Shown: in pieces, positions 1-64,000 of the stretch | How the letters are laid out: each line of letters starts with the position of its first letter | Position numbering within the stretch: position 1 is the first letter of the stretch | Assembly (NCBI GenBank): GCA_028820655.1 | Contig: JAPPIK010000004.1 | Location: forward strand, 1-64,000 | Source: Candidatus Poribacteria bacterium | GTDB lineage: Bacteria; Poribacteria; WGA-4E; JAJDTR01 | Direction: 5' to 3' | DNA: 64,000 nt | Notes under the pieces: generated by a model | Database searches by the model: none | What the model was told of the DNA's origin: nothing | The model's input: only the letters and a program-made list of their open reading frames with translations | Translations under genes and position numbers: made by a program

Positions 1-132
1 CCGAATCGCGATGCCCAACGTCGTCTGTAGGAGCGATCTCCGAATCGCGATGCCCTACGTTGCCTGTAGGAGCGATCTCCGAATCGCGATGCCCTACGTT
101 GCCTGTAGGAGCGATCTCCAGGTCGCGATTCC
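1..132. repeat. Tandem 39-base hairpin repeats (GTAGGAGCGAT type)
   Basis: Successive units of 39 bases start at 26, 65 and 104, and a partial unit lies before 26. Each contains TGTAGGAGCGATCTCC followed by an inverted arm ending in TCGCGAT. GCGAT pairs with ATCGC, and the third unit changes the second arm to AGGTCGC, which can extend the stem. The array runs off the left edge of the window, so its full size is unknown. The same unit recurs at 52204-52352. It is not a CRISPR array: the units abut and there are no unique spacers. Confidence 0.85.
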
Positions 133-209
133 CCACTCTGAAATTGATAATGCAAGGGACAACCGCCCAATCAATCGGACTAGCGGAAGTATCTTGGTGA
201 TTTTTCTCG

Positions 210-281
210 TTCGAGGCGACATGCCCTAGAATCAAGGATGTAAAAATTCGAGATTACACAAGTCTATTATGCGGAAGATGA
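210..281. repeat. 72-base repeat, copy A (second copy at 52361)
   Basis: This stretch matches 52361-52432 in the same orientation, with only two differences that I can find by eye. It starts with TTCGAGGCG and ends with GCGGAAGATGA. Both copies lie just beyond a block of the GTAGGAGCGAT hairpin repeats, so hairpins and 72-mer seem to form one module. Copy A has about 65 extra bases between the two parts. It lies upstream of a LamG gene, copy B downstream of another. Confidence 0.85.
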
Positions 282-303
282 GTAACAGTTTGCGGTACGA
301 GAG

Positions 304-346
304 TGTTACCTGCTGAATGAATTATGCCGATAGGAATAATGGGGTG
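304..346 (-). repeat. ATTAT/ATAAT hairpin repeat, copy 1 (inverted)
   Basis: ATTATGCCGATAGGAATAAT at 321-340 forms a short hairpin (ATTAT-x-CC, four-base loop, GG-x-ATAAT). Read on the minus strand, with its flank GTTAC..TGAATGA, it matches the copies at 24713, 51906 and 52001, which are followed by TCATCAAGT(A/T)AC. Confidence 0.6.
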
Positions 347-403
347 CTATGGAAAGTCTATTACGTGTTCTCTACATAGGCATGATTCAGTCAAGGGTTT
401 TTC

Positions 404-432
404 TTGATTTGGTAGGTACAACGTGTTAGAAT
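404..432 (+). promoter_or_regulatory. Candidate sigma-70 promoter of the first LamG gene
   Basis: A -35 box TTGATT (404-409) and a -10 box TAGAAT (427-432) are separated by 17 bases. Transcription would begin near 439, about 45 bases before the ATG at 484, which has an AAAGGAGG ribosome binding site just upstream (470-477). Confidence 0.6.
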
Positions 433-483
433 GGGTTACACAGGTTTTTTGACACAATCAAGCTGACAAAGGAGGATAAGCGC

Positions 484-1305
484 ATGAAGACTATATTTTT
501 GGGCATGATGGTCGTTTGCTCTATCGCTCTGTTTTCTTGGAACGTAGACGCAATACAGGACGAGTCACTCGTTCTTTATCTTCCCTTTGACGAAGGAGAG
601 GGCACGAGCACGAGAGACCTAAGTATGAACGGCCACACGACGACCTTAGTGGGGAAAGGCGTCAAATGGGTGAACGAGGGGAAGTTTGCCAACGCGCTGG
701 AATTCACCGGATTCAAGGGGCACGTCGAGGTTGCTGACCACGACAACCTGTCTCTGGATATCGGCGACAAAGGGAGTTTCACAATCATGGCATGGATTTT
801 CCCCAAGGTTGTGAACAAAGAGTTCTACTCCGTAATTGACAAGACCTATTTTAAGGAGGGAGGACTTGTCTGGGACAACACACCTACATATCGGCTCTCC
901 ATTACCAACAAGAACCAACTAGCTTTCCAATCTAGAGCCGAAAATGCCACGGGAAACGGCCCCGAAATTCAGCCGAAGAAATGGTACCACGTCGCCGGAG
1001 TGCAGGACGATAGGAGGGCCAATAAACGTGTGCTCTACGTGAATGGGGAATCCGCGGAGGAGATTGATTTGGTTCCCAAAGTGGATGCGAAGGAGACAGG
1101 ATTGAAGATTGGCGGTAGGAATTGGGTCGGCGGCGGTGTTCAACAATGGTTCAAGGGTATCATTGATGAAGTTGCCCTATACAGCACCGCATTGACAGAG
1201 GGCGAAATCAAGCGTGCAATGCGGGGATCGCTAAAGCGGTTTTACGCCGTGGAATCATCGGGAAAGATTGCCGTGACCTGGGGTTCTATCAAAGCCGGCG
1301 ATTGA
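484..1305 (+). CDS. Secreted LamG/concanavalin A-like domain protein
   Basis: A 273-residue protein. A signal peptide (residues 1-23: basic MK, hydrophobic core, VDA cleavage-like end) leads into a LamG/concanavalin A-like jelly-roll domain (about 27-235). The domain shows the usual opening LPFDEGEG, the middle FTIMAWIFPK and WYHVAGV, and the closing FKGIIDEVALYSTALTEGEI. Such domains bind or enclose carbohydrates; the ligand cannot be told. The last 20 or so residues carry VESSGK and TWGSIK, a tail shared with the other LamG proteins here (1370, 2390, 52436). The ATG is supported by a strong AAAGGAGG site and a good promoter. It is convergent with the next LamG gene and is one of the few plus-strand genes in the left 58 kb. 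Confidence 0.9.
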   Translation: MKTIFLGMMVVCSIALFSWNVDAIQDESLVLYLPFDEGEGTSTRDLSMNGHTTTLVGKGVKWVNEGKFANALEFTGFKGHVEVADHDNLSLDIGDKGSFTIMAWIFPKVVNKEFYSVIDKTYFKEGGLVWDNTPTYRLSITNKNQLAFQSRAENATGNGPEIQPKKWYHVAGVQDDRRANKRVLYVNGESAEEIDLVPKVDAKETGLKIGGRNWVGGGVQQWFKGIIDEVALYSTALTEGEIKRAMRGSLKRFYAVESSGKIAVTWGSIKAGD

Positions 1306-1369
1306 GTTGGTGGTCAGTTACATCGGGTGATCACGTGGTGCAAGCGCTCGACATAATCATGCAAAGCGT

Positions 1370-2179
1370 TCACGGTGTCGGAGCGTAGTAGGTCTTGAGT
1401 TTTCCCCAGCTTGTTGTAACTTTTCCCCTCGATTCAACCTGCATCGCCGCCTCAACGCCTTTGGAAAGCGCGCGGATGTCGTCCGTTCCTACCGCTTTCT
1501 TGAGTATGACTATCTCATCCAGTATACCCTTAAAATTGCGACCGGCGCAGCAAGCACTGTGACCAAAGAGAAAATTCGCTTGGCTGTCATCAACTCGGTT
1601 GTCGGAGATTTTGTATTCGACGGTTTTCTTTCCGTTCAAGTAGTGCTTGATCGTCTCGGTATCGCGTATGACAACGAAATGACTCCACTTTCCGTCGGGG
1701 AGTTTGGTTGAAGGTCGGTTCGCCCAAGCACCGCCTTGCCACGTGTCATCGATTTTCATCCCAAAGTAAAAATTATTGTGCTCGCCCCCTCGTTGTTCAA
1801 TCTCATACCCGCCCGGTTTGCCGTGATTACCCATCATGTCCGCGTGAGCTTTTTGGGTAGCGCCCGGATTCACCCAGACCGAGATGCTATGTCTTGTCCC
1901 GAACGCTCCCACGTTTAACGGGTCATTGACCTCCACGAACTGGGACTGGCCGTCAAAACGAATCGCTTTTCCAAACTTGCCGTTGACCCATTGGGGACCG
2001 TTAATCAGTTCTCCATCAAGTCCCTTTCCAGCCATTTCCTTGGCAGTCTTTCCTCTGCCCTCGTCAAAGAGCCATATTCCAACCGTGTCTTCAACCTCTA
2101 ATCGGGCTGAGATCTTAGAGGCATTGAGCAAAGCAATCCCCATCAAACTAAAACAAATAAGCTGAATTTTCGATTTCAT
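1370..2179 (-). CDS. Secreted LamG domain protein
   Basis: A 269-residue protein counted from the ATG at 2179. I prefer this start to the in-frame ATG at 2197 because MKSKIQLICFSLMGIALL is a normal signal peptide start and AAGGAC lies just upstream. A LamG domain follows, with IWLFDEGRGKTAKE, a central HSISVWVNPG and WSHFVVIRD, and the closing FKGILDEIVILKKAV. It is a close paralogue of the next protein (2390-3196); both share NHGKPGGYEIEQRG and FGHSACC/IGNSACC-like segments. The tail VESRGKVTTSWGKLK is the conserved C-terminal motif of this group. It is probably exported and may bind glycans, but no enzymatic residues can be recognised. Confidence 0.88.
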   Translation of the reverse strand: MKSKIQLICFSLMGIALLNASKISARLEVEDTVGIWLFDEGRGKTAKEMAGKGLDGELINGPQWVNGKFGKAIRFDGQSQFVEVNDPLNVGAFGTRHSISVWVNPGATQKAHADMMGNHGKPGGYEIEQRGGEHNNFYFGMKIDDTWQGGAWANRPSTKLPDGKWSHFVVIRDTETIKHYLNGKKTVEYKISDNRVDDSQANFLFGHSACCAGRNFKGILDEIVILKKAVGTDDIRALSKGVEAAMQVESRGKVTTSWGKLKTYYAPTP

Positions 2180-2288
2180 GTGGGTAGTCCTTAGCATGTC
2201 GTAACGGAGGGAACCTCGCTATTCGTTTTCGGATTCTACGGAAATAGAAAGGGGCACGCAACCCCGATCACCTCAACATCAAGACATG

Positions 2289-2328
2289 AAAAAAGGGATG
2301 GCTCAATGATTCTATTGAAAGCCATCCC
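2289..2328 (-). terminator. Rho-independent terminator after the LamG gene at 2390
   Basis: On the minus strand, a stem GGGATGGCT/AGCCATCCC (2295-2303 with 2320-2328) is followed directly by six T residues (2294-2289). It lies about 60 bases beyond the stop codon of the LamG gene at 2390-3196 and matches the usual intrinsic terminator layout. Confidence 0.8.
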
Positions 2329-2389
2329 CCATTTGAATCCGACACACTCTAATTCAAGGGACTATGGCTCCCTTGTAGAACGCGTTCTG

Positions 2390-3196
2390 TTATTTATACT
2401 GAGACTTAAGTTGGCCCCAGGTAGTCGTCATTTTACTGGCGCTATCAACAGACGTAGCATTCATCAAGCCACCTGCTAGGGCGGCGACGTCTGCTTCGGT
2501 CAGTGCCCTAGTAAATATAGCAGCCTCATCCAACGTACCGGTGATAATCCTGCCTTCGCCGCAGCAGGCACTGTTGCCGATGAAGAAATTGGATTCGGTG
2601 GTGTCCTCGACGACGTCGGGATCGATACCGTATTCAACGGTTTGTTCGCCATTCAAATAGTGTATAACGGTCGCGCCGTCTCGAATGACCACCAGATGCT
2701 CCCATACGCCGTCAAGGAGTTGTGTTGAGGGGCGCTCCGCCCAAGGTCCACCTTGCCATGCATCGTTGATTTTCATGCCAAAGTAGAACTTGTTATGTTC
2801 TTCACCCCGTTGTTCAATCTCATACCCACCGGGTTTTCCGTGATTCCCGATCATATCGGCGTGAGGATTCTGTACTGCAGCTAGATTAGCCCAAATGGAA
2901 ATACTGTGCGCTGTGCCGAACTCGCCGACATTCATCGGGTTGTTCAGCTCAACCACCGACGCCGTGCCGTCAAACTGGAGCGCAGTGCCGAACTTTCCGT
3001 CGACCCACTGCGGGTCGTTCAAAAGTTCGCCATCACTGCCATTTCCGCTTGAGTCTCCGGCTACTTTGCCTTCGCCCTCATCAAAGAGATAAATGCCCAA
3101 GGCACCGGAAAGGTCGATTTGTGCTGTACCGTTCGTTGCCATCAACGCAGCCATGCCGATTAAGCATGCGCATATTAAAAGAAATCCCGTTTTCAT
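2390..3196 (-). CDS. Secreted LamG domain protein
   Basis: A 268-residue protein from the ATG at 3196, which has AAAAGGAG upstream; an in-frame start 21 codons earlier would put a charged stretch before the signal peptide. MKTGFLLICACLIGMAALM is a clear signal sequence. The LamG domain has IYLFDEGEGKVAGDSSGNGS, HSISIWANL, WEHLVVIRD and GTLDEAAIFTRALTEADV. It is a tandem paralogue of the protein at 1370-2179. The tail TTTWGQLKSQYK at the extreme C terminus matches the shared LamG tail. The gene has its own likely promoter (3304-3332) and a terminator (2289-2328), so it is probably a single-gene transcript. A carbohydrate-binding role at the surface is inference. Confidence 0.9.
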   Translation of the reverse strand: MKTGFLLICACLIGMAALMATNGTAQIDLSGALGIYLFDEGEGKVAGDSSGNGSDGELLNDPQWVDGKFGTALQFDGTASVVELNNPMNVGEFGTAHSISIWANLAAVQNPHADMIGNHGKPGGYEIEQRGEEHNKFYFGMKINDAWQGGPWAERPSTQLLDGVWEHLVVIRDGATVIHYLNGEQTVEYGIDPDVVEDTTESNFFIGNSACCGEGRIITGTLDEAAIFTRALTEADVAALAGGLMNATSVDSASKMTTTWGQLKSQYK

Positions 3197-3303
3197 GTGT
3201 CTACTCCTTTTCACCTTGAACTGTTGCATTTCAAAGAGGATAACCCAGTCTGTGTGCAACGCACAGATAGGCAGTTAACACATGCTTCTAAATACTTATT
3301 ACT

Positions 3304-3332
3304 ATCTTACATGAAAATTAGATTCAATGCAA
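3304..3332 (-). promoter_or_regulatory. Candidate sigma-70 promoter of the LamG gene at 2390
   Basis: On the minus strand, TTGCAT (3332-3327) and TAAGAT (3309-3304) are spaced by 17 bases. The start would fall near 3297, about 100 bases upstream of the ATG at 3196. Confidence 0.5.
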
Positions 3333-3353
3333 GCAAAAAATGAAGGGCTAAGT

Positions 3354-4217
3354 TTAAATCTTCAGAGGGCGTGGGCGAGCGGCTTTTGGGTGAACTAGCG
3401 CCACGCGTTCGTGGAGTTGCCAGAGATGCCTAAGTCGCTCCGGGGTGGCTGTATCAAGCATAATGTCAGTGTACATGCTATGATGGGAATACATGTTGTT
3501 CTTGCCGTTGCCGGTAAACTTCCCGCCGATGCGAATTCCGCGCGGAATGGTACCGTGATGGCGGAGGTATTCATCTATGCGCTCCATGTCTGCGTCCGTT
3601 TTGCCGCGCTTGTGCAAATTCATGGTGAACATACGTCTACGAGTGGCTCCACCAAAGGAGGCGTGGAAGGTGCTGTGGTTAAACACTACAAGATCGCCCG
3701 GGTTTGTCTCCAGCGCAACGTTGCCGGGAATCTCTGATGGCGGTATCCCCCATGAAGTTTCGGCATCTCGAGGTTGCAATCCCTCGGTTCGCCATGCGGA
3801 GTCGGGACGGTGACTGCCGGGAAGTACGCGCAGGCAACCGGTGTCTCGCGTCAGTGGATCCAAGTAAAATGCCAACTTTATGGCAAACAGATCGGGATAG
3901 TTTCCGTCCGGGTGCCAACCGGTATCACCGACGTAAAAATTCGCATCGCCGCCGGCATAATTGAAGTCATCGCCCAGAAATGCGGAAGCAATGCCGAGGA
4001 CACGCGCGTCATCAAGCAGTGTGCAGAGCCGAGCACTGTGATCGAGCGCCGGAACGGTGCCGGTATGCTTCGATCCATCATGGTCGCCGCCGTGAATTTG
4101 GACGACCTGTTCAAACTCTTCGGTAATCCAAGATACCTCATCAGGAGCAAAGAGTTCGCGAAAAGCTACAAAGCCAAAAGTGTGAAAGTGGTTGAATTGC
4201 TGTTCGGTCGGTTGCAT
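3354..4217 (-). CDS. Phytanoyl-CoA dioxygenase family (PhyH) protein
   Basis: A 287-residue Fe(II)/2-oxoglutarate-dependent oxygenase of the PhyH family. The metal triad is visible: WHPDG (H102, D104) and FHASFGG (H185), with the 2-oxoglutarate-binding arginine in TRRRMF (193-195). GCLRVLPGSHR is the typical strand before the distal half. The family couples decarboxylation of 2-oxoglutarate to hydroxylation of C-H bonds, and its substrates are diverse, so the substrate here is unknown. It belongs to a subgroup with the proteins at 7299 and 12949 (shared FAIKLAFYLDPLT). AAAGGAGG lies before the ATG. It follows the PhyH gene at 4356 with a 138-base gap. Confidence 0.92.
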   Translation of the reverse strand: MQPTEQQFNHFHTFGFVAFRELFAPDEVSWITEEFEQVVQIHGGDHDGSKHTGTVPALDHSARLCTLLDDARVLGIASAFLGDDFNYAGGDANFYVGDTGWHPDGNYPDLFAIKLAFYLDPLTRDTGCLRVLPGSHRPDSAWRTEGLQPRDAETSWGIPPSEIPGNVALETNPGDLVVFNHSTFHASFGGATRRRMFTMNLHKRGKTDADMERIDEYLRHHGTIPRGIRIGGKFTGNGKNNMYSHHSMYTDIMLDTATPERLRHLWQLHERVALVHPKAARPRPLKI

Positions 4218-4355
4218 GTGGAACCTCCTTTCAAGGTTTGGGATAATCCGGTGTTATCGAACCGTATGAACCAGAAATGTGGCACACGTCGTAAGTCGGT
4301 TAGGACGTAAGAAACTGAACTCCTAAAGGCTCGCGAGAATATTGCCGCTCCCCGG

Positions 4356-5189
4356 TCAGTCCCAAAGGTCAAGACCTAGCAATCTTCGTCCTAACCCTGT
4401 GAGTTCGGGCGGACCATAATTCGCCGCTTCCCAGCCACGCGGATCACGGGTATACGGCCCCTCACCTAGTGCTCGACGTTCTTTCCAAAGGGTAATGCGT
4501 TCTTCACGCCGCTTCTCGTTCATCGGGTTGGGGGCGGGATAATAATTCATGTATTGTGCGAACCGCGGTTTGTCCGAGTTGTTTGCCCCATTTCCGTGAG
4601 GCAGCGCTTGATGCCAGATAAGCATCGATCCCGCATTTGCCGGAATCGGCACGAATTTATCGAGAGTTAACTCCGGAAGGCGAGGGTTTTCATTGTCGAT
4701 AAGCGATTTGTGCGCCCCGGGCCAACAGACGAACGAACCCTGATCAGCGGCGGTGTCCGTCAGATATAGCACTCCTTGCGTCCCGAATGGAAGGGGCAGT
4801 TTTGATGTGTCCGCATCCCAATGGTACCCCGTACCACGCACCCATTCCCGATAATCTGGGTGCCGCGGCGGTTTCATATTCACTCTGTCGATATGCACCC
4901 AAAGTCGGTCGGTGCCGTAGACCTCGCTGTATATCTGATGAACCCGCGGGTGCTGAATGACATTCCACATCGATTGATGCCAATACATACTCACCATACC
5001 AACCCCCGGTTGTTCCGGCGGTTCGTGCGGCAAGCGATACCAATCGTCCGGGTCGTTGGGATTCATTTCCATGAACGCCCAAATCGCCTCCACAACGGCT
5101 TCGCAGAGATCAAGCGGAACAGCATTCTCTACGACCACGTAGCCATATTCATCGAAGTGATCGTGATGTGCGTGCGAAAGGATGGGCAT
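4356..5189 (-). CDS. Phytanoyl-CoA dioxygenase family (PhyH) protein, divergent subgroup
   Basis: A 277-residue PhyH-type oxygenase. Iron ligands are visible in GYHWDAD (H123, D125) and LPHGNG (H198), and the 2-oxoglutarate arginine in DKPRFAQY (R209). CWPGAHKSL is the equivalent of the usual PGSH strand. It lacks the FAIKLAFYLDPLT block of its neighbours and so is a different branch of the family. The N terminus HFDEYGYVVVENAVP is the usual opening helix and strand, which supports the ATG at 5189. The substrate cannot be inferred. It is the first gene of a two-gene minus-strand run with the PhyH gene at 3354, downstream of a long gene-poor stretch. Confidence 0.9.
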   Translation of the reverse strand: MPILSHAHHDHFDEYGYVVVENAVPLDLCEAVVEAIWAFMEMNPNDPDDWYRLPHEPPEQPGVGMVSMYWHQSMWNVIQHPRVHQIYSEVYGTDRLWVHIDRVNMKPPRHPDYREWVRGTGYHWDADTSKLPLPFGTQGVLYLTDTAADQGSFVCWPGAHKSLIDNENPRLPELTLDKFVPIPANAGSMLIWHQALPHGNGANNSDKPRFAQYMNYYPAPNPMNEKRREERITLWKERRALGEGPYTRDPRGWEAANYGPPELTGLGRRLLGLDLWD

Positions 5190-5365
5190 TATGGGCGTTT
5201 ATCGAATCTAGAGAGCCAGAAATATCTCAAATTGCACGAAACAAGAATATCATAAGACTTGTGGGCATTGCCCACCTTAAAACGCTATTGAATGTGAACG
5301 CTTTAGGTGAATTGAGTTTAGGATCGCTGCAATTTATGAGGCCTGCCGATGGGATGAGCAGGTGG

Positions 5366-5614
5366 TTATCGAGAGGTACGAAGCGAATCACAGTGCCCGC
5401 CATCTCCTGCTGAATAATCAAGGGATAGCAAAATCCAGAGAAAACTTGAAAATGTATAAGTAAAGCTACTAAGGAAGTCATGCATCGTATGGATTGATAG
5501 TGAGCCATTCGACCCGTACCAGACGGCTACAAGACTCTCGAGCAATTTCCTAGGAATTACCCATACCACCCTAACAACCGCTTTAATAGCCAAAAAAATC
5601 AATATTGCGGACAT
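5366..5614 (-). CDS. Possible small membrane protein
   Basis: An 82-codon frame whose first half is hydrophobic: MSAILIFLAIKAVVRVVWV, followed by a basic PRKLLES and a second apolar stretch. It lies 22 bases downstream of the 51-residue membrane protein gene at 5637. The C-terminal half looks non-natural (SAGDGGHCDSLRTS), there is no ribosome binding site at the ATG, and no family is recognised. It may be a short membrane peptide whose real end I cannot judge, or not a gene. Confidence 0.3.
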   Translation of the reverse strand: MSAILIFLAIKAVVRVVWVIPRKLLESLVAVWYGSNGSLSIHTMHDFLSSFTYTFSSFLWILLSLDYSAGDGGHCDSLRTSR

Positions 5615-5636
5615 GTACGGCCAAAATTTCTCATAA

Positions 5637-5792
5637 TTAATTGTCCTTATCTGAACTCATTTCAAGAATCTTGCTAATTCTGATTAACGATTCCGTAATC
5701 TTGTACATCAAAATCATAAAATAAACCACCACGAATACCTTTATTGCAAACCACACAAAACCCAGAATCATTGCGGACCGAATGCTATCCAC
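5637..5792 (-). CDS. Small single-pass membrane protein, unknown
   Basis: A 51-residue frame starting with GTG at 5792, preceded by a very good ribosome binding site (AAAGGAGGG) about eight bases upstream. The translation begins with a short polar stretch, then a hydrophobic segment rich in V, F and I (residues 8-29, including FVWFAIKVFVVVYFMILM), then a polar helix-like tail ending SSDKDN. That pattern suggests one transmembrane helix with a cytoplasmic or periplasmic tail. No family is recognised. A second hydrophobic frame follows downstream (5366-5614), so the two may be a small membrane pair. Confidence 0.55.
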   Translation of the reverse strand: MDSIRSAMILGFVWFAIKVFVVVYFMILMYKITESLIRISKILEMSSDKDN

Positions 5793-6452
5793 GGTTACCA
5801 CCCTCCTTTAGCAAATAACTTGAGGTTTCGGGCTGTCGAATTCATTTATTACCCAGAATACCATAGAAAACGACATCCCACACTATATCTGGCTTACTTT
5901 TAATAATATGCTCCGCTCTCGTTGATTCTAATTGCAGCATCGTAGGAGTTTTTTTGTCCGAGGAACTAATTAGTCGACCCAAGTTGCCACCCGTGTCTGA
6001 CAACGTACAAAAACCGAGACTGTTCCGACGTGGAAACACGAGATTCACGAAAATCCGATCAATTTACCCACAGACCGGAAAAACTGAACCACAGATGCGG
6101 TTTCGTTGTTATAGACGGCAACGTGCGTTTTTAATACACTGCAAAAAGTTCGGTTTCCTAACCGCGCAGGAATTTACTACGTCTCGTAGTGCGGTCGATA
6201 AGGGATTTGTATCAGGATCAAACATCAAGACTTTCTATCGCGGACGATCTTCTATTGGAATTCTATTAAATCTCTATCGTCTTCGTGGTTCATTCAGTTG
6301 ATCGCACCTACCGAATGTTGTGTCAACATGAATGGAGTTTCCTAAAAAGAATCAGAAATGACCTGTATTTCCCATGAAAACTAATCTAAAAGGGTGGCGG
6401 ACAATGCCCAACATACATTCGAACAGGTTTACATTTTGTGTCGAGAGTTAGG

Positions 6453-7280
6453 TTAGAGTTCGCAGTTCACTTTCCAGACATTCTCACAATCCGGCACAAA
6501 GAATGAGAAATAAACGAACTGGCGTCGACCGCTGCCCGTGTATTCGCGTACGCTATGGTAGGCGTCATTGCTATTCAAGCCGAGTACGAACCTACCTTCC
6601 TTCGGCTCGATGGCGTCTAGTAGCCGAATATCCCCGGGATCGGGATAGCGGGGATAATCGCCAATATCGCCGCTACCTCGTGACGCCCAGAAGCACGTCT
6701 GTCCTCCCTCTTCCGCTCGGACATCGTTAAAATAGAGAACCCCGAAGAGAATCTTGTATCTGTTATCCGAATGTACGTTTACGTCATATCCCCGTTTTGC
6801 AACTGATAAATGAAAATCAGGGGCGATCATGAGTTGAGTGCCTTCGTTGACGCACTGTTTCTTCTTGACGGATAGTTGCGATTCGGGGTTAAACGAGAGA
6901 TGAGTCGATACGATACCTTTATGTTCAAGGATGTCAATATTATCTAAAATACAGCGATTGAACAATTCTTCGCCGCGCATCTTCAACCAGAGTTTGTAAA
7001 GATTGGGACAGAGTTCGAGTATTCTGTTGAAAGTCTGTGAGGCATTTTTCTTGTCGTAGCTTCGATCGGTGTCGGGTATTCCCTTGCCGTCGGGAATGAA
7101 TGGCAGGTTGTTGGAGAAGTTTGCCCTCGGTTTGTCAATCAGAAACGGTTCCATTATGTCTCTGACAGCGTCAGACTCAAGTTCGTCAGAAATACATCTG
7201 GCGAATGTGCGGTCGAGGAAATCGTCAAGTGTTACAAAGGACGGAATTCCTGGGTCGGTTGCCGGGAACTTAATCTTCAT
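6453..7280 (-). CDS. 2OG-Fe(II) oxygenase, prolyl 4-hydroxylase-like
   Basis: A 275-residue protein. Its second half fits the prolyl 4-hydroxylase/2OG-Fe(II) oxygenase fold: VNVHSDN supplies H170 and D172, YFNDVRAEEGGQTCFW is the typical central strand and turn, and AYHSVREY (H242) with GRRQFVYFSF (R252) supplies the distal histidine and the 2-oxoglutarate arginine. It therefore differs from the PhyH proteins around it but uses the same cofactors. Residues 1-110 are unlike known domains to my eye. It starts 18 bases after the PhyH gene at 7299 and is probably the last gene of the GH36-GH36-PhyH operon. The substrate could be a protein or peptide residue or a small molecule. Confidence 0.8.
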   Translation of the reverse strand: MKIKFPATDPGIPSFVTLDDFLDRTFARCISDELESDAVRDIMEPFLIDKPRANFSNNLPFIPDGKGIPDTDRSYDKKNASQTFNRILELCPNLYKLWLKMRGEELFNRCILDNIDILEHKGIVSTHLSFNPESQLSVKKKQCVNEGTQLMIAPDFHLSVAKRGYDVNVHSDNRYKILFGVLYFNDVRAEEGGQTCFWASRGSGDIGDYPRYPDPGDIRLLDAIEPKEGRFVLGLNSNDAYHSVREYTGSGRRQFVYFSFFVPDCENVWKVNCEL

Positions 7281-7298
7281 GAAAGTTATCTTGATGGG

Positions 7299-8171
7299 CT
7301 ATGTGTTGTCGGCCGGAAGAGGCCGCGGCGTTGCCGCATGGGGGTGAACAAGCGCCGCACGTTCGTGCAACTGCGAAAGATGACGCCGCCGCTCCGGCGT
7401 CGCAGTATCGATCATCAGGTCGGTATACATGCTGAAGTCCGCATACATACTGCCCGGCTCAAGTCCGGTGAACTTGCCGCCAATCCGGATTCCACGCGGA
7501 ATCGTGCCGTGATGACTGAGATATTCATCAATACGTGCTAATTCCTCATCAGTCTCGCCTCGCTTGTGCAGATTCATGGAGAACTGTCTCCGACGGTTAC
7601 CGCCGCCAAAGGAGGCATGAAAGAGACTGTGATTAAAGACCACAAGATCTCCGGGACTGGTTTCTATCGCGACATTGCCTGGAATCTCCCAGGGAGCGAT
7701 ATCCCAAAACTCTCGTGCATTCCGGGGGTGCATATTGCCGCGACGCCAATAGGATTCCGGCAGATGACTACCGGGCAGAACGCGCAGACAACCAGCGTCC
7801 CGGGTGAGAGGGTCCAAATAAAAGGCAAGCTTAATGGCGAAAAGGTCTGCGTAGCTTCCATCGGGGTGCCAAGCCGTATCACCGACCCAAAAGTCGCCAT
7901 CGCCGCCCGCATAGTTGAAATCGTCGCCTAGGATGGCGCTTGCAATTCCCAAAATTCGCGCATCATCAAGCAGTGTACAGAGCCTCTCGCTGTGATCGAG
8001 CATTGGAACAATTTGGGTATGCTTCGTACCGACATGATCAGTGCCATGACTTTGAAGGACGTGCTCGAATTCCTCGCATATCCATTCAACTTCGTCTGGA
8101 CGGAGAAGCGAAGGAAAAAGCAGAAACCCGAACGTGTGGAAGTGATTGAGTTGCTGATCAGTCAGTTGCAT
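7299..8171 (-). CDS. Phytanoyl-CoA dioxygenase family (PhyH) protein
   Basis: A 290-residue PhyH oxygenase counted from the ATG at 8171. An upstream in-frame ATG at 8249 would overlap the glycosidase gene, and GGAGG lies just before 8171. Ligands: WHPDG (H102, D104), FHASFGG (H185) and NRRRQF. It is nearly collinear with the PhyH protein at 3354, with motifs at the same positions, so the two are recent paralogues. The gene begins ten bases after the stop of the GH36-like gene at 8182 and is followed 18 bases later by the 2OG oxygenase gene at 6453. That close packing argues that it acts on the same substrate as the glycosidase, for instance by oxidising an alkyl or sugar substituent (inference). 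Confidence 0.93.
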   Translation of the reverse strand: MQLTDQQLNHFHTFGFLLFPSLLRPDEVEWICEEFEHVLQSHGTDHVGTKHTQIVPMLDHSERLCTLLDDARILGIASAILGDDFNYAGGDGDFWVGDTAWHPDGSYADLFAIKLAFYLDPLTRDAGCLRVLPGSHLPESYWRRGNMHPRNAREFWDIAPWEIPGNVAIETSPGDLVVFNHSLFHASFGGGNRRRQFSMNLHKRGETDEELARIDEYLSHHGTIPRGIRIGGKFTGLEPGSMYADFSMYTDLMIDTATPERRRHLSQLHERAALVHPHAATPRPLPADNT

Positions 8172-8181
8172 GCGTAACCTC

Positions 8182-10275
8182 CTACCCCTTCCGGAGTTCC
8201 GCCTTATACGTGATAACGGCGGCGCTTCGCCTATCGGGTATCGAAACAACCAATCCGTTTTCTGTTAGTTCGGTGCCGGTCATTGTCATGGTTTCCGCGT
8301 CACCCGCTGCTACCACGGAGTACCGGGCCTCCGGGTCTAGTCCACCCAATCTGTATTGGCAACTCAGGATATCGCTCTCTGATCGACGGAACGCTTGGAC
8401 GCATCCCTCTCCTAGATCCGGCCGGTGAAACTGCCATGCCATCCAGTTTTGTTCGGATAGACTGTAAGGCGTCAGAGGATAAAAATCTCCGTAGAAGCAG
8501 TGTCTTAACGACTTGTATTCGTTCATCAATTTTTCGGCGAGTTCAGTGTCAAACGTTCCATTCGAGGGGGAAGTGGAGGAGTCGGCAAAGAAATGAGCGG
8601 TGACGGCTTCGAAAGTAACTCTTAACCCCGGACTGTAGGCGCTTCGAAGGGCGTATAGCGACATCTCGCGACAGCAGCCGCTGGTTAGCGGGCCCCACAG
8701 TGACAGTCCATAGGTCTGACTCTGCATTCCCGTTGGATTGAAGAGGTTCTCCGGCTCGTGAATGCCGCCGCACTGGTAGTCGCTGCGATGTAGACAAAAG
8801 CAGCGCCCGATGCTCTCAAGATCGATATTCATGCCGCCGCCGCCGCAGATGTCAAACAGCAGATCGGGAAATCGCTCTAGCATCGCGTCCCAGAATTCGT
8901 AATTCCCCTCAACGCAGCGCGCCCAGTTGATGCCGACGCGGTCCGCTTCCGGATCCGGCAATGGGTAGTTTCGTGTATCTTGACGGAAGATGTCAATGCC
9001 CCATTCTTCTACAAGTTTTGAAAAATATTCTACCATCCTCTGATTGATCATCGGGTTACCGTTATCCCAGCCGGGAAATTCCTCGGTCAGGAGTTCGGAC
9101 TGGTGTTTCCGCACTCTGTCGGGATTGACGAAAAACTGCGGTCCGCCGAACCAAAGTAGGTATTTGATGCCTTTGCTGTGCGCATGATCCGAGATGGCAC
9201 GGATACCGTTAGGAATCATCTCCTCGTTGATTGCGCTATCGCTTAGAATGTCCTTTGATTCTTCTTCCGTTGGCGGTCGGTGCCACCCGATATCCATCCA
9301 GTAGTATTCGATAGGTAGTTTGTTGTCCACATGCCAGTCAATCATGGCAATATTCTGCTCTTCGGTGTGCCACTGCGCTGCAGCCCCCATGGGGACTTGC
9401 ATTAACTCGCCGTCAGACCGGCGGCAGTAGTGGTCGAATAGAAGTCTTCGCCATAGGTTGTGCCCGCGAATTCGGTCGCCGTCCCAGAACATCACCAGTA
9501 TCCGGGGCATCCGTATCCGCTCTCCCGGGTACAGGCGAAAGTGCGTCTCGCTCATGCCGGCTTTGACAGCAAGCGAGAGGTCATCATCCCGATTAAAGTC
9601 TGCCTTCCACGGCCCCGTCCAACCGATTGCCGCAATCATTCCGCCTCGATCCCACTCAATGTTGAAGAATGGTAGATGCGTCACCGACGAATAGCCTCCG
9701 ATTTGTAAGTGCCGACCGGCGTTAAGTTCGGTTTCTAACGGTTGGAATGCCGTGATTTCAGGCGGCGAGCCTTCGGCATAGTGCACGACGAACTCTTGGT
9801 GTTCCGTTTCAAGCTGTTTCGGCTCGAAGCGCCCCGTCATCTCGTTCCACCTTTCCTCAACGATAGGTTCATCGGGGGGCTCGCGTTCAAAAGTAAGATC
9901 CAACGCCCTAACATCGTCCACGATCGAGGTGGCACTATTCCCGATATTCCGGAAATGTGGGATCCATTCCACGGCGGGATAGTCATTGTATTCAATCGCT
10001 TCAAGCTGTACCTGTAGGCATGTCTGAGGATCGGAGTACGTTAATCGGTGCAGCGACCGTCGCTCGTCCAGTCTCTCACTCATCTGTTCGCGCGTCCATG
10101 TTTTCAACAATTCGCATGACGGTGTGCCGTCGTAATTAAATGAGATTGGTGGAGTAGGTGTGGGGGACGTGAAACTCGTGGTAGTTAACGTGCGGGCACG
10201 TTCCTTCTCCACATTGGTTGGGGCCACGGTATGTGCGAGTCGAGCGAGGGTCGTTACGACGTAGGCGGAGTTCAT
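8182..10275 (-). CDS. GH36-like alpha-galactosidase family glycosidase
   Basis: A 697-residue enzyme of the GH36/clan GH-D type. The order is an N-terminal beta-sandwich (about 40-285), a TIM barrel (about 290-590) and a C-terminal beta domain. Barrel motifs: YYWMDIGWH (D328), KYLLWFG, and IDIFRQD, where D433 is at the place of the nucleophile, followed by FDICGGGG and HRSDYQ, where D499 is at the place of the acid/base. No signal peptide is seen, so it is probably cytosolic. It is a paralogue of the protein at 10480 and less close to that at 34706. Known GH36 enzymes remove alpha-linked galactose or related sugars; the exact sugar here is uncertain. It sits in an operon with PhyH (ten-base gap). 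Confidence 0.88.
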   Translation of the reverse strand: MNSAYVVTTLARLAHTVAPTNVEKERARTLTTTSFTSPTPTPPISFNYDGTPSCELLKTWTREQMSERLDERRSLHRLTYSDPQTCLQVQLEAIEYNDYPAVEWIPHFRNIGNSATSIVDDVRALDLTFEREPPDEPIVEERWNEMTGRFEPKQLETEHQEFVVHYAEGSPPEITAFQPLETELNAGRHLQIGGYSSVTHLPFFNIEWDRGGMIAAIGWTGPWKADFNRDDDLSLAVKAGMSETHFRLYPGERIRMPRILVMFWDGDRIRGHNLWRRLLFDHYCRRSDGELMQVPMGAAAQWHTEEQNIAMIDWHVDNKLPIEYYWMDIGWHRPPTEEESKDILSDSAINEEMIPNGIRAISDHAHSKGIKYLLWFGGPQFFVNPDRVRKHQSELLTEEFPGWDNGNPMINQRMVEYFSKLVEEWGIDIFRQDTRNYPLPDPEADRVGINWARCVEGNYEFWDAMLERFPDLLFDICGGGGMNIDLESIGRCFCLHRSDYQCGGIHEPENLFNPTGMQSQTYGLSLWGPLTSGCCREMSLYALRSAYSPGLRVTFEAVTAHFFADSSTSPSNGTFDTELAEKLMNEYKSLRHCFYGDFYPLTPYSLSEQNWMAWQFHRPDLGEGCVQAFRRSESDILSCQYRLGGLDPEARYSVVAAGDAETMTMTGTELTENGLVVSIPDRRSAAVITYKAELRKG

Positions 10276-10479
10276 TGAGTGCTCTTAATCTTTCAGGGCT
10301 TTCTAGGCAGTAAGATTGAACATCAAGGATTCGACGGCTATCAATATGAGTTCGCCGCTGATGAATGTTATCCCAACACACGGTGAATCGTGCCGCTTAG
10401 AATCGGAATCCAACTAAAACCGGAATCTTGTTATGAATTCTGGATTCCCTATTCAGAGGCCGTGTGGCTTAATTTTGTC

Positions 10480-12603
10480 CTACTTAATTGCCTTGTACTT
10501 GATAACGACGGCGCCGGGCTGGTCCGCAATATCAATGATTAACCCGTCAGCCATCAATTCACGTCCAGTCAATCTCGTGACACCGGAAACGTCAAGATTG
10601 GTCAATTCGTATTGAGTATCCGGTTCCAATCCATGGAGTTGATACTGGCAGGAAAGGATGCTACTTTGGGTACGGCGAAACGCTTGCACGATGCCTTCCC
10701 CGAGGTCGGGGCGATCGAATTGCCACGCCATCCAAGCGTCCTCTTCAAGGTTGTATCTACAGAGCGGGTAGTAATCGCCGTAGAAACAGTGCCGGATCGA
10801 AAGGTACTCCTCCGACAGCTTGCGTGCGAGTTCGACATCGAATTCCTCCTCCGACGGAGCGGCCGGTGGCGTGGCGAAGAAACTTTCAACTACGACTTCA
10901 AAGGTGATTCGCAGTCCGGCGCTGTAAGCACTTCTGAATGCGTAGGTACTCAATTGGCGGACACACCCACTGGTCAGCGGCGCCCACGACGATATCCCGT
11001 AGGTTTGGCCCTGCATACCCGTGGGATTGAACATGTTCTCGGGTTCGTGGATACCGCCGCACTGGTAGTCGCAGCGGTGGAGAAAGACGCTGCGTTGGAC
11101 CGTCTCCAGGTCCATGTTTACGGCGCCGCCGCCGCAGCAATCGATGACAAGACTCGGGAATCGTTCCAAAAGCGCATCCCAGAACTTGTAGAATCCCTCC
11201 GCTGATCTCGCCCAGTTTATACCCCGGCGATTATTATCGGAGTCCGGCGGCGGGGTGCTGCGTGAATCCCACCGAAAGATGTCGATACCAAGGTTCTCAA
11301 TCTGTTGCCCGTAGTGATCAATCATCCATTGATTGATCATTGGGTTGCCGTTGTCATTGCCGGGATATTCATCGGACAGTAACTCGGGTCGGTACTTCCG
11401 TACACGCTCAAGATAGGGATAAATCGCTTGAAATCGACAACGTTCATCGCCGCCAAACCAGAGCAAATACTTGACACCTCGTTTATGAGCGGCATTGGAC
11501 ACCGCTTGGATCCCGTTGGGAAACAGTTTCTCATTGACGACATCATCGGCTAGGTGTTCGAATGCTTCCTCTTCTGTTGGGGCTCGCTGCCAACCGATAT
11601 CCATCCAGAAATCTTCGATCGGCATTCCATTGTCAAGGTGCCAGTTAATGATCGCAATGTTTTGGTCTTCGGTGTGCCACTGGGTTGCGGCGCCGAATGG
11701 CATTTTGACCAACTCACCGTCGGGCTGGGGCGAGTAGTAGTCGAGCATCAGGCGGCGCCAACGATTCTGAGCGCGGACTCGATCCTGACTCCAGAACAAC
11801 ATGAGTATCCGGGGTATGCGGATACGTTCACCCGGTCGGAGAGACAGATGCGCGCCTCTCATCGCATCAGCACGCCATGGTGCCTCCCATTCTGTCATGG
11901 CGACGTTCACGTGCAGGGATCTCTCTTGGTCACGTGCGAAATCCGCGCGCCATGGCGCTGTCCATCCAATACCGGCCATAACGCCCTCCTCCGGCCATTC
12001 GATATTAAAGAAAGGCAGATCGGGTTGAGATGAAACTCCGCCGATAGTCAGCTCTTGCCCCGGTCCCAATTCGTCGTCATGGGGCTGGAATGCCCAAAAG
12101 GAATGTACTCCGCCGGTAGCGTGGTGCACGACGAATTCCCCGGGCTCTCTGTGCACGGCTACGGTTTCGGCTTCGCCTTTCCACTCGATCCATCGCTTGA
12201 CGTAGGTCGGATCGCCGGGACCGGGACGGGTGAATGACACGTCCATTGCCAAGATATCTTCTATTATAGGAGTATCTCGATCACCGTTGTTTTGGAAATA
12301 TACAATCCATTCGACAGCCGGATAATCGGCGAAGATTATGGCTTCGCATCGAACTTGCAGGCCCGTGTGCGGGTCGTCATAGGTCAGACTATGCAGTGTA
12401 CGCCCATCGTCCATCTCCACCTCTTCCCGCTTCAGATCCCAAGTCCATTTTGCCTGGTCCGCCAACGGAAGAAAATTGCGAGAAGACTCCCCGTTGTAAG
12501 TAAAGGAGAAGGGAAGTACCGGCACAAGCCCATCAATCGCGTCAGCTACCCAACGTTGAGCTTTTCGCATCTCATCGGGCGTTGCAGATAGTGTATCAGC
12601 CAT
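10480..12603 (-). CDS. GH36-like alpha-galactosidase family glycosidase
   Basis: A 707-residue paralogue of the enzyme at 8182. Domain order is the same: N-terminal beta-sandwich, TIM barrel with DFWMDIGWQ (D335) and LWFGG, nucleophile region IDIFRWD (D446), IDCCGGGA, and acid/base region HRCDYQ (D512), where the usual serine before the aspartate is cysteine. An extra stretch near residues 235-250 repeats a nearby APWRAD, which looks like a small internal duplication. There is no signal peptide. It is the first gene of the operon 12603 to 6453, separated from the next GH36 gene by 204 bases. Two diverged copies side by side suggest related but different substrates, such as two linkages of one glycan (inference). 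Confidence 0.88.
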   Translation of the reverse strand: MADTLSATPDEMRKAQRWVADAIDGLVPVLPFSFTYNGESSRNFLPLADQAKWTWDLKREEVEMDDGRTLHSLTYDDPHTGLQVRCEAIIFADYPAVEWIVYFQNNGDRDTPIIEDILAMDVSFTRPGPGDPTYVKRWIEWKGEAETVAVHREPGEFVVHHATGGVHSFWAFQPHDDELGPGQELTIGGVSSQPDLPFFNIEWPEEGVMAGIGWTAPWRADFARDQERSLHVNVAMTEWEAPWRADAMRGAHLSLRPGERIRIPRILMLFWSQDRVRAQNRWRRLMLDYYSPQPDGELVKMPFGAATQWHTEDQNIAIINWHLDNGMPIEDFWMDIGWQRAPTEEEAFEHLADDVVNEKLFPNGIQAVSNAAHKRGVKYLLWFGGDERCRFQAIYPYLERVRKYRPELLSDEYPGNDNGNPMINQWMIDHYGQQIENLGIDIFRWDSRSTPPPDSDNNRRGINWARSAEGFYKFWDALLERFPSLVIDCCGGGAVNMDLETVQRSVFLHRCDYQCGGIHEPENMFNPTGMQGQTYGISSWAPLTSGCVRQLSTYAFRSAYSAGLRITFEVVVESFFATPPAAPSEEEFDVELARKLSEEYLSIRHCFYGDYYPLCRYNLEEDAWMAWQFDRPDLGEGIVQAFRRTQSSILSCQYQLHGLEPDTQYELTNLDVSGVTRLTGRELMADGLIIDIADQPGAVVIKYKAIK

Positions 12604-12948
12604 TTAAAGGAGTTCTCCAATTCAAGTCAAGAGCGATTTTGGCAGTACAGTCAATGTGTGATGTTGGCTGTACGTGTTTGCAGCGATGCGCTAACATCGA
12701 ATACCAATCCCAGCCGTTTCACTCACCGTTGTAGAGAGATAGGTTTCTTATCTCAACCCTCTTATTGGTCTATTCGCTAAGAATTTAATGCTTGCGAGAC
12801 TGGCACAGAAAACTGTACTACCACGCCGGTAAGTGATCAAGCGAGTGAACAGCGAGTGATCAACTGAACGAATAGTGAAGGCGATAGAGATCCCTTCTAA
12901 CCGCACCGGCACCCAACACTAACCATATGTTTTTGGAATATAAACCAC
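12604..12948. other. Intergenic region with dispersed repeat
   Basis: This 345-base gap holds one copy of the ATCAAG...GCGATAGAGATC repeat (12836-12894) and otherwise nothing I can support. The sequence near 12603 contains GGAG as the likely ribosome binding site for the GH36 gene. No small reading frame with a binding site is seen. Confidence 0.6.
12836..12894 (+). repeat. Dispersed ATCAAG...GCGATAGAGATC repeat, copy 1
   Basis: Begins ATCAAGCGAGTG and ends GGCGATAGAGATCCC. Positions 12852-12894 are identical over 43 bases to the reverse complement of 29913-29955. Weaker members lie at 24801, 27872, 31003 and, inverted, 42831. Confidence 0.85.
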
Positions 12949-13806
12949 TCAGAGCGTTGGCAACTCACGCGGTACTGTATCGTTTGGATGCACGACGGCG
13001 TGGCGTTCATGAAGCTGGGTCATATGTTTCAGTCTCTCAGGAGTGGCGGTGTCAATTGTGATATCGGTATACATTCCCCCGATCTTAAAACCATGCGCGG
13101 CGGGACAATTCGTCGTCAGATATTGGTCAATACGAGCGATTTCTGCCTCTGTCTTACCACCTTTGGTCAGGTTTAGCGTGAACATCCGGCGGCGATCCCC
13201 TCCGCCGAAGGAGGCATGGAAAATGGTGTGGTTGAAGAAAACCAAATCGCCGGGGTTGGTTTCAATCGCAACGCTACCGGGAATGTCGGTTGGCGGGAGC
13301 CCCCAGACGGCTTCCGCGTCGTTAAGATTGATGTGATTCCGTGAGTTTCTCCAGTCCGGATCGAGGTTTTTATGCCAGTAGGAATCGATTCTATGGCTCC
13401 CGGGAATCACGCGTAGACAACCGGTATCGGCGGTCATAGGATCGAGATAAAAGGTCATTTTGATTGCAAACAGTTCGGGCCAACTTGCGTCGGGATGCCA
13501 TCGGGTGTTGCCCACATAGTAGTTGGCGTCGCCGGCGCCGTAGTTAAAGTCATCTCCAAGAATGCCGGAGGCAATCCCAAGTATACGATGGTCATCAAGC
13601 AATGTGCAGAGTCTCTCGCTGTACCCGTACGATGGTACAATCATGGTTCGGCTAGAACCGTCATGGGCATCCCCGCCGGCATGGTTTTGAAGCACGTTCT
13701 CATACTCTTCAATGATCCAATCCATCTCATCGGGACTAAAGAGTTGGGGAATCATCAGGTAGCCAAATTTATGAAAGAAATTGAGTTGTTGGTCGGTCAG
13801 TTCCAT
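12949..13806 (-). CDS. Phytanoyl-CoA dioxygenase family (PhyH) protein
   Basis: A 285-residue PhyH oxygenase from the ATG at 13806, which has GGGGG seven or so bases upstream; the in-frame ATG at 13821 has no binding site. Ligands: RWHPDAS (H104, D106), IFHASFGGG, and DRRRMF for 2-oxoglutarate. It belongs to the subgroup of 3354 and 7299 (FAIKMTFYLDPMT, GCLRVIPGSHR). It lacks the short block those two have between the distal histidine and the C terminus (HHGTIPRGIRIGGKFTG is replaced by a shorter ending with FKIGGMYTD). It lies between the membrane protein gene at 14146 and the GH36 pair, all on one strand, so a link between transport, oxidation and glycoside cleavage is plausible (inference). 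Confidence 0.92.
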   Translation of the reverse strand: MELTDQQLNFFHKFGYLMIPQLFSPDEMDWIIEEYENVLQNHAGGDAHDGSSRTMIVPSYGYSERLCTLLDDHRILGIASGILGDDFNYGAGDANYYVGNTRWHPDASWPELFAIKMTFYLDPMTADTGCLRVIPGSHRIDSYWHKNLDPDWRNSRNHINLNDAEAVWGLPPTDIPGSVAIETNPGDLVFFNHTIFHASFGGGDRRRMFTLNLTKGGKTEAEIARIDQYLTTNCPAAHGFKIGGMYTDITIDTATPERLKHMTQLHERHAVVHPNDTVPRELPTL

Positions 13807-14145
13807 GTGTAGAACCCCCATTCCGGCAATTATCTGTGAAGACTGTTTGTTTAACGAACAGACACGGGAGCGAGCAACTTGCTGCGGTGTTGATTTGTGC
13901 GGCAGATCGCGAAAATTTTCTCATAAGTGAGAGTTGGTGTCAAGTAGAAACAGGAGCACGGAATCAACCGTACAAATCAGAAACAGAAAACCACGAAATT
14001 CTAAAGTGGCTCTTCACATGTGCCCGTGACAGAAAATGGTAGTTGCCCATGGTTTTGTAGGGAACGCAGATCTGCGTCCCGTTCCCTTTGGTTGCCATGT
14101 ACTTATCTACTATGACCTCACTGCTTTTGCAAATTATTTTCGATC
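13807..14145. other. Intergenic region
   Basis: This 339-base gap contains a GTAGG-type hairpin at 14057-14086 and no supported gene. Short open frames in it have no ribosome binding site and unconvincing translations. Confidence 0.55.
14057..14086. repeat. GTAGGG hairpin element
   Basis: GTAGGGAACGCAGATCTGCG followed by TCCC: ACGCAGATCTGCGT is a perfect palindrome preceded by GTAGGGA. It belongs to a loose family of GTAGG-plus-palindrome elements also seen at 22693, 29724, 34689 and 51958. Such elements are common intergenic repeats in many bacteria and have no known fixed role. Confidence 0.6.
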
Positions 14146-16077
14146 TCAATAAAAGCTATACACCGAACTACGTAGAACAAGACTGACTATGGGCCAGAAA
14201 CAGCCGAGCAAAGCCTCGCCAAGCACCAAGCCGACAAAGAAGGGAATCGCGCGGCGATAGGCTTTTACGCCGCCATGTTTGAGTATGATCCACTTCGCGG
14301 TCATGGCGATTACTAGCGGCAACCAAAGAACATTGATGATTAGCGTGCCGGGTGCAACGCCGATGACGTATCCTGCCGGGTGAAGCGGACACCAAACGAA
14401 TCGAGCGCGAAGATACATGACGCCTAGATTAAAGACAAATGCCAGCCCCAGGATTGACATGGCAAACCAATCTGTGGACTTCGGATTGACCAACCACGCG
14501 GACAAAAAATTATACGCTTCCGTTCCGCCTGAATGAATCTGCTCGGATCCGGAGATGATTCCTTCGTCATATACGGCATACGGAAAAAGGATTAACGTGG
14601 AAACAACACCTACGATGCTAGCGATTACGAGGGCGGCGAACATCCCCCGGTTGCGTATGCCGGTTAATTCCGCCAGTTTGAAGGCTTCAAGTTGATCGGG
14701 CATTGGGTGGGTTCGAAATGAAGCGTAGCTTGCTCCACTGAGCCAGTTCATCAGGGAGAGCATCGTCAGATTGCCCGGCCGCAACCGTTGTGTACCGATC
14801 ATGGCAATCATCAGATACTGGGGAGTGGTGTAACCGATGGCGTGAATCGGAGGTCCCAACTCGGCGCGCATTCTGGTGACGCCGACGACAATCAGCAGGT
14901 AGATTCCGATAAAGAGTGCATAACCCCAAATCGACATCCCGCCCTTCACGCAGATAATCATCAGTAATGCTATGCAGACTCCAAACGTTACGACCGCCGT
15001 TCGATACGAGATGGGTTCGTTAGAGTTATCTTCTCTGTTAGAGTGGACAAGATTAGAGGCTACTTTCAGAAGGTGCTTCCGACCGGTCCAACATGCCACG
15101 CTGAGCAAAGCAACTAGCGCGCCCGCGCCCTGCTCACCCAAGAACGGATATCCCGGTAAGGTCGCAACGCCCACCATACTTCCAACCAACATTTGCGCTT
15201 TCGCCACGAAGTAAAAAAACACACATGAAAACGACAGGTCTAGCGGAAGGATAAATGCGAGACCGATGAGGTAAGGGTGGAAACGGAGCGGCATGCTGCC
15301 CATCGCGTTCCACGGTTTCTGTGTGAAGTGGACGTTAAGGTCGTATTTTTTTACCGGAATCGACGGGAGCGAAGGGAAGAAATACTCAAGTCCGTTGAGC
15401 ACATTGATGCCTGCGGCGATTCCAAAACCTATCCACAAGAGTCGATTGCTAAATATGGCGCCTGATCGGGTGCTGACTTCAAGTGGGATTCGGATGATAG
15501 GGTATGCAAGTTTTTCATTTTCTACCCACTGCTTCCTAATCATTACGGTTAAGCAAAAGAACATCGCGATAAGAAGGAGGACCACAACCGACCATGAGAT
15601 GATGGGAACCGCCCAGTATCGCCAATAGCCGCCCGTGAAGAAACCGGCCTCCCCTTCATAAAAATCCTTGACCAACCCGGCATCGGTGATAACGAGCCAC
15701 GAAGGCAGATGACGAAACAGTAAAGCCTCCCAGTCGTTTTCAGGGGTCGCGAATCGGTAGGCGTAAGACATTACACCCATCAATCGAGGCATCGAGTCGT
15801 GCCCGGAAAACGCACTGCCCACGGCGAGCATGCCGTAGATTAGGAGCAGATCGCGCTGGCTCAACGCGGCACTCGGCACGATCGCACGCACCCCCAGATT
15901 CAGCCAAGTAATCATCAGAATAGCGAACAGAACGTTGACTGAGAGTGCAACCGTAGTCAGATGGGCTGTGTGCCAAATCATCTCAATGTAGGCGAGCCAA
16001 TAACTGTTGACGATGATTAGCAGCACACCGATAAGGATGGCCCTTTTTGTAATTGGGGTTGGAGTTCTTTCTTTCAC
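14146..16077 (-). CDS. Polytopic membrane protein, DUF6785/DUF6784-like
   Basis: A 643-residue protein with about a dozen or more hydrophobic segments, beginning AILIGVLLIIVNSYWLAYIE. I associate it with the paired DUF6785/DUF6784 families, which resemble oligopeptide-transporter-type membrane proteins; this is recognition from memory and no function is established. Conserved-looking features are the polar loop KAQMLVG, LPGYPFLGEQGAGAL and ARFVWCPLHPAGYVIG near the C terminus. The start is a GTG at 16077 with no clear ribosome binding site, so the exact start is uncertain. It lies between a flavin oxidoreductase gene (16210) and a PhyH gene (12949) and may import the substrate of the neighbouring catabolic enzymes (inference). 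Confidence 0.75.
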   Translation of the reverse strand: MKERTPTPITKRAILIGVLLIIVNSYWLAYIEMIWHTAHLTTVALSVNVLFAILMITWLNLGVRAIVPSAALSQRDLLLIYGMLAVGSAFSGHDSMPRLMGVMSYAYRFATPENDWEALLFRHLPSWLVITDAGLVKDFYEGEAGFFTGGYWRYWAVPIISWSVVVLLLIAMFFCLTVMIRKQWVENEKLAYPIIRIPLEVSTRSGAIFSNRLLWIGFGIAAGINVLNGLEYFFPSLPSIPVKKYDLNVHFTQKPWNAMGSMPLRFHPYLIGLAFILPLDLSFSCVFFYFVAKAQMLVGSMVGVATLPGYPFLGEQGAGALVALLSVACWTGRKHLLKVASNLVHSNREDNSNEPISYRTAVVTFGVCIALLMIICVKGGMSIWGYALFIGIYLLIVVGVTRMRAELGPPIHAIGYTTPQYLMIAMIGTQRLRPGNLTMLSLMNWLSGASYASFRTHPMPDQLEAFKLAELTGIRNRGMFAALVIASIVGVVSTLILFPYAVYDEGIISGSEQIHSGGTEAYNFLSAWLVNPKSTDWFAMSILGLAFVFNLGVMYLRARFVWCPLHPAGYVIGVAPGTLIINVLWLPLVIAMTAKWIILKHGGVKAYRRAIPFFVGLVLGEALLGCFWPIVSLVLRSSVYSFY

Positions 16078-16209
16078 AGTATTATGGAAAACGATCGGAA
16101 AGGGAAATGGTAACGCGTAAGGACGATGAGCGATGCGCTGGAAAGGCAGAGAAGTTGATTAGCGGCTCGCGCTTAATAGATAACGCGGAATCCGGCGGGC
16201 GATGGCTTT

Positions 16210-17373
16210 CTATTCGCTCTTAAATGCCGGCATCACATCTGCGGAAAAGCGGTCGAGTTGCTCAAGAATGGCGTCTTGGGGCATCCCGATCGTGTTGTTA
16301 AGACAGATTTCCTCAAGGCCGGGAAGTCGGTGTTGAACGTCCATCAACTTTTCAATGATTAGGTCGGGCGGACCGCATAGCCAGGAACCGGCTTTGACGG
16401 CGTCTTGAAGTTTAGGAAGCCCGGCGGATTTTATTCGCTGTGGATCTGCCGTGGCGGCGATCTGTTCGTCGGTCAATCCGCCTACGAACCCGAGCGGAGC
16501 GAACATTTTGACGTTTTCTTCAAAGTATTTCGTCGCTTCCTTAATAGCCTGTTCTTCGGTATCGGCGATATAGAAGGAGAATCCGACAATGAGATCGGCC
16601 CCGCGCGGCAGGTCTCTTCCGTGATTAGCTTGCACACGCTGCCACGCATCCACGACTTTGTCCGCGGCGCCCCCCGCCGCAGCTCCGCCGCCAATCATGC
16701 CTTTGATGCCGTGTTTTGCCATGAGATTGAGGCCGCGTTCACTGGCGCTGACAATGGGTTGCCAGCACGCTACAGGTAAGTTTAGCGGCCGCGGAACTAG
16801 AGTAATTTCTTCCAATTCATAACCGCGATAGGGAACCTTGGGCGGAATATCGTAATACTTCCCATGGTGCGAGAACGTGGGTTCATTGAATGCCTTGAAT
16901 ATGACCTCTATCTGCTCTTCAAACAGTTCGCGATTCGCATCTTTGTCCAGCAGCGGTGCGCCGAAAACTTCGACTTCGCGTGTGTGATAGCCGCGGCCTA
17001 TGCCGAAGATGACGCGGCCACCCGTGAGAAAATCGGCGGTAGCGTAATCTTCTGCGAGACGGAGCGGATGCCACATGGGCGGAATATTGAAAGCGCTTCC
17101 AATTTTGAGTCTCTCCGTGAGGTGGCAGAGATGCACTGCAAGCATCAGGATGTTGGATATGCACTCATATCCTTCACGCTGGAAGTGGTGTTCCGCCAGC
17201 CATAGCGTTTCATATCCCGATCGGTCCATGAACTTCGCGATGGCTTCCGTTTTGGCATACACGGTGGCAAGCTGTTCGTTAGGTAACCAATACGAATTGA
17301 CGGGCGGTGCATCGTATCCCACTTCCGGAAGGTCAACGTGACCCGCGAAGAGTGTGCCGAATTTCGTTATCAT
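16210..17373 (-). CDS. LLM class flavin-dependent oxidoreductase
   Basis: A 387-residue luciferase-like monooxygenase family protein. Recognisable parts are the N-terminal strand FGTLFAGHVDLP, the segment YETLWLAEHHFQREG, RLKIGSAFNIPPMWHPLRLAED (a common bacterial luciferase-type block), GRVIFGIGRGYHTRE, and the C-terminal GPPDLIIEKL. The family uses reduced flavin (FMN or F420) and oxygen to hydroxylate or cleave organic substrates; the substrate cannot be inferred. The gene begins only 23 bases after the stop of the WD40 gene at 17397, which is an odd partner, and is followed 132 bases later by the membrane protein gene at 14146. Binding site before the ATG is weak (GGAAATGG). Confidence 0.85.
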   Translation of the reverse strand: MITKFGTLFAGHVDLPEVGYDAPPVNSYWLPNEQLATVYAKTEAIAKFMDRSGYETLWLAEHHFQREGYECISNILMLAVHLCHLTERLKIGSAFNIPPMWHPLRLAEDYATADFLTGGRVIFGIGRGYHTREVEVFGAPLLDKDANRELFEEQIEVIFKAFNEPTFSHHGKYYDIPPKVPYRGYELEEITLVPRPLNLPVACWQPIVSASERGLNLMAKHGIKGMIGGGAAAGGAADKVVDAWQRVQANHGRDLPRGADLIVGFSFYIADTEEQAIKEATKYFEENVKMFAPLGFVGGLTDEQIAATADPQRIKSAGLPKLQDAVKAGSWLCGPPDLIIEKLMDVQHRLPGLEEICLNNTIGMPQDAILEQLDRFSADVMPAFKSE

Positions 17374-17396
17374 ATCGCCATTTCCATCTCAGTTAT

Positions 17397-20300
17397 TCAC
17401 TTTTCTGTGCTGGTTGAAGGTTTATCAGGGGTCAAAGCCCATAGTAGTATCGTGCCATCAGCGCTTCCGCTCGCGAGTGTGTTCCCATCGGGAGAAAAGA
17501 CGACGGAAACCACTTTGCTCGTGTGCCCCTTGAGCGTCAGGAGGTGCTCCCCGGTGAGGGTAACCCATACCCGAATTGTGTTGTCATATCCTCCACTAGC
17601 CAACAGCAACCCATCAGGCGAATACGCAATGGAAAGGATTCCATCGTTATGCCTGTACAGAGGATGTTTCTGTTTGCTCGTCTGCGCGTCCCACATATGC
17701 AATAGCTCGTCAGTCCCGCCACTAATAAGCGTTTTTACATCGGGAGAGAAGACTACTGAATTAACCCATCCTGTGTGAGTTTCAAGCGTGCTCCAGAGTT
17801 TGCCGGTTTGGACATACCACAACTGAATTTTACCATCCCAATTCCCACTGGCAACCAACCCGCCATAGGGCGAAAACGCTAGTGATTTAATCCAACCGGT
17901 GTGCTCAAGGGTGAGTAGGCGTTCACCCGTACGGGAATTCCATAACTGGATAGTTCCATCCATGCCTCCGCTAGCAAGTGTGAATTTAGTCGGTGAAAAC
18001 GTAACCGAAAGTATGGGCGCCTTGTGACCCTTAAGGAGTAGCCGCTGTTTTCCAGTGTGTGCGTCCCACAATCGAACAGTGTTGTCGTTACTTCCACTGG
18101 CAAGCGTATGGCCACGGTGGGAGAACGCTACGCTATTTACACTGCCGGTATGCCCGGAAAGAATCTCGATCTCGGCACCCGTACGTGCATCATGAACGTG
18201 AATTGCAGTGCCACTTGCCAAAGCGAAATATTTTCCGTCTGATGAATACGCGATGTTGCTGGATACCTTGGCTTTATCAAGTCGTACTTTAACGCCTTCA
18301 GGTAACTCCCGTGTGACATTGTATTGTTTTATGGCTGCCCATCCACCAATCGCACTCAAGAGTTGTTCAAGCACACCGATCCCCCTTTCCACAATCTCGT
18401 CTCGATTTTGAAGTTTCCGAGCATCCTTTAGCCATCTGTTTGCGTCTACCGCAGCGATGGAGTCCGAGACTTCGGCACGGACGTTTTGAGGATGCACCTG
18501 GAGCGCCACGGTGCCGCCCTCAATAGCGGTGGCGACCAACAGTAGATCGACGATGTCTACGACAGTATCTCTATTGATGTCAGCCCGGTTATACCCATTT
18601 TCACCTAATTGTGTGGAAACGGATATCAGATCCAAAACGTTAACAAACGCGTCCATATTGATATCTGCAACTGTTTCGGGCGGCGAATCCCACAGTAAAA
18701 TCGTCCCGTCGGCATTCCCGCTAGCGAGCGTCAGTCCATCGGGTGAAAACGCGAGGGTTCTGCTCCAGCCTGTGGGGCCGTAATGGGTTGTTTGGAGACC
18801 TCCAGTGCGTCGATTAAACAAACGTATTTTCCCCGAACCTACGTGTGCCAAAGTGTTCCCATCGGGGGAGGAAACGATGGTTCCGTAATCGTTGCCCAGT
18901 TTGAAAGTATGCAATAGTTCACCGGTGCGAGTATCCCACACATGCGCTGCCTTATCACCTTCACTAACCAAGGTATTCCCGTCAGGGAAAAATGCAATGG
19001 TTGGGGCATGTCGAGCGTTCCCCTCAAGTGTGTGTAGATGTTGCCCCGTGCGAACACTCCATAATTGGATGGGGTTTTGAAAGGGGCCGTTCTGTACTCC
19101 ACCGGCAAGCAGATTTCCATCAGGAGAACAAGCTAGATCAAAGATTGAATCCTGATGTTTCTCGAATGATCGTAGATTTTCACCGGTATTGGTATTCCAC
19201 AGCAGAATTGTCCCGCCAATGCTTCCGCTAGCAAGCTGGTAGCCATCGGGTAGAAATGCCATGGAAGTTACAGCACCCGTGTGGCCACGGAGAGAGTGCA
19301 ATGCTTTTCCGGTGTGACTATCCCAAATTCTTATTTGATGGTCCTCACCTGCACTTGCCAACATGGAGTCATCAGGCGCAAACGCTACCGACTGAACCGG
19401 AAGTGTGTGTCCGACAAACGTCCGATTTAGGTTGCCCGTGCGCACGTCCCATAGCCGGATCGCGTAGTCGTCGTTCCCAACGTGATGACTTCCGCCGCCG
19501 GTAGCAAGCATCGATCCATCGGCAGAGAATGCTATGGACTGGATACTGCCTGAATGCTCGTGAAAAGTCAGCAGAAGTTTACCGGTATGGGAATCCCATA
19601 GTCGAATGCTGTTGTCGCCGCTCCGACTGGCGAGCGTGTGCCCGTCGGGAGAAAAAGAAAGGGAAGTGACGTCGCCAATATACCCACCAAGCGTCAATCC
19701 AGGTTTGCCGGTACGGACATTCCATAACCGAATGGTGTTGTCCACACTTCCGCTGGCAAGCGTGAAACTATCGGGAGAAAAGGTCAATGTTTCGACTGAA
19801 CCGGAGTGTCCCATGAGGATGTGTATGATTTCCCCACTGTGCGAGTTCCAGAGCATGACGGAGTTGTCATCATAACCTCCACCGCTGGCAAGTGTGGAAC
19901 CGTCAGAGGATACTGCAACGGAAGTGACATGATTCGGGTGCCCCTCAAGCGTCTGCAGATGCTCCCCGGTGTGCGCATTCCAAAGACGAACGGTCTTGTC
20001 ATAGCCTCCGCTGCTGGCAAGCGTGGAGCCAATGGAAGCAAAAGCAACGGAATCGATACCACTCGTGTGTCCCTCTAGCGTCCGAAGGTGTCTGCCGGTA
20101 TGTGCATGCCATATGCGAATTGTTTTGTCCCGACTACCACTGGCTACCAGAGAACCTTCATCTGAAAAAGCCACACAACCAATCTCCTTACCGTGTCCCA
20201 ATAAAATGTGCAGGTTCTCTCCGGTGTGGGCATCCCACAATCTTACAGTTTGGTCCGAACTGCCACTGGCAAGCGTAATACCATCCGGTGAATACGCGAC

Positions 20301-20600
20301 GCAAGTCACATTTCCGGTATGTCCGGTAATCAGCATAATTTGCTCCCCGCCATCGACATCGTAAATCCAGATTCCAAGACTTCCGGCAGCGGCAAGGCGA
20401 GTACCGTCTGGTGAATATGCGATTTTTGATATCCAGCCTTTTCCGATTCGAGCTCTTGCGCCATCAGGCAAAGCCCACTGTGTACTGTTTTGGGCAGAAA
20501 TGTCTTGTACAGACGACACGGAAAGGTACATAATCAGTACAGAAACGAGCGCGAGGGGCGATTCAAAATACGGTTTCTTTATCATAAGAATTTGTTGCAT
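17397..20600 (-). CDS. Secreted WD40 protein with internal dockerin-like module
   Basis: A 1067-residue exported protein. A signal segment (about 1-36) leads into LPDGARARIGKG, then 14 WD40 blades (about 40-630), each ending in forms such as VRLWDAHTGE. Next comes a dockerin type I-like pair of calcium loops (DINMDAFVNVLD and DINRDTVVDIVD, about 635-685), a linker, a second LPEGVKVRLDKA opening, and seven more blades to the C terminus. Counted this way it has 21 blades, fitting three seven-bladed propellers. The role is probably protein-protein or surface scaffolding; no catalytic residues are seen. The dockerin could bind a cohesin such as the one in the protein at 48707. Both M1 and M6 are possible starts; neither has a good binding site. 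Confidence 0.88.
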   Translation of the reverse strand: MQQILMIKKPYFESPLALVSVLIMYLSVSSVQDISAQNSTQWALPDGARARIGKGWISKIAYSPDGTRLAAAGSLGIWIYDVDGGEQIMLITGHTGNVTCVAYSPDGITLASGSSDQTVRLWDAHTGENLHILLGHGKEIGCVAFSDEGSLVASGSRDKTIRIWHAHTGRHLRTLEGHTSGIDSVAFASIGSTLASSGGYDKTVRLWNAHTGEHLQTLEGHPNHVTSVAVSSDGSTLASGGGYDDNSVMLWNSHSGEIIHILMGHSGSVETLTFSPDSFTLASGSVDNTIRLWNVRTGKPGLTLGGYIGDVTSLSFSPDGHTLASRSGDNSIRLWDSHTGKLLLTFHEHSGSIQSIAFSADGSMLATGGGSHHVGNDDYAIRLWDVRTGNLNRTFVGHTLPVQSVAFAPDDSMLASAGEDHQIRIWDSHTGKALHSLRGHTGAVTSMAFLPDGYQLASGSIGGTILLWNTNTGENLRSFEKHQDSIFDLACSPDGNLLAGGVQNGPFQNPIQLWSVRTGQHLHTLEGNARHAPTIAFFPDGNTLVSEGDKAAHVWDTRTGELLHTFKLGNDYGTIVSSPDGNTLAHVGSGKIRLFNRRTGGLQTTHYGPTGWSRTLAFSPDGLTLASGNADGTILLWDSPPETVADINMDAFVNVLDLISVSTQLGENGYNRADINRDTVVDIVDLLLVATAIEGGTVALQVHPQNVRAEVSDSIAAVDANRWLKDARKLQNRDEIVERGIGVLEQLLSAIGGWAAIKQYNVTRELPEGVKVRLDKAKVSSNIAYSSDGKYFALASGTAIHVHDARTGAEIEILSGHTGSVNSVAFSHRGHTLASGSNDNTVRLWDAHTGKQRLLLKGHKAPILSVTFSPTKFTLASGGMDGTIQLWNSRTGERLLTLEHTGWIKSLAFSPYGGLVASGNWDGKIQLWYVQTGKLWSTLETHTGWVNSVVFSPDVKTLISGGTDELLHMWDAQTSKQKHPLYRHNDGILSIAYSPDGLLLASGGYDNTIRVWVTLTGEHLLTLKGHTSKVVSVVFSPDGNTLASGSADGTILLWALTPDKPSTSTEK

Positions 20601-20701
20601 GGATTGGGAGAATTGAACGAGTCGATGTTGAACGACGAATCATCTTTCGTCGGAAAAATAGTCAATTAGATTGCAATCGTTATATAGGTTAAAATTAGGG
20701 C

Positions 20702-22606
20702 TCAAGGAACGGAATGGAAATCATCTGTTGCGAGGGATAGGTCCCACAGGGAAATCGTGCCGTCCGAATTCCCAGCCGCAAGCGTTGATCCATCAGTAGA
20801 AAATGCTATGCACAGAACATCGCCTGAACCGGATTTTAGGGTTTTACGCAAACTCCCGACGCGCATATCCCAAAATCGAATTGTGCCATTCGAACTCCCG
20901 GTGGCAAAGGTGGGCTCATCCGGAGAAAATGCTATTGAATTCACAGAACCGGTAGGCCACTCAACAATCTTCCGTAGCCGCCCGGTAGGAACATCCCACA
21001 AACGAAGTGATTTGTCCCAGCTATTACTGATGAGTGTTGAGCCGTCAGGGGAGAATACCAAAGTGCTAATACGAGCAGTGTGACTCCATAGATGGTGTAG
21101 TGTTTTTCCGGTTCTAACGTCCCACAAGCGTATGTCGTTACCACTTGCACTAGCTAGGGTCAATCCATCTGCCGATAAACATACGTGACTAATTCCGCTT
21201 GCATCTTCGCCAAATGATTGCACAATTTTACCAGTCTTAACATCCCATATGCGAATTCCTTTATTCGGGTATCTGGTGCGAGCACTGGCTATCGTCATCC
21301 CGTCAGGGGAAAACGCCATTGTATAGAGAGATTTTTCGCGCTCCACAAGTGTGTGCAGAGCTTCACCGCTGCGAGTATTCCATAGTCGGATAGTCTTGTC
21401 AGAATTCTCCGTGGCTAACGTGGTGCCGTCTGGAGAAAGGATTGCGGACCTGATAATGCCTCTCCATAATCCCCCGGGAGACGGGCGAACATCAAAAACC
21501 TTGCTCTGTTCTCCCGTATGAACGTTCCAGAGCCGAATCGTCCCGCCTGAACTGGAAGCAAGCGTGGAACTATCAGGTAGAAACGCCACGGACCGTATCC
21601 AACCGGTATACCCTTCGAAGACATGCAAGATTTCTCCGGTACGCGCGTCCCAGAAATGAACTCCTCCCGGTCCTATACCAGCCAGGATTGATTCATTAGG
21701 CGAAAAAATCACTGATTTTGCCCAATGCCCTTGGAAAGTCCTCAACTGCTTTCCCGTGCTGGTATCCCAAAATAGAACACTATTTGGGGCCCTGGTCGCG
21801 CTGCTGACTAACGTGGAACCATCAGGTGAAAACGCCACAGAACTCACGACGCCCATATGCCCTACCAATTCCCGCAAGATTTCTCCGGTGTGTGCGTTCC
21901 ACAATCGAACTATCCTGTCCTCGCCTCCACTGGCAAGCATGGAGCCATCAGGTGAAAACGCTATAGATTCAATCCAATTTCTATGTTCCCTAAACTCCTT
22001 TTGAACTTCACCAGTAGTGGTATCCCAGAATTCAACCTTACCTCCGGCGCTTCCACTGACAAGTGTATTGCCATCAGGCGAGAAAGCCACGCAATACACC
22101 GCGTAAGTGTGCCTCATTTGCGACCATAAGGGTTCCCCGTCGCGTAGACTCCACAACTGAATCAACCTATCCTTGCCTGCACTCGCGAGCTTCTTGCCAT
22201 CAGGCGAAAACGCTATTGACCGCACTAAACTCGTGTGACCCTTAAGCGTGTGCGCGTGCCTCCGTGTCTGGGTATCCCATATTCGAACAATTCCACCCGA
22301 ACCGCTATAAGCGACTGAACGCCCATCGGGTGAGTATGCAACACTGCTAACCCATGGCGAGCCCTCTCTGAGAAACGTAACTTCGGTGTAAGTGTCGACA
22401 TCATAGATTCGAACACCCCGACTTGATGCGACTGCGAGCCGAGTACCGTCTGGCGAATACGCAACCTCAAAGGCTCTACCTTTCCCAAGTTCTCGTTTAA
22501 CAATTTTGGGGGTGGACAAATGAGAAATGTCTCGGTTACAACCGTGCTGAAGCAATAGCACAAAAACGAACAAGAAATTGACTGTTGGCAAGAATCTTCT
22601 TTTCAT
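20702..22606 (-). CDS. WD40 repeat lipoprotein
   Basis: A 634-residue protein counted from the ATG at 22606. An earlier in-frame TTG at 22678 is less likely because MKRRFLPTVNFLFVFVLLLQHGC is a typical lipoprotein signal ending in a lipobox (LQHGC). Fourteen WD40 blades follow, consistent with two seven-bladed propellers; typical endings are VRIWDTQTRR and IRLWNVHTGE. The opening ELGKGRAFEVAYSPDGTRLA matches the GKG-type start of the other WD40 proteins in the window. It is probably anchored to the inner face of the outer membrane or to the inner membrane and serves in interactions. It lies directly upstream of the WD40 gene at 17397 on the same strand, with a 101-base gap. Confidence 0.88.
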   Translation of the reverse strand: MKRRFLPTVNFLFVFVLLLQHGCNRDISHLSTPKIVKRELGKGRAFEVAYSPDGTRLAVASSRGVRIYDVDTYTEVTFLREGSPWVSSVAYSPDGRSVAYSGSGGIVRIWDTQTRRHAHTLKGHTSLVRSIAFSPDGKKLASAGKDRLIQLWSLRDGEPLWSQMRHTYAVYCVAFSPDGNTLVSGSAGGKVEFWDTTTGEVQKEFREHRNWIESIAFSPDGSMLASGGEDRIVRLWNAHTGEILRELVGHMGVVSSVAFSPDGSTLVSSATRAPNSVLFWDTSTGKQLRTFQGHWAKSVIFSPNESILAGIGPGGVHFWDARTGEILHVFEGYTGWIRSVAFLPDSSTLASSSGGTIRLWNVHTGEQSKVFDVRPSPGGLWRGIIRSAILSPDGTTLATENSDKTIRLWNTRSGEALHTLVEREKSLYTMAFSPDGMTIASARTRYPNKGIRIWDVKTGKIVQSFGEDASGISHVCLSADGLTLASASGNDIRLWDVRTGKTLHHLWSHTARISTLVFSPDGSTLISNSWDKSLRLWDVPTGRLRKIVEWPTGSVNSIAFSPDEPTFATGSSNGTIRFWDMRVGSLRKTLKSGSGDVLCIAFSTDGSTLAAGNSDGTISLWDLSLATDDFHSVP

Positions 22607-23115
22607 CTCAAGAAAATTCTCTTTTGTTATAGTCATTGCAACTAAAAATTTCACAATTGTTATTTTAACATATCCCAATTCCCACCTGTTCCGTAGGTCG
22701 GGCTTCTAGCCCGACCCGCTCAATGGCAAACATCGCGAAACGGGAGATTGTAAGCTAGGTCGAGTCAATCAACGCTCATATGAGTAAATATAAATGACTA
22801 TAGAATAGGTTTGAATGGGCGGCGGAAGTTCTTTTATCTCGATTTCGAGAGATCAGTCTTTGTAACACTGTTTTTGCTTCGCGCCCTCATATTGGCGTCT
22901 TAGGCGAATGGAATACACACTATTGACGGAGGTCTCCGAATCAGACAGCGGACATTTGACAACAAGCAAGAATGGTGCCTACTACATCGGCCTCGCCATT
23001 GGTGCCAATCGTATCCATGAGTCGTGTTGGTATGAAAAACAACATCTCCAACACGACTATCCAAACCGAGCATGGACAATCGCTAGATAAGGAATTGCGA
23101 AAATCAATCTGACAA
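22607..23115. other. Intergenic region with GTAGG hairpin
   Basis: About 500 bases without a supported gene. A GTAGG-type hairpin lies at 22693-22716. A 60-codon plus-strand frame at 22908-23090 has no ribosome binding site or recognisable product and I leave it out. Confidence 0.5.
22693..22716. repeat. GTAGG hairpin element
   Basis: GTAGGTCGGGCTTCTAGCCC followed by GACC: GGTCGGGCT pairs with AGCCCGACC around a two- to four-base loop. Same general design as the elements at 14057, 29724, 34689 and 51958. Confidence 0.7.
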
Positions 23116-24591
23116 TTAGAAGTCATCCCAAATATGCTCAAAACCGGGATGAGTCACGGGACCTTTCAGCAGTAAGTCGTCTGTCTCTTCCATATGCGCT
23201 CTCAATTGCGCTTTGAAGGATGTCGCAATTCTCTTGTAGTCGGGATGGCAGGGCTCCCAGCCGGACAACCCGGTGAAGTCCACGTCACCGAAGCCGAACA
23301 TCTTGCGTGTGGATGCAAGATTGTTCTGTTCGTGCGGATCGGACTCGAGGTCGTATAGTTCCTCGATTCCCTTGAATCCCGTTAGAAGTTCCGTAAGAAC
23401 TTCGCGGGCGGATCTGTTTTGCGGGTAAAGGAGATGCTTGTGAGTATCGAAATTCATAAGGTATTTGAAGCGCTCGGTCCTAATACCTCGTATCGGGATA
23501 TATTGACCGTGCCACGTATTCTCCGCATAGATGTGGTCTCGTCGTTGATAGGCGCGATTTTGGAGCATTGGAAGGAAGGAGCGCCCGTCGATATCATCCG
23601 GCGCGTTGCCACCCGCAATCTCGACAAGCGTAGGCAGAAAATCAACATTGCTGAGAAGAGCATCATTCGCTGTCCCCGGCTGGAAGTTGTCGGGATAGCG
23701 CATAATCAGGGCACACTCGATACCCGCGTCGTAGAGTGATCCTTTGGCGCGCGGCACCTCGATACCGTGATCCGTCGTGAAGATGACGAGCGTATTTCTG
23801 TCCAGCCCGGTGGCGCTAAGTTTGTCGAGAATTCGTCCCACCGCGACATCAATGACGCAGGTGATGAGGCTATTCAAATCCGCGATGTCCTCGCGGATTC
23901 CGCGCCGGTCCGGCAGGTATGGCAACGGCTGGACTTCGTCCGGATCGTAGTCGCGGAAATAGGGATCGCACGGATTGTCGACGGGACGGACTATCTGACC
24001 CTCATACTTGGAGGCGTCCACACGATGAACATACTTCGGTTTGAAACGCGGCACGGGCAAGTTGTCGCGCCAGTTCTCGAACCCGCCGCGCGGCGTCGCG
24101 GAATGCGCCTCGGTAAATCCCACATCCATATAGAAGGGGCCATCCTCTTCGCGGTAACTGTCGAGAAACTGTTGAACTCGCGGCGCCGCATCCATGGCAC
24201 TGATTGTGGCGTTTGGAAAGCCGTACTCGGTGTGCTGGTAACCGAGATCTTTAGGATCGATGGCTTCATGTTGAAAACCGAAAAGATGAGTATCGTAACC
24301 GAGCGCGTTCATATACATTGGCAGGGTTTGAAGCCCATCATTCATTTTCCAACCCAAGTGCGTTTGACCGATCGCGCCGTGATTTACGGGATAAAGTCCT
24401 GTCATGCGGCTGCATCTGCTCGGGGCGCAGTAGGGGGCAGTTGAAAAATACTGATCGAATCGGACGCCTTCATCTGCCAAGCTGTCAATGTTCGGCGTTT
24501 CTACGCCGCGCCCGTAACAGCCGAGATGACGCCCGACATCGTGGCAGTGGATAACCATTATATTGGGGCGTTGTTGAGAAAGATTGGACAT
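23116..24591 (-). CDS. Sulfatase (formylglycine-dependent, type I)
   Basis: A 491-residue arylsulfatase-family hydrolase. The active-site signature C-x-P-S-R is present as YCAPSRCSRMTGLYP (C55 would be converted to formylglycine). Metal-binding pieces are IMVIHCHDVGRH near the N terminus and FTTDHGIEVPRAKGSLYDAG in the middle, and the C-terminal region has YDLESDPHEQNNLA, usual for this family. It hydrolyses sulfate esters; the length suits a carbohydrate or small-molecule sulfatase. No signal peptide is visible, so it may act in the cytosol, and it would need a formylglycine-generating enzyme not found in this window. AAGGAA lies before the ATG. Downstream in the same direction from AKR, SMP-30 and PhyH genes. 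Confidence 0.93.
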   Translation of the reverse strand: MSNLSQQRPNIMVIHCHDVGRHLGCYGRGVETPNIDSLADEGVRFDQYFSTAPYCAPSRCSRMTGLYPVNHGAIGQTHLGWKMNDGLQTLPMYMNALGYDTHLFGFQHEAIDPKDLGYQHTEYGFPNATISAMDAAPRVQQFLDSYREEDGPFYMDVGFTEAHSATPRGGFENWRDNLPVPRFKPKYVHRVDASKYEGQIVRPVDNPCDPYFRDYDPDEVQPLPYLPDRRGIREDIADLNSLITCVIDVAVGRILDKLSATGLDRNTLVIFTTDHGIEVPRAKGSLYDAGIECALIMRYPDNFQPGTANDALLSNVDFLPTLVEIAGGNAPDDIDGRSFLPMLQNRAYQRRDHIYAENTWHGQYIPIRGIRTERFKYLMNFDTHKHLLYPQNRSAREVLTELLTGFKGIEELYDLESDPHEQNNLASTRKMFGFGDVDFTGLSGWEPCHPDYKRIATSFKAQLRAHMEETDDLLLKGPVTHPGFEHIWDDF

Positions 24592-24712
24592 CGGAAGTGT
24601 TCCTTAAAGAAAAAAAACGTGTAAGGAGTGGAACATAAAAGAAATCAGAGATCAATAACCTGTAATGATGATTCGTAATACGTAATGCGTGTTAGACGGT
24701 TGGAAGCACGCC

Positions 24713-24732
24713 ATTATCCCTATCGGAATAAT
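24713..24732 (+). repeat. ATTAT/ATAAT hairpin repeat, copy 2
   Basis: ATTATCCCTATCGGAATAAT, preceded by ACGCC as at 51901 (GCGCC). The stem has one mismatch and a four-base loop that differs between copies (TATC here, TGAC and CGGC at 51.9-52.0 kb), as expected if the stem rather than the loop is conserved. Confidence 0.65.
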
Positions 24733-24800
24733 GTTCTCAGAACGGACCCTGACAGAGATTTTCCACCTCTTGCACTCCAGCGGATCAAGGGAGTTGATAG

Positions 24801-24852
24801 ATCAAGTGACTGAATAAGGAACGCGATAGAGATCCCAGCGCGATAGAGATCT
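24801..24852 (+). repeat. Dispersed ATCAAG...GCGATAGAGATC repeat, copies 2 and 2b
   Basis: ATCAAGTGACTG...ACGCGATAGAGATCCC (24801-24836), followed at once by a second GCGCGATAGAGATCTC (24838-24852). The second copy keeps only the right-hand part. Confidence 0.7.
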
Positions 24853-25022
24853 CGGCAATGTAAATAGATCACGATGCCTCCCCGCGTCTGCACTCCATCC
24901 GAGTGCAATGTCAATAGTATCGCGGCGCGTCCAATCTCCGCGCTCCAGCGGCGTGCAACGTAGACTGTAATTTGGTAGAAACATCAAAAAATGAAGGATA
25001 AAAGCGAAAAATTGTGCGCGAT

Positions 25023-25946
25023 TCAACCAAAACGTGGCGCAACACCGGCGATATTGGCGACGATAGTATTCAGCCACGCTAATTCCACAGGCGTCAATTC
25101 CGCCTCAAGCGCACCAACGTCTTCTACTAATCGACTTGGGCGCCGGGTTCCGATGATTGCCACACTTACGAGCGGATTGGCGAGTGTCCACGCCAACGCT
25201 AGTTGGGAGAGTGTCAACCCGCGTTCGCTGGCGAACTCCATCAACTTCTCCACCACCGTTAAATTCGTAGGCAGGTTCTCGGGTGCGTACAGATTGTTAT
25301 GGGTTCGCACGTCGTCCGGCGGGAGACTGGTGTCGGCGGTAATTGCCCCACTCAGAAGCCCTTGAGCGAGCGGACTGTAAGCCATGACACCGATTCCCAG
25401 CACTGCGCAGGTTGGGAATACGGTCTTTTGCCAATAGCGATCAAAGAGGCTGTAGCCGAGTTGATTGGTAGCCAGTTCCACCCTGCCAACGGATGCCTGC
25501 AGCATAGCGCTATCCCAATTGGTGACGCCCACGGCGCGGGCTTTGCCGGATTCCTTTACCTGAATCAAACCATCAATGATCTCGTCTGCCGGAGTGTTCG
25601 CATCGGGAAAGATGACGTAGAGATCGGCGTAGTCCGTGCGTAAGTTCCTCAGGCTGCCCTCAATGTTGGCAAACAGATTCGATTTGGTGTAAGGACGCCG
25701 CTGAGATTTGGTGATGAGGAACACTTCATGTCGTCTAGAACGAAATTCCTCTCCAAACCAAATCTCGGTATCGCCATAGTATGGCGCGCCGTCGATGAGA
25801 GTGATGCCGAGGTCGAACGCCGTGCGCATGGCGGTCACCGCCGTGTCCCGGTCAACTGCCCCATATGCCGATCCACCCAGTGTCCAACCGCCCACCCCTA
25901 AAACCGGCACTTCAATCCCGGAACAACCTAACTGGCGATATTGCAT
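25023..25946 (-). CDS. Aldo/keto reductase family protein, catalytic His absent
   Basis: A 307-residue protein of the aldo/keto reductase family (NAD(P)H-dependent carbonyl reduction or the reverse). The start MQYRQLGCSGIEVPVLGVGGW, the catalytic aspartate and tyrosine in LIDGAPYYGD (D52, Y57) and the lysine in FLITKSQ (K80) are present. The strand that normally reads DLYQIHWPD is here DLYVIFPD, so the fourth catalytic residue, histidine, is missing. The C-terminal cofactor region VSVAIIGTRRPSRLVED is normal. It may use a different substrate or act with altered chemistry. It lies 153 bases after the SMP-30 gene and 431 bases before the sulfatase gene, all on one strand, which fits a sugar or sugar-acid pathway (inference). 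Confidence 0.9.
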   Translation of the reverse strand: MQYRQLGCSGIEVPVLGVGGWTLGGSAYGAVDRDTAVTAMRTAFDLGITLIDGAPYYGDTEIWFGEEFRSRRHEVFLITKSQRRPYTKSNLFANIEGSLRNLRTDYADLYVIFPDANTPADEIIDGLIQVKESGKARAVGVTNWDSAMLQASVGRVELATNQLGYSLFDRYWQKTVFPTCAVLGIGVMAYSPLAQGLLSGAITADTSLPPDDVRTHNNLYAPENLPTNLTVVEKLMEFASERGLTLSQLALAWTLANPLVSVAIIGTRRPSRLVEDVGALEAELTPVELAWLNTIVANIAGVAPRFG

Positions 25947-26099
25947 ATGTTGATTAGACCTCGGTCAAGGATAGTAACGCGGGATGAGAAGAGACGGATC
26001 TGGCGCAGAACATTCCCAAGAAACTAATACGTAATGCTTACTGCGTATTGAAAAGAACCGTCTCTACCGATGTCGAAAAGAGGAACTACGCGAAAATCA

Positions 26100-26936
26100 C
26101 TACTGAACTCCGGCGATTTTAAGCCGAATGCTGTAGATTGAAGTTCGAGCCGCGATAAAGAGTGTCTTGTGATCCGGCCCGCCGAAAGCGCAGTTCTCCG
26201 GCAATTCGGGAGTGACAATGGTTCCGAGGTGTTCGCCCGACCGCGAAATAACCCACGTTCCGCCCGCGCCCGTGACGTAGAGGTTTCCGGCGACATCCAC
26301 CTTCATTCCATCCGCCGCCCCCCGTGCGTCGGCTCTCATATCGATCAAAATTCGCCCGTTGGCGAGCGAACCGTCCGATAAAACATCGAAGGCGCGGACA
26401 TGCTGGTGTCTTGAATCGTCGATGTACAGGATACTCTCATCCGGCGAAAACGCCAATCCGTTCGGCACGCCGAAATCATCGACAAGCAGCGTGACTGCGC
26501 CGTCAGTGGCGATGCGGTAGACTCCCTGAAAATCCAGTTCGCGTTCCTGATCTGCGGGGAAACCGTAGAAGGGATCGGTGAAATAGATGCTACCATCTGA
26601 TTTAACGACCACATCGTTGGGGCTATTCAAACGCTTTCCGCTGTAACTGTCTGCAAGAACGCTGATAGAGCCGTCGGATTCCGTACGAGAAACGCGGCGG
26701 CTGTGGTACTCGCATGCGATGAGCCGCCCCTGGCGGTCAAATGTCAGTCCGTTAGCGCCGCCGCTGGGATCGCGAAAGACCTCTGATGTGCCATCGAGCG
26801 CCAGTTTAAAGATTCGATGCGCCGGAATGTCGCTGAGGAAGAGATAACCATCAGGGTGCCAAATTGGCCCCTCCGTAAATTCGAACCCGGTAGCAACGAG
26901 TTCCGATTCGCCGTCAATGATGTCGGAGATTGTCAT
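26100..26936 (-). CDS. SMP-30/gluconolactonase family protein
   Basis: A 278-residue six-bladed propeller of the SMP-30/gluconolactonase/LRE-like family. Visible marks are FEFTEGPIWHPDGYLFLSDI (the glutamate is a metal ligand), LNSPNDVVVKSDGSIYFTDP (asparagine and aspartate of the metal site), FGVPNGLAFSPDESILYIDD, and DGMKVDVAGNLYVTG. These are the usual calcium- or zinc-site regions. The family opens lactones of sugar acids. The ATG overlaps the stop codon of the PhyH gene by the four bases ATGA (26936-26933), so the two are translationally coupled and probably act in one pathway. No signal peptide, so cytosolic. Confidence 0.92.
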   Translation of the reverse strand: MTISDIIDGESELVATGFEFTEGPIWHPDGYLFLSDIPAHRIFKLALDGTSEVFRDPSGGANGLTFDRQGRLIACEYHSRRVSRTESDGSISVLADSYSGKRLNSPNDVVVKSDGSIYFTDPFYGFPADQERELDFQGVYRIATDGAVTLLVDDFGVPNGLAFSPDESILYIDDSRHQHVRAFDVLSDGSLANGRILIDMRADARGAADGMKVDVAGNLYVTGAGGTWVISRSGEHLGTIVTPELPENCAFGGPDHKTLFIAARTSIYSIRLKIAGVQ

Positions 26937-27736
26937 TCGTGTGTTTCTCTCCCTTTCGTTAACGACTGGTTTTCGCAGGCGACGACCTGCTCCAAGTGGC
27001 GCATTCTGGCGGCCGATGCGGTGCGGCGCATGAGTTCGGAGTGAACGCTGGCGGATCTAGGGTGATAGCGCGGAAATCCATCGGGACGTCGGATGTATTT
27101 GTGCAATTCTTCAATCTCGGCGCCAGTATTCGCCCGACGTGACACATTCAAACAGAAGTGGCGGCGGGCGGTACCTCCCCCGTAAGAAGCGTGGAGGATG
27201 TTGTGATTGAATACCACGATGTCACCGGGTTCGGTCTCGATAGCGGCACACGGTATGTGGCATCCCTGGATGCCAAAATCTTCGTTTGGTTGGCGAGCCC
27301 GTTCCGAATGATGCCGCCATGGTCCACCCAAGTGACTGCCGGGAATCACGCGGATACAACCGGTATCGTGCGTCAATGGGTCGAGATAAAGGTGAAACTT
27401 CGCGTAGAGACCGACAGTATGGAAGCCGTCGGAATGCCAATTCGTATTGCCGCTGTAATAATTGCCATCGCCGCCGATGTAATTGAAATCTTCGCCAAGC
27501 AGTGATTTAAGCACGCCCAACACTTTGGGGTGATCAAGCAAGGTGCAGAGCCGCTCGCTCTGATCGCTGAATGGCACGATCTGAGAGCGCCTACTTCCGT
27601 CGTGCACAACACCTTTTATTTCAAAGACTTTCTTGTGTTCCTCAATTATCCAACCGATGTCATCGGCCATCAATCCCGGAAGAAGAATGTATCCGAATGC
27701 TTCGAAAAAGGCACATTGTTGAGGAGTCAATGCCAT
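26933..27736 (-). CDS. Phytanoyl-CoA dioxygenase family (PhyH) protein
   Basis: A 267-residue PhyH oxygenase of the second subgroup in this window, with 28015 and 28873 (shared N terminus ALTPQQCAFFEAFGYILLPG and a block FHLYLDPLTHDTGCIRVIPG). Ligands: NWHSDG (H101, D103), ILHASYGGG, ARRHFCLNV. AAGGAAAG precedes the ATG. The stop overlaps the start of the SMP-30 gene (ATGA). That coupling suggests that the product of the oxidation is a lactone or a sugar acid precursor for the lactonase (inference). Confidence 0.93.
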   Translation of the reverse strand: MALTPQQCAFFEAFGYILLPGLMADDIGWIIEEHKKVFEIKGVVHDGSRRSQIVPFSDQSERLCTLLDHPKVLGVLKSLLGEDFNYIGGDGNYYSGNTNWHSDGFHTVGLYAKFHLYLDPLTHDTGCIRVIPGSHLGGPWRHHSERARQPNEDFGIQGCHIPCAAIETEPGDIVVFNHNILHASYGGGTARRHFCLNVSRRANTGAEIEELHKYIRRPDGFPRYHPRSASVHSELMRRTASAARMRHLEQVVACENQSLTKGRETHE

Positions 27737-27871
27737 TTTGAGAATCTTTCCTTGGATTGCGGGATATGATTAGAATCAGGCAAACGCGGAGCATCCAAAA
27801 GTTATTCCATTTCACTCGAATAACAGTACATATGATATCTTTACTTTATCCATCGCTACTCCGTAGGCGGG

Positions 27872-27908
27872 AATCAAGGGAGCGGACAACGACCGCGATA
27901 GAGATCCC
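27872..27908 (+). repeat. Dispersed ATCAAG...GCGATAGAGATC repeat, copy 3
   Basis: AATCAAGGGAGCGG...ACCGCGATAGAGATCCCC. It lies in the gap between two PhyH genes. The left arm is less conserved than in copy 1. Confidence 0.6.
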
Positions 27909-28014
27909 CTTGCCCCGCCGATTTTGTGCGCGGATAAGACTTTCTGTTTCACCTCATGCAAGCTTCTTTACCTGAATCACTCAATTAATGCATAAGTAAT
28001 TTATGGAAATGGTA

Positions 28015-28806
28015 TTACTGTACCGCGTTTAGGTAATACTGCTCGCGTTGAATCACCTGTTCTAGATGGACATAACGCTCAGGTGAGGCCGTATTGCGCA
28101 TGAGGTCCTGTGCGCCGGGTGCATACTTTCCGGGCCAATGCTCTGGTCTTCCGGCTGGTCGCAGATAACGGTCGAGTTCACTGACTTCGGCTTCGGTCTT
28201 GGCTCGGCTAGTTACATTGAGGCACATGTGACGGCGGGCAGGTCCACCGCCGAAAGAGGCATGGTAAATGTTGTGATTGAACACGACGACATCCCCCGGT
28301 TCGGTTTCGGCGGCGACGCAGGGAACATCCCGACCGGAGATGCCAAGAAGTTCGGTGGGCTGGCGAGTACGCTGAAGATACTCTCTCCACGGACCAATCA
28401 GGTGGCTGCCGGGAATCACACGGATACATCCCGTGTCCCGCCCCAAGGGGTCGAGATAGAGATGAAATTTGGCGAAGAGACCGACTTGATGCCCGCCATC
28501 GGAGTGCCAGTTCGTATCGCCGCTGTAGTAATTTCCGTCGCCGCCCACATAGTTGAAATCATCGCCGAGCAGTGACTTCAGCACACCGAGCACTTTCGGA
28601 TGGTCTAGAAGTGTACAGAGTCGTTCACGCTGATCGCTAAACGGGACTATCATGGAACGCTTTGATCCGTCATGAACGACGCCTTGTTGCTCAAAAACCT
28701 TCCCATGCTCCTCGATTATCCAGTCAATGTCGTCGGTCATCAATCCCGGCAGCATCAGATAGCCAAATGACTCGAAGAAGGTGCACTGTTGGGGAGTAAG
28801 TGTCAT
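28015..28806 (-). CDS. Phytanoyl-CoA dioxygenase family (PhyH) protein
   Basis: A 263-residue PhyH oxygenase, a tandem paralogue of 26933 and 28873. Ligands: NWHSDGG (H101, D103), IYHASFGGG and ARRHMCLNV. Residue numbering of the iron site is identical in the three proteins, which points to recent tandem duplication. Between the distal histidine and the C terminus this protein has YLRPAGRPEHWPGKYAPG, close to the 28873 protein and unlike 26933. A gap of 66 bases separates it from the upstream PhyH gene, so 28873 and 28015 are probably cotranscribed. Confidence 0.92.
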   Translation of the reverse strand: MTLTPQQCTFFESFGYLMLPGLMTDDIDWIIEEHGKVFEQQGVVHDGSKRSMIVPFSDQRERLCTLLDHPKVLGVLKSLLGDDFNYVGGDGNYYSGDTNWHSDGGHQVGLFAKFHLYLDPLGRDTGCIRVIPGSHLIGPWREYLQRTRQPTELLGISGRDVPCVAAETEPGDVVVFNHNIYHASFGGGPARRHMCLNVTSRAKTEAEVSELDRYLRPAGRPEHWPGKYAPGAQDLMRNTASPERYVHLEQVIQREQYYLNAVQ

Positions 28807-28872
28807 TTTCGGTCACGTACCTCATTTTCAAAATTAATCAGTGTGATGACCGCGCAAAGTGTGTGGTTGGGG

Positions 28873-29688
28873 CTATTGGGTAGCTTCCCAAGCGGCGCGA
28901 TCGAGGTTTTCGCGCTCGATCACTTGCTCGAGGTGGCGCATCCTCTCGGGAGTAGCCGTGCCGAGCATAATGTCCTGTTCTCCCGGCGCCCATTTACCAG
29001 GTTTCTCCTTTGTCCGGTCTTTCGGCAATATGAACTTTTCAAGGTCCGCCATTTCTTCTTCCGTTTTTGCGCGGCTCGAAAGATTGAGATCGAAGTGACG
29101 GCGCGCCGTTCCGCCCCCGAAGGATGCGTGATACGTCGTGTGATTCAGCACGGCGACATCTCCGGGTTCATTTTCAATGGCGACGCAAGGGATATCGGTG
29201 CCGGCGACACCTATCGATTCGCAAAACGGCTGGAGCCAGATGTTTTCTCTCAGGTGGTCTCTCCAGGGTCCTGGCAGGTGGCTCCCCGGAATGGCGCGGA
29301 TGCAGCCTGTATCCCGCGTCAGCGTGTCGAGATAGATGTGGAATTTGGCGAAGGTTAGACCACCGGGCCGATGTCCGCCGTCATCGTGCCAACTTGTGCT
29401 GCCGCTGTAGTAGCTGCCATCACTGCCGACATAATTGAAATCGTCGCCTAACAGGGATCCGAGCACTTCCAGAACCTTGGGATGGTCGAGTAGGGTGCAG
29501 AGTTTTTCGGTTTGATCTATAAAAGGTACGACATAGGTGCGCTTCGTGCCATCGTGGACGACGCCGTTCTTCTCAAAAACCTTTTGGTGCTCCTCAGCCA
29601 TCCAATCGACATCGTCTGCCAGCAAACCCGGAAGGACGAGGTATCCGAATGAATGGAAGAATTCGCATTGTTGGGAAGTGAGAGCCAT
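28873..29688 (-). CDS. Phytanoyl-CoA dioxygenase family (PhyH) protein
   Basis: A 271-residue PhyH oxygenase from the ATG at 29688, which has AAGGAGGAA upstream; the in-frame ATG at 29736 lacks a site and lies in a GTAGG-type repeat. Ligands: SWHDDGG (H101, D103; note an aspartate in the middle position where the paralogues have serine or proline), TYHASFGGG and ARRHFDLNL. It starts the PhyH triplet 28873-28015-26933. The three share ERLCTLLDHPKVL or a near variant and can be expected to act on related substrates or to differ in position specificity (inference). Confidence 0.93.
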   Translation of the reverse strand: MALTSQQCEFFHSFGYLVLPGLLADDVDWMAEEHQKVFEKNGVVHDGTKRTYVVPFIDQTEKLCTLLDHPKVLEVLGSLLGDDFNYVGSDGSYYSGSTSWHDDGGHRPGGLTFAKFHIYLDTLTRDTGCIRAIPGSHLPGPWRDHLRENIWLQPFCESIGVAGTDIPCVAIENEPGDVAVLNHTTYHASFGGGTARRHFDLNLSSRAKTEEEMADLEKFILPKDRTKEKPGKWAPGEQDIMLGTATPERMRHLEQVIERENLDRAAWEATQ

Positions 29689-29723
29689 TGTTGATTTCCT
29701 CCTTGAGTGGAAGGCAACAGTTT

Positions 29724-29744
29724 GTAGGGTGCGCACTGCGCACC
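29724..29744. repeat. GTAGGG hairpin element
   Basis: GTAGGGTGCGCACTGCGCAC followed by C: GGTGCGCA pairs with TGCGCACC around a single base. Lies in the leader before the PhyH gene at 28873. Confidence 0.7.
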
Positions 29745-29911
29745 AGCCTTTGAAAAAGCAACGAACGACAGGCTATATTGGGCCAGGAGCCGCGGGAGAC
29801 TTTTTCACAAGTGAACCAAAAAGACCATTGAAAGAGTCGCTCATGGATTCAAGTACCATACAGATGACGTGTTGGGTCTTACTCGAATGTAGGTATTGCA
29901 CGGTGGGGTAG

Positions 29912-29972
29912 GGGGATCTCTATCGCCTTCACTATTCGTTCAGTTGATCACTCGCTACCCACTCGCTTGATT
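29912..29972 (-). repeat. Dispersed ATCAAG...GCGATAGAGATC repeat, copy 4 (inverted)
   Basis: Reverse complement of copy 1. Positions 29913-29955 are identical over 43 bases to 12852-12894, and the flank ATCAAGCGAGTGGGTAGC (minus strand) also matches. The two copies are 17 kb apart and inverted. Confidence 0.85.
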
Positions 29973-30164
29973 CCTCCCTGCAAGTGTAAAGTTGCACGGC
30001 TTTCCGTTCAATCCAGCCGTTGAACTTTTGTACAAAGTCTAGCTACGAGACAAAACCCGGGTGAAGAATAGAAGAAATCACGCGTGACATTCAATAATCG
30101 AATTACGGTAAACTCTGACTACGTATGTGCCAACGATTTACAGTGCCCGCCCTACATTTCATAG

Positions 30165-30917
30165 TCAGTCGTCTTCCACATGCTGTGTCAACTCCCGCAT
30201 CCTGGGCGAGAATTTTTCACGAACGCTGCGTTTATGCAGTCGCCAACCGAGTGCGGGATCGGTGGGATCCATCCACCGCGCGTGAAAGGGGACGGGCGCT
30301 CCCATGCGCTGCTGGTCCTTCGACGTATTTGACCAAGCGGCATGCCACACGGGGCCATTGAGCACGACAACCGAGCCGGCGTGTCCTTCGATTGGAACCA
30401 GATGTCTGTAGTCGACGTCGGCTCTAGGAGGGATTCCGGCATGATGACTGAAGGGCATGACCCGCGTAGCACCGTTTTCCACAGTAAAGTCGGTCAGCAT
30501 CCACAAACAGTTTAGGAGAAAGCACACCTCGTGTGAAGGGAATGGCGTCTCACGCCTCGTTAGCATCGGCAGATCGGCGTGAAGTTTACCGATTGGCGCC
30601 CCCGGTTTGCGCCAGAGCGCCGCTACGGTGTTGAGTTGAAAACCGTCACCGAGTTTATAGTCCGCTAAATCAAGGAGGACTGGATTCGCGACAATCTGCT
30701 CGAACAGGTCAAATTCGCTGGGGTGCAGATAATTGAAGACGCCGCGCAGGTGTTGGCTCGTCTCTTGCGCGCCGCTGAAATCGGGCGAATCCGGAATCTG
30801 ATCCATAATCTCCATTAGCCGCAGTGCCATACGTTCGGCGTCCGACGATGGAATTAGATCAGGAATAAGGACGAATCCATACTCATCTAGTTCCGTTTTT
30901 AGCGTTTCAATGTCCAT
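30165..30917 (-). CDS. Phytanoyl-CoA dioxygenase family (PhyH) protein, divergent
   Basis: A 250-residue PhyH oxygenase of a third type. Ligands: KLHADLP (H113, D115), VWHAAWSN (H192) and KDQQRMG (R204), with ATRVMPFSHH in place of the usual PGSH strand. It has a longer insert between the first iron ligands and the central strand than its neighbours. GAGGAAAT lies before the ATG. It is a single gene with more than 240 bases on each side and a different branch of the family, so it need not belong to the pathway of the triplet at 26933-29688. Confidence 0.88.
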   Translation of the reverse strand: MDIETLKTELDEYGFVLIPDLIPSSDAERMALRLMEIMDQIPDSPDFSGAQETSQHLRGVFNYLHPSEFDLFEQIVANPVLLDLADYKLGDGFQLNTVAALWRKPGAPIGKLHADLPMLTRRETPFPSHEVCFLLNCLWMLTDFTVENGATRVMPFSHHAGIPPRADVDYRHLVPIEGHAGSVVVLNGPVWHAAWSNTSKDQQRMGAPVPFHARWMDPTDPALGWRLHKRSVREKFSPRMRELTQHVEDD

Positions 30918-31250
30918 ATTTCCTCGCGGTCCACGATGCGAGATTCAGAACATACTCGACATCGGTTAAATTTGCGTAATTGTGCACCAAAGGTTTGTAG
31001 GAGATCAAGCGAATGAAGAGTGAGTGCGATAGAGATCTTCTCCGAATCGCGACGGTCGGGAATCGGTGGGAACTCCTCCTACCACCTGCAAAACTCACGC
31101 TCCATTTCGTGAGTCTTCAAAACGCAACATCCAACAGCGTAGAGCATAGATAGGAGATTTACACGGAAGAACTTTGATTTGGAGCTTCCGTGTCAGAACT
31201 CCTCGATGTATACTGCCAAGGAGGCGGTTGTACGCCTCGTGTAAAACATA
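30918..31250. other. Intergenic region with composite repeat
   Basis: This 333-base gap holds a copy of the GATAGAGATC repeat (31003-31038) that runs straight into TCTCCGAATCGCGACG, which is the right half of the GTAGGAGCGAT hairpin seen at 1-132. No gene is supported. Confidence 0.55.
31003..31052 (+). repeat. Composite repeat: ATCAAG...GATAGAGATC joined to hairpin half
   Basis: GATCAAGCGAATG...GTGCGATAGAGATC (31003-31038) is followed by TTCTCCGAATCGCGACG. The second part resembles the second arm of the tandem hairpins at 1-132, so two repeat families meet here. Confidence 0.6.
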
Positions 31251-32144
31251 TCATTGGTCGGGAAAGCGCAGGAACCGTTTTGCGGTTTCGCCCATGATGT
31301 CGCGGTATTCGTCGTGTGTTAGATCGGGCAGCAATTCTTTGATGATGGTGGTCAACTTGCCGTAACCCGGATCTTCGAGAATCCACGGAAAATCGGTCGC
31401 CCACATGAGACGCTTGGAACCGTAAATCCTCAAAAGGCTTTGATGCCACCCCGCAAGATCCCGATAAGGGAACGGCTCGTTACTGAAGGCGTATTGAAGG
31501 CACAATAACATCGCGACGTTCTCGAATTTCGCTAGACGCCAAGTCGTATGGAACGCGGGATTGTACATCGGTGTCTCTATTCGCGGTCGGCAATTGGTGC
31601 CCCAAGAGAGTTTGCCGTTTCCCGGACATATACCCATGTGGTTAATCACGATCCTGACCTGAGGAAATGTCGACACAAGATAGGGTAGCAGATGCGCGTC
31701 GCGAGCTTGCAGAATCAACCACAGGACATAATCCTTCTCTGCGGCGTGTTTCCAAATACGATAGGCGCCGAGTTGCTTCACATCAATCTTTTCAAAGGGA
31801 TCGCGAGGTCCCCCGATTCTTGAAAGCCGGAAACCGATAATACCGGTTCCATCTGTCAAGGTATCCATGTGGTCTTCAACGTCCGGTAGATCGGGAGATA
31901 TGAGTCCGATGCCCAAAAAACGGTCACGGTAAGTCCCGATGCAGTGCCGAAGGTAGGCGTGATGCTCGACCTGTACACCGGGGTGTTGTACCAGCACCGC
32001 TTGATCAATCTGATGCGCTTCCATCTCTGCCAGCAACTTTTCGACGGGTTCTTCCCGTTCCGCGGGCCATAGCTCATTGCTTTCTCTCGGGAATCTTGTG
32101 GACGCCTTGGTGAAAACGTGAAGATGAGCATCAATGCGGGGCAT
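31251..32144 (-). CDS. Amidohydrolase family protein (Amidohydro_2 type)
   Basis: A 297-residue TIM-barrel metal-dependent hydrolase. RIDAHLHVF at the N terminus gives the H-x-H metal pair (H7, H9), VLVQHPGVQ and IVINHMG give further strand-end histidines, and RLMWATDFPW carries the conserved aspartate. The family includes decarboxylases and lactone or amide hydrolases, and many members act on lactones or aromatic acids. The ATG at 32144 overlaps the stop codon of the PhyH gene by one base (TAATG), so the two are translationally coupled. I infer that it processes the product of that dioxygenase; the reaction is unknown. Confidence 0.9.
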   Translation of the reverse strand: MPRIDAHLHVFTKASTRFPRESNELWPAEREEPVEKLLAEMEAHQIDQAVLVQHPGVQVEHHAYLRHCIGTYRDRFLGIGLISPDLPDVEDHMDTLTDGTGIIGFRLSRIGGPRDPFEKIDVKQLGAYRIWKHAAEKDYVLWLILQARDAHLLPYLVSTFPQVRIVINHMGICPGNGKLSWGTNCRPRIETPMYNPAFHTTWRLAKFENVAMLLCLQYAFSNEPFPYRDLAGWHQSLLRIYGSKRLMWATDFPWILEDPGYGKLTTIIKELLPDLTHDEYRDIMGETAKRFLRFPDQ

Positions 32145-33121
32145 TATGCCTCCATCGCATCTTTGTACGGCGTGAGATCCATCTCCGGATACCAGTGCGC
32201 GAGAGAGTCGACTGTCTCAGGCGAGTAATAGGGGTGTCCCGGCTTGGGCCATCCGAAGAGCGCCCGCACACGCGGCGTGGTCTTCTGCCAGAATGGGATG
32301 GAGTAATCTCGCTCCCTCCACAGGTTCGACAACTTGGTGAACTGACTGCTATCTCCGCGGCAGAGTGAGAGTGTCCAATATCCTCGCTGTCTACGCTTGT
32401 TGGCGAACGGGATTGCCGCATGAACGCCGTAGGAACTATTGAATCGTACGCTGCCTGCCTTGGCAGTGGTGGCAACGGGCGCGCAAAACTCGGGGATTTC
32501 CCGGATGTCCTTGATACCGCCCATACCGGTCCAGTTTCCCTCTTCAATGAGTCGAGGAAGGAGGTCGATGATCTGACGATGAGTATGAGGGATGATTTGC
32601 ATCGGGGCGCCGTCATCTTCGACGTCGTGGAGATAGACACAGGAGTTTACGTAGTTGTATAAATCGACCTCATGGTTGGGCGGCAAAAAGCAGTTTGTCG
32701 CGTGGTCGATGTGGTATCCTTGCCACGGGTGATCGGAATGCCGTTTGTCGGTGGGCCCCGACCGCAAAAAAAGGTGCCCGTTGCAGTAACTCATATCCGA
32801 GGTTCCGAGGCACTGTTCATACATGTCGAGGTAGTCCTCGTTCTCGATTAGGCGATCAAGGGCGTCAATGCCCGTCGGGAATTGCGCGCGGCCGTGTTTT
32901 GTTTCGCCGTAGTGGGGAACTGTGGCGGTACTGGTGGGGTCGGTGGATTCCGCCTCTCCGGTGGCGTCCAACTTTGCCAAGTAATCCTCAAAACTCGTAC
33001 CGTAGAATATCTTCTCCATTTCGACTCGTGCGGCTTCCACATCCTTTTTGTCGAAAACATCCTTCACGATAAGAAAGCCGTCTTCATGAAACTTGTCAAG
33101 TTGTGCCTGTGTTAGAGCCAT
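32144..33121 (-). CDS. Phytanoyl-CoA dioxygenase family (PhyH) protein
   Basis: A 325-residue PhyH oxygenase, longer than the others nearby. Likely ligands: GYHIDHA (H137, D139), GVHAAIPF for the distal histidine and NKRRQRGYW for the 2-oxoglutarate arginine. A second histidine-aspartate pair in KRHSDHP (128, 130) lies just before, so which pair binds iron should be checked in a structure. The N terminus LTQAQLDKFHEDGFLIVKDVF is typical. Excellent ribosome binding site (AAGGAGAGG) and a strong promoter (33196-33224) make it the first gene of a two-gene transcript with the amidohydrolase. Confidence 0.9.
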   Translation of the reverse strand: MALTQAQLDKFHEDGFLIVKDVFDKKDVEAARVEMEKIFYGTSFEDYLAKLDATGEAESTDPTSTATVPHYGETKHGRAQFPTGIDALDRLIENEDYLDMYEQCLGTSDMSYCNGHLFLRSGPTDKRHSDHPWQGYHIDHATNCFLPPNHEVDLYNYVNSCVYLHDVEDDGAPMQIIPHTHRQIIDLLPRLIEEGNWTGMGGIKDIREIPEFCAPVATTAKAGSVRFNSSYGVHAAIPFANKRRQRGYWTLSLCRGDSSQFTKLSNLWRERDYSIPFWQKTTPRVRALFGWPKPGHPYYSPETVDSLAHWYPEMDLTPYKDAMEA

Positions 33122-33195
33122 GGTTACCTCTCCTTCCGCGGGCTAAGGTTCTGGCGGTTAGATATCGGCGATACTCGGGGAGTCGGGGATAGGAC

Positions 33196-33224
33196 ATTCT
33201 AGCAGGTTTTGGACGATGGGTCAA
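33196..33224 (-). promoter_or_regulatory. Candidate sigma-70 promoter of the PhyH-amidohydrolase pair
   Basis: On the minus strand, TTGACC (33224-33219), a 17-base spacer and TAGAAT (33201-33196). Both boxes match the consensus in five of six positions. Transcription would start near 33189, about 68 bases upstream of the ATG at 33121. Confidence 0.65.
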
Positions 33225-33407
33225 TGAAAGAAAAAATGCGTAAAAGACGCATATCAACAGGCGCATAGATTAACTCCGTAACATAAAACTCCGGTTTGTA
33301 CCTGCGATATGGTTATTTCAACGGCATGAGGAATAACAGTACCCAAACCTGACTCAATCCACGTTTATCCCCTGTTGTTTGTTTAGTTACGAAATATGCA
33401 TCACGCA

Positions 33408-34631
33408 TTACTCCCATGTAGCGATGAAGTCCTCGACCTCGTAATTCGAAGGCATGTCATAGAAGTAATACTTCGTGGGTCCGGTCTGGAAACCGGGTTC
33501 GTACTGGTCCTCCTCCGACTTGAGCCGATTCTCCAAATCAAGAAAGCGGCTCCACAGCACGTTGGTCTCATCAACCGTGAACCGGCTGGCAACATTCTGA
33601 AGGACATCGACGCTTTCCCACGGCCATCCTACCTGTGCCGACTGCTCGGCATCGGGGAGTGCAGCCACATCCGGTTTATTCAAGTGATAGACCTTGTAGG
33701 CTAGTTTGGTCAAGAACATGACGCAGACCATCCGGTGTTCTTCACCGGGGTGGAGCGTGGCGAGAGCTTCCAGAAAAGCCGTCTCATCTTTGTCGATGAC
33801 CGCGCGGAAAGCCTGCGCGACAACGTCAAACTCGGCATTGAAACGCCTTCTAAACCGTTCAAAAACCTCTCTGCTCCAGGGTGATAGGCGTTCGCTGAAG
33901 TCTATGGTCCAATTGAGATACGGGCGATACGAAAACAGATTGGAGCCGAAGGCCCGTAAAGCGAGATGAATCGTCCGCCTCAGTTTCGAACTGTAGTTAC
34001 TCCCCCAGTGGAGAATGGCGTTCGAATAGACCACTCCCTCTCCTGCCTTGAGTTTGACGGGCATGCTGTTCGGTAATGGCTGCCGATTGCTTTCAAGCAG
34101 CGTTCGATTCTCGGCATCGGTGTTGCGCCGCCTGTGACTGCCCGGGACTATCCAAAGAACATCGTCATCGTAAAGCGCGATGTTCCATTGAACCGTGCCC
34201 ACACCGTTTGCCGCCATGTCTGCTTGTAAACCGCTCAGCGGACCGTCGCGATAGGGTTCGATGTCGCGATGCCAACCTGACGGACCGTGATCCTGCACCG
34301 GACTGCACATAATAGTAATGTATTTGAGAATGGTTTCAGGCGACCGCATCACCTGACGACTAACCCCTAACGTGTTCTCGTGAAGACAAAATTCGACTGT
34401 GTTGGCGGTTTCTTCGTCAATGAGCGGGCCGAAGGTTACCCGTGGTTGCGGGGCTATTTCCCATTGGCCGCCGGGCGGATCGTGGGGCCCGCGCTCGCGC
34501 GCCCATATCTCTTTCTGGCGTTCAACAAGAACCTCGAAACTGTTGCGTAACTCATCAAGCCGATCGGGAGGAACGCAGTCCGGAATTATGATGTAACCAT
34601 CCTCCCACAACTGGTTCGGGTTTACCTGCAT
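33408..34631 (-). CDS. Phytanoyl-CoA dioxygenase family (PhyH) protein with C-terminal extension
   Basis: A 407-residue protein. The PhyH core is in residues 1-260: EDGYIIIPDCVPP at the N terminus, GWHRDIEPYRDG (H121, D123), LWIVPGSHRR, ILHWGSNYS as distal histidine and KLRRTIHLALR for 2-oxoglutarate. The last 150 residues are helical-looking and have no family that I recognise. Strong site AGGAGGAGAG before the ATG. It follows the GH36 gene at 34706 with a 74-base gap that contains a GTAGG hairpin, so cotranscription is likely. This is a second case of a GH36-like glycosidase followed by a PhyH protein. Confidence 0.9.
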   Translation of the reverse strand: MQVNPNQLWEDGYIIIPDCVPPDRLDELRNSFEVLVERQKEIWARERGPHDPPGGQWEIAPQPRVTFGPLIDEETANTVEFCLHENTLGVSRQVMRSPETILKYITIMCSPVQDHGPSGWHRDIEPYRDGPLSGLQADMAANGVGTVQWNIALYDDDVLWIVPGSHRRRNTDAENRTLLESNRQPLPNSMPVKLKAGEGVVYSNAILHWGSNYSSKLRRTIHLALRAFGSNLFSYRPYLNWTIDFSERLSPWSREVFERFRRRFNAEFDVVAQAFRAVIDKDETAFLEALATLHPGEEHRMVCVMFLTKLAYKVYHLNKPDVAALPDAEQSAQVGWPWESVDVLQNVASRFTVDETNVLWSRFLDLENRLKSEEDQYEPGFQTGPTKYYFYDMPSNYEVEDFIATWE

Positions 34632-34688
34632 GGCTGTCTCTCCTCCTAAAGTAGACTCTTGACGGGAATGTCGGTTTTCCTAAATCAT

Positions 34689-34711
34689 GGTGGGCAGTGC
34701 CCACCCTACAC
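34689..34711. repeat. GTAGGG hairpin that supplies the stop codon of the GH36 gene
   Basis: On the minus strand, TGTAGGGTGGGCACTGCCCA followed by CC. GGTGGGCA pairs with TGCCCACC. The TAG within TGTAGG (34708-34706) is the stop codon of the glycosidase gene, so the repeat begins inside the reading frame. Confidence 0.75.
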
Positions 34712-37216
34712 AACCCGTTCGTATACGATTAGGACCGCTCCCGGCTGTTCGTCAATTTTAATTGATAGACCGTTATTGGTCAAGTCCTTACCGGAGATTC
34801 TCGTCGACCCATCGATGTCCATATTCGTGATGGTGTAGTCTGCCGATGGGTCTAATCCGCGCAGCTTGAAACACATCTGGGTCACATCGCTATCCTGGCG
34901 GCGGAATGCTTGCACTATCCCCTGACCGGACTCAGGCCGGTCGAACTGCCAAGCCGCCCACACATCGTCCTCGGTGCGGTAAGTCGTGAGGGGATAGTAA
35001 TCACCGTAATAGTTATCCGCTACCTGCCGCCATTCCGCCACCATCCGGCGCTGGAAGGTGTAATCCACCTCCCTGCGGCGCAAATCCCAGATGCATGATA
35101 TTGCCGGCGCCATTTGACTGCGGAAGGTGTACGATTCAAACGCGTTGGTGCCCGTGCCAAAGTACGGAATCCAAAGCGACATGGCGAAAGTAAGGTTCTG
35201 CATCCCCGTGGGTTCGTAAGCGTAATCGCTACGCCATAACGGCACGGCGCGGCGTAACGCTTCAAGTGCGTTTCGAGCGCCGCCGCCGGCACAGATATCC
35301 ATCAGCATATCGGGATGGCGCCGCCGCAATTCATCCCAAAACGCCAAGATACCCTCAAGGTGTCGGATTTCCGTAATTCCTTGGCGGTCTTCGGTGTCGT
35401 TGGCACGCCAAAAGGGGAGGGGACCGTCGCCATCCATTCGAAAGAGATCGGCGCCCTGCTCGACAAACTGTGAGTCGAAGTGATTAACTGCCCACTCCCA
35501 AGCTTCGGGGTTACCAAAGTCGAGAAGTTTCCTGCCCTCGTTTGTTCCCAATAGCCATTCGGGATGGTTTTCGTAGAGCCATTCGCCGGGATCCGCTCTT
35601 TCAGGAACGAACCAGAGGATGACTTTGGCGCCTTTGGTATGGACGTGATCCGAGATTGGACGAAGTCCGCGCGGAAACCGTTCCGGATCGGGCTCCCAAG
35701 TTCCCAAGCTTAGCCAATAGTCGCGAAAGCTGTACCAACCGGCATCCATCCACCAGTAATCAATCTCGATCTTTTCTTCAAAGTAACGGTCAACGAACTC
35801 AATCTGGTTTTCCTCGGTCGCCAAAGACATCTCGATGTACTGAGCCGATCCGCCGGCTTCCAGTTGCGGCGGCGGTAACTTCCCGCCCGGTCGAGGCAGA
35901 TTGTGGCGAATCATCCAGCGGCGCCATAGGTTCTGTGAACGAATCCAATCGCCTTCCCAAAACAGCATCGCGATGAGCGGGGTACGCACCTCTTCGCCCG
36001 GCATCAGTCTGAAATGTGTCAGTTCCTGCCCCACACGTAAATCTAAGCCGTTGGCGTTGTCACGGCTGAACTGCGCCGCCCACTGCCCAAGCCAACCTAC
36101 CGCGAAAATAATGCCTTCGCCGTTGCACTCAACGTTGAAATAGGGAAGATCTCCTCCGGCCGGGAGCCCTTCCATTGCAGCTAGACGTTTCTCGGCTCCG
36201 GGAGGGAGTTCGGTTTCCCGCGGTGCGTATTGCGTGGGAGTTTGCGGCGCCAAGCCGGAGTGGGGGCTGCCGTCGCTGTGATGCAGCAGAAACTCGCCGT
36301 CTCCACCGCGTTCCAATCGGGTGTCAAGCGCTTGAACATCCTCAATAATGGGGGTCGGCTGCTCGCCTGTGTTTTTTAGATGCACCGTCCATTCAACGAC
36401 AGGAAAATCTGCATATTTCACGGCAACACATCGAACCTGCAAACCGGTAGAGGGATCGGTGTATGTGGTCACGAGTTCCGTTCGCTCTTCGTCCAACACG
36501 TTCTCGCCGCGTTCACATTTCCAATCATCAAGAATATCACTGGACGATTTTCCCGCATAGCGGAATGAGAAAGGGGCATCGGTTGTATACGCGGCGCGCA
36601 GCGGAGCCGTGGGTAGCTCATCCAACCACACCGTCTCACCGTCCACCAGAATCACCCGCGCTTCTGCCCAATCTACTTGATTGAAGTTAACCCTTTGGAT
36701 TGTTCCTCCGCCGGCGTCGATTAATCCGAGAACGAAATCGGTTGCGCCGTTGAGTTCGATGGTAAGGGGGATTCCTTCCAGCCCTTCATGAAGCACCTCC
36801 GAACGAAAAACTTCATTTCCATCCACATCAACTGTGGCAATCACGGTGCCGCGACCTGCGTTGGAGTAAAAGCCGGTGACCCGATTGCTGTCCACGCCGA
36901 GAACGGCTTCAAACGTCTTTGCAGGTTTCGGCAGATGAACCAACACCTCGCCTTCGGACTGGAAATGCAGCCCTCGCTCAAAATCACGGTCGGCGATTCG
37001 GAGCGGTCGGCTGGCAATCGCATAGAGTCCGTATCCGGTGGTCGTGACTTCACTTCTCTGAATCTTGCCCGCATCCAATTTCACCGACAGATAACCTTCG
37101 TCCGGTTTCGTTTCCGCCACTCCTTCAAACTTTGCCCGTGTCCATTTTTGGGCTTTGGCAAGTTCGGCGGATGTCGCCGATGATGTGAGTTCATTTATGG
37201 TTGAGGAGTCATTCAC
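34706..37216 (-). CDS. GH36-like alpha-galactosidase with N-terminal NPCBM domain
   Basis: About 836 residues from a GTG at 37216, which lies seven bases after GGAGG; a TTG two codons earlier is too close to that site. An NPCBM/NEW2 carbohydrate-binding domain (about 40-205: YLSVKLDAGKI, VLGVDSNRVTGFYSNAG, LGLIDAGGG) is followed by the GH36-type sandwich and TIM barrel. Barrel motifs: YWWMDAGWY, KVILWFVPER, the nucleophile aspartate in ADLFRMDGDG (about 595), MDICAGGGARN and the acid/base in WRSDYAYEP (about 664). It is more distant from the pair at 8182/10480, which lack the NPCBM domain. No signal peptide is seen. The sugar is uncertain. The stop codon is part of a GTAGG hairpin repeat. Confidence 0.9.
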   Translation of the reverse strand: MNDSSTINELTSSATSAELAKAQKWTRAKFEGVAETKPDEGYLSVKLDAGKIQRSEVTTTGYGLYAIASRPLRIADRDFERGLHFQSEGEVLVHLPKPAKTFEAVLGVDSNRVTGFYSNAGRGTVIATVDVDGNEVFRSEVLHEGLEGIPLTIELNGATDFVLGLIDAGGGTIQRVNFNQVDWAEARVILVDGETVWLDELPTAPLRAAYTTDAPFSFRYAGKSSSDILDDWKCERGENVLDEERTELVTTYTDPSTGLQVRCVAVKYADFPVVEWTVHLKNTGEQPTPIIEDVQALDTRLERGGDGEFLLHHSDGSPHSGLAPQTPTQYAPRETELPPGAEKRLAAMEGLPAGGDLPYFNVECNGEGIIFAVGWLGQWAAQFSRDNANGLDLRVGQELTHFRLMPGEEVRTPLIAMLFWEGDWIRSQNLWRRWMIRHNLPRPGGKLPPPQLEAGGSAQYIEMSLATEENQIEFVDRYFEEKIEIDYWWMDAGWYSFRDYWLSLGTWEPDPERFPRGLRPISDHVHTKGAKVILWFVPERADPGEWLYENHPEWLLGTNEGRKLLDFGNPEAWEWAVNHFDSQFVEQGADLFRMDGDGPLPFWRANDTEDRQGITEIRHLEGILAFWDELRRRHPDMLMDICAGGGARNALEALRRAVPLWRSDYAYEPTGMQNLTFAMSLWIPYFGTGTNAFESYTFRSQMAPAISCIWDLRRREVDYTFQRRMVAEWRQVADNYYGDYYPLTTYRTEDDVWAAWQFDRPESGQGIVQAFRRQDSDVTQMCFKLRGLDPSADYTITNMDIDGSTRISGKDLTNNGLSIKIDEQPGAVLIVYERVV

Positions 37217-37320
37217 TTGCAAACCTCCGTGTCTTCATTTGGTAAATTTTTGCAAACAATCTTCGGTGATAAATCTCGCATTTTAACGAAAACCACGGCA
37301 CAGCGATTGCATTGGTATCG

Positions 37321-39480
37321 TTAGTTGGCACGAATTTCCCACAAAAGAACAGTGCCGTCTTCACTCTCACTCGCAAGTGTGTTGCCATCCGGACTGAAAC
37401 TTACACTTTCGACAATGGAAGTATGCCCCGTGAAGGTGTTCAGATGTGCGCCGGACAGGGCATCCCACACACGGATGGTCTTGTCCGAACTACCGCTTGC
37501 GAGCGTCTCGCCGTCGAGGCTGAAACTGACACTTAGGACAGGGAACTTGTGCCCGGTGAGGGTAATTAGATGTGCGCCGGACATGGTGTTCCACAGACGA
37601 ATGGTATTGTCTAAGCTGGCACTGGCGAGGGTGTAATTGTTGGGATTGAAACTGATGCCATGCACATTACTTGCATGGCCCGTCAACACATTCAAGCACT
37701 CGCCGGTGATTGCATCCCACAGGTAAATCTCATCGTGACTAGCGCCGGCGAGCATTTCGCCGTTGGGGCTGAATTTAAGACAAGTGACGCGCCCCGGATG
37801 CCCTGTGAATGTCTTTAAATGCTCACCAGTTTCAGCGTTCCATAGACGAATAGTATTATCGGGCCAACCCTCGACAATTGCGAGGGTTCTGCCAGCCGGA
37901 CTGAACCTGATGCTACGTACAACACTTCTATGACCTTGGAGCGAGTGCAGTTGTGCGCCGGTTCTGGCATTCCATAGACGGACACTGTCCTCTACACTCC
38001 CACTCGCTAAAATGCCGCCATCGGGGCTGAAACCGATGCTCGTGATCGGGCGGACATGCCCGGTAAGTGTTTTTAGATGCTCTCCGGTCGTGGTATTCCA
38101 CAGGCGTATGGTATTGTCCACACTTCCGCTTGCAATTGTGCCGCCATCGGGAGTAAGGTTAACGCATTCGATCCGCGATGTATGCCCGTAGAGAGTTTTC
38201 AGAGGTGCGCCGGTCGCCGCATCCCATAGGCGAATGACTTTCTGGCTTTCTCCCGCAGTTATGAGCGTTCCACCGTTGGGGTTGACGATGGCTCTCAGGG
38301 GAGATTCAGTGTAGCCCTCAAGCGTACTCAAATGCTCGCCGGTCATTGCCTCCCACAAACGAATTGTACCGTCATAACACTTGCTTGCCAGTATGCTGCC
38401 ATCCGGGCTGAATCTGACGCACCTTACGACATGGGTGTGCCCGGTTAGCGTCCTCAGAATCTCGCTAGTCGCGACGTTCCATAGACGAACCATTCCGTCC
38501 GCACCCCCGGTCAAAAACGTCTTGCCATCCGGACTGAAATTGGCGCAGATCACATCGCTCGTTTGCTCGGAAAGGGTCTTCCGATGTATGCCGATCGCTA
38601 CATCCCATAGCCGGATTGTACCGTCCCAACTGCTACTTGCGAGCGTCTTGCCATCTGGGCTGAAGCTGGTGCGAGAGATCTCTTTAGTATGCCCCGTGAG
38701 GGTCTTCAGATGTTCACCGCTCATAACATCCCACAGACGAATTGTACCGTCCCAACTTCCACTTGCGAGCGTCTTGCCATCCGAGCTGAAACTAAGGCTA
38801 GAAACCCTTTTCGTATGTCCCGTGAGTGTCCTTTGTTGTTCACCGGTGGATACACTCCACAGACGAATTGTACCGTCAAAACCTCCCGCAGTTGCAACCG
38901 TCTTTCCATCGGGCGCGACGATACTGCCGCTGACCACGATGGTGTCTTCCGGAGGCGCGAGACTATAGAGATTGGAAGGCAACGTACCTCCCAGCGCTTT
39001 TAACTGCTCGCCGGTGGCGATGTCCCATAGGCGAATTACCCCCTCCCAATGTGCGACGCTAGCCAGTGTCATGCCGTCGGGACTAAAACCTACGCGCGAA
39101 ACAAAATGCGTATGCCCCTGAAGTGTCTTCAAAAGTTCGCCGGACATGGAATCCCACAATCGAACTGCAGCGGTTTCATCGCCGCTGGCCAGAACGCTGC
39201 CGTCAGGACTGAAACTTACACAGCGGATACCTTGTCCTGCAAGCAACCTGATGGCGGCGGCGGTGCGAGCATTATAGAGCCAAATGCCAATGCTGCTAGC
39301 GACAGCCAGCCGGGTACCATCCGGAGAAAGCTGAATTTCATATATCAAGCCTTTGCCAATTCTCGCTTTGGCGCCCGCGGGTAACCCCCATTGTGAAGTG
39401 CTTTGCGCCAAGGTGTTTGCCAGCCAAATAGACAACGCGAGGACCATTGTCAAAAGAGCTGAGAATAGTGATGTTTTCAT
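37321..39480 (-). CDS. Secreted WD40 repeat protein
   Basis: A 719-residue exported protein. A signal peptide (about 1-25, ending LAQS) leads into LPAGAKARIGKGLIYEI, the same opening as in the WD40 proteins at 17397 and 48707, and then WD40 blades that run to the last residues (VLLWEIRAN). I count 16 blade ends of the type IRLWDVATGE, which does not divide by seven, so one blade pair may be degenerate or the second propeller may be eight-bladed. No other domain is seen. The sequences between blades are highly similar (HTKxVSxxSFSPDGKTLASGS), so recombination among them is likely. Upstream of the GH36 gene with a 104-base gap. Confidence 0.87.
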   Translation of the reverse strand: MKTSLFSALLTMVLALSIWLANTLAQSTSQWGLPAGAKARIGKGLIYEIQLSPDGTRLAVASSIGIWLYNARTAAAIRLLAGQGIRCVSFSPDGSVLASGDETAAVRLWDSMSGELLKTLQGHTHFVSRVGFSPDGMTLASVAHWEGVIRLWDIATGEQLKALGGTLPSNLYSLAPPEDTIVVSGSIVAPDGKTVATAGGFDGTIRLWSVSTGEQQRTLTGHTKRVSSLSFSSDGKTLASGSWDGTIRLWDVMSGEHLKTLTGHTKEISRTSFSPDGKTLASSSWDGTIRLWDVAIGIHRKTLSEQTSDVICANFSPDGKTFLTGGADGMVRLWNVATSEILRTLTGHTHVVRCVRFSPDGSILASKCYDGTIRLWEAMTGEHLSTLEGYTESPLRAIVNPNGGTLITAGESQKVIRLWDAATGAPLKTLYGHTSRIECVNLTPDGGTIASGSVDNTIRLWNTTTGEHLKTLTGHVRPITSIGFSPDGGILASGSVEDSVRLWNARTGAQLHSLQGHRSVVRSIRFSPAGRTLAIVEGWPDNTIRLWNAETGEHLKTFTGHPGRVTCLKFSPNGEMLAGASHDEIYLWDAITGECLNVLTGHASNVHGISFNPNNYTLASASLDNTIRLWNTMSGAHLITLTGHKFPVLSVSFSLDGETLASGSSDKTIRVWDALSGAHLNTFTGHTSIVESVSFSPDGNTLASESEDGTVLLWEIRAN

Positions 39481-39516
39481 GCCACAGAATCCAAGTCCCT
39501 TAATCTGAAAATGGGG

Positions 39517-41121
39517 CTAGAGTGAATCAAAGAAGGTAAGCTCCACCTCGAAATCTTCCATTGCGGCTACGGCATCTCCGCGAAGCCGGACACGGATGTC
39601 CCGGGTTGAATGCTTTAGGGTTATCTCACGCTCCGACAGTGGGAAACGAATTTCAATAGGACGATTCACAGGCGGCTTGGAAAAGAAGGCATAACCGTTG
39701 TTAAAAACCGGCGATTGGTCTGTTCCCGTGACCTCTAGCGCTTCCGAATTCACCCACGACGGCATCCGAACCATAAAAGGCCCACTCCGTTTCAGTCTTA
39801 TGCACAAGTTCTCGTGTGTATAGGGAGAATCGACCTTTATAGCGTCTGTCTCGTGGTCAAATAACAGGTTTATCCTGTGTCCGACCTCATCAAACCACGT
39901 GATTGACTGGTAGGCTGCGCACAGCGAACCGACCGTGCCGCCTACGACATCCAAATTAAAGCAGATCCCGTCGACGCCAAGGGGGGTGTGACCGTAGGGC
40001 GCCGGAAAGCCGAATGCACCGCGCAATCGATTGGGTACGTCACGCAGCCGGTCTTCGTCACCGGGATTTTCCCCTGCCTCGCTAAAAGAGATATCGCGGA
40101 GTTGAGACGGAAGAATATGACATCGGAGGATCCGCTCGGCGTCCTCATAATATTGGGTGTAACCCCAACTCCCCAGAATTAACGCGGTTTCCACGATGTC
40201 GCCGGTAGTGTTCATCTCCCCCATTTCGGGTCTGTCGCCGCCTTCCGCGTGCTCGCTAGCCCATCCAACTTCGTCGCGAAAGTGCCAGAGACCGTTATCG
40301 TAGAAGGTTTTCACACGTTCTAGAAGTGCTGAATCCTTCAGCAGATCCACCAGTTGCGCCAGTGAGGACATTGACGATGTGATCGAATGCGCATGGTGTC
40401 CGAATCGGTCGCCATCGTAGCCTCCGTCTTCCCAGAAACAATCCTGAAGCATCTTGTCCTTCAATCGCAGCGCCAACTCCAACGAAGGGCCATATCCAGT
40501 TGTGCGGTAGTATTTTACCAGTGGTCCGACCGACCTCCCCAAGCCGATAAGGATGTTCCCATCGCGGTAGGTATTATCTATTGCTCCCCAAATCTTCAGT
40601 CCGCATGTTTTATCGAGGTGATCCCCGTCCCAGCCGTCATCAGGATCCCAACGTTGCAGAATAGTGTCGATGCTACCCTCGGCAAGTTCTTTGGCACGAT
40701 TGCAGTCGCGGTAACGCACGAGGGCATGAAGCGCATGGAAGCCTTCGCGGACGTTGTGTGAAATCAGCCTAATTGGCGCGCCGTCCATTGTTTGCCTGTT
40801 GAGCGGCAGCGGCGCCGGACCCGAATAGGTAAGGAATGCCGCTCGCGTGTGTTTTTCAACAGCTTGCTCATCGATCTCGACGCCGGCAACGCTTTCCGCC
40901 GCCAACAGTGCGTTGAGGTGCCTACCGGGAATGTGCGATTCGGCGTGAAATTCGCTCCAGGCAAGTGCTGGTGGATGGGGACGCACGTGGGCACCGAAGA
41001 ACGGCATGTCATTGTCATCCGCATTGAAGACGTTGCCCATCGTGCGGCAGCCTAAGCGGATCGCGTCACGGATATCGGTGGTATTGACGTCGTTGAGTTT
41101 TGGCATTGACGTGGATAACAC
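39517..41121 (-). CDS. Alpha/alpha-barrel glycosidase-like protein
   Basis: A 534-residue protein with a helix-rich first two-thirds and a beta-rich C-terminal third, the layout of six-hairpin (alpha/alpha toroid) glycosidases such as GH127-type enzymes. Suggestive pieces are GFHALHALVRYRD, DDGWDGDHLD, RDGNILIGLGRSVGPLVKYY and the tail with VRMPSWVNSEALEV, which resembles the end of GH127/DUF1680-type proteins. I cannot place it firmly in a family or name catalytic residues. The GTG at 41121 has no clear binding site and an ATG five codons on is also possible. It begins 30 bases after the metallo-hydrolase gene, so they are likely one transcript. No signal peptide. Confidence 0.7.
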   Translation of the reverse strand: MLSTSMPKLNDVNTTDIRDAIRLGCRTMGNVFNADDNDMPFFGAHVRPHPPALAWSEFHAESHIPGRHLNALLAAESVAGVEIDEQAVEKHTRAAFLTYSGPAPLPLNRQTMDGAPIRLISHNVREGFHALHALVRYRDCNRAKELAEGSIDTILQRWDPDDGWDGDHLDKTCGLKIWGAIDNTYRDGNILIGLGRSVGPLVKYYRTTGYGPSLELALRLKDKMLQDCFWEDGGYDGDRFGHHAHSITSSMSSLAQLVDLLKDSALLERVKTFYDNGLWHFRDEVGWASEHAEGGDRPEMGEMNTTGDIVETALILGSWGYTQYYEDAERILRCHILPSQLRDISFSEAGENPGDEDRLRDVPNRLRGAFGFPAPYGHTPLGVDGICFNLDVVGGTVGSLCAAYQSITWFDEVGHRINLLFDHETDAIKVDSPYTHENLCIRLKRSGPFMVRMPSWVNSEALEVTGTDQSPVFNNGYAFFSKPPVNRPIEIRFPLSEREITLKHSTRDIRVRLRGDAVAAMEDFEVELTFFDSL

Positions 41122-41151
41122 ACAGTTATGCAGAAACAGCGTGGTAAACGT

Positions 41152-42057
41152 TCACCCTTCTCGCCATGGCGGCACCGTCCATGTATTGAACCAGTTCCAT
41201 TTCCAGAGCACTTTCTTTGCCGGCATTTCCACTTCGTATTGAACCCCGGCGGTGAACGGGAGCACTTTGGTCCTGTCCCCTGCTGCCTCCCGAATCCATT
41301 CGATAAACGCAAACACATCGGTAACATTGGGTGGCCAAGTACCGTGGGGGATCGGATCGCTGGCGCTGTCCGTCCTGTAGTGCGTGGGGATAAGGTAGCG
41401 AGGTTGTATGAGGTCGAGGCAATCAAGAAGATTCTGCGTATGATTCGGTCCTTCCCACTCCGTCAAACCCAGCTTCATGTGAACGAGGAAATCGACTCGT
41501 CCCTCTATGTTTTTTAGAGCGGGATAAGGTACGTGCATGTCGCCGGTATGCAGCACGGAGATGTCCTTTTCCGTGTGAGATACCAGATACCCGCATGTTG
41601 GAGTGTGCGGATCTGAATTCTCGCCGCTTTCGATAGTTTCGACCTTTATCACCCCTAGGTCTACCTCAAATGAGCCTGAAAACTCCCGGTTATTCGCGTG
41701 GCTGTTGTCGAGATGCTTGGGGTAAAGAACTTGAATTTTGTCCCAATTCAGATACTTGTTAATTGGTAGATCGCGCTCAAAAGCGGCGTCCCCATAGTTT
41801 TTATCTATTGGCAGCACGGGCTGAACGCACCCGGGACTCACGAAGAGTTTCTTGAATCGTTCGCCCTGACAAAGTTTCTGTAGCGTAGGAGGATGGCAGT
41901 GATCGAAGTGCTCGTGCGAAATAAAAATATAATCGTAGATCGGTTTGGCCGATTCCAAGTTTTTGTTAAAGAGGTACGGATCGAAGGCGATATTGACATC
42001 GCCTAAAATGACCTCAAAGGCGCCGCATCCCCACCATCGCATGAATGCGTTTTCCAT
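41152..42057 (-). CDS. Metallo-beta-lactamase-fold hydrolase
   Basis: A 301-residue member of the MBL superfamily, nearest in layout to the UlaG-type hydrolases. The metal motif is ISHEHFDHCHP (H48-H53), followed by LHTGDMHVPY (aspartate bridge) and LIPTHYRTD (final histidine). The N terminus FMRWWGCGAFEVILGDVNIAFDPY is typical of UlaG-like proteins. AGGGGAAG precedes the ATG. UlaG opens an ascorbate-derived lactone, but many relatives have other substrates, so a lactone hydrolase role is only a possibility. It is followed 30 bases later by the alpha/alpha-barrel glycosidase-like gene. Confidence 0.88.
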   Translation of the reverse strand: MENAFMRWWGCGAFEVILGDVNIAFDPYLFNKNLESAKPIYDYIFISHEHFDHCHPPTLQKLCQGERFKKLFVSPGCVQPVLPIDKNYGDAAFERDLPINKYLNWDKIQVLYPKHLDNSHANNREFSGSFEVDLGVIKVETIESGENSDPHTPTCGYLVSHTEKDISVLHTGDMHVPYPALKNIEGRVDFLVHMKLGLTEWEGPNHTQNLLDCLDLIQPRYLIPTHYRTDSASDPIPHGTWPPNVTDVFAFIEWIREAAGDRTKVLPFTAGVQYEVEMPAKKVLWKWNWFNTWTVPPWREG

Positions 42058-42220
42058 GATGCGCTTCCCCTAAGCGTAACGTTACCGAATTGTGCGAAGG
42101 GATCGTGATGTGTCGAGGTTGACTTTCTCACGAAATGCCGTGCGTGATACCGAGACCGGGAGTCCCGGACATTGGGACCACGAATCCAGAGATTGCTCAT
42201 GCCACCAAGCTAGAGGGTTA

Positions 42221-42781
42221 TCAAGCGTCGCGTGCGGCGTTCAAGAGCTTCATGTACTCCCGCATCCAAGGCGCATTGTCGTGGAAGGTCCGAGCGGTCA
42301 CAAGATTGCCGTCCACTACCACCGGTTCGTCCACATAGGTTGCGCCGCAAACCTCGGCGTCAAAACGGCATTTCGCGACAGTTGTTATCGTTTTGCCCTT
42401 GATGACGCCAGCTTTAGCCACGATTTCAATGCCGTGGCACACGGATGCGATAGGTTTGCCGCTCTCGCCAAAGTGCCGAGTGATCGCCATCAGGTCTTCA
42501 TCGTAACGGATATACTCCGGTGCTCGTCCGCCCGAAATCACCAGTCCCAAATAGGTTTCCGGATTGACCTCTCGGAATGCGACATCGGCAGCGAACTCGT
42601 ATCCCTTTGATTCTACCGTTATGTCCCACTCCGGGTGCGCGTCATGCTGAACAAGGTGATAAGTTCGTCTCTCGGGGGCGCCGACCAGCACCTCATAACC
42701 GTCTTCGGCGATTCGATAATAGGGATAGAGGGTATCGGTCACCTCAGCGGCGTCACCAATAACTAACAGTACTTTTTGCAT
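42221..42781 (-). CDS. DJ-1/PfpI family protein
   Basis: A 186-residue protein of the DJ-1/PfpI class. The nucleophile elbow is IASVCHGIE (C115, H116), preceded by YLGLVISGGRAPEYIRYDE, the usual glutamate-bearing turn region. Members act as cysteine hydrolases, glyoxalases or chaperones; which applies here is unknown. No export signal. AAGGAAT precedes the ATG. It lies 163 bases upstream of the metallo-hydrolase gene on the same strand and 324 bases downstream of a PhyH gene. Confidence 0.92.
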   Translation of the reverse strand: MQKVLLVIGDAAEVTDTLYPYYRIAEDGYEVLVGAPERRTYHLVQHDAHPEWDITVESKGYEFAADVAFREVNPETYLGLVISGGRAPEYIRYDEDLMAITRHFGESGKPIASVCHGIEIVAKAGVIKGKTITTVAKCRFDAEVCGATYVDEPVVVDGNLVTARTFHDNAPWMREYMKLLNAARDA

Positions 42782-43105
42782 AGTAACGATTCCTTATTCT
42801 ATCCAAAGATGCCACAATTGCAGTACGCGGGATCTCTGTCGCATTCTTTTTTCAGTCGCTTGAGCTGCTAGATTGTGCCGGTGATATGAAAACTGTCAGT
42901 TTGGCCCAAGGAATTTCCGCAATTGATTAACTAGCCCCAATTTAAGTCGGAGGCGCATGTAAAATGCACTGTAAGTAACAACTTAGTTTTTTGATGCAAT
43001 TTTGCAAGTGGAGCAGTGCGCGCCCTGCAACTTTCTGTGTCCAATCTTGTAAGCCACATTTGCAGGTGCGGGCGTGGTTCGAAGGTAATTGGAGCGTGAA
43101 AAACG
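42782..43105. other. Intergenic region with inverted dispersed repeat
   Basis: A 324-base gap. It contains an inverted copy of the ATCAAG...GATC repeat (42831-42864). No gene is supported; there is an AT-rich stretch near 42955-43010. Confidence 0.6.
42831..42864 (-). repeat. Dispersed ATCAAG...GCGATAGAGATC repeat, copy 6 (inverted)
   Basis: GATCTCTGTCGCATTCTTTT with TCAGTCGCTTGAG at its far end. Read on the minus strand it gives CTCAAGCGACTGA...GCGACAGAGATC, a diverged member of the same family. Confidence 0.55.
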
Positions 43106-44245
43106 TCAGAGTCGAAGATCCTTTAGATGGTAGTCTTTAACAATATCAACTCTTGCATCTTCGTTCCAGCGGTTGGCGTCCTCCTGTCCGATGAATGGAT
43201 GGTAGACGTAGCGTGTCTCGTGAGGAAAACGCTGCTGTCGAGCATCGATTCCCACCGCTATCAATCTTGCTCGGTCGTGAATGTAGTCCTCGTCGTAGAC
43301 CACAGGTTTTTCAAAAAAGTGTGTCTTGTAGTTGAGCACGGAAGCGCGTCGGTGAAATCCAAAGTTGAACGTCACCCGCCTTTCCGGTGAAGTGTTCGAG
43401 AAGGAGCAGTGCAACGTTTGGCGGTTTGCCACGACAACATCGCCGGGTTCGCAGACCAGCGGGACCGCTCCGGGCAGGCGGTCGGACCCGTGGTTCGCCT
43501 CAACCATTGCCCTGATATTATATCTTCTGCCCTTGTGTGATCCGGGCAATACCCACACGCCGTTGCCGGCAGAACTTCCGTAGAATTGAAACATGAAATT
43601 AAACCCGTGCGTGCCCTCGTCAAGGTTGGGCTTATCCCAATGCGTTGTACCGTCCTGGTGCCAGGCAACCGACGCTCCCAAACCTGGCTCCTTGATAAAT
43701 ATCGCTTCGCCAAACGGTGCAAAGTCAGGCCCATTGATCTGCTCCGCAATGGATAGCAGTTGTGGATGACCGTAAAGCCGGAGACAGGAGTCCATTAGCT
43801 GCAGCGGCCCAGATATCGTGTATAGGACATATTCCGGGGCGTCGGGGGGTGGTTCGGGTTCCGACATTTTGACATGGTGGCGCCCCTTGTTTCTTGAGGT
43901 GCCGCCTACGGGATCGCTCAACGGCTTGGCAAAACTGAACACCGGATGAGAATACTCGTTGCCCAATGCGGGTCGACCCTTTGCGTCGACAAGCGCGTCC
44001 TTGGTGTGAGGAGCGCGCTCAAGCAACTCTTCCAACTCAGTTTGCAGATCACTGAGCTCTTCCTTGGTCACAACGTCTTCCAACACATAAAAGCCGTATC
44101 GAGAGTAGGCATCCAGAATCCTGTCATCTAAAGAGCCGTCTGCGTTAAATTCGATGGGACCGCGGTTGTCAAGCTCAATTGCTTTCCTTTCACCTTCCCG
44201 GACGTATTCAGCTATCGCATCATACTCTTGATCTGCTTCACTCAT
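43106..44245 (-). CDS. Phytanoyl-CoA dioxygenase family (PhyH) protein, long form
   Basis: A 379-residue PhyH protein counted from the ATG at 44245; an in-frame GTG at 44332 adds 29 residues without homology that I can see. Ligands: AWHQDGTTHW (H196, D198), TLHCSFSNT for the distal histidine and ERRVTFNFGFHR for 2-oxoglutarate. ILDAYSRYGFYVLEDVVTKEEL is the family's N-terminal part after a 40-residue extension. VWVLPGSHKGR is the usual central strand. It is the last of the eleven PhyH genes and stands alone, 324 bases from the DJ-1 gene. The substrate is unknown. Confidence 0.9.
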   Translation of the reverse strand: MSEADQEYDAIAEYVREGERKAIELDNRGPIEFNADGSLDDRILDAYSRYGFYVLEDVVTKEELSDLQTELEELLERAPHTKDALVDAKGRPALGNEYSHPVFSFAKPLSDPVGGTSRNKGRHHVKMSEPEPPPDAPEYVLYTISGPLQLMDSCLRLYGHPQLLSIAEQINGPDFAPFGEAIFIKEPGLGASVAWHQDGTTHWDKPNLDEGTHGFNFMFQFYGSSAGNGVWVLPGSHKGRRYNIRAMVEANHGSDRLPGAVPLVCEPGDVVVANRQTLHCSFSNTSPERRVTFNFGFHRRASVLNYKTHFFEKPVVYDEDYIHDRARLIAVGIDARQQRFPHETRYVYHPFIGQEDANRWNEDARVDIVKDYHLKDLRL

Positions 44246-44664
44246 GGGCGGGCTTCCCGAAGGATAGTTTTCTGCCAAGTATATCGTCAATCCGTAATTT
44301 AACTCGCGGCCAATGATGACAACCTGAATCACGTCGTGGATTCGGTGCTGAAACGACTCAAAACCGCTCTGTCTTTATGCGTCATTTGTCTCAGAATGCG
44401 AGTTGCTTGATTTTGACTCGGTGGGAATGACAAATCTGAACATTGACTGGATGCCTGTCAAATTTGTTGCAAGCGACGATTATCACATCAGGGCCTTCAC
44501 CTATTGCCGCTCACGGCCTTATCCGCTGGTTTTGAACACGCTGCGACGGCCTTGCGCGGCATGAATGCCACGCCAACTCAGATCGTGTCATCGTGATTTC
44601 ATCAGCCTGGGCTTTTGCCTTGTGTGTCAATTCGACAGATGTTACAATCTTGACGAGACGGCGA
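44246..44664. other. Intergenic region
   Basis: About 420 bases between the PhyH gene and the J-domain protein gene. No gene, RNA gene or repeat is supported. A possible 5' extension of the PhyH gene to 44332 falls in it. Confidence 0.5.
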
Positions 44665-45486
44665 TCAATCCTGAAATAACTGATGTTCCAAGTTCAGTTT
44701 CCGGCAAATCTTCTTTGTACCTTTTAAGCGCGGATGCAGTTCAAAAGCCAACAGCAGCATTTCTTGAGCCTTGGTGAACCAGTCAATTTCGCAGTAAAAT
44801 TCCGCGAGTTTTTTGTATACCCAAGCGGTCTCGCGTTTTGATAACTTCAACGCCCGGATTTTCTCCAGATTTTTAGGAATGGACTCAATGTGCACCGGAT
44901 CGGCTAAGGAATAACAGTAGATTCGTTTTAGCCGGTCTCTAATTTCCTCGGCAAAGTGATGAAAAACGGGCCGACGCTTTTCCGACGCGAGCAAAGATTC
45001 ATATATTTGTGTTGCCTTCGGCAAGTCGCCCAGGGTTTGATAGGCTTCAGCGATAAGAAACTCGCAGTCCCGGCTATTCCTATAGTCTAAGAAGTCATCA
45101 ATGCGGAATGCCTTGTTTCCACGTTGCAACTGCTCATAGATCTGGATGCCAATTTCATAATTTTGAGTCAACAACTGCTGAAACATTCTGCCAAACCTGT
45201 ATTGGGCATGCCGCGAATGTTCGAGGTCTTCGCGATGGCGGCTGCGAGATCTTGCGTTTCGTGCCGCAGCATTTAGCGTTAAATCGTATTTGAATCTCTC
45301 CTTCGGGTCACGCAGAACATCGTAAGCGATAGAAATCTCCCGGAACATCTTTTCGGCAAACTTTTCGCGAGTCGGATTCTTGTCCGGATGATATTCCTTC
45401 GCCAGCCGACGAAACGCTTGCTTAATTGTTCCCGGCGTCGCGTGCCGGTCAATTTCTAATGTCTGATAATGGTCAGGTATTGACAT
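44665..45486 (-). CDS. J-domain (DnaJ-like) protein with helical C terminus
   Basis: A 273-residue protein. Residues 1-70 are a J domain: YQTLEIDRHATPGTIKQAFR, the HPD motif in KEYHPDKNP (33-35) and ISIAYDVLRDPKERFKYD. The remainder is helix-rich, with blocks such as CEFLIAEAYQTLGDLPKATQ and KKLAEFYCEIDWFTKAQEML that resemble TPR-type repeats. There is no glycine/phenylalanine or zinc region, so it is not DnaJ itself but a specialised co-chaperone for an Hsp70. No DnaK lies in the window. A perfect -35-like TTGACA (45570-45565, minus strand) stands upstream, but I find no good -10 at normal spacing. Confidence 0.9.
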   Translation of the reverse strand: MSIPDHYQTLEIDRHATPGTIKQAFRRLAKEYHPDKNPTREKFAEKMFREISIAYDVLRDPKERFKYDLTLNAAARNARSRSRHREDLEHSRHAQYRFGRMFQQLLTQNYEIGIQIYEQLQRGNKAFRIDDFLDYRNSRDCEFLIAEAYQTLGDLPKATQIYESLLASEKRRPVFHHFAEEIRDRLKRIYCYSLADPVHIESIPKNLEKIRALKLSKRETAWVYKKLAEFYCEIDWFTKAQEMLLLAFELHPRLKGTKKICRKLNLEHQLFQD

Positions 45487-46023
45487 CTGAATCGCGGTGC
45501 CTCGAAAGAGTTGACTATTTTCGGACTAAGCAATCATTTTTATATTCACATAGCGCGCAAAATTTGTCAAGCTAAACTTTAGATTGTACCATAGTCTCGA
45601 GTTGCCGTCTCATGCGGCGGATCGGGCTTCCTTCCCAAGCCGCACGCAGGACAACACGTGAGTACACGATTCATATAATCTCTTATGATGCGTCAGGTGT
45701 GAGACACTCGCAACGGCTCCTTTTCCGTGGGGTCATTTGAACCGTTTAATTCGACTTAATATACGATCGACAAATTGAAACTTGAAGCGCACAAAATACG
45801 GAACGCCACCGGCAGAGCGCAAACGAGGGCAATTGAAATCCGCTTGCAATATCTTATCCCGATAGTCTTTGCCATAGGTAGCGCGGTGGGAATTCCATTC
45901 AGATTGTTGCCGCCTTATGTCAACAGGCCTGAGCCGAAGGACAAATCGCTCTGTACCGTTGAAACCTCACTGCGGCGCTGCGGAAACCAATTCTCCCTTA
46001 TGCACGCTCCACGGGATCGCGAC
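45487..46023. other. Intergenic region between divergent genes
   Basis: About 540 bases between the J-domain gene and the plus-strand FG-GAP-like gene. The same frame is open from a TTG at 45775, but that stretch has no signal peptide or family resemblance. A TTGACA (minus strand, 45570-45565) is the only promoter-like piece. Confidence 0.45.
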
Positions 46024-47490
46024 ATGCAGATTACGATTCCCATGAATCTGTTTTCCATCCTCCTCCTAATTCAGATAGTGGGATGTTTCTTGCCAATGGC
46101 ATTCGCTGATCGGGCGATCAACCCAAACCTTGCGATTCGCCAAGTTGCCGATGAGATCAACCTGCAACTTTCACAAGACGATACACCTGTAGGGCTTATC
46201 CCTTTGACTTCTAACGAAGATAGTCTTGACGTTGTCTGTGACATTCTAACTCGAATGCTTGCAGCGCGGCTGGTTGTTGATGCCAAGGATCGATTTATCG
46301 GATTAAGCGGGATTGATTGGCGAAATTTCGCTACGGACAATGGATTGTTGTCAATTTCTCAGGCGAAAAAATATGGTAAATCCCTTCCGTGCAAACAGTT
46401 GATTACTGGCAGGATTTCGCGTACCCAACCGTATCAGTCCGTGCATGGCACTTTATTTCTTTGGGACACAACTACCGGATATCTGAACTATTTTGTTGAA
46501 TTTAAATCCGTCTTCTCGCTATCTTCCTCACCTTCCTCAACATCGACGGCTCAAACAAACAACAGTTCCTTCTACCTGAAGTGGAAGGGATTGCCACAAA
46601 GAAACATGAAAATTCTAGCGCTTGACGTGGCCGATACCGATGGAGATGGCTATAATGAGCTAATTTTGGCGGAGGCGAATCGCGTAAAGATTTTGGAGTG
46701 GAATGGCGCCGGCTTTGAAAAACGGTCGGCTTCTCCTGACATCCAATACCGGGATGATGAATCACCGATTACGGACCGAGAACGGCGGACATTGCTCTCA
46801 ACCAATCAGGCTGCACACGATAGAGACGAACTCTATATCGGCTCTCCGCCGGATACCACTTGGCGAGTTGCGTGGACGGGGGATGATATGGCGGTGGTGT
46901 CAGAGCATTCGCCAATGCTAGTTGCTCATGGCGCCAATTTCTTCCTTGCCGCGAAAACCGATAAGCATAATGCGAACTACGAGGGAAAATCGACAGTCTT
47001 CTTCGTCAGGGATGTAAAGGGCAATCAGGGCACGCAACCATCGGCACTCCGTGTGAATTATCACTCGGTTGCTTCGCGTATACTTGACGCTGACTCGTCA
47101 AATCGGAGCGGTGAGATTGTTATGATTGATTCTGACGGTCATCTCCGTGCGTACCGAATTGATCCTCGGTCGGCACGCCTTCTCTGGCAAACCCCACCAC
47201 TGTTTGGCGAGGGAATCGCCGTCGGAGATTTGAACGGAGACGCAACAGTTGAGATTGCAGCAACCTTGGCTACGGATCCGGAAGGTGCAAACGGTGTGCT
47301 GCGCGATCGGTTTGTAATTCTCGAGGAAAGGGACGGCCTATATACCATCGTTTGGATGGGCCCGTCATTTGAGGGGAAAATTGTTGACCTGAAGATCGAC
47401 GACGCGGACAACGATGACAAACATGAGCTAGTAATCTGTCTGAGAAACTTAAGCGGGAGTCAGATTCGACTCTATGCGGCCGCAAAGTAA
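46024..47490 (+). CDS. Secreted FG-GAP/VCBS-like repeat protein
   Basis: A 488-residue protein from the ATG at 46024; a second ATG at 46042 is also possible. MNLFSILLLIQIVGCFLPMAFA gives a signal peptide-like segment (kept within the first 31 residues). The later part has calcium-binding repeats of the integrin-alpha/VCBS type, ADTDGDGYNELILAE and VGDLNGDATVEIAAT, and IDDADNDDKHELVICL near the end, so a propeller is likely. The first 130 residues after the signal (DDTPVGLIPLTSNEDSLDVV) are not recognised. It is the only plus-strand gene between 1.3 and 59 kb and is convergent with the RFAP synthase gene. It probably sits outside the inner membrane; function is unknown. Confidence 0.75.
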   Translation: MQITIPMNLFSILLLIQIVGCFLPMAFADRAINPNLAIRQVADEINLQLSQDDTPVGLIPLTSNEDSLDVVCDILTRMLAARLVVDAKDRFIGLSGIDWRNFATDNGLLSISQAKKYGKSLPCKQLITGRISRTQPYQSVHGTLFLWDTTTGYLNYFVEFKSVFSLSSSPSSTSTAQTNNSSFYLKWKGLPQRNMKILALDVADTDGDGYNELILAEANRVKILEWNGAGFEKRSASPDIQYRDDESPITDRERRTLLSTNQAAHDRDELYIGSPPDTTWRVAWTGDDMAVVSEHSPMLVAHGANFFLAAKTDKHNANYEGKSTVFFVRDVKGNQGTQPSALRVNYHSVASRILDADSSNRSGEIVMIDSDGHLRAYRIDPRSARLLWQTPPLFGEGIAVGDLNGDATVEIAATLATDPEGANGVLRDRFVILEERDGLYTIVWMGPSFEGKIVDLKIDDADNDDKHELVICLRNLSGSQIRLYAAAK

Positions 47491-47539
47491 TCCGATTAAT
47501 CGAATTTGCGGTGATTGCCAAACAGATGTGTCGGGTTTA

Positions 47540-48508
47540 TCAAGTCAACTTCACTCTTGCACCGACATTGTTTGCTTGCGTGACAAAACAGCTACCGCCA
47601 TTTGGCAAGGAATCGAGAAAGGCTTCGGTCTTTCTATGCAAGGCGGGGAGATTCTCGCCTACCGCGAAAATTGCGGGACCCCAACTGCTCACTCCGGCGC
47701 CCAAAGCGCCGCTGTCCCGGAGGAAGTCAAGAGTCTGCTGAAGCACACCCCGTTGGGCGTCAATCTCAACTTTTTTCCACCCGAAGGTTTGAATTCGGTT
47801 AATCGCATCACCAAAAGCTTCAAGATTCCCTTCATAAATTGACGGTAGGAGTTTCATGAGAATAATGTGCGAGAGCCGCTCCGCGGTCGATTGCGGTTGC
47901 GGACACAACGTTTGAAACGGATTGACCTCTGCTTTCCCCGAGATATGCTTGCAGTTCGGACTAACAATTAACAGCTCCCAACTAGGGAAAGGGTATCGAA
48001 GCAAGATGGGCGGCGGCGGGACATTTCCGACCGCGGAAGAGGGCAGAAACGAAGACTTCCGATCGGGATAAGAATGTCCGCCATCAAGGACGAACCCGCC
48101 CTGATCAAACGCCGCAACTCCGATTCCGGAAGTTCCGCCGCGAGCGACAGCGAAGGCAAGTTCCGGAACGCTAAGATTTAGGTCATAAAGGGTGTTGACC
48201 GCTTGACCGAGTGCGAGAGCAAGTTGTGTTCCTGATCCAAAGCCGGAATGCGCCGGGATTTCGGATACAAACTCCACGTGTAGACCGGGAAAGTGGTGCT
48301 TCGACTGAAGGCGTTCAAGAATGGCGTGCACCCGTTCCTCATATTGCCAAGACTTGATCTCGATTCGCTGTGAAGGTTTAGCGATTAACTCGAAGGTCGG
48401 ATCGTTGATTGCGATTCCGATACCACCATCAATCCTGCCCAAGGCGCCATTCAGATCAATTAGCCCGAAGTGAAGGCGGGCAGGGGTTATTACTCTTATA
48501 TGCCTCAT
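47540..48508 (-). CDS. Beta-ribofuranosylaminobenzene 5'-phosphate (RFAP) synthase family
   Basis: A 322-residue protein of the GHMP-kinase-like beta-RFAP synthase family. MRHIRVITPARLHFGLIDLN at the N terminus and GRIDGGIGIAI are the family's marks, and EIPAHSGFGSGTQLALALG is the GHMP-type phosphate loop. RFAP synthase joins p-hydroxybenzoate (or p-aminobenzoate) to PRPP, the first committed step in methanopterin biosynthesis. Its presence suggests that this bacterium makes a tetrahydromethanopterin-type C1 carrier. No other methanopterin genes are in the window. The adjacent genes (WD40 protein, FG-GAP protein) give no further support. Confidence 0.88.
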   Translation of the reverse strand: MRHIRVITPARLHFGLIDLNGALGRIDGGIGIAINDPTFELIAKPSQRIEIKSWQYEERVHAILERLQSKHHFPGLHVEFVSEIPAHSGFGSGTQLALALGQAVNTLYDLNLSVPELAFAVARGGTSGIGVAAFDQGGFVLDGGHSYPDRKSSFLPSSAVGNVPPPPILLRYPFPSWELLIVSPNCKHISGKAEVNPFQTLCPQPQSTAERLSHIILMKLLPSIYEGNLEAFGDAINRIQTFGWKKVEIDAQRGVLQQTLDFLRDSGALGAGVSSWGPAIFAVGENLPALHRKTEAFLDSLPNGGSCFVTQANNVGARVKLT

Positions 48509-48706
48509 AGTTAAACCGAATTATTTCCGCAATTAACTGATCGATAAGACTGCAAGAGTTCCGTTGGTGTCAACTGTACTTGGCAGCCACAATCCATCAC
48601 ATGATGAACTAGGGATATACTTTACCGCAATTGTTATTCTGCCGCAACACTATAACACCCAGCCCGAGAGGCTAGCTTTGAGGTTTCTTTGTCTCGCTGC
48701 AATGGG

Positions 48707-51595
48707 CTACTTGACAATTACCATTCGCCGCATTGCCGAAAAATTGCGCGTGTGGAGTTGATAGAAATACGTACCGCTTGCAACGGACTCGCCCCTCACA
48801 CTGCGGCCATCCCAATACGCGGCACGACCCTTATCCGTGTAAAATCCCGCCTGCTGATCACCTTGATTCAATTGCCGCACCAACATGCCATTTACGTCAT
48901 AGATGGTGATTACAACGTCGGAATCGCTTGCGAGATGGTACGGAATCCACGTTTCCGGGTTGAACGGATTGGGATAATTTGGAAGGAGTAAAGTCTCTTT
49001 GGGGTTTAATGTTGCCAACAGACTTTCTAGCATGTGAATACCTCGTTGCAGTGTTGCATCCGTTAATGATGAGCTCTTTGATAGTTCAAGCCAGAGTTTC
49101 ACATCGGTTGCAGAAAGGCTTGACTGAACATCGAGAGATGCTGGTGCTGCCTCCCCGCGGTCCGCTATCCTTCCGGCGACCTTAACCAGGTCAACGATAT
49201 CGACGATACCATCACCGTTCACATCCGCGTTATTTTGTCCCATCTGCCCCAAGTTCGAACCAATCAATTCGAGGTCTTGCAGGTCCAGCACCCCATCGCG
49301 ATTAACGTCACCCGCGATTCCTGTTGCGTCCGGCGATTCCACGAGAATCTCCCTGTTTTCGATGTGAGGAAAGTATCGCTCTCCATTGGGTGCCACCAGT
49401 ATCACATCGGACAACGTCAGGCTAGATGCTCTGAAAGCCACAACCTCAAAGGTGAGAGAAGCTAGCGTTCCCGCTCCGCTGTTTACCCCTGCTAGAGACG
49501 TTGTTACAATCGTAACGCTATTCTCCTCGACGGCAGGTGGCGCGGCAAAATCATCACCAACAAAGTAATCGCCATTTGTGTTCGCGACGAATCGGACAGC
49601 GGTAGGATCAAATCGAAGCGTTGCTTGGTAACCTGCCACGTTGTCGGTTTCCCTGACGTTGAGTGCGATGGTGAACTGCGCACCGACGGCGAGTGAACGC
49701 AAGGCAGTTGGCGCCGCGTTCGCAACGGCGTTGAGGTTGACCGTAGGGTTGAATTCCCACAGGAGAATCGTGCCGTCTCCACTCCCGCTGGCAAGCGTCT
49801 GTCCGTCCGGACTGAATGCTACGCCATTGACCCAATCCTTGTGTCCTTTGAGAATGCGCTTTCGACCACCTGTCATCACATCCCACAAATGGACATTCTG
49901 CCAACTCCCGCCGGCGAGCGAGCGTCCATCCGGACTGAAGGCAATGCTTTTCACTTGCCCTCTATGGCCGTCAAGGGTTTGTTGGATTGTCGTTGTTGCC
50001 GTATCCCAAAGGTGGATCTTACCCCCGTTCCCACTAGCTAACGTACGCCCGTCCGGGCTGAATGCCAAGCCTTCAACGTCGTCCCTGTGACCTCGAAGCG
50101 TCGCAAGGTGTGCACCCGTTATCGTATCCCAGAGTCGTATGGTGTGATCATCACTCCCACTGGCAAGTGTACGTCCATTCGGACTAAACACTACGCTATT
50201 TACCCTGACCGTGTGACCTTCCAAGGTAAAATCATTTGTGCCGGTCGAAGCATCCCACAGTCGTGCGGTCTTGTCATCACTCGCACTTGCAAGGGTTTGA
50301 CCATCGGGACTAAACGCCAAGCCATAGACTGAACGCCGATGCCCCTTCAATGTTTGCCTTTGCGCTCCTGTTGCCACATCCCAAACCTGTATGTCACGTC
50401 CGCCGCCGCTGGCAAGTAAACGTCCATCCGGACTATAAGCCACGCTCTGTATCCAAGGGTGGTCTGGGATTTCCAGAGTCTGTTGCGGGCCGCCTGTCAG
50501 TGTGTCCAGAATGCGGATATGATTGTTCGCAATCCAAGGAAATGGATTTCCGTTCCCGCTCGCAATCGAATGACCATCCGGGCTGAACGCGATACTCCAG
50601 ACAACCCCTGTATGTCCCTCGATTGTTCGCCTGTGATTTCCCGTCGCCGTATTCCAAAAGCGGATGGTAGAGTCCCAACCTCCGCTGGCAAGAGTTCGGC
50701 CGTCCGGGCTGAAATCTAGGCTCTTTACCCAGGACGAATGCCCATCGATTGTACGCTCAAGAGCGCCGGTCATGACATCCCAAACGCGGACGGCGCCGTC
50801 CTCGCCCCCGCTGGCAAGCGTCCGACCATCCGGACTGAAGGCGACACAATCAATCACTCCGGTCTGCCTTCCAAGTAATCTCTGGAGATCTCCCGTTGCC
50901 GCGTCCCACAAACGCACAGTGCCGTCATAACTGCTGCTAACCAGCATGCGCCCGTCCGGACTGAAGGCTACGCTAGTCACGTTATTCCCATGTGCGGCTA
51001 TGTTGAGCTTTTCTTTCTGTGTGGCTATGTCCCACAACCGGACGGAATCGTCCTGACTTCCCGACGCGAGAGTGCGGCCATCCGGGCTAAACGCCGCGCT
51101 TGAAATACTGGACGTATGCCCCTCCAGTGTCAGGATGGGAGTTCCTGTCGCGGCATTCCAAAGACGCACCTTCCTGTCGTAGGTCGCTCCCGCTAGTGTC
51201 TTTCCGTCGGGACTAAACGCTAAACTTCGTCCATCAAATGCAATCACGTCTAACGTACGCTTATGCACCCCCGTCGCCGTGTCCCACAACCGGATGGTCC
51301 TGTCAGGCCAATCCCCTCCGGTGGCAAGTGTTTGACCGTCAGGGCTGAACGCTATACTGGTCGCTCCATAGGAATGTCCGGTGAGTAGGGCGAGTTCGCT
51401 TCCTGTCCGTGAATTATAAAGCCAAGTTCCGATAGAACTGGCCACTGCCAGGTACTTGCCATCAGGTGAATAAGCAATTTCCCATATTGCACCTTTGCCA
51501 ATACGTTGGGTAGCCCCCTCCGGCAAATGAATCTGTGCGAAAGTGTCCACTGATGAACCGACGAAAAGAGCCAATAGTACAAGCAAATTCTTCAT
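48707..51595 (-). CDS. Secreted WD40-cohesin-dockerin protein with C-terminal sorting-type tail
   Basis: A 962-residue protein from the ATG at 51595 (AAGGGGG upstream); the in-frame ATG at 51658 lies before a plain signal peptide (MKNLLVLLALFVGSSVDTFA). The order is LPEGATQRIGKG opening, 14 WD40 blades (about 30-625, two propellers), a cohesin-like domain (about 640-770: VAGYQATLRFDPTAVRFV and SGAGTLASLTFEV), a dockerin pair (DVNRDGVLDLQDLELIG and DVNGDGIVDIVDLVKVAG) and a tail of about 90 residues with NYPNPFNPETWIPYHL, VVITIYDVNG and TYFYQLHTRNF, typical of type IX-like or FlgD-like sorting domains. It is probably anchored at the outer surface. The cohesin could bind the dockerin of the protein at 17397 or its own (inference). 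Confidence 0.88.
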   Translation of the reverse strand: MKNLLVLLALFVGSSVDTFAQIHLPEGATQRIGKGAIWEIAYSPDGKYLAVASSIGTWLYNSRTGSELALLTGHSYGATSIAFSPDGQTLATGGDWPDRTIRLWDTATGVHKRTLDVIAFDGRSLAFSPDGKTLAGATYDRKVRLWNAATGTPILTLEGHTSSISSAAFSPDGRTLASGSQDDSVRLWDIATQKEKLNIAAHGNNVTSVAFSPDGRMLVSSSYDGTVRLWDAATGDLQRLLGRQTGVIDCVAFSPDGRTLASGGEDGAVRVWDVMTGALERTIDGHSSWVKSLDFSPDGRTLASGGWDSTIRFWNTATGNHRRTIEGHTGVVWSIAFSPDGHSIASGNGNPFPWIANNHIRILDTLTGGPQQTLEIPDHPWIQSVAYSPDGRLLASGGGRDIQVWDVATGAQRQTLKGHRRSVYGLAFSPDGQTLASASDDKTARLWDASTGTNDFTLEGHTVRVNSVVFSPNGRTLASGSDDHTIRLWDTITGAHLATLRGHRDDVEGLAFSPDGRTLASGNGGKIHLWDTATTTIQQTLDGHRGQVKSIAFSPDGRSLAGGSWQNVHLWDVMTGGRKRILKGHKDWVNGVAFSPDGQTLASGSGDGTILLWEFNPTVNLNAVANAAPTALRSLAVGAQFTIALNVRETDNVAGYQATLRFDPTAVRFVANTNGDYFVGDDFAAPPAVEENSVTIVTTSLAGVNSGAGTLASLTFEVVAFRASSLTLSDVILVAPNGERYFPHIENREILVESPDATGIAGDVNRDGVLDLQDLELIGSNLGQMGQNNADVNGDGIVDIVDLVKVAGRIADRGEAAPASLDVQSSLSATDVKLWLELSKSSSLTDATLQRGIHMLESLLATLNPKETLLLPNYPNPFNPETWIPYHLASDSDVVITIYDVNGMLVRQLNQGDQQAGFYTDKGRAAYWDGRSVRGESVASGTYFYQLHTRNFSAMRRMVIVK

Positions 51596-51900
51596 GATGC
51601 CCCCTTCTGCAACGTACGAGCTATGCCACCTAAAATAGGAAAGTTCGGTGGAGGTCAAAGGATATTGGCAACTCTTTCTGTCATTGCGTAAATCGAGATT
51701 CGGTTGATTGGGTTTATCAGGATTTAAAATTCAGACGACGTGTTGGTGTCGTAACGCAAGGTTTATGGCAATTATTATGCCATATTTATGGGTTGGTTAG
51801 CAAATGAGGAGTGGGCTGGAGGTTTGGAAAGCTGAACGAATCCGTGCAAAACGAGTATCTGGAATGGACGATTAGGTGCAGGATTCAGTTTGTTGAGAGC

Positions 51901-51942
51901 GCGCCATTATCCCTGACGGAATAATTCTTTCATCAAGTAACT
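51901..51942 (+). repeat. ATTAT/ATAAT hairpin repeat, copy 3
   Basis: GCGCCATTATCCCTGACGGA followed by ATAAT (51901-51925), then TCTTTCATCAAGTAAC. It matches the copy at 52001 over the hairpin and the following TCATCAAGT(A/T)AC. Confidence 0.75.
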
Positions 51943-51957
51943 GCTTCACATTTCCAT

Positions 51958-51984
51958 GTAGGAGGGGCATCTTGCCCCGACGGT
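51958..51984. repeat. GTAGG hairpin element
   Basis: TGTAGGAGGGGCATCTTGCC followed by CCGACGG: GGGGCA pairs with TGCCCC. Lies between two ATTAT hairpins. Confidence 0.6.
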
Positions 51985-51994
51985 TTGTCTATAG

Positions 51995-52037
51995 CGCACA
52001 TTATCCCCGGCGGAATAATTCCCTCATCAAGTTACAC
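51995..52037 (+). repeat. ATTAT/ATAAT hairpin repeat, copy 4
   Basis: ATTATCCCCGGCGGAATAAT at 52001-52020, preceded by GCGCAC and followed by TCCCTCATCAAGTTAC. Loop bases differ from the copy at 51906 while the stem is kept. Confidence 0.75.
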
Positions 52038-52203
52038 TGAACTCTCGTTCTATGGCTAGCTCTGAAAAAGTATCACATGGTAAAATTCACCAATCAAGAA
52101 TATGTCACTTGTCTTCCGCATTATCGAGCACCTAAAAGTTTAATTTCTCATGTGGCCGTATCGCGCACCATTATTAACAGAAATGAGCCCGTTTGAATAG
52201 TAC

Positions 52204-52352
52204 TCTTGTAGTCTGTAGGAGCGACCTCCAAGTCGCGATTCCCTATTGTAGGAGCGATCTCCAGGTCGCGATTCCCTACGCCGTCTGTAGGAGCGATCTC
52301 CAGGTCGCGATTCCCCACTGTAGGAGCGACCTCCAGGTCGCGATTCTGAAAT
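52204..52352. repeat. Four GTAGGAGCGA hairpin repeats
   Basis: Units start near 52215, 52247, 52286 and 52318. Spacing is about 32 or 39 bases because the link between units is sometimes shortened. The arms are GCGACCT or GCGATCT on the left and AGGTCGC (once AAGTCGC) on the right, around a CC loop. The changes mostly keep pairing, allowing G-T pairs. It is the same family as at 1-132. Confidence 0.85.
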
Positions 52353-52360
52353 TTGGCCGG

Positions 52361-52432
52361 TTCGAGGCGGCATGCCCTAAAATCAAGGATGTAAAAATTC
52401 GAGATTACACAAGTCTATTATGCGGAAGATGA
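52361..52432. repeat. 72-base repeat, copy B
   Basis: Matches 210-281 with two differences. It ends four bases before the stop codon of the LamG gene at 52436, and it is adjacent to the hairpin units as in copy A. Confidence 0.85.
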
Positions 52433-52435
52433 ATG

Positions 52436-53347
52436 TCATTCTACGGATAGGTTAATCGGCGCGGAAAGATTCGTTTGCAATGTGAGGCGTACGGAAGGTA
52501 AAGGCCCCTGGAACTTCAACTGTCCCCAAGTCGTGGCCAGCCCTCGATCTGGCGGCACGGAAAGTGGGTGTCGAAATAGGGTATTTCCTCTCGCAGCGTC
52601 CACGTACATCGAGGCATCCGTGCCCTCGCTAAAGCGCCATAACGCCATTGTCCTTGGATTCGGTTTAGGGCGAACATTGAGCCGAGGCTTTCCAACAGGA
52701 GGAAGGGATAACTGAAGTTCATCCATGTAAATTGTACCGGGAATAAACGGGCCATATCGTTCCACAGTGTACTCGAAACCGTCTAGCGCTTCATCAGGCA
52801 CAGAGCCGATGTAGAATCGGTTGTCGGTGTCATCGCACCACATCCCGTTGGGCAAATTTAGGTCATTGGGATGGTTGCCGTTATAGTATACAAAGGAACG
52901 ACGGACACCTCCCTCAAGCCAGGTTTCAAAGGCGAAGTGGTGCCACTCACCAGGTCCGATTAAACCGAGAACGCCAATATCAAAGTTTCGACCCTCCTCT
53001 TTTCTAGACATGATGTACAAGGTAGGAATATTCCGCTTCAGTCGATCTCCGTCTCGGAGTTCGATAACTACCTCCGCAAGGATGACGAAAGCATAACTCC
53101 CCGGTTTGAGAAGAAGCACCCTTTGCCCGGATGGTGTCTCGGGCACGGTTTCAAGCTTAAACCAGAATTCGACGGCGAAGTTGCTGCGCAATCGAAAATC
53201 CAGCGATGGGTTGTCTTCAGCGTAGAGGTATTCCCCTATGTTTAGTTTGAGGTAGTTACCCAACACTTCCGGGCGTTCAAAACCTGAGCCAATCGACGCA
53301 AACTCTAGAAATGCCAAGCAACATGCTAACGCAACACTATGTTTCAT
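52436..53347 (-). CDS. Secreted LamG-like domain protein
   Basis: A 303-residue protein. MKHSVALACCLAFLEFASIG is a signal peptide. The body is a LamG/concanavalin A-like fold: LDFRLRSNFAVEFWFKLE, GPGEWHHFAFETWL, RFYIGSVPDE and GTIYMDELQLSL, more divergent than the three LamG proteins at the left end. After MALWRFSEGTDASMYVDAARG it has LATTWGQLKFQG, the shared LamG tail motif, but here it is followed by about 26 more residues. No enzyme motif is seen. It is probably exported and may bind glycans. The stop codon lies four bases from the 72-base repeat. Confidence 0.82.
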   Translation of the reverse strand: MKHSVALACCLAFLEFASIGSGFERPEVLGNYLKLNIGEYLYAEDNPSLDFRLRSNFAVEFWFKLETVPETPSGQRVLLLKPGSYAFVILAEVVIELRDGDRLKRNIPTLYIMSRKEEGRNFDIGVLGLIGPGEWHHFAFETWLEGGVRRSFVYYNGNHPNDLNLPNGMWCDDTDNRFYIGSVPDEALDGFEYTVERYGPFIPGTIYMDELQLSLPPVGKPRLNVRPKPNPRTMALWRFSEGTDASMYVDAARGNTLFRHPLSVPPDRGLATTWGQLKFQGPLPSVRLTLQTNLSAPINLSVE

Positions 53348-53727
53348 CTTTTGGGCCTCGTGCGCAAGTTGTGGATTTGGTATTAAGAGTGTGTGCCAAA
53401 TTTCCGCCGCCGCTCATAATTGACAACATGAGCAATTGCTATGCCATACTGGTGGACGCGTTTGTGTATCGGAATTCAGCTAGAGATTTTCAGATCGGGG
53501 AATGTGTCGGTTTGGAATCTGTGTGGATGGATATCTTGGGGTAGGCTTTCTTGAATTGGGAGCATTCGCGGGGCAGACACGAATGTCCGGATTTGGGCAA
53601 GGAATTGCGCAAGGGAAAACAATTGGAATAGATCTCGAAACTGATGACCGAATGATGTTAGGGGAGATTGGTCTCGATCTCTAGCCTTGAGCAATCCAAC
53701 ACGACACACCGCATCACTACGTGAATC
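53348..53727. other. Intergenic region; no ABC permease found
   Basis: A 380-base gap downstream of the ABC ATPase gene. A permease gene would be expected here for a MacAB-like exporter, but no frame in any direction looks like one. Confidence 0.6.
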
Positions 53728-54438
53728 TCATTCTTCAATTTCCGGTATTTCAGAAGTGCCGTTCCGTCGCTCATCTCGCTCAACTAACCCGTCCCGAATA
53801 TGGAGCACCCGCCTCGCGTGTCGGGCAAGCTCAAGTTCGTGTGTCACCATGATGATCGTATTCCCCTTTTCATTTAGTCCGCGAAAAATCGTCATGATTT
53901 CGGCGCCCGACTTGGTGTCGAGATTCCCCGTAGGCTCGTCGGCGAAGATGATTGAGGGTTCTGTGACAAGCGCGCGCGCAATAGCAACGCGTTGAATCTG
54001 TCCACCGGACAGTTCCGTTGACTTGTGTCGCACCCGGTCCGCTAAACCGACAGATTCAAGCGCTTCAAAGGCACGGCGTTTCCGCTCTCTACGCCCGACC
54101 CCCGCGTAGATCAGGGGTAGCTCCACATTGTGTTGGGCGCTTGTCCGCGGCAGTAGATTAAAGGTTTGGAAGACAAATCCGATCTTTCGATTGCGAATCT
54201 CCGCGAGCCGGTTGTCCGGTAATTGCCCCACCTCCTCTCCTTCGAGGTAGTATTCACCGTCGGTCGGCTGTGCAAGGCAACCGAGAATATCCATCATCGT
54301 GGACTTGCCGGAGCCGGAAGGCCCCATAATGGCAATGAATTCGCCGGATTCAGCGGTGAATGTTACACCTCGCAGCGCATTCACCTCAACATCACCCATC
54401 TGATACACTTTGGTCAGGTTGCGAACATCTATCAGCAC
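53728..54438 (-). CDS. ABC transporter ATP-binding protein (MacB/LolD type)
   Basis: A 236-residue ATPase domain. Walker A is GPSGSGKST (39-47), the signature is [15 protein letters not shown], Walker B is [12 protein letters not shown], and the switch histidine is in [11 protein letters not shown]. This is the MacB/LolD/FtsE-like class that works with a separate or fused four-helix permease. The start is a GTG with AAAGGTG upstream; it lies 29 bases after the adaptor gene. It is the last gene of the TolC-adaptor-ATPase transcript. The permease is absent from the window. Confidence 0.93.
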
Positions 54439-54467
54439 GAAAACACCTTTCTTGTCTAAATGACAGG

Positions 54468-56426
54468 TTACTTCCCATCTTGGCGCGTGAGTTGTTCCAT
54501 GGAAGGTACAAAGACTCGACTTCCAGCCTCCACCCCGGCAAGAATCTCAAAATGGCTGTCGTTGCGCCGTCCTACTTCGATCCTGGTCTTTACGCCTTTC
54601 ATCTCTTTGTCTTTATCTTTTTTCCGTTTTGAACCCTTGGCTTGAGAGTCAAGCTGCACATAATACTGTTTGGTGCCGGCAATCTCCGATTGTACGCCTG
54701 AGATTCTATCTGTCTCCGAAATCAGAATGCTTACCTCGGTTGGTCCGGATCGCAAACCTCGAGGTGTCCCGTCGAGCAGGATCTCCACGTTTCCGCGTGG
54801 AGCCCCTGTTCGAATCTTGCCAACTTTACCGGGAAACTCTTTACCGGCCAAGTTTTCTATTTTGAGTTCCTGATTTGGTCGAAGGCGTCTCAGGTCGCGT
54901 CCCGTCAACGTTGCCTTGACGGTTAATACCTCCGGATTGATAACGGCTTCGATGGGTAACTGGAGAACATCCTCTCCCTTGAAAACGATGATATCCACGT
55001 CGGCCGACATGCCCGGAAGGAGTTGAGATGTTGCTTCAAGTATTTCGACCTCAACTTCGAAGGTGATCACGGTGTTTTGCACTCCCGGTTGGGGGAGAAC
55101 AGCTCCCGGTGAAATTTCGCTTACACGTCCTTTAAAGACTCGATCGGTGTAAGTTTCAACTCGAACATCCGCTTCCTGTCCAACCTCCACTTTGGAGATT
55201 TCGACTTCGTTGATCTGTGTCTTGACGATCATCCTGGAGAGATCTGCGATTGTCATCAAGGCTTGGCCGCGCGAGAACGCGGAGCGTCCGGAGGTGACGA
55301 TTTCTCCCTCCTCAAAGAACACGCGCGTGACGGTACCGGAGATTGGCGCTTCGACGGTGGTCCAGTCTAGCCGCTTCTTTTGTGCGGCGAGAGCGCTTTC
55401 GGCTTGGAGTAAGTCAGCCCTCGCGCTCACTTCCGATTGGATCCTTACGTCTTTCTCCGGTTTGGCGGTTTCTTCCAATTTCTGAAGTCCTACGCGGGCG
55501 TACTCTAAACCGGCCCGATACTCCTTTTCTCGCGCCGCTCCGGATTCCTTTATAGTAATAAGCCCCTGTTCGTGTTGATTCAGGGTTGTTTTTCGGCTCT
55601 TGATTGCCTCTTCTCTCGCCTCGATATTCTGCTTCTGCGATTCGACGGACTGAAGTTGTGTCTGAACATTTTTCTCTGCCGTGTCGTATTCGTATTGGGC
55701 ATTCGCGTGGCGCGTTTCGGATTCCTCCAACGTTCGTCTAGATACCAACTGTTTTTCAAACAATTCCTTGTTTCGGTCATATTCTGCTTGCGCGGTGTCC
55801 AGCTTAACCTTCGAAGATTCAGACGCGGCTTGCGCGCGTTGATAGGAAAGTTGTGCCTGTTCCAACGCGATCTGAGCTTGACGCAGGGAGATGTCGTCTT
55901 GTTCAAGATAGTTGCGTGTTGTCGAGACACGAGTTTCGGCTTCTGTAATTCGTTGGCGAGTTTCGGCTATTAGCGATTCTAGACGTGCTTCGTACATTCT
56001 AACGTTATTTTCAGCCTGAGCTATTTCATTCGCCAGCCGTTTTGTTGTCAGGTCGATCTGAAGTTTCGCCTGCTTGTGCCGCGCTTGCTGCGCGTCGCGG
56101 TACGCCTCAGCTTGGTTCCGCTGTTCCGAAATCTGCTCATCGTCAATTTTGAGCAATTCTTGCCCCTCTTCGACGAACTCTCCCTCGGTTACAAACATCC
56201 GTTCAATTTCACCCTCGACATTTGAACGCACTTCCACGGAAACCAATGCCTCAAGGTTTCCCGTCTCGCGTAATTTGACAACGAACTCGCCGCGAAGGAC
56301 AACATCCATTTTCTCCTCGTCGTCATCTTTCCTGTTCCCGCTGATTCCAATTGCGGCAATGGCGACAATGACCACTAACAGAATGGCTGTTGAGACTGTG
56401 ACGAGTTGCTTCTTATCATATCTCAA
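54468..56426 (-). CDS. Periplasmic adaptor (membrane fusion) protein, HlyD/MacA-like
   Basis: A 652-residue efflux adaptor. Residues 8-28 form one membrane anchor ([17 protein letters not shown]). A lipoyl-type half ([20 protein letters not shown]) is followed by a long coiled coil (about 100-330) and the second lipoyl half ([20 protein letters not shown]), then beta-barrel and membrane-proximal domains. The coiled coil is long for a MacA-type adaptor, which suits a long reach to TolC. The start is TTG and overlaps the TolC-gene stop by TTGA (56426-56423), so the two are coupled. Function: links the inner-membrane transporter to the outer-membrane channel. Confidence 0.9.
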
Positions 56427-57754
56427 TTTAGCGTTCCCATTGCACGCTGCAACGCACTTCGTGCAATCTTGTAATCATAGAATGACCTGACCTGGTTGGT
56501 CAAAGCCTGCGCATACTCTGTCTGTGCATCAAGTAACTCTAGTAAGAATGCAAGTTCCTGTTGGAATCTTCCGCGAATCACCTCAAGGCTGGATTCCGCG
56601 TTTCGAACTTGAGTGCCGGAAATATCAAGCGCCCGTTCGGCTCGCTTTAGGTTGAGGTACGCTTGCCGGACTTCCAAGGCGATAGAACGCTCCAAATCCT
56701 TGGCGTCCTCTCGAGTTTGGTTAAGCGACAGGTCAACTTCCTGAATGCGGCGCTTGATGACCCCACCGTCAAAGATCGGGAAGTTCAAACGTGTCGTAAA
56801 GTCCCAACTTCGAAACTCATTGAAATTCTCGCGTTCGTGAAGGTAGTCGTCAAGGTTCACCGCATAGCTGAGATCTGCGTCAAGCTGTGGCAATCGCGCC
56901 AGTTTCGCGAGTTTCCTGTCTGCTTCGAGTTGTGCAAGGAGAGAACTTAGTTCTTTGAACTCCGGGCGGTTTTCATTTGACAGTTCGATGGCTTCTTCGA
57001 CAGCCATATCCGTGACTTCAATTTCACCGCTATCGAGATACGCGGCGAAATCGGAATCTTTGGCAAGAATCACTTCAGTGCCCGGTTTCAGACCCATTAA
57101 CCGCGGCAAAGTCGCCTCGGCGATCTTGAGAGCGTTCTCGTTGCTCAAGAGACTTAATTCATCATTCGCTTCTCGCACCTGAGACGTAGCAATATCGGCA
57201 GGAATCAGGTTGCCAACTTGAACATGAACCTTCGTTGCCGCAGTGTTTTCTTGTGATCTTGCCAAAATCTCCTTGCTCACCTTGACAAGCTCTCGGGTCT
57301 TCAACACATCGTAATAGGCCTCTATAATTTGGAAAATGAGACCTTGCTTAATCCTTTCGTTTCGATTTTCGGTTGAGTTTCGCCTCTCCTTTGCCTGCAA
57401 GTAGTTTGCCCTTCTCTGCCCATGATCCCACAGTGTATACCTTCCGGTAACATCAACATCGTAGTTTGCGCGCTTGAAACCGAATTCCACTCTATCGGAA
57501 ATCCGATACTGGCTTCCGAGCAGAACTTGGGGAAGAAACTGTGCTCGCACATTTTTGACACGCAGATCTTGGATGGCGAAATCAAGTCGAGCATTGCGCA
57601 TATCGGACGATTCTTCAAGAGCGAGTTCGATGCACTTATCGAGGGTGAGAGGTTTCGATAAGTCAACACCCACATCAGAATCGTCCGCGTCCGCATGTTG
57701 GGCAAAAAACATCAGCGCGAATGCAAGTGCAAACCAAGATCTTCGTCTAATCAT
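56423..57754 (-). CDS. TolC-family outer membrane efflux protein
   Basis: A 443-residue protein. Signal peptide MIRRRSWFALAFALMFFAQHADA, then two repeats of the outer membrane efflux fold: LTLDKCIELALEESSDMRNAR and later EEAIELSNENRPEFKELSSL, with long coiled-coil helices and FPIFDGGVIKRRIQEVDLSL as a typical barrel-to-coil turn. AAGGAGA lies before the ATG. It is the first gene of the exporter transcript. It forms the outer membrane channel for the adaptor encoded next to it. Confidence 0.92.
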   Translation of the reverse strand: MIRRRSWFALAFALMFFAQHADADDSDVGVDLSKPLTLDKCIELALEESSDMRNARLDFAIQDLRVKNVRAQFLPQVLLGSQYRISDRVEFGFKRANYDVDVTGRYTLWDHGQRRANYLQAKERRNSTENRNERIKQGLIFQIIEAYYDVLKTRELVKVSKEILARSQENTAATKVHVQVGNLIPADIATSQVREANDELSLLSNENALKIAEATLPRLMGLKPGTEVILAKDSDFAAYLDSGEIEVTDMAVEEAIELSNENRPEFKELSSLLAQLEADRKLAKLARLPQLDADLSYAVNLDDYLHERENFNEFRSWDFTTRLNFPIFDGGVIKRRIQEVDLSLNQTREDAKDLERSIALEVRQAYLNLKRAERALDISGTQVRNAESSLEVIRGRFQQELAFLLELLDAQTEYAQALTNQVRSFYDYKIARSALQRAMGTLN

Positions 57755-58023
57755 TAGCGTCTCCTTGAGAATGTTGGCGGGTTGCAGAATCCATTTTACC
57801 GCGTTTAATGACGGAAGATAGAATTGAAAGTTTAGCGGTACCCTACCTGCAGAAATGTGAATCGAAACTTTAGTTGCAATACCTTACGATCCGTCGCTGT
57901 CTTGTTGCATTTTGCTATCCGTAGAATCGTACCGGTAATGAGGCTTGGCACTCGTCACGTCGTCATTTGTTCTATCTAATAACTACCTGACGGGGCTGTG
58001 TTGAATGGATGTCGGTTTTGACC

Positions 58024-58860
58024 TCATCCCATCTCCAACCCGCCTGCAATATTGATAGCCAGTCCGGTAAGATAATCTGACTGGGAGGAAGCGAGGTATG
58101 CCGCGGTGCTAGCAACTTCGGCGCTTTGAGCGATTCTCCCCAACGGGATATCTGACGCTGTGCTGTCGACCAGTTCCCTTCGTTTTTCCTCAGATGTTAA
58201 AGTACCTGGCACAAGAGCAGATGCGATCGTATCAATCCTTTCGGTATCTACCATTCCGGGGCAGAGTGCGTTGACGTTGATTCGATGAACTGCCAACTCC
58301 ATTGCCAGAGACTGGGTGAAGCCGATAATAGCGAACTTTGAAGCGCAGTAAGCGGTGTGCCGTGCTTCGCCGCGCTTTCCCAACCTAGACGACATGTTGA
58401 TGATTTTTCCGCCCCCGCCCCGGTCAATCATGTGTCGGGCAGTTGCCTTGCAGCAGAGAAAGGTTCCCTTGACGTTGACACGTTGAACGTGATCCCAGAC
58501 CGGCTCATCTAGTTCTGTGAGGGGAACGCGGTCCGGCCCCGCGGGTGCACCGGCATTGTTTACCAGAATGTCAATTCGTCCGAACTCTCCAATCACCTTT
58601 TGGATCATGTCCTCCACCTGAATAGCCTCGGATACGTCGGTGGCAATTCCAATCGACCTGCGTCCCAAGGAACGGATTTGATCGACCAACTGCGGCAAAC
58701 CAGCCCAATCCGTTCCACTGCCGGTGTATGGAGACTCCGTGAGGTCGGTTACTACGAGATCCGCACCCTCGTCGGCGAGTCTCATCGCGATAGCGCGCCC
58801 TATTCCGAACTCCCCTCCCGCACCTGTGACAAGCGCTATTTTCCCGCTTATGTCATACAT
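58024..58860 (-). CDS. Short-chain dehydrogenase/reductase (SDR) family protein
   Basis: A 278-residue oxidoreductase counted from the ATG at 58860, which has GAAAGGG upstream; an in-frame ATG at 58896 is less likely. The cofactor motif is ALVTGAGGEFGIGRAIA, NNAGAP follows in the fourth strand, and the catalytic tyrosine and lysine are in TAYCASKFA. The C-terminal GLAINIAGGLEMG resembles the usual end. NAD(P)-dependent oxidation of an alcohol or the reverse; the substrate is unknown. It is divergent from the thioredoxin gene. Confidence 0.93.
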   Translation of the reverse strand: MYDISGKIALVTGAGGEFGIGRAIAMRLADEGADLVVTDLTESPYTGSGTDWAGLPQLVDQIRSLGRRSIGIATDVSEAIQVEDMIQKVIGEFGRIDILVNNAGAPAGPDRVPLTELDEPVWDHVQRVNVKGTFLCCKATARHMIDRGGGGKIINMSSRLGKRGEARHTAYCASKFAIIGFTQSLAMELAVHRINVNALCPGMVDTERIDTIASALVPGTLTSEEKRRELVDSTASDIPLGRIAQSAEVASTAAYLASSQSDYLTGLAINIAGGLEMG

Positions 58861-59209
58861 ATTATAACCCTTTCCGGTATGGGTCTTCGGATCCACCGGT
58901 TGTTCCCAATCTGCAATTCAAAATGAATTATCTGTTCTAGGCGTCGCGCCAATGGTTTCGCCGCCGTAGACTGAATCAAAGTCGCAGGACGTCCGATTCA
59001 GGGCAGTTGTGCGGTGTTTCATGCCGGGAAATAGTGAAGTCAAGAAAGTGAATGCGGTTGACTCCATATGTATTTGTAGGGTATCATATTGCCCAGATTT
59101 TGGCAATATTCAAGTAGGCAGATTCTACAAGTCTCATTTTTCGTGATGAGCAATTCGGACACGGCTTTGAGGAGCACGAACCGGACATTCAAATAGAAGG
59201 AGAGGAAAT
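58861..59209. other. Intergenic region between divergent SDR and thioredoxin genes
   Basis: About 350 bases with the likely thioredoxin promoter (59058-59087). No gene is supported. Confidence 0.55.
59058..59087 (+). promoter_or_regulatory. Candidate sigma-70 promoter of the thioredoxin gene
   Basis: TTGACT (59058-59063), an 18-base spacer and TATCAT (59082-59087). Both boxes match the consensus in five of six positions. Transcription would start near 59094, about 115 bases before the ATG. Confidence 0.65.
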
Positions 59210-59536
59210 ATGGCTGGAAACGTTTTTGAAGTCACCGACGACACTTTTGAAGGGGACGTTATAAGTTCCGATACCCCTACCGTGGTTGATTTTTGGGCGG
59301 AATGGTGCGGTCCATGCAAGATGATTGCTCCAATATTAGAGGAACTCGCGGTTGAAAATGCCGGAAAATTCGCGGTCGGGAAGTTAGATGTGGACAACAA
59401 TCGGGAAACAGCGATGAAATACGGTATTCGGAGCATTCCCACGCTGCTCGTTTTCAAAGATGGGGAAGTTGCCGAGCAAATTGTCGGTGTCATGCCGAAG
59501 GATGCGTTACAGCAAAAAATCCTAGGCGCACTATAA
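59210..59536 (+). CDS. trxA: Thioredoxin
   Basis: A 108-residue protein of normal thioredoxin length. The active site is FWAEWCGPCKM (C33, C36), and the cis-proline loop is YGIRSIPTLLVFKDGE. It reduces protein disulfides in the cytosol. AAGGAGAGG precedes the ATG. It is followed by the Kdo transferase gene with a short gap, so both may be one transcript. Confidence 0.97.
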   Translation: MAGNVFEVTDDTFEGDVISSDTPTVVDFWAEWCGPCKMIAPILEELAVENAGKFAVGKLDVDNNRETAMKYGIRSIPTLLVFKDGEVAEQIVGVMPKDALQQKILGAL

Positions 59537-59615
59537 AGCGCGCCGACGCACGGGACTCGGTGTGATATGTTCGAGCTGATTAGAACCGGTGTTTGCGGAT
59601 CCCTGCAGATTCGAT

Positions 59616-60905
59616 ATGGTATGGGAATCTCTTTATAACGCTATAGTCGTTCCGGCGCTATACGTCGTATTTCATACTATAGCAAAATTCGACGCTAAGG
59701 TTCGAGACGGCATCGCTGGTAGGCGAAACGTCCTGGGAAAGCTCGAAAGTCAGTTACATTCGGCGCCAGAATCAAAGAATACGGTTTGGTTTCATTTTGC
59801 CTCGGTTGGAGAATTTGAACAGGCAAAACCCGTAATCGAAGCGATCAAATATGATTCCCGAATCGTATTGACGTACTTCTCACCGTCTGTACACGACAAT
59901 GTCGCGCGATATTCGCACTGCGATGCATCGAGTTATTTGCCGCTCGACACACGCCGCAATGCAGAAGCGCTCCTCCGACTCATAAAACCAACGCTTCTTG
60001 TCTATTCGAAGTTTGATATTTGGCCCAATCTTTTATGGTCCGCCGCCCGGCAGAAACTGCCGGTCATTCTTATTGCGGGAACCCTGCACGCGAAGTCAAA
60101 GAGAACCTTACCCTTCCTACGCCCCTTCTTGAGGAGTATACACCGCCACATCACGCTGCACTGTACCATCTCGGAGTCCGATGCGGAGCGCTTCCGCCGG
60201 ATTTGCCCGCCCGACGCCCGAATCGAGGTAACCGGCGACACACGTTTTGATAGAGTCTATCAGCGAGCAATAGCTGTCGAGCCGGGCACCGAACTTCTCC
60301 CCGGGCAGTCTACGTTAAGTCGCCAAGTCCTTATCGCCGGAAGCACTTACGCAGACGATGAGCGGGTGTTGCTGAAGGCGTGCGACCTTCTGCGGCGGGA
60401 TTCGCCAAATATCTGTCTTCACCTTGTTCTTGTCCCTCACGAGCCTACCCCGGGGCGCGTCCGTCAGATCCGAGGAATCCTGTCTCTAAAAGGCTTATCA
60501 TGTGTTTGTTTTTCCGAAATGACCGAAGGAATGAATCTGCGAGACACCGATGTGATTATTGTCGACACCGTCGGAATGCTCGCGAAACTCTATTTGATGG
60601 GAGACATCGTGTTCGTAGGCGGGAGTTTTCACGGCAGTGTTCATAATGTGATGGAGCCGGCGGCGATGGCGAAACCCATTCTGTTCGGTCCCACCGTCCA
60701 TAACGCATACGAAGCGCTCGTGCTGCAGGACAAGGGGGCGGCTCAATTGGTAAACAATGCGAATGAAATGGCATGCCTGCTCAAAGATTGGCTCCATGAA
60801 CCGAAAGAACGAGTCCGAAGGGGATTGATAGGACGGAAAGTCATTGAGGAAAACTTGGGGGCGACGGAACGGACGCTAACGCACCTGCGCACCTACTTGC
60901 GGTAA
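59616..60905 (+). CDS. waaA: 3-deoxy-D-manno-octulosonic acid (Kdo) transferase
   Basis: A 429-residue glycosyltransferase of the WaaA/KdtA family. The start at ATG 59616 (VWESLYNAIVVPALYVVFH, membrane-anchor-like) is preferred over an in-frame GTG at 59589. Marks are FHFASVGEFEQAKPVIEAI (the SVGE loop), LVYSKFDIWPNLLW, VTGDTRFDRVYQ, VLIAGSTYADDERVLL and VFVGGSFHGSVHNVMEPA, all usual for Kdo transferases. It adds Kdo to lipid A at the inner membrane. It shows that the organism makes lipopolysaccharide with a Kdo core. Confidence 0.93.
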   Translation: MVWESLYNAIVVPALYVVFHTIAKFDAKVRDGIAGRRNVLGKLESQLHSAPESKNTVWFHFASVGEFEQAKPVIEAIKYDSRIVLTYFSPSVHDNVARYSHCDASSYLPLDTRRNAEALLRLIKPTLLVYSKFDIWPNLLWSAARQKLPVILIAGTLHAKSKRTLPFLRPFLRSIHRHITLHCTISESDAERFRRICPPDARIEVTGDTRFDRVYQRAIAVEPGTELLPGQSTLSRQVLIAGSTYADDERVLLKACDLLRRDSPNICLHLVLVPHEPTPGRVRQIRGILSLKGLSCVCFSEMTEGMNLRDTDVIIVDTVGMLAKLYLMGDIVFVGGSFHGSVHNVMEPAAMAKPILFGPTVHNAYEALVLQDKGAAQLVNNANEMACLLKDWLHEPKERVRRGLIGRKVIEENLGATERTLTHLRTYLR

Positions 60906-60985
60906 AGCGCACGTTGGTTTCCCCGCAATAGAATGCGGACTTGAACAAACGGACGAGGCGGGAATTCCGTAGTTTTCGAATCTGT

Positions 60986-61369
60986 TCATTTTTCTAGGTT
61001 GCCTCTGCGTCGGCACATTTGTACCGCCGCGTAGGATAAAGATCGCTCAATTGGCGGGCACAGTTTCTTGACGGTTATTCGGACTTCATCAACAGTGAAC
61101 CGCTTCAAAATCCTTGACGCCGTTTGTTCGGCGAGGGCTTCGATTAAGCGGAAGGATTTTTCCGTGCCGGTTTTGACGATCAGGTTCACGACCCCGGCAT
61201 AATCCACGGTATGTTTGATGTCATCGGTGGAACCGGCAGTGGCTAGACTGAATGTCAATTCGACATCGACCTCATATTTTTGACCCACTCTCCGCTCAGA
61301 CTCGGAGGTACCGTGGTAACCGTGGAATCGAATACCCTTGAGGATGATTTTGTCTCCGGAATACGACAT
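60986..61369 (-). CDS. folB: Dihydroneopterin aldolase
   Basis: A 127-residue protein of the FolB family. The N terminus has DKIILKGIRFHGYHGTSESE (with the conserved tyrosine and histidine before the glutamate), the middle VGQKYEVDVELTFS, and the C-terminal half SFRLIEALAEQTASRILKRF (with the conserved glutamate). FolB cleaves dihydroneopterin to hydroxymethyl-dihydropterin and glycolaldehyde in folate (or methanopterin) biosynthesis. It is followed upstream on the same strand by the slipin gene with a 20-base gap. Confidence 0.93.
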   Translation of the reverse strand: MSYSGDKIILKGIRFHGYHGTSESERRVGQKYEVDVELTFSLATAGSTDDIKHTVDYAGVVNLIVKTGTEKSFRLIEALAEQTASRILKRFTVDEVRITVKKLCPPIERSLSYAAVQMCRRRGNLEK

Positions 61370-61389
61370 GCTAGAGTCGGGGTGACGGT

Positions 61390-62157
61390 TTAGCTCTTTT
61401 CACCTCCCTGTTTGAGGAACGGTGTGAGGAGATCGATGGGAATCGGAAACACGAGTGTTGAATTCTTCTCTGCCGAAACTTCAACCAGTGCCTGCAGGAA
61501 TCGCAACTGAATTGCGGTGGGCGTTGCGCTCAACATCGACGCCGCATCTGTCAGCGCATGGGCGGACTCCAATTCACCTTCCGCATGGGTAACCTTGGCG
61601 CGCCGTTCCCTTTCCGCTTCCGCCTGCTTTGCCATGGCTCGCTGCATCTCGGAGGGCAAATCAACATGCTTGATCTCCATGGCAAGAACCTGTACACCCC
61701 ACGGTTTGCAGTGTTCCCCGATGATTGCTTCAAGGTCTTGATTTAGTTTTTCGCGCTCGGAAAGTAAATCATCAAGCTCCGCCCTTCCAAGAACGCTGCG
61801 CAACGTGGTCTGCGCCACTTGGGCAATGGCAAACCCGAAATCCTCTACTTCAACCACGGCTTTGTCCGCGTTCACCACGCGAAAGGAAAGCACCGCGTTC
61901 ACACTCACCGAGACGTTGTCTTTGGTGATTACATCCTGCGGGGTGACATCCTGCACGACCACCCGTAGGCTGACTTTCTGCATGCGCTCAATCCAGAATG
62001 GAATCAGCCACACCCAGCCGGGTCCTCTTGTTCCGCTGAGCCAGCCAAGACGAAAAACAACAGCTCTTTCATATTGTTTGAGAACACGAAATGAGGTTGA
62101 TAGAACAATGATAACAACAATCCCGCCAATCATGTGAAGTATTCCAAATTCCGGCAT
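61390..62157 (-). CDS. Slipin (stomatin-like SPFH domain protein)
   Basis: A 255-residue membrane-associated protein of the stomatin/prohibitin (SPFH) class. Residues 5-23 form one hydrophobic anchor ([16 protein letters not shown]). The SPFH body has [40 protein letters not shown] and [20 protein letters not shown], and the C-terminal coil [20 protein letters not shown]. These proteins form membrane scaffolds. No NfeD-like protease partner is seen beside it; the usual partner may lie elsewhere. AAGGGAGA precedes the ATG. Confidence 0.93.
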
Positions 62158-62560
62158 TCAACAGTCTCCCTTGTGACCTTGCGATGAAATCATCCTCTTT
62201 TGTTGAGGTAAAGGATTTGATGAGTAATCTTCATCTTGAGAAAACATCCGCTTTTAGACGCCTCTCTAAGCGCGCAGAGCACAGCCCTATCCTTTTCCGT
62301 AACGCGAAATGGTATATTAGCATATCAAAGATTCCGCGTCAATCAAATCGGTGCGTGGACGACGAGAATGCGCTATTCGGGGCGTATCGAGGTGACATGT
62401 GCGCTTACCGGCAATCTTGGGAAAATGGTGTGTTGCGTTAGGGTGGGGCTGCGTTCAATACAGTGTTGTAGAATAGGGTGGGAAAGTATGGCGCCTCGCC
62501 GGTCAATCCTAAAGTCAATCTCAACGTATTTGGTCGCGAGGCGCCGACACTCCGCATAAA
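62158..62560. other. Intergenic region with a perfect inverted repeat
   Basis: About 400 bases. It contains a 10-base perfect inverted repeat with a 36-base spacer (62490-62545). I find no supported gene. Confidence 0.55.
62490..62545. repeat. 10-base perfect inverted repeat
   Basis: GGCGCCTCGC (62490-62499) and GCGAGGCGCC (62536-62545), spacer 36 bases. It begins 16 bases after the anti-sigma gene in its direction of transcription. It could be an RNA hairpin at the end of the sigma/anti-sigma transcript, although no T run follows. Confidence 0.6.
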
Positions 62561-63094
62561 TTATCTCTCTTGTATAAGCACCTCCACGGGCATCGTTGAC
62601 TCGGTATCTTCAATTGGAGTCGGTATTCCTCTGATTTCAGCCCACGATGTTGTGACAACATGCGCGCTCCTCCACACAGAACTGGTGGGAGACGAAACAC
62701 GCCTCGAATTGTCGGACTCACTGAAAAATGTGAGTTTCACCAGAAAGACGGTTAGCATCAGGTAGAATACCATCGCGGTGCAGTTGACAAGCGTCGGGTG
62801 TGGATTCAATTTCAAAGCACGGAGAACTCGAACAAAGGGATTTGCAAAGAAAGCGGGACGATTAAAGTTCTCCTCCTTGGCAATTCGTCTTTGAATGCGG
62901 TCGGCAAGATCCGGCGGGGGTGCAGGATCCGGAAGATTTTCTAGGAGCGACACCGTACGCAGCATCTCCTCATATTCCGCCGCGCACTTTGGACACGTTT
63001 CAAGGTGCCGTGTGAATCCATCATTTTCTGGCAGTTGGACATTTGAACTTGAGCGAATCACCTGTATATGTGTCATGAAATCGTCGCAGTTCAA
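62561..63094 (-). CDS. Anti-sigma factor with zinc-finger-like N terminus and one membrane span
   Basis: A 177-residue protein. The N-terminal part has the anti-sigma zinc-binding pattern: RHLETCPKCAAEYEEM (H-x3-C-x2-C). A transmembrane helix follows (about 110-130: CTAMVFYLMLTVFLVKLTFF), then a periplasmic tail of about 45 residues. The start is a TTG with a very strong AAAGGAGG site six to eight bases upstream. It follows the ECF sigma-factor gene by 31 bases, the standard sigma/anti-sigma pair. It would hold the sigma factor at the membrane until a signal releases it. Confidence 0.88.
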   Translation of the reverse strand: MNCDDFMTHIQVIRSSSNVQLPENDGFTRHLETCPKCAAEYEEMLRTVSLLENLPDPAPPPDLADRIQRRIAKEENFNRPAFFANPFVRVLRALKLNPHPTLVNCTAMVFYLMLTVFLVKLTFFSESDNSRRVSSPTSSVWRSAHVVTTSWAEIRGIPTPIEDTESTMPVEVLIQER

Positions 63095-63125
63095 GATAGT
63101 ACCTCCTTTCTTAGCACTACCACCT

Positions 63126-63677
63126 CTACAGATCCTTGAGCATCGATTTGAGGTTCCTTATCGCCGTGTTCAGGCGTGAAGCCACTGTGCCTTCTGAACA
63201 ATCCAATACAAGCGCAATCTCACGATATTTTAGATTCTGCGCGTAAAAAAGCACAACTACGGCGCGCTGTTTCGGCGGCAATTGATTGATTGCCGCCTGT
63301 ATCAAGTTGTCTCGCTCGGTTTTCAGTGCTAACCGCTCCGGAATATCTGCCTCGGCATTACAGCCCGGTTCCCGCAGACTGTTGGAGTAAGATATCAATG
63401 TGCGGCCTCGGGAGTCGGACTTGCGAATATGTTGTTGGCAGGTATTGATTGCCACTCGATACAACCAAGTTGAGAATTTCGACTGAAACTGGAAGGATTC
63501 AAGTGATTTGTAAGCTTCCAGAAACGTCTCTTGGGTTGCATCCGATGCATCGTCAGGGTTACCAAGCATTCGGCAAGCGAGCCCATAAATTTTGGTGTAA
63601 TGACGTTGCACAAGTTCGTTGAAGGCACTCCCATCGCCTTCAACCGTTTTGTGGACGTAGACATCGTCAGGAATCAT
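63126..63677 (-). CDS. ECF (sigma-E type) RNA polymerase sigma factor
   Basis: A 183-residue sigma factor. The ATG at 63677 (IPDDVYVHKTVEGDGSAFNE) is preferred over one at 63689; neither has a clear binding site. Region 2 is LACRMLGNPDDASDATQETF and STWLYRVAINTCQQHI; region 4 is LPPKQRAVVVLFYAQNLKYR with EIALVLDCSEGTVASRLNTA. It has no extra domain. It directs RNA polymerase to a stress or envelope regulon and is held by the anti-sigma factor encoded next to it. I find no clear autoregulated ECF promoter upstream. Confidence 0.93.
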   Translation of the reverse strand: MIPDDVYVHKTVEGDGSAFNELVQRHYTKIYGLACRMLGNPDDASDATQETFLEAYKSLESFQFQSKFSTWLYRVAINTCQQHIRKSDSRGRTLISYSNSLREPGCNAEADIPERLALKTERDNLIQAAINQLPPKQRAVVVLFYAQNLKYREIALVLDCSEGTVASRLNTAIRNLKSMLKDL

Positions 63678-63816
63678 ATAACATACCATGTAAAAAAGAA
63701 CTCAACAATCCACCGAAGTATTAGTGGAATTCCGCGTTGCGTTTCTTCATGTTCGATGCCGTTAATTTAGCAGATTGAGGAATCGACTCTTCGTTGAGTG
63801 TCAGGCTAGCCGGGAC

Positions 63817-63845
63817 TTGCGAAACTTCGCTATCTTTGTTAGAAT
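63817..63845 (+). promoter_or_regulatory. Candidate sigma-70 promoter of the ABC gene at the window end
   Basis: TTGCGA (63817-63822), a 17-base spacer and TAGAAT (63840-63845). Transcription would begin near 63852, about 85 bases before the GTG at 63938. It stands divergent to the sigma-factor gene. Confidence 0.55.
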
Positions 63846-63937
63846 ATCGTCTGCTGTGCCTATAGTGTTTACGTGCGGTTAAATTTTCAAGATCACGCAT
63901 GATACCAATTTAGCACACATTTTCGGAGTTTATCGAT

Positions 63938-64000
63938 GTGATTGAAGTTCAGAATTTGTCCAAATCAGTCGAAGGACATACAATTCTCTCCGACCTGACG
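63938..64000 (+). CDS. ABC transporter ATP-binding protein, N-terminal fragment (cut by window end)
   Basis: Starting at GTG 63938, the 21 codons before the window edge read VIEVQNLSKSVEGHTILSDL and one more residue. That is the standard first strand and turn of an ABC ATPase, before the Walker A motif. GGAG lies nine bases upstream. The rest of the gene is outside the window, so the transporter class is unknown. Confidence 0.65.
   Translation, partial: MIEVQNLSKSVEGHTILSDLT

Follow-up and report, generated by a model that had tools for sequence, protein, structure and literature searches.

A candidate oxidative-hydrolytic glycoside cluster in Candidatus Poribacteria pairs divergent GH36 proteins with dedicated PhyH oxygenases and a transporter-like membrane protein

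Genes for GH36-like glycosidases and 2-oxoglutarate (2OG) oxygenases stand side by side in a 64,000-nucleotide stretch of DNA (the window) from Candidatus Poribacteria, a bacterium of marine-sponge type, which raises the question of whether they serve one pathway in a genome that carries at least 150 PhyH copies. The sections consulted of Kamke et al. (2014; PMC3909097) already report high PhyH abundance in Poribacteria, present this expansion as exceptional with almost no function assigned, and do not describe a link of PhyH to GH36 or DUF6785. The first-pass annotation of this DNA placed two GH36 genes, a PhyH gene and a prolyl-hydroxylase-like (P4H-like) gene on a common strand with gaps of 204, 10 and 18 bases, and an open reading frame check bears out both the strand and the gaps. 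The first cluster and its flank are laid out as follows, and proteins are named below by their start positions.

1370-3259, minus strand: two LamG_3 proteins, likely exported (hydrophobic N-termini)
3354-4217, minus strand: PhyH oxygenase, 12949-like subfamily
4356-5189, minus strand: PhyH oxygenase of another subfamily, adjoining the P4H-like gene also in a second genome of the genus
6453-7280, minus strand: P4H-like 2OG-Fe(II) oxygenase, 275 aa, with HxD (H170) and H242
7299-8171, minus strand: PhyH oxygenase, 12949-like subfamily, 290 aa (PhyH match 1.3e-18), 10 bp after GH36b and 18 bp ahead of the P4H-like gene
8182-10275, minus strand: GH36-like glycosidase b, 697 aa, active-site signature MDIGW / FRQD / HRSD
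10480-12603, minus strand: GH36-like glycosidase a, 707 aa, nucleophile D446, acid/base D512, I336 and R444
12949-13821, minus strand: PhyH oxygenase immediately upstream of GH36a, the query for the GH36-linked PhyH subfamily
14146-16077, minus strand: DUF6785/DUF6784 membrane protein with a predicted OPT/YS1-like transporter fold

The last two genes are additional to those named in the first-pass annotation. From gene order, recurrence, subfamily-specific linkage, catalytic residues, the apparent absence of signal peptides from the window enzymes and a transporter-like fold, all computed here, we propose with moderate confidence that these are catabolic clusters in which a modified alpha-glycoside would be imported and then undergo 2OG-dependent oxidation and GH36 cleavage in the cytosol.

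Plain adjacency of GH36 and PhyH was rejected as proof of function, the density of PhyH genes being too high. On the GH36-bearing contigs a PhyH gene lies within 500 bp at three of eight GH36 loci, against 1.5 expected (p=0.17). A whole-genome null gives p=0.04; this null and the 1.5-kb subfamily count given below include positions 26100-26936, which encode a lactonase-like protein and not a PhyH, as one PhyH position, an entry that adds at most one to the PhyH genes within 10 kb. With PhyH genes spread throughout the genome, adjacency alone is barely above local chance and carries little evidential weight. These figures suit a genomic island, in which PhyH, LamG, WD40, DUF6785 and GH36 genes have co-expanded in variable regions and are joined by position and not by pathway; PhyH copies are clustered as well as numerous, and neighbour content differs between GH36 loci, some of which have no oxygenase as immediate neighbour. 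The linkage is nevertheless limited to particular PhyH subfamilies, and for these alone is it clearly significant. Within 1.5 kb of a GH36 gene, five of five PhyH genes belong to three subfamilies, compared with none of the 130 other PhyH genes. Counted as collapsed loci, 5/9 of the 12949-like and 4/5 of the 32144-like subfamily lie within 10 kb of GH36, and with the window excluded the proportions near GH36 are 3/7 (p=7e-4) and 3/4 (p=9e-5), respectively.

The first-pass annotation had made conservation of the gene pair in other genomes the check on its reading. The genus has a second genome (G001), in which the entire gene order is kept, with most genes at about 80-94% identity; the unit of GH36b, PhyH and P4H-like genes retains identical gaps of 10 and 18 bp at 80-84% identity. 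A genome from another poribacterial family (G003) has the three PhyH subfamilies of the source genome beside its three GH36 loci (4/10 collapsed loci, p=3e-6). Farther out among the Poribacteria, the GH36 loci of four families, most of them lying on short contigs, have no adjacent PhyH. A single-protein search of genome contigs found a match only in the metagenome-assembled genome of the same genus. Subfamily linkage that persists beyond the window and extends to a further family, together with the conserved gaps, argues against the genomic island, which we regard as rather doubtful. LamG proteins are repeatedly found near GH36 loci.

A second pair in the window, GH36 at 34706 and PhyH at 33408 with a gap of 74 bases, had likewise been noted at first pass and is confirmed by open reading frames and domain matches. 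The pair and its surroundings are laid out as follows.

23116-24591, minus strand: sulfatase with a CAPSR motif, without apparent signal peptide
25023-25946, minus strand: aldo/keto reductase
26933-29736, minus strand: three consecutive PhyH genes, 12949-like subfamily
31251-32144, minus strand: amidohydrolase, weak match to L-fucono-1,5-lactonase
32144-33121, minus strand: PhyH oxygenase, 32144-like subfamily
33408-34631, minus strand: PhyH oxygenase, 33408-like subfamily, 407 aa, paired with GH36 34706
34689-34705, no strand: dispersed palindrome GGTGGGCA-N-TGCCCACC, a perfect 8-bp inverted repeat inside the 74-bp gap
34706-37222, minus strand: GH36-like glycosidase with an NPCBM domain

Both GH36 proteins of the first cluster match PF02065 (Melibiase) above the cut-off (8.8e-10 for 10480 and 2.8e-11 for 8182); for the C-terminal domain PF16874, 8182 lies above the cut-off and 10480 slightly under it. 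They have the same domain order, TIM barrel and catalytic Asp pair as the GH36 alpha-galactosidases LaMel36A (2XN0), GsAgaB (4FNQ) and AtAkaGal3, and the nucleophile D446 and acid/base D512, aligned to LaMel36A, are invariant in 16 aligned sequences. The substrate-binding residues differ from those of the three characterized enzymes. The first Asp of the DDGW tandem is retained (D335), but the second is Ile, Ala or Val in the members aligned (I336 in GH36a), and Arg444 replaces the -1 subsite Lys two residues ahead of the nucleophile, so that the pair typical of the -1 subsite in GH36 alpha-galactosidases is missing from these proteins. In AtAkaGal3 the corresponding contacts to galactose are made by D244 and K381 (PMC9912918). 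With this Asp absent and Arg in place of Lys, plain alpha-galactosidase activity is doubtful, and these proteins would probably be misannotated as alpha-galactosidases. Plasmid searches returned distant relatives only, the GH36 proteins being about 25% identical to plasmid-borne alpha-galactosidases.

The first-pass annotation also held that the proteins have no signal peptides. This applies to the GH36 and PhyH proteins of the window, which carry no strongly hydrophobic N-terminal signal segment and look cytosolic; it does not extend to a GH36 paralogue elsewhere in the genome (C15, 157 kb), which has such a segment and seems to be exported.

PhyH proteins 7299, 12949, 3354, 32144 and 33408 carry PF05721 with the HxD...H motif, which they share, along with the double-stranded beta-helix fold, with PhyH, EctD, SnoK and EvdO2. 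The P4H-like protein 6453, encoded by a gene restricted to this genus, gives a weak 2OG-FeII_Oxy_3 match (2.4e-5), scoring 25.6 bits where the cut-off is 27, with H170 of the HxD and H242 present. The nucleophile and acid/base of GH36 and the HxD of the oxygenases are in place. Another type of oxygenase, TauD-like, is encoded 96 bp before an array of four GH36 genes that has no PhyH neighbour.

What reaction the oxygenases might perform was addressed by the first-pass annotation, which named as one possibility an oxidative O-dealkylation that exposes the sugar to the glycosidase, or the reverse order. Dealkylation by PhyH ahead of GH36, for example demethylation, is a special case of the catabolic reading, a possible chemistry among several. 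The 2'-O-methyl nucleoside demethylases FJS and PHYHD1 belong to the PhyH family and oxidatively O-demethylate a sugar hydroxyl, and the bacterial enzyme, FJS, has Poribacteria listed among its relatives (PMC12709175). Oxidative demethylation of 6-O-methyl-galactose in porphyran use likewise combines oxidation with glycoside hydrolysis of marine modified sugars, but it employs a P450 and not a 2OG oxygenase (PMC10033563). The 12949-like profile, by contrast, matches SnoK (the best, E=4e-11), EctD, EvdO2 and others, with no PHYHD1 structure among its matches at E<=0.001; the profile search found no close characterized homologue. The sequence does not fix the reaction, and we hold this special case to be unlikely. 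In the sulfo-ASDO pathway for sulfoquinovose the Fe(II)/2OG dioxygenase SqoD also acts on a glycosidase-released sugar, but it cleaves a C-S bond (PMC12890257), and the poribacterial clusters show no sign of sulfoquinovose.

DUF6785/6784 is a stronger GH36 partner than PhyH: it lies within 6 kb at six of eight GH36 loci against 0.74 expected, and none of 4000 random placements reached six. In G003 it is found within 6 kb of just one of the three GH36 genes. The structure model (pLDDT 85, pTM 0.88) has a predicted OPT fold, matching barley YS1 of the OPT/YSL family (7WST; E=2.4e-8, TM 0.66/0.70) at only 13% identity, with no other fold match at E<=0.001. The linkage suggests a role for DUF6785/6784, which is likely an importer encoded in the cluster; a literature search found no paper naming DUF6785 or DUF6784. 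OPT transporters have peptides and metal chelates as established substrates and are not known to carry sugars.

The catabolic reading would run as follows. LamG proteins may capture the glycoside outside the cell and the OPT-fold DUF6785/6784 transporter would import it; once it is in the cytosol, the dedicated PhyH subfamilies of 2OG-Fe(II) oxygenases would oxidize a substituent or ring carbon and the divergent GH36 retaining glycosidase would break the glycosidic bond, after which the neighbouring reductase, lactonase-like and sulfatase enzymes may take up the freed sugar. The earlier proposal of cytosolic action on one imported molecule is supported as far as the apparent location of the enzymes and the likely importer go; that the molecule is shared, and oxidation coupled to its cleavage, we infer. 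Alternatively, the cluster could build a glycosylated small molecule or osmolyte, with GH36 acting as a transglycosidase like the raffinose synthases and the oxygenases tailoring the product. Synthases do exist within GH36 (PMC9912918), and the PhyH subfamily has its nearest relatives of known structure in SnoK, EctD and EvdO2, which act in tailoring or hydroxylation. The scanned neighbours, however, include no NRPS, PKS or glycosyltransferase, and the sulfatase, lactonase-like and reductase genes and the transporter-like protein suit catabolism better; biosynthesis appears improbable. A subset of the neighbouring genes was compared with Pfam, and none of these matched the SusC/SusD pair of Bacteroidota-type polysaccharide utilization loci; searching the literature for an earlier description of PhyH and glycoside hydrolase genes in one cluster brought up no relevant work. 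Only tentatively do we suggest that the catabolic clusters represent an undescribed oxidative-hydrolytic glycoside pathway of Poribacteria, in which a DUF6785/6784 transporter of OPT fold, a GH36 clade specific for a sugar other than galactose or for modified galactose, and dedicated PhyH enzymes would act in sequence on one imported molecule. Some of the unexplained PhyH expansion now resolves into testable gene sets, as a few of its subfamilies keep company with one distinctive GH36 clade and with a DUF that resembles a transporter.

The hairpin repeat that had been noted in the 74-base gap of the second pair is present, but it is not specific to that pair and had no match in an Rfam search. 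As the palindrome is dispersed we give the hairpin no role; four copies occur in the window with up to three mismatches allowed, against 0.15 expected.

Within a 197-kb contig of the 5.88-Mb genome, two GH36 genes, a PhyH gene and a P4H-like gene lie in a row on one strand with gaps of 204, 10 and 18 bases; open reading frames and Pfam matches bear out this arrangement, described in the first-pass annotation, and the PhyH and P4H-like proteins carry the HxD motif. The cluster is larger than these four genes, being extended upstream by a further PhyH gene and a gene for a DUF6785/6784 membrane protein.

Genes of the main cluster
6453-7280, minus strand, P4H-like gene
7299-8171, minus strand, PhyH
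8182-10275, minus strand, GH36b
10480-12603, minus strand, GH36a
12949-13821, upstream of GH36a, PhyH
14146-16077, upstream of GH36a and PhyH 12949-13821, DUF6785/6784 membrane protein

Directly downstream of DUF6785 lies a luciferase-like (LLM) monooxygenase gene (16210-17373; 93% in G001, a second genome of the genus), followed by long WD40-repeat proteins (17397-22678) whose G001 identity is only about 60-74%, against >80% for most neighbours. The second GH36-PhyH pair proposed earlier is also present (33408-37222), and its GH36 bears an NPCBM domain. A palindrome, GGTGGGCA-N-TGCCCACC, occurs at 34689-34705, with further copies at 5260, 6396 and 29728; it is dispersed, with four window copies at up to three mismatches against 0.15 expected, and is present at several other loci.

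PhyH genes are dense in this genome, with at least 150 matches overall and eleven in the window, an abundance already noted for Poribacteria (PMC3909097). PhyH lies within 500 bp of GH36 at 3/8 loci (1.5 expected, p=0.17 with the four GH36-bearing contigs as background; p=0.04 with the whole genome), and amid so many PhyH genes adjacency alone is therefore weak. The linkage is clear once PhyH is split by subfamily, with thresholds of our own choosing, simple ORF calling and metagenome-assembled genomes: three subfamilies, named after the window genes 12949, 32144 and 33408, account for each of the five PhyH genes that lie at most 1.5 kb from a GH36, and none of the 130 other PhyH comes that close. 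With tandem copies collapsed, five of nine 12949-like and four of five 32144-like loci in this genome fall within 10 kb of GH36, a zone covering 2.8% of the genome. Because the subfamilies had been picked from the window, the test was repeated outside it, giving 3/7 (p=7e-4) and 3/4 (p=9e-5), respectively. The 33408-like subfamily shows no enrichment near GH36 in this genome (1/5).

The pairing is conserved in G001 and in G003, a genome from another poribacterial family; in four more distant families GH36 relatives, mostly on short contigs, have no PhyH neighbour. G001 retains the block with identical 10- and 18-bp gaps but has an extra 215-aa ORF, missing from the window, between its GH36 genes (L052:11813-12460), which marks GH36b-PhyH-P4H as the tight unit. 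G003, with at least 153 PhyH matches, has three GH36 genes, whose PhyH neighbours are 12949-like at a distance of 161 bp, 32144-like at 169 bp and 33408-like at 769 bp (p=3e-6 for collapsed loci). Its GH36 beside the 12949-like PhyH is closer to the 34706 than the 10480 type, so partners have been swapped and the pairing preserved. Only 8/85 poribacterial genomes have a strong GH36 match, and the P4H-like gene is restricted to this genus.

DUF6785 is a stronger partner of GH36 than PhyH adjacency: with 37 matches in the genome (about 35 copies), it lies within 6 kb of GH36 at six of eight loci against 0.74 expected, a count reached by 0/4000 random placements. In G003 this holds for one of three GH36 genes, and the link is thus best supported in the present genome. 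A structure model of DUF6785/6784, a family of unassigned function, built from 31 sequences (pLDDT 85, pTM 0.88), matched only one structure at E<=0.001, that of the OPT-family transporter Yellow Stripe 1 from barley (E=2.4e-8, TM-scores 0.66 and 0.70), and we predict an OPT/YS1-like transporter fold. As many DUF6785 loci have no GH36, the family probably represents a general type of importer.

The catalytic residues D446 and D512 (10480 numbering) are invariant across 16 aligned GH36 proteins. Among positions corresponding to the galactose contacts of AtAkaGal3 (D243, D244, W307, K381 and R443; PMC9912918), the poribacterial enzymes retain the first Asp (D335), whereas the second is Ile, Ala or Val (Ser in one divergent paralogue, L025) and the Lys is Arg; the alignment predicts altered -1 subsite specificity. 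One paralogue (L023:7093-9258), whose ORF overlaps an SDR gene, has a hydrophobic N-terminal segment and is possibly exported. Another locus (L026:5659-14699) carries four GH36 genes in tandem, with a gene for a TauD-type dioxygenase 96 bp upstream of the array and DUF6785 on its downstream side.

The 12949-like PhyH model (pLDDT 85) has a double-stranded beta-helix fold, with SnoK, proline hydroxylase H11, EctD, SnoN, EvdO and HygX as nearest structures; PHYHD1 was not listed at E<=0.001 in the profile search. Several of these enzymes work on sugar-bearing natural products, which is no more than a modest hint.

Computation shows the gene linkage, residues and folds, and we infer import, a common substrate, the chemistry and the order of steps. 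The best-supported picture is that the OPT-fold DUF6785/6784 protein would import a modified glycoside, which 2OG oxygenases would oxidise and GH36 would cleave in the cytosol, the products feeding nearby sulfatase, aldo/keto reductase and lactonase-like genes. For the oxidative O-dealkylation suggested in the first-pass annotation there are precedents among PhyH enzymes (PMC12709175) and in a P450 of porphyran use (PMC10033563), yet it would be one candidate chemistry that the sequence does not single out. The nearby sulfatase has a CAPSR motif and no apparent signal peptide. A lactonase-like (SMP-30-like) protein, itself no PhyH, is encoded amid PhyH genes at 26100-26936.

Follow-up and report, generated by a model that had tools for sequence, protein, structure and literature searches.

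In a 64,000-nucleotide stretch of Candidatus Poribacteria contig JAPPIK010000004.1 (the window), a gene for a PhyH-family dioxygenase (PhyH1) runs into the gene for an SMP-30/gluconolactonase-like (SGL) hydrolase, and the two, placed where a tandem array of PhyH genes ends on its 3' side, may form an oxygenase-hydrolase unit with coupled translation, in which SGL would open the product of PhyH1. We prefer this reading to the alternatives, tentatively. All four genes of the block are encoded by the minus strand, PhyH coming first, then SMP-30/SGL, an aldo/keto reductase (AKR) and a sulfatase (Table 1), and an earlier sequence-only reading had named them and their families correctly. The Pfam matches of all four exceed gathering cut-offs: PF05721 for PhyH1 (2.4e-12, 48.0 bits vs cut-off 22), PF08450 for SGL (7.3e-53, 180 bits vs 26.3), PF00248 for the AKR (1.4e-61, 208.6 bits vs 24) and PF00884 for the sulfatase (5.1e-37, 128 bits vs 25), which also matches SGSH_C (9.9e-21).

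Table 1. Features of the block and of the neighbouring genes, in window positions.
Feature	Position	Strand	Basis or remark
Sulfatase, 491 aa, CAPSR at residue 55	23116..24591	-	PF00884 + SGSH_C
AKR-sulfatase spacer	24592..25022	.	~280 bp missing in sister species; two copies of a dispersed 15-mer
Aldo/keto reductase family protein (AKR), 307 aa	25023..25946	-	PF00248; Asp52, Tyr57, Lys80
SMP-30/gluconolactonase-like (SGL) hydrolase, 278 aa	26100..26936	-	PF08450 + motifs
ATGA overlap, SGL start / PhyH1 stop	26933..26936	-	Sister species: TAATG
PhyH1, Fe(II)/2-oxoglutarate dioxygenase family, 267 aa	26933..27736	-	PF05721; HxD = residues 101-103, distal His 182
PhyH2, paralogue in tandem with PhyH1 (70% identity)	28015..28806	-	Pfam + alignment
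PhyH3, further paralogue of the array (60% identity to PhyH1)	28873..29688	-	Pfam + alignment
Amidohydrolase (PF04909), 297 aa	31251..32144	-	PF04909 5.5e-25
PhyH325, which partners the amidohydrolase in this genus	32144..33121	-	PF05721 9.7e-9

The overlap by ATGA is as the sequence-only reading had described it. Because the gaps downstream measure 153 bp (SGL-AKR) and 431 bp (AKR-sulfatase), PhyH1 and SGL, with their 4-nt overlap, are the sole tight pair of the block. Such an overlap alone is not rare, since the 36 adjacent minus-strand pairs in the gene list include two overlaps of 4 nt, one of 1 nt and one of 68 nt (start uncertain). In the sister species the two genes overlap by 1 nt rather than 4, so that the close coupling is retained and the exact overlap is changed. 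All four genes are maintained by purifying selection, with dN/dS against the sister species of 0.08 (PhyH1), 0.09 (SGL), 0.09 (AKR) and 0.03 (sulfatase). In bacteria and archaea, translation is reported to be coupled across overlaps of -4 and -1 nt (PMC6728339, PMC10666635). Translational coupling of PhyH1 and SGL is a fair reading of the junction, by which ribosomes finishing PhyH1 would restart on SGL and both enzymes would be made together; the earlier reading had taken the overlap as direct evidence of coupling, which goes too far for evidence that is indirect. As to conservation of the overlap, on which that reading had made itself depend, the sister species has the close junction with TAATG in place of ATGA, and the pair is absent beyond the genus in the genomes compared. 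A promoter and terminator scan gave the same counts as shuffled sequences.

PhyH1 carries the iron-ligand motif of its family: H101, D103 and H182, the HxD...H iron ligands, and R191 and R192 are invariant in 14/14 aligned sequences, and the structure model (pLDDT 79.9, pTM 0.82) matches 2OG-oxygenases. PhyH1 has no phmmer match among solved chains at E <= 0.01, and its best profile match to solved enzymes is a distant one, to EctD (2e-9); hydroxylation of a sugar, as the sequence-only reading had proposed, thus finds no support in the sequence. PhyH1 is the final member of a tandem array with PhyH2 and PhyH3, a point absent from that reading. SGL shows the propeller profile together with the motifs TEGP (21-24), NSPND (104-108), PNGL (158-161) and ADGMK (208-212), whose Glu, Asn, Asn and Asp we take to form the metal site by analogy with SMP-30. 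Its closest solved relatives, 3e5z (2.9e-45) and 3dr2 (4.4e-41), are both named gluconolactonases. From family chemistry, PhyH1 most likely oxidises a C-H beside oxygen in a small polar metabolite, which would yield a lactone, labile ester or hemiacetal, and SGL, as a metal-dependent beta-propeller hydrolase of the gluconolactonase type, would open that product. Because PhyH1 lacks a close characterised relative, the lactone-forming chemistry is a guess.

The four-gene block is kept in order in both species of the genus, and conservation of the pair here means two species of one genus at ~93% identity. Beyond the genus, the PhyH-SGL pair is not kept in the Poribacteria genomes compared, nor is the gene order that the sequence-only reading had proposed to follow across poribacterial genomes. 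The closest PhyH1 orthologues (~70%) from other genera, in six genomes (G007, G010, G014, G016, G018 and G019), have quite different genes around them; in genus g5 the neighbourhood is 6-phosphogluconate dehydrogenase/HAD/2-hydroxyacid dehydrogenase/methyltransferase/PhyH/FGE-sulfatase/SDR/Gfo-Idh, as annotated in G014, with a similar ORF pattern in the others. Among the six, only G019:C283 has an SGL gene behind a PhyH, its product sharing 25% identity with our SGL. Around the 72% orthologue of SGL in G021 the stretch read contains no PhyH, and the stretches read at eight loci of other phyla, where the PhyH relatives stand at 42-55%, give no SGL match. Across the order, PhyH lies directly upstream of 4 of the 118 SGL ORFs, this one included, in several SGL clusters (119 ORFs less one WD40 false positive; the scan covered rows down to ~2e-19, apart from a few that were fragmentary or contained stops, and G001's copy of the pair, L055, lies outside it). 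On a rough estimate this might be near chance expectation if 1-3% of genes are PhyH, and an order-wide PhyH-SGL association was therefore rejected as a general rule. No PhyH adjoins the SGL relatives at the two plasmid loci opened of 785 records, two more plasmid loci (one with a PhyH relative, one with an amidohydrolase relative) carry no such pair, and literature searches on these gene combinations gave nothing relevant among the papers listed.

The overlap may instead reflect ordinary gene packing and carry no functional meaning, a recently duplicated PhyH having ended by chance at an unrelated SGL gene. The restriction of the pair to one genus, the other overlaps in the window and the different surroundings of the PhyH1 orthologues all agree with this, and with 152 PhyH matches in the genome chance neighbours are expected. 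We nevertheless regard packing as the less likely account, because the two genes still meet closely in the sister species although the junction sequence differs, and because an adjacent PhyH-amidohydrolase pair shows that long retention of such couplings is possible.

That second pair lies ~4 kb from PhyH1-SGL, where PhyH325 and the amidohydrolase overlap by 1 nt (TAATG). PhyH325 matches the 2OG-Fe(II) oxygenase 8xp6 at 4.2e-10; the sole solved relative of the amidohydrolase is 2ffi (6.5e-4), and as an L-fucono-1,5-lactonase it scores 31.8 bits against an NCBIfam equivalog cut-off of 400. A PhyH gene stands <=260 bp upstream of the amidohydrolase orthologue in 66/67 genomes read, as opposed to none of the five paralogues, and the stop-start overlap occurs in members of four families. 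PhyH325 has no BLAST match to the usual partner of the amidohydrolase elsewhere, and in this genus that usual PhyH stands alone on another contig, so the amidohydrolase seems to have exchanged its PhyH partner here. An AKR precedes the pair at 6 loci, all in one genus. The amidohydrolase pair is the strongest instance of a poribacterial hydrolase gene directly behind PhyH, and the genus-only pairing of PhyH1 with SGL would be one case of a recurring pattern in which hydrolase genes stand behind PhyH genes drawn from a large pool. More speculatively, and in our view unlikely as a full account, Poribacteria may draw on a very large pool of interchangeable PhyH enzymes that plug in beside hydrolases: a hydrolase gene would retain a coupling slot just behind a PhyH, which an unrelated PhyH could come to occupy, as with the amidohydrolase here, and PhyH-SGL would then be a newly filled slot and a physical or channelled pair.

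The sequence-only reading had joined all four genes into a single route by which a sulfated sugar or a sugar acid would be desulfated, hydroxylated, ring-opened and reduced. Such a pathway, itself an inference, would agree with the four-gene order kept in both species, and orthologues of the AKR and of the sulfatase are confined to 2/58 order-level genomes, those with the PhyH-SGL pair. Synonymous divergence from the sister species is also lower from PhyH2 to the sulfatase (dS 0.30-0.45) than in the genes upstream of PhyH2 (0.60-0.87); as proof of joint transfer or of a unit the lower-dS block was rejected, since the genome-pair baseline of 0.21-0.93 is too wide. Some evidence speaks against the pathway, and we consider it improbable. 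The 153-bp and 431-bp gaps, of which the longer includes ~280 bp present in one species only, do not favour the AKR and sulfatase as parts of one route, and their spacing looks like that of separately initiated genes. The catalytic tetrad of AKRs is Asp-Tyr-Lys-His, but the His of IolS (1pyf) in YIHFPD aligns to Ile in YVIFPD of our AKR, a region that is one residue shorter than in IolS and identical in this respect in the sister species; because the catalytic His is missing, the reduction step is doubtful, and this AKR might differ from the usual carbonyl reductases. The formylglycine motif of type I sulfatases is C/S-x-P-x-R, and the sulfatase carries it; its best solved relative is 9bb9 S1_8A (4.9e-35), and no obvious signal peptide was seen by eye. 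The order of steps is not fixed by family membership, and among the annotated genes from the sulfatase to PhyH407 there is no transporter or sugar kinase. Kept downstream of the pair in this genus, the AKR and sulfatase may still have substrates from the same compound class.

A less likely role for PhyH1 is that of an O-demethylase resembling PHYHD1/FJS, acting for example on methyl sugars or 2'-O-methylated nucleosides, with SGL acting on an oxidation product of the released sugar. In PMC12709175 a PhyH-family protein from Poribacteria gave complementation in a 2'-O-methylcytidine assay, and PHYHD1 is among the Foldseek matches of the PhyH1 model (rank 32), but its profile similarity is weak (E 0.0071, behind EctD, SnoK and others), and the protein of that assay need not correspond to PhyH1 in a genome with so many PhyH matches.

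As a lead, PhyH-SGL alone is weak, but its pursuit exposed the widely kept PhyH-amidohydrolase pair, which offers a small concrete target for assigning PhyH function. This matters for a large poribacterial PhyH expansion that so far has had little functional explanation: as Kamke et al. (2014, PMC3909097) describe, poribacterial genomes hold very many PhyH genes each, mostly of unknown function.

Several known systems resemble what is found here. SGL falls within the SMP-30/gluconolactonase family (PF08450) by a nearly full-length match and by its metal-site motifs, and it differs from 3e5z and 3dr2 in being paired with a PhyH dioxygenase, its lactonase role being putative. The PhyH1 model has fold matches to EctD, SnoK, proline hydroxylase H11 and PHYHD1 (PF05721) and shares their Fe(II) ligand motif, although EctD is a profile-level relative and solved PhyH chains give no phmmer match. 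The ATGA and TAATG junctions are common to PhyH1-SGL and to the coupled gene pairs of PMC6728339 and PMC10666635, coupling here being read from the junction. The many PhyH genes of this genome agree with the expansion in PMC3909097; the pair mentioned there is, however, of the phnY-phnZ type (PhyH with an HD hydrolase), whereas the partners here are SGL and a PF04909 amidohydrolase.

Four open reading frames of the minus strand lie where the sequence-only reading had placed them, with Pfam families passing their gathering scores, and run 5' to 3' from the PhyH dioxygenase gene (PhyH1) through an SMP-30/gluconolactonase-like gene (SGL) and an aldo/keto reductase gene (AKR) to a sulfatase gene. 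SGL and AKR are 153 bp apart, and AKR and the sulfatase gene 431 bp. PhyH1 closes a tandem array in which the two paralogues immediately upstream are 70% and 60% identical to it, and the 5.9-Mb genome (G000) has 152 PhyH (PF05721) matches. Judged by eye, none of the four protein sequences has an obvious signal peptide.

Coordinates of genes and other features in the window and in related genomes
Feature	Position	Remark
PhyH1	27736-26933	ends within ATGA shared with SGL
SGL	26936-26100	PhyH upstream
AKR	25946-25023	
Sulfatase	24591-23116	
PhyH325	33121-32144	PhyH gene; 1-nt overlap with amidohydrolase (TAATG)
PF04909 amidohydrolase	32144-31251	
Other SGL with PhyH upstream	G000:C60:94950; G003:C38; G019:C283	
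Usual partner PhyH	G000:C15:43264-43977; G001:C20	71%; 69%
Locus L259 (G000:C15)	3232-3990	usual partner PhyH
WD40-repeat proteins (two)	17397-22678	
GGGATCTCTATCGCG copies	24822-24853; 27894-27908; 12880; 29913; 42829	dispersed 15-mer

The sister species G001 carries the same four genes in the same order on one contig (C128), with identities of 92.5% (PhyH1), 93.5% (SGL), 93.8% (AKR) and 97.1% (sulfatase), and dN/dS ranges from 0.03 to 0.09 across the four. Coupled translation of PhyH1 and SGL, proposed from the ATGA overlap, is plausible, and the overlap is kept in this one sister species, albeit in an altered form (TAATG, 1 nt). The G001 PhyH array has one additional PhyH, and in that species AKR and the sulfatase gene lie 150 bp apart, about 280 bp less than in the window. 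Two WD40-repeat proteins of the window are just 60-62% identical to their G001 counterparts, against 89-97% for most neighbouring genes. The 15-mer GGGATCTCTATCGCG has 6 matches at ≤2 mismatches (0.16 expected), with copies in two window stretches missing from the sister species.

Relatives of PhyH1 (E ≤ 1e-20) and SGL (E ≤ 1e-30) were found in 55 and all 58 of 58 genomes, respectively, and orthologues of AKR (E ≤ 1e-60) and the sulfatase (E ≤ 1e-90) in two, both of this genus. PhyH1 orthologues in genus g5 (~70%) have another neighbourhood, and only 4 of 118 SGL open reading frames in 22 genomes have a same-strand PhyH ≤400 bp upstream. The PhyH1-SGL pair is therefore a genus-level feature, and the association of PhyH with SGL is at most mild. 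The proposal that the four genes form a pathway for a sulfated sugar or a sugar acid is not supported in its original form.

The HxD...H ligands and R191/R192 of PhyH1 are invariant among 14 aligned sequences. Among the 2OG oxygenases matched by its AlphaFold model (pLDDT 79.9, pTM 0.82) are EctD, SnoK and proline hydroxylase H11; its sequence matched no solved chain at E ≤ 0.01, and its best profile match is EctD (2.2e-9). SGL, whose closest solved relatives are named gluconolactonases, contains the metal-site motifs. The catalytic tetrad of aldo/keto reductases comprises Asp, Tyr, Lys and His. AKR keeps the first three, and both here and in G001 its YVIFPD aligns to YIHFPD of IolS, one residue shorter and with another residue in place of the catalytic His. 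The sulfatase bears a CAPSR motif.

The interest of the region is moderate and stems chiefly from the neighbouring conserved pair of PhyH325 and an amidohydrolase, and from an apparent exchange of partner. The junction of this pair reads TGATG in the sister species. Amidohydrolase matches at E ≤ 1e-40 occur in 53 of 58 genomes of the order and 68 of 84 of the phylum. The upstream side was read in 67 of these 68 (G082 was left out at a contig end), and a PhyH lies ≤260 bp upstream in 66 of the 67; the exception is G023, at 1009 bp, which is counted twice among the 68 loci listed. With the gene starts as placed in this analysis, the two genes overlap in 16, from families f1, f3, f4 and f7. Among six amidohydrolase paralogues (36-39% identity), none of the five read has PhyH there. 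Among solved structures the amidohydrolase has a single relative at E ≤ 0.001, annotated as a putative 2-pyrone-4,6-dicarboxylate hydrolase (6.5e-4). It is at most a candidate lactonase, with 31.8 bits against the cut-off of 400 for L-fucono-1,5-lactonase.

In 64 genomes the amidohydrolase is paired with orthologues of a single PhyH (>50% identity to the G021 copy), whereas both genomes of the window genus have PhyH325 in this position, which gives no BLAST match to the usual partner. The usual partner is kept elsewhere in both, with no amidohydrolase adjoining; in L259, on a different contig of G000, it stands behind an amidase gene. The simplest reading of these sequences is that the PhyH in the amidohydrolase slot was exchanged within this genus. 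The gene preceding the pair varies by lineage: among 70 loci, including two paralogue loci and G023 twice, 50 have a PLP gene resembling serine dehydratase/3-hydroxy-D-aspartate aldolase (L194-L199, L258 and other f2 loci among them), and six, all of genus g5 (L189-L193, L237), have an AKR that retains the His.

Coupled translation of an oxygenase with a hydrolase that opens rings or esters would point to the product of the PhyH as the substrate of the hydrolase; the favoured chemistry would be oxidation beside oxygen, then hydrolysis. Within the literature collection searched, queries on PhyH with SMP-30 and sulfatase, a PhyH-gluconolactonase operon, and PhyH with amidohydrolase found no account of these pairs. 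Kamke et al. (2014; PMC3909097) describe a poribacterial phyH expansion, mostly without function, and PMC12709175 reports PhyH-family proteins, one of them from Poribacteria, that demethylate 2'-O-methyl nucleosides.
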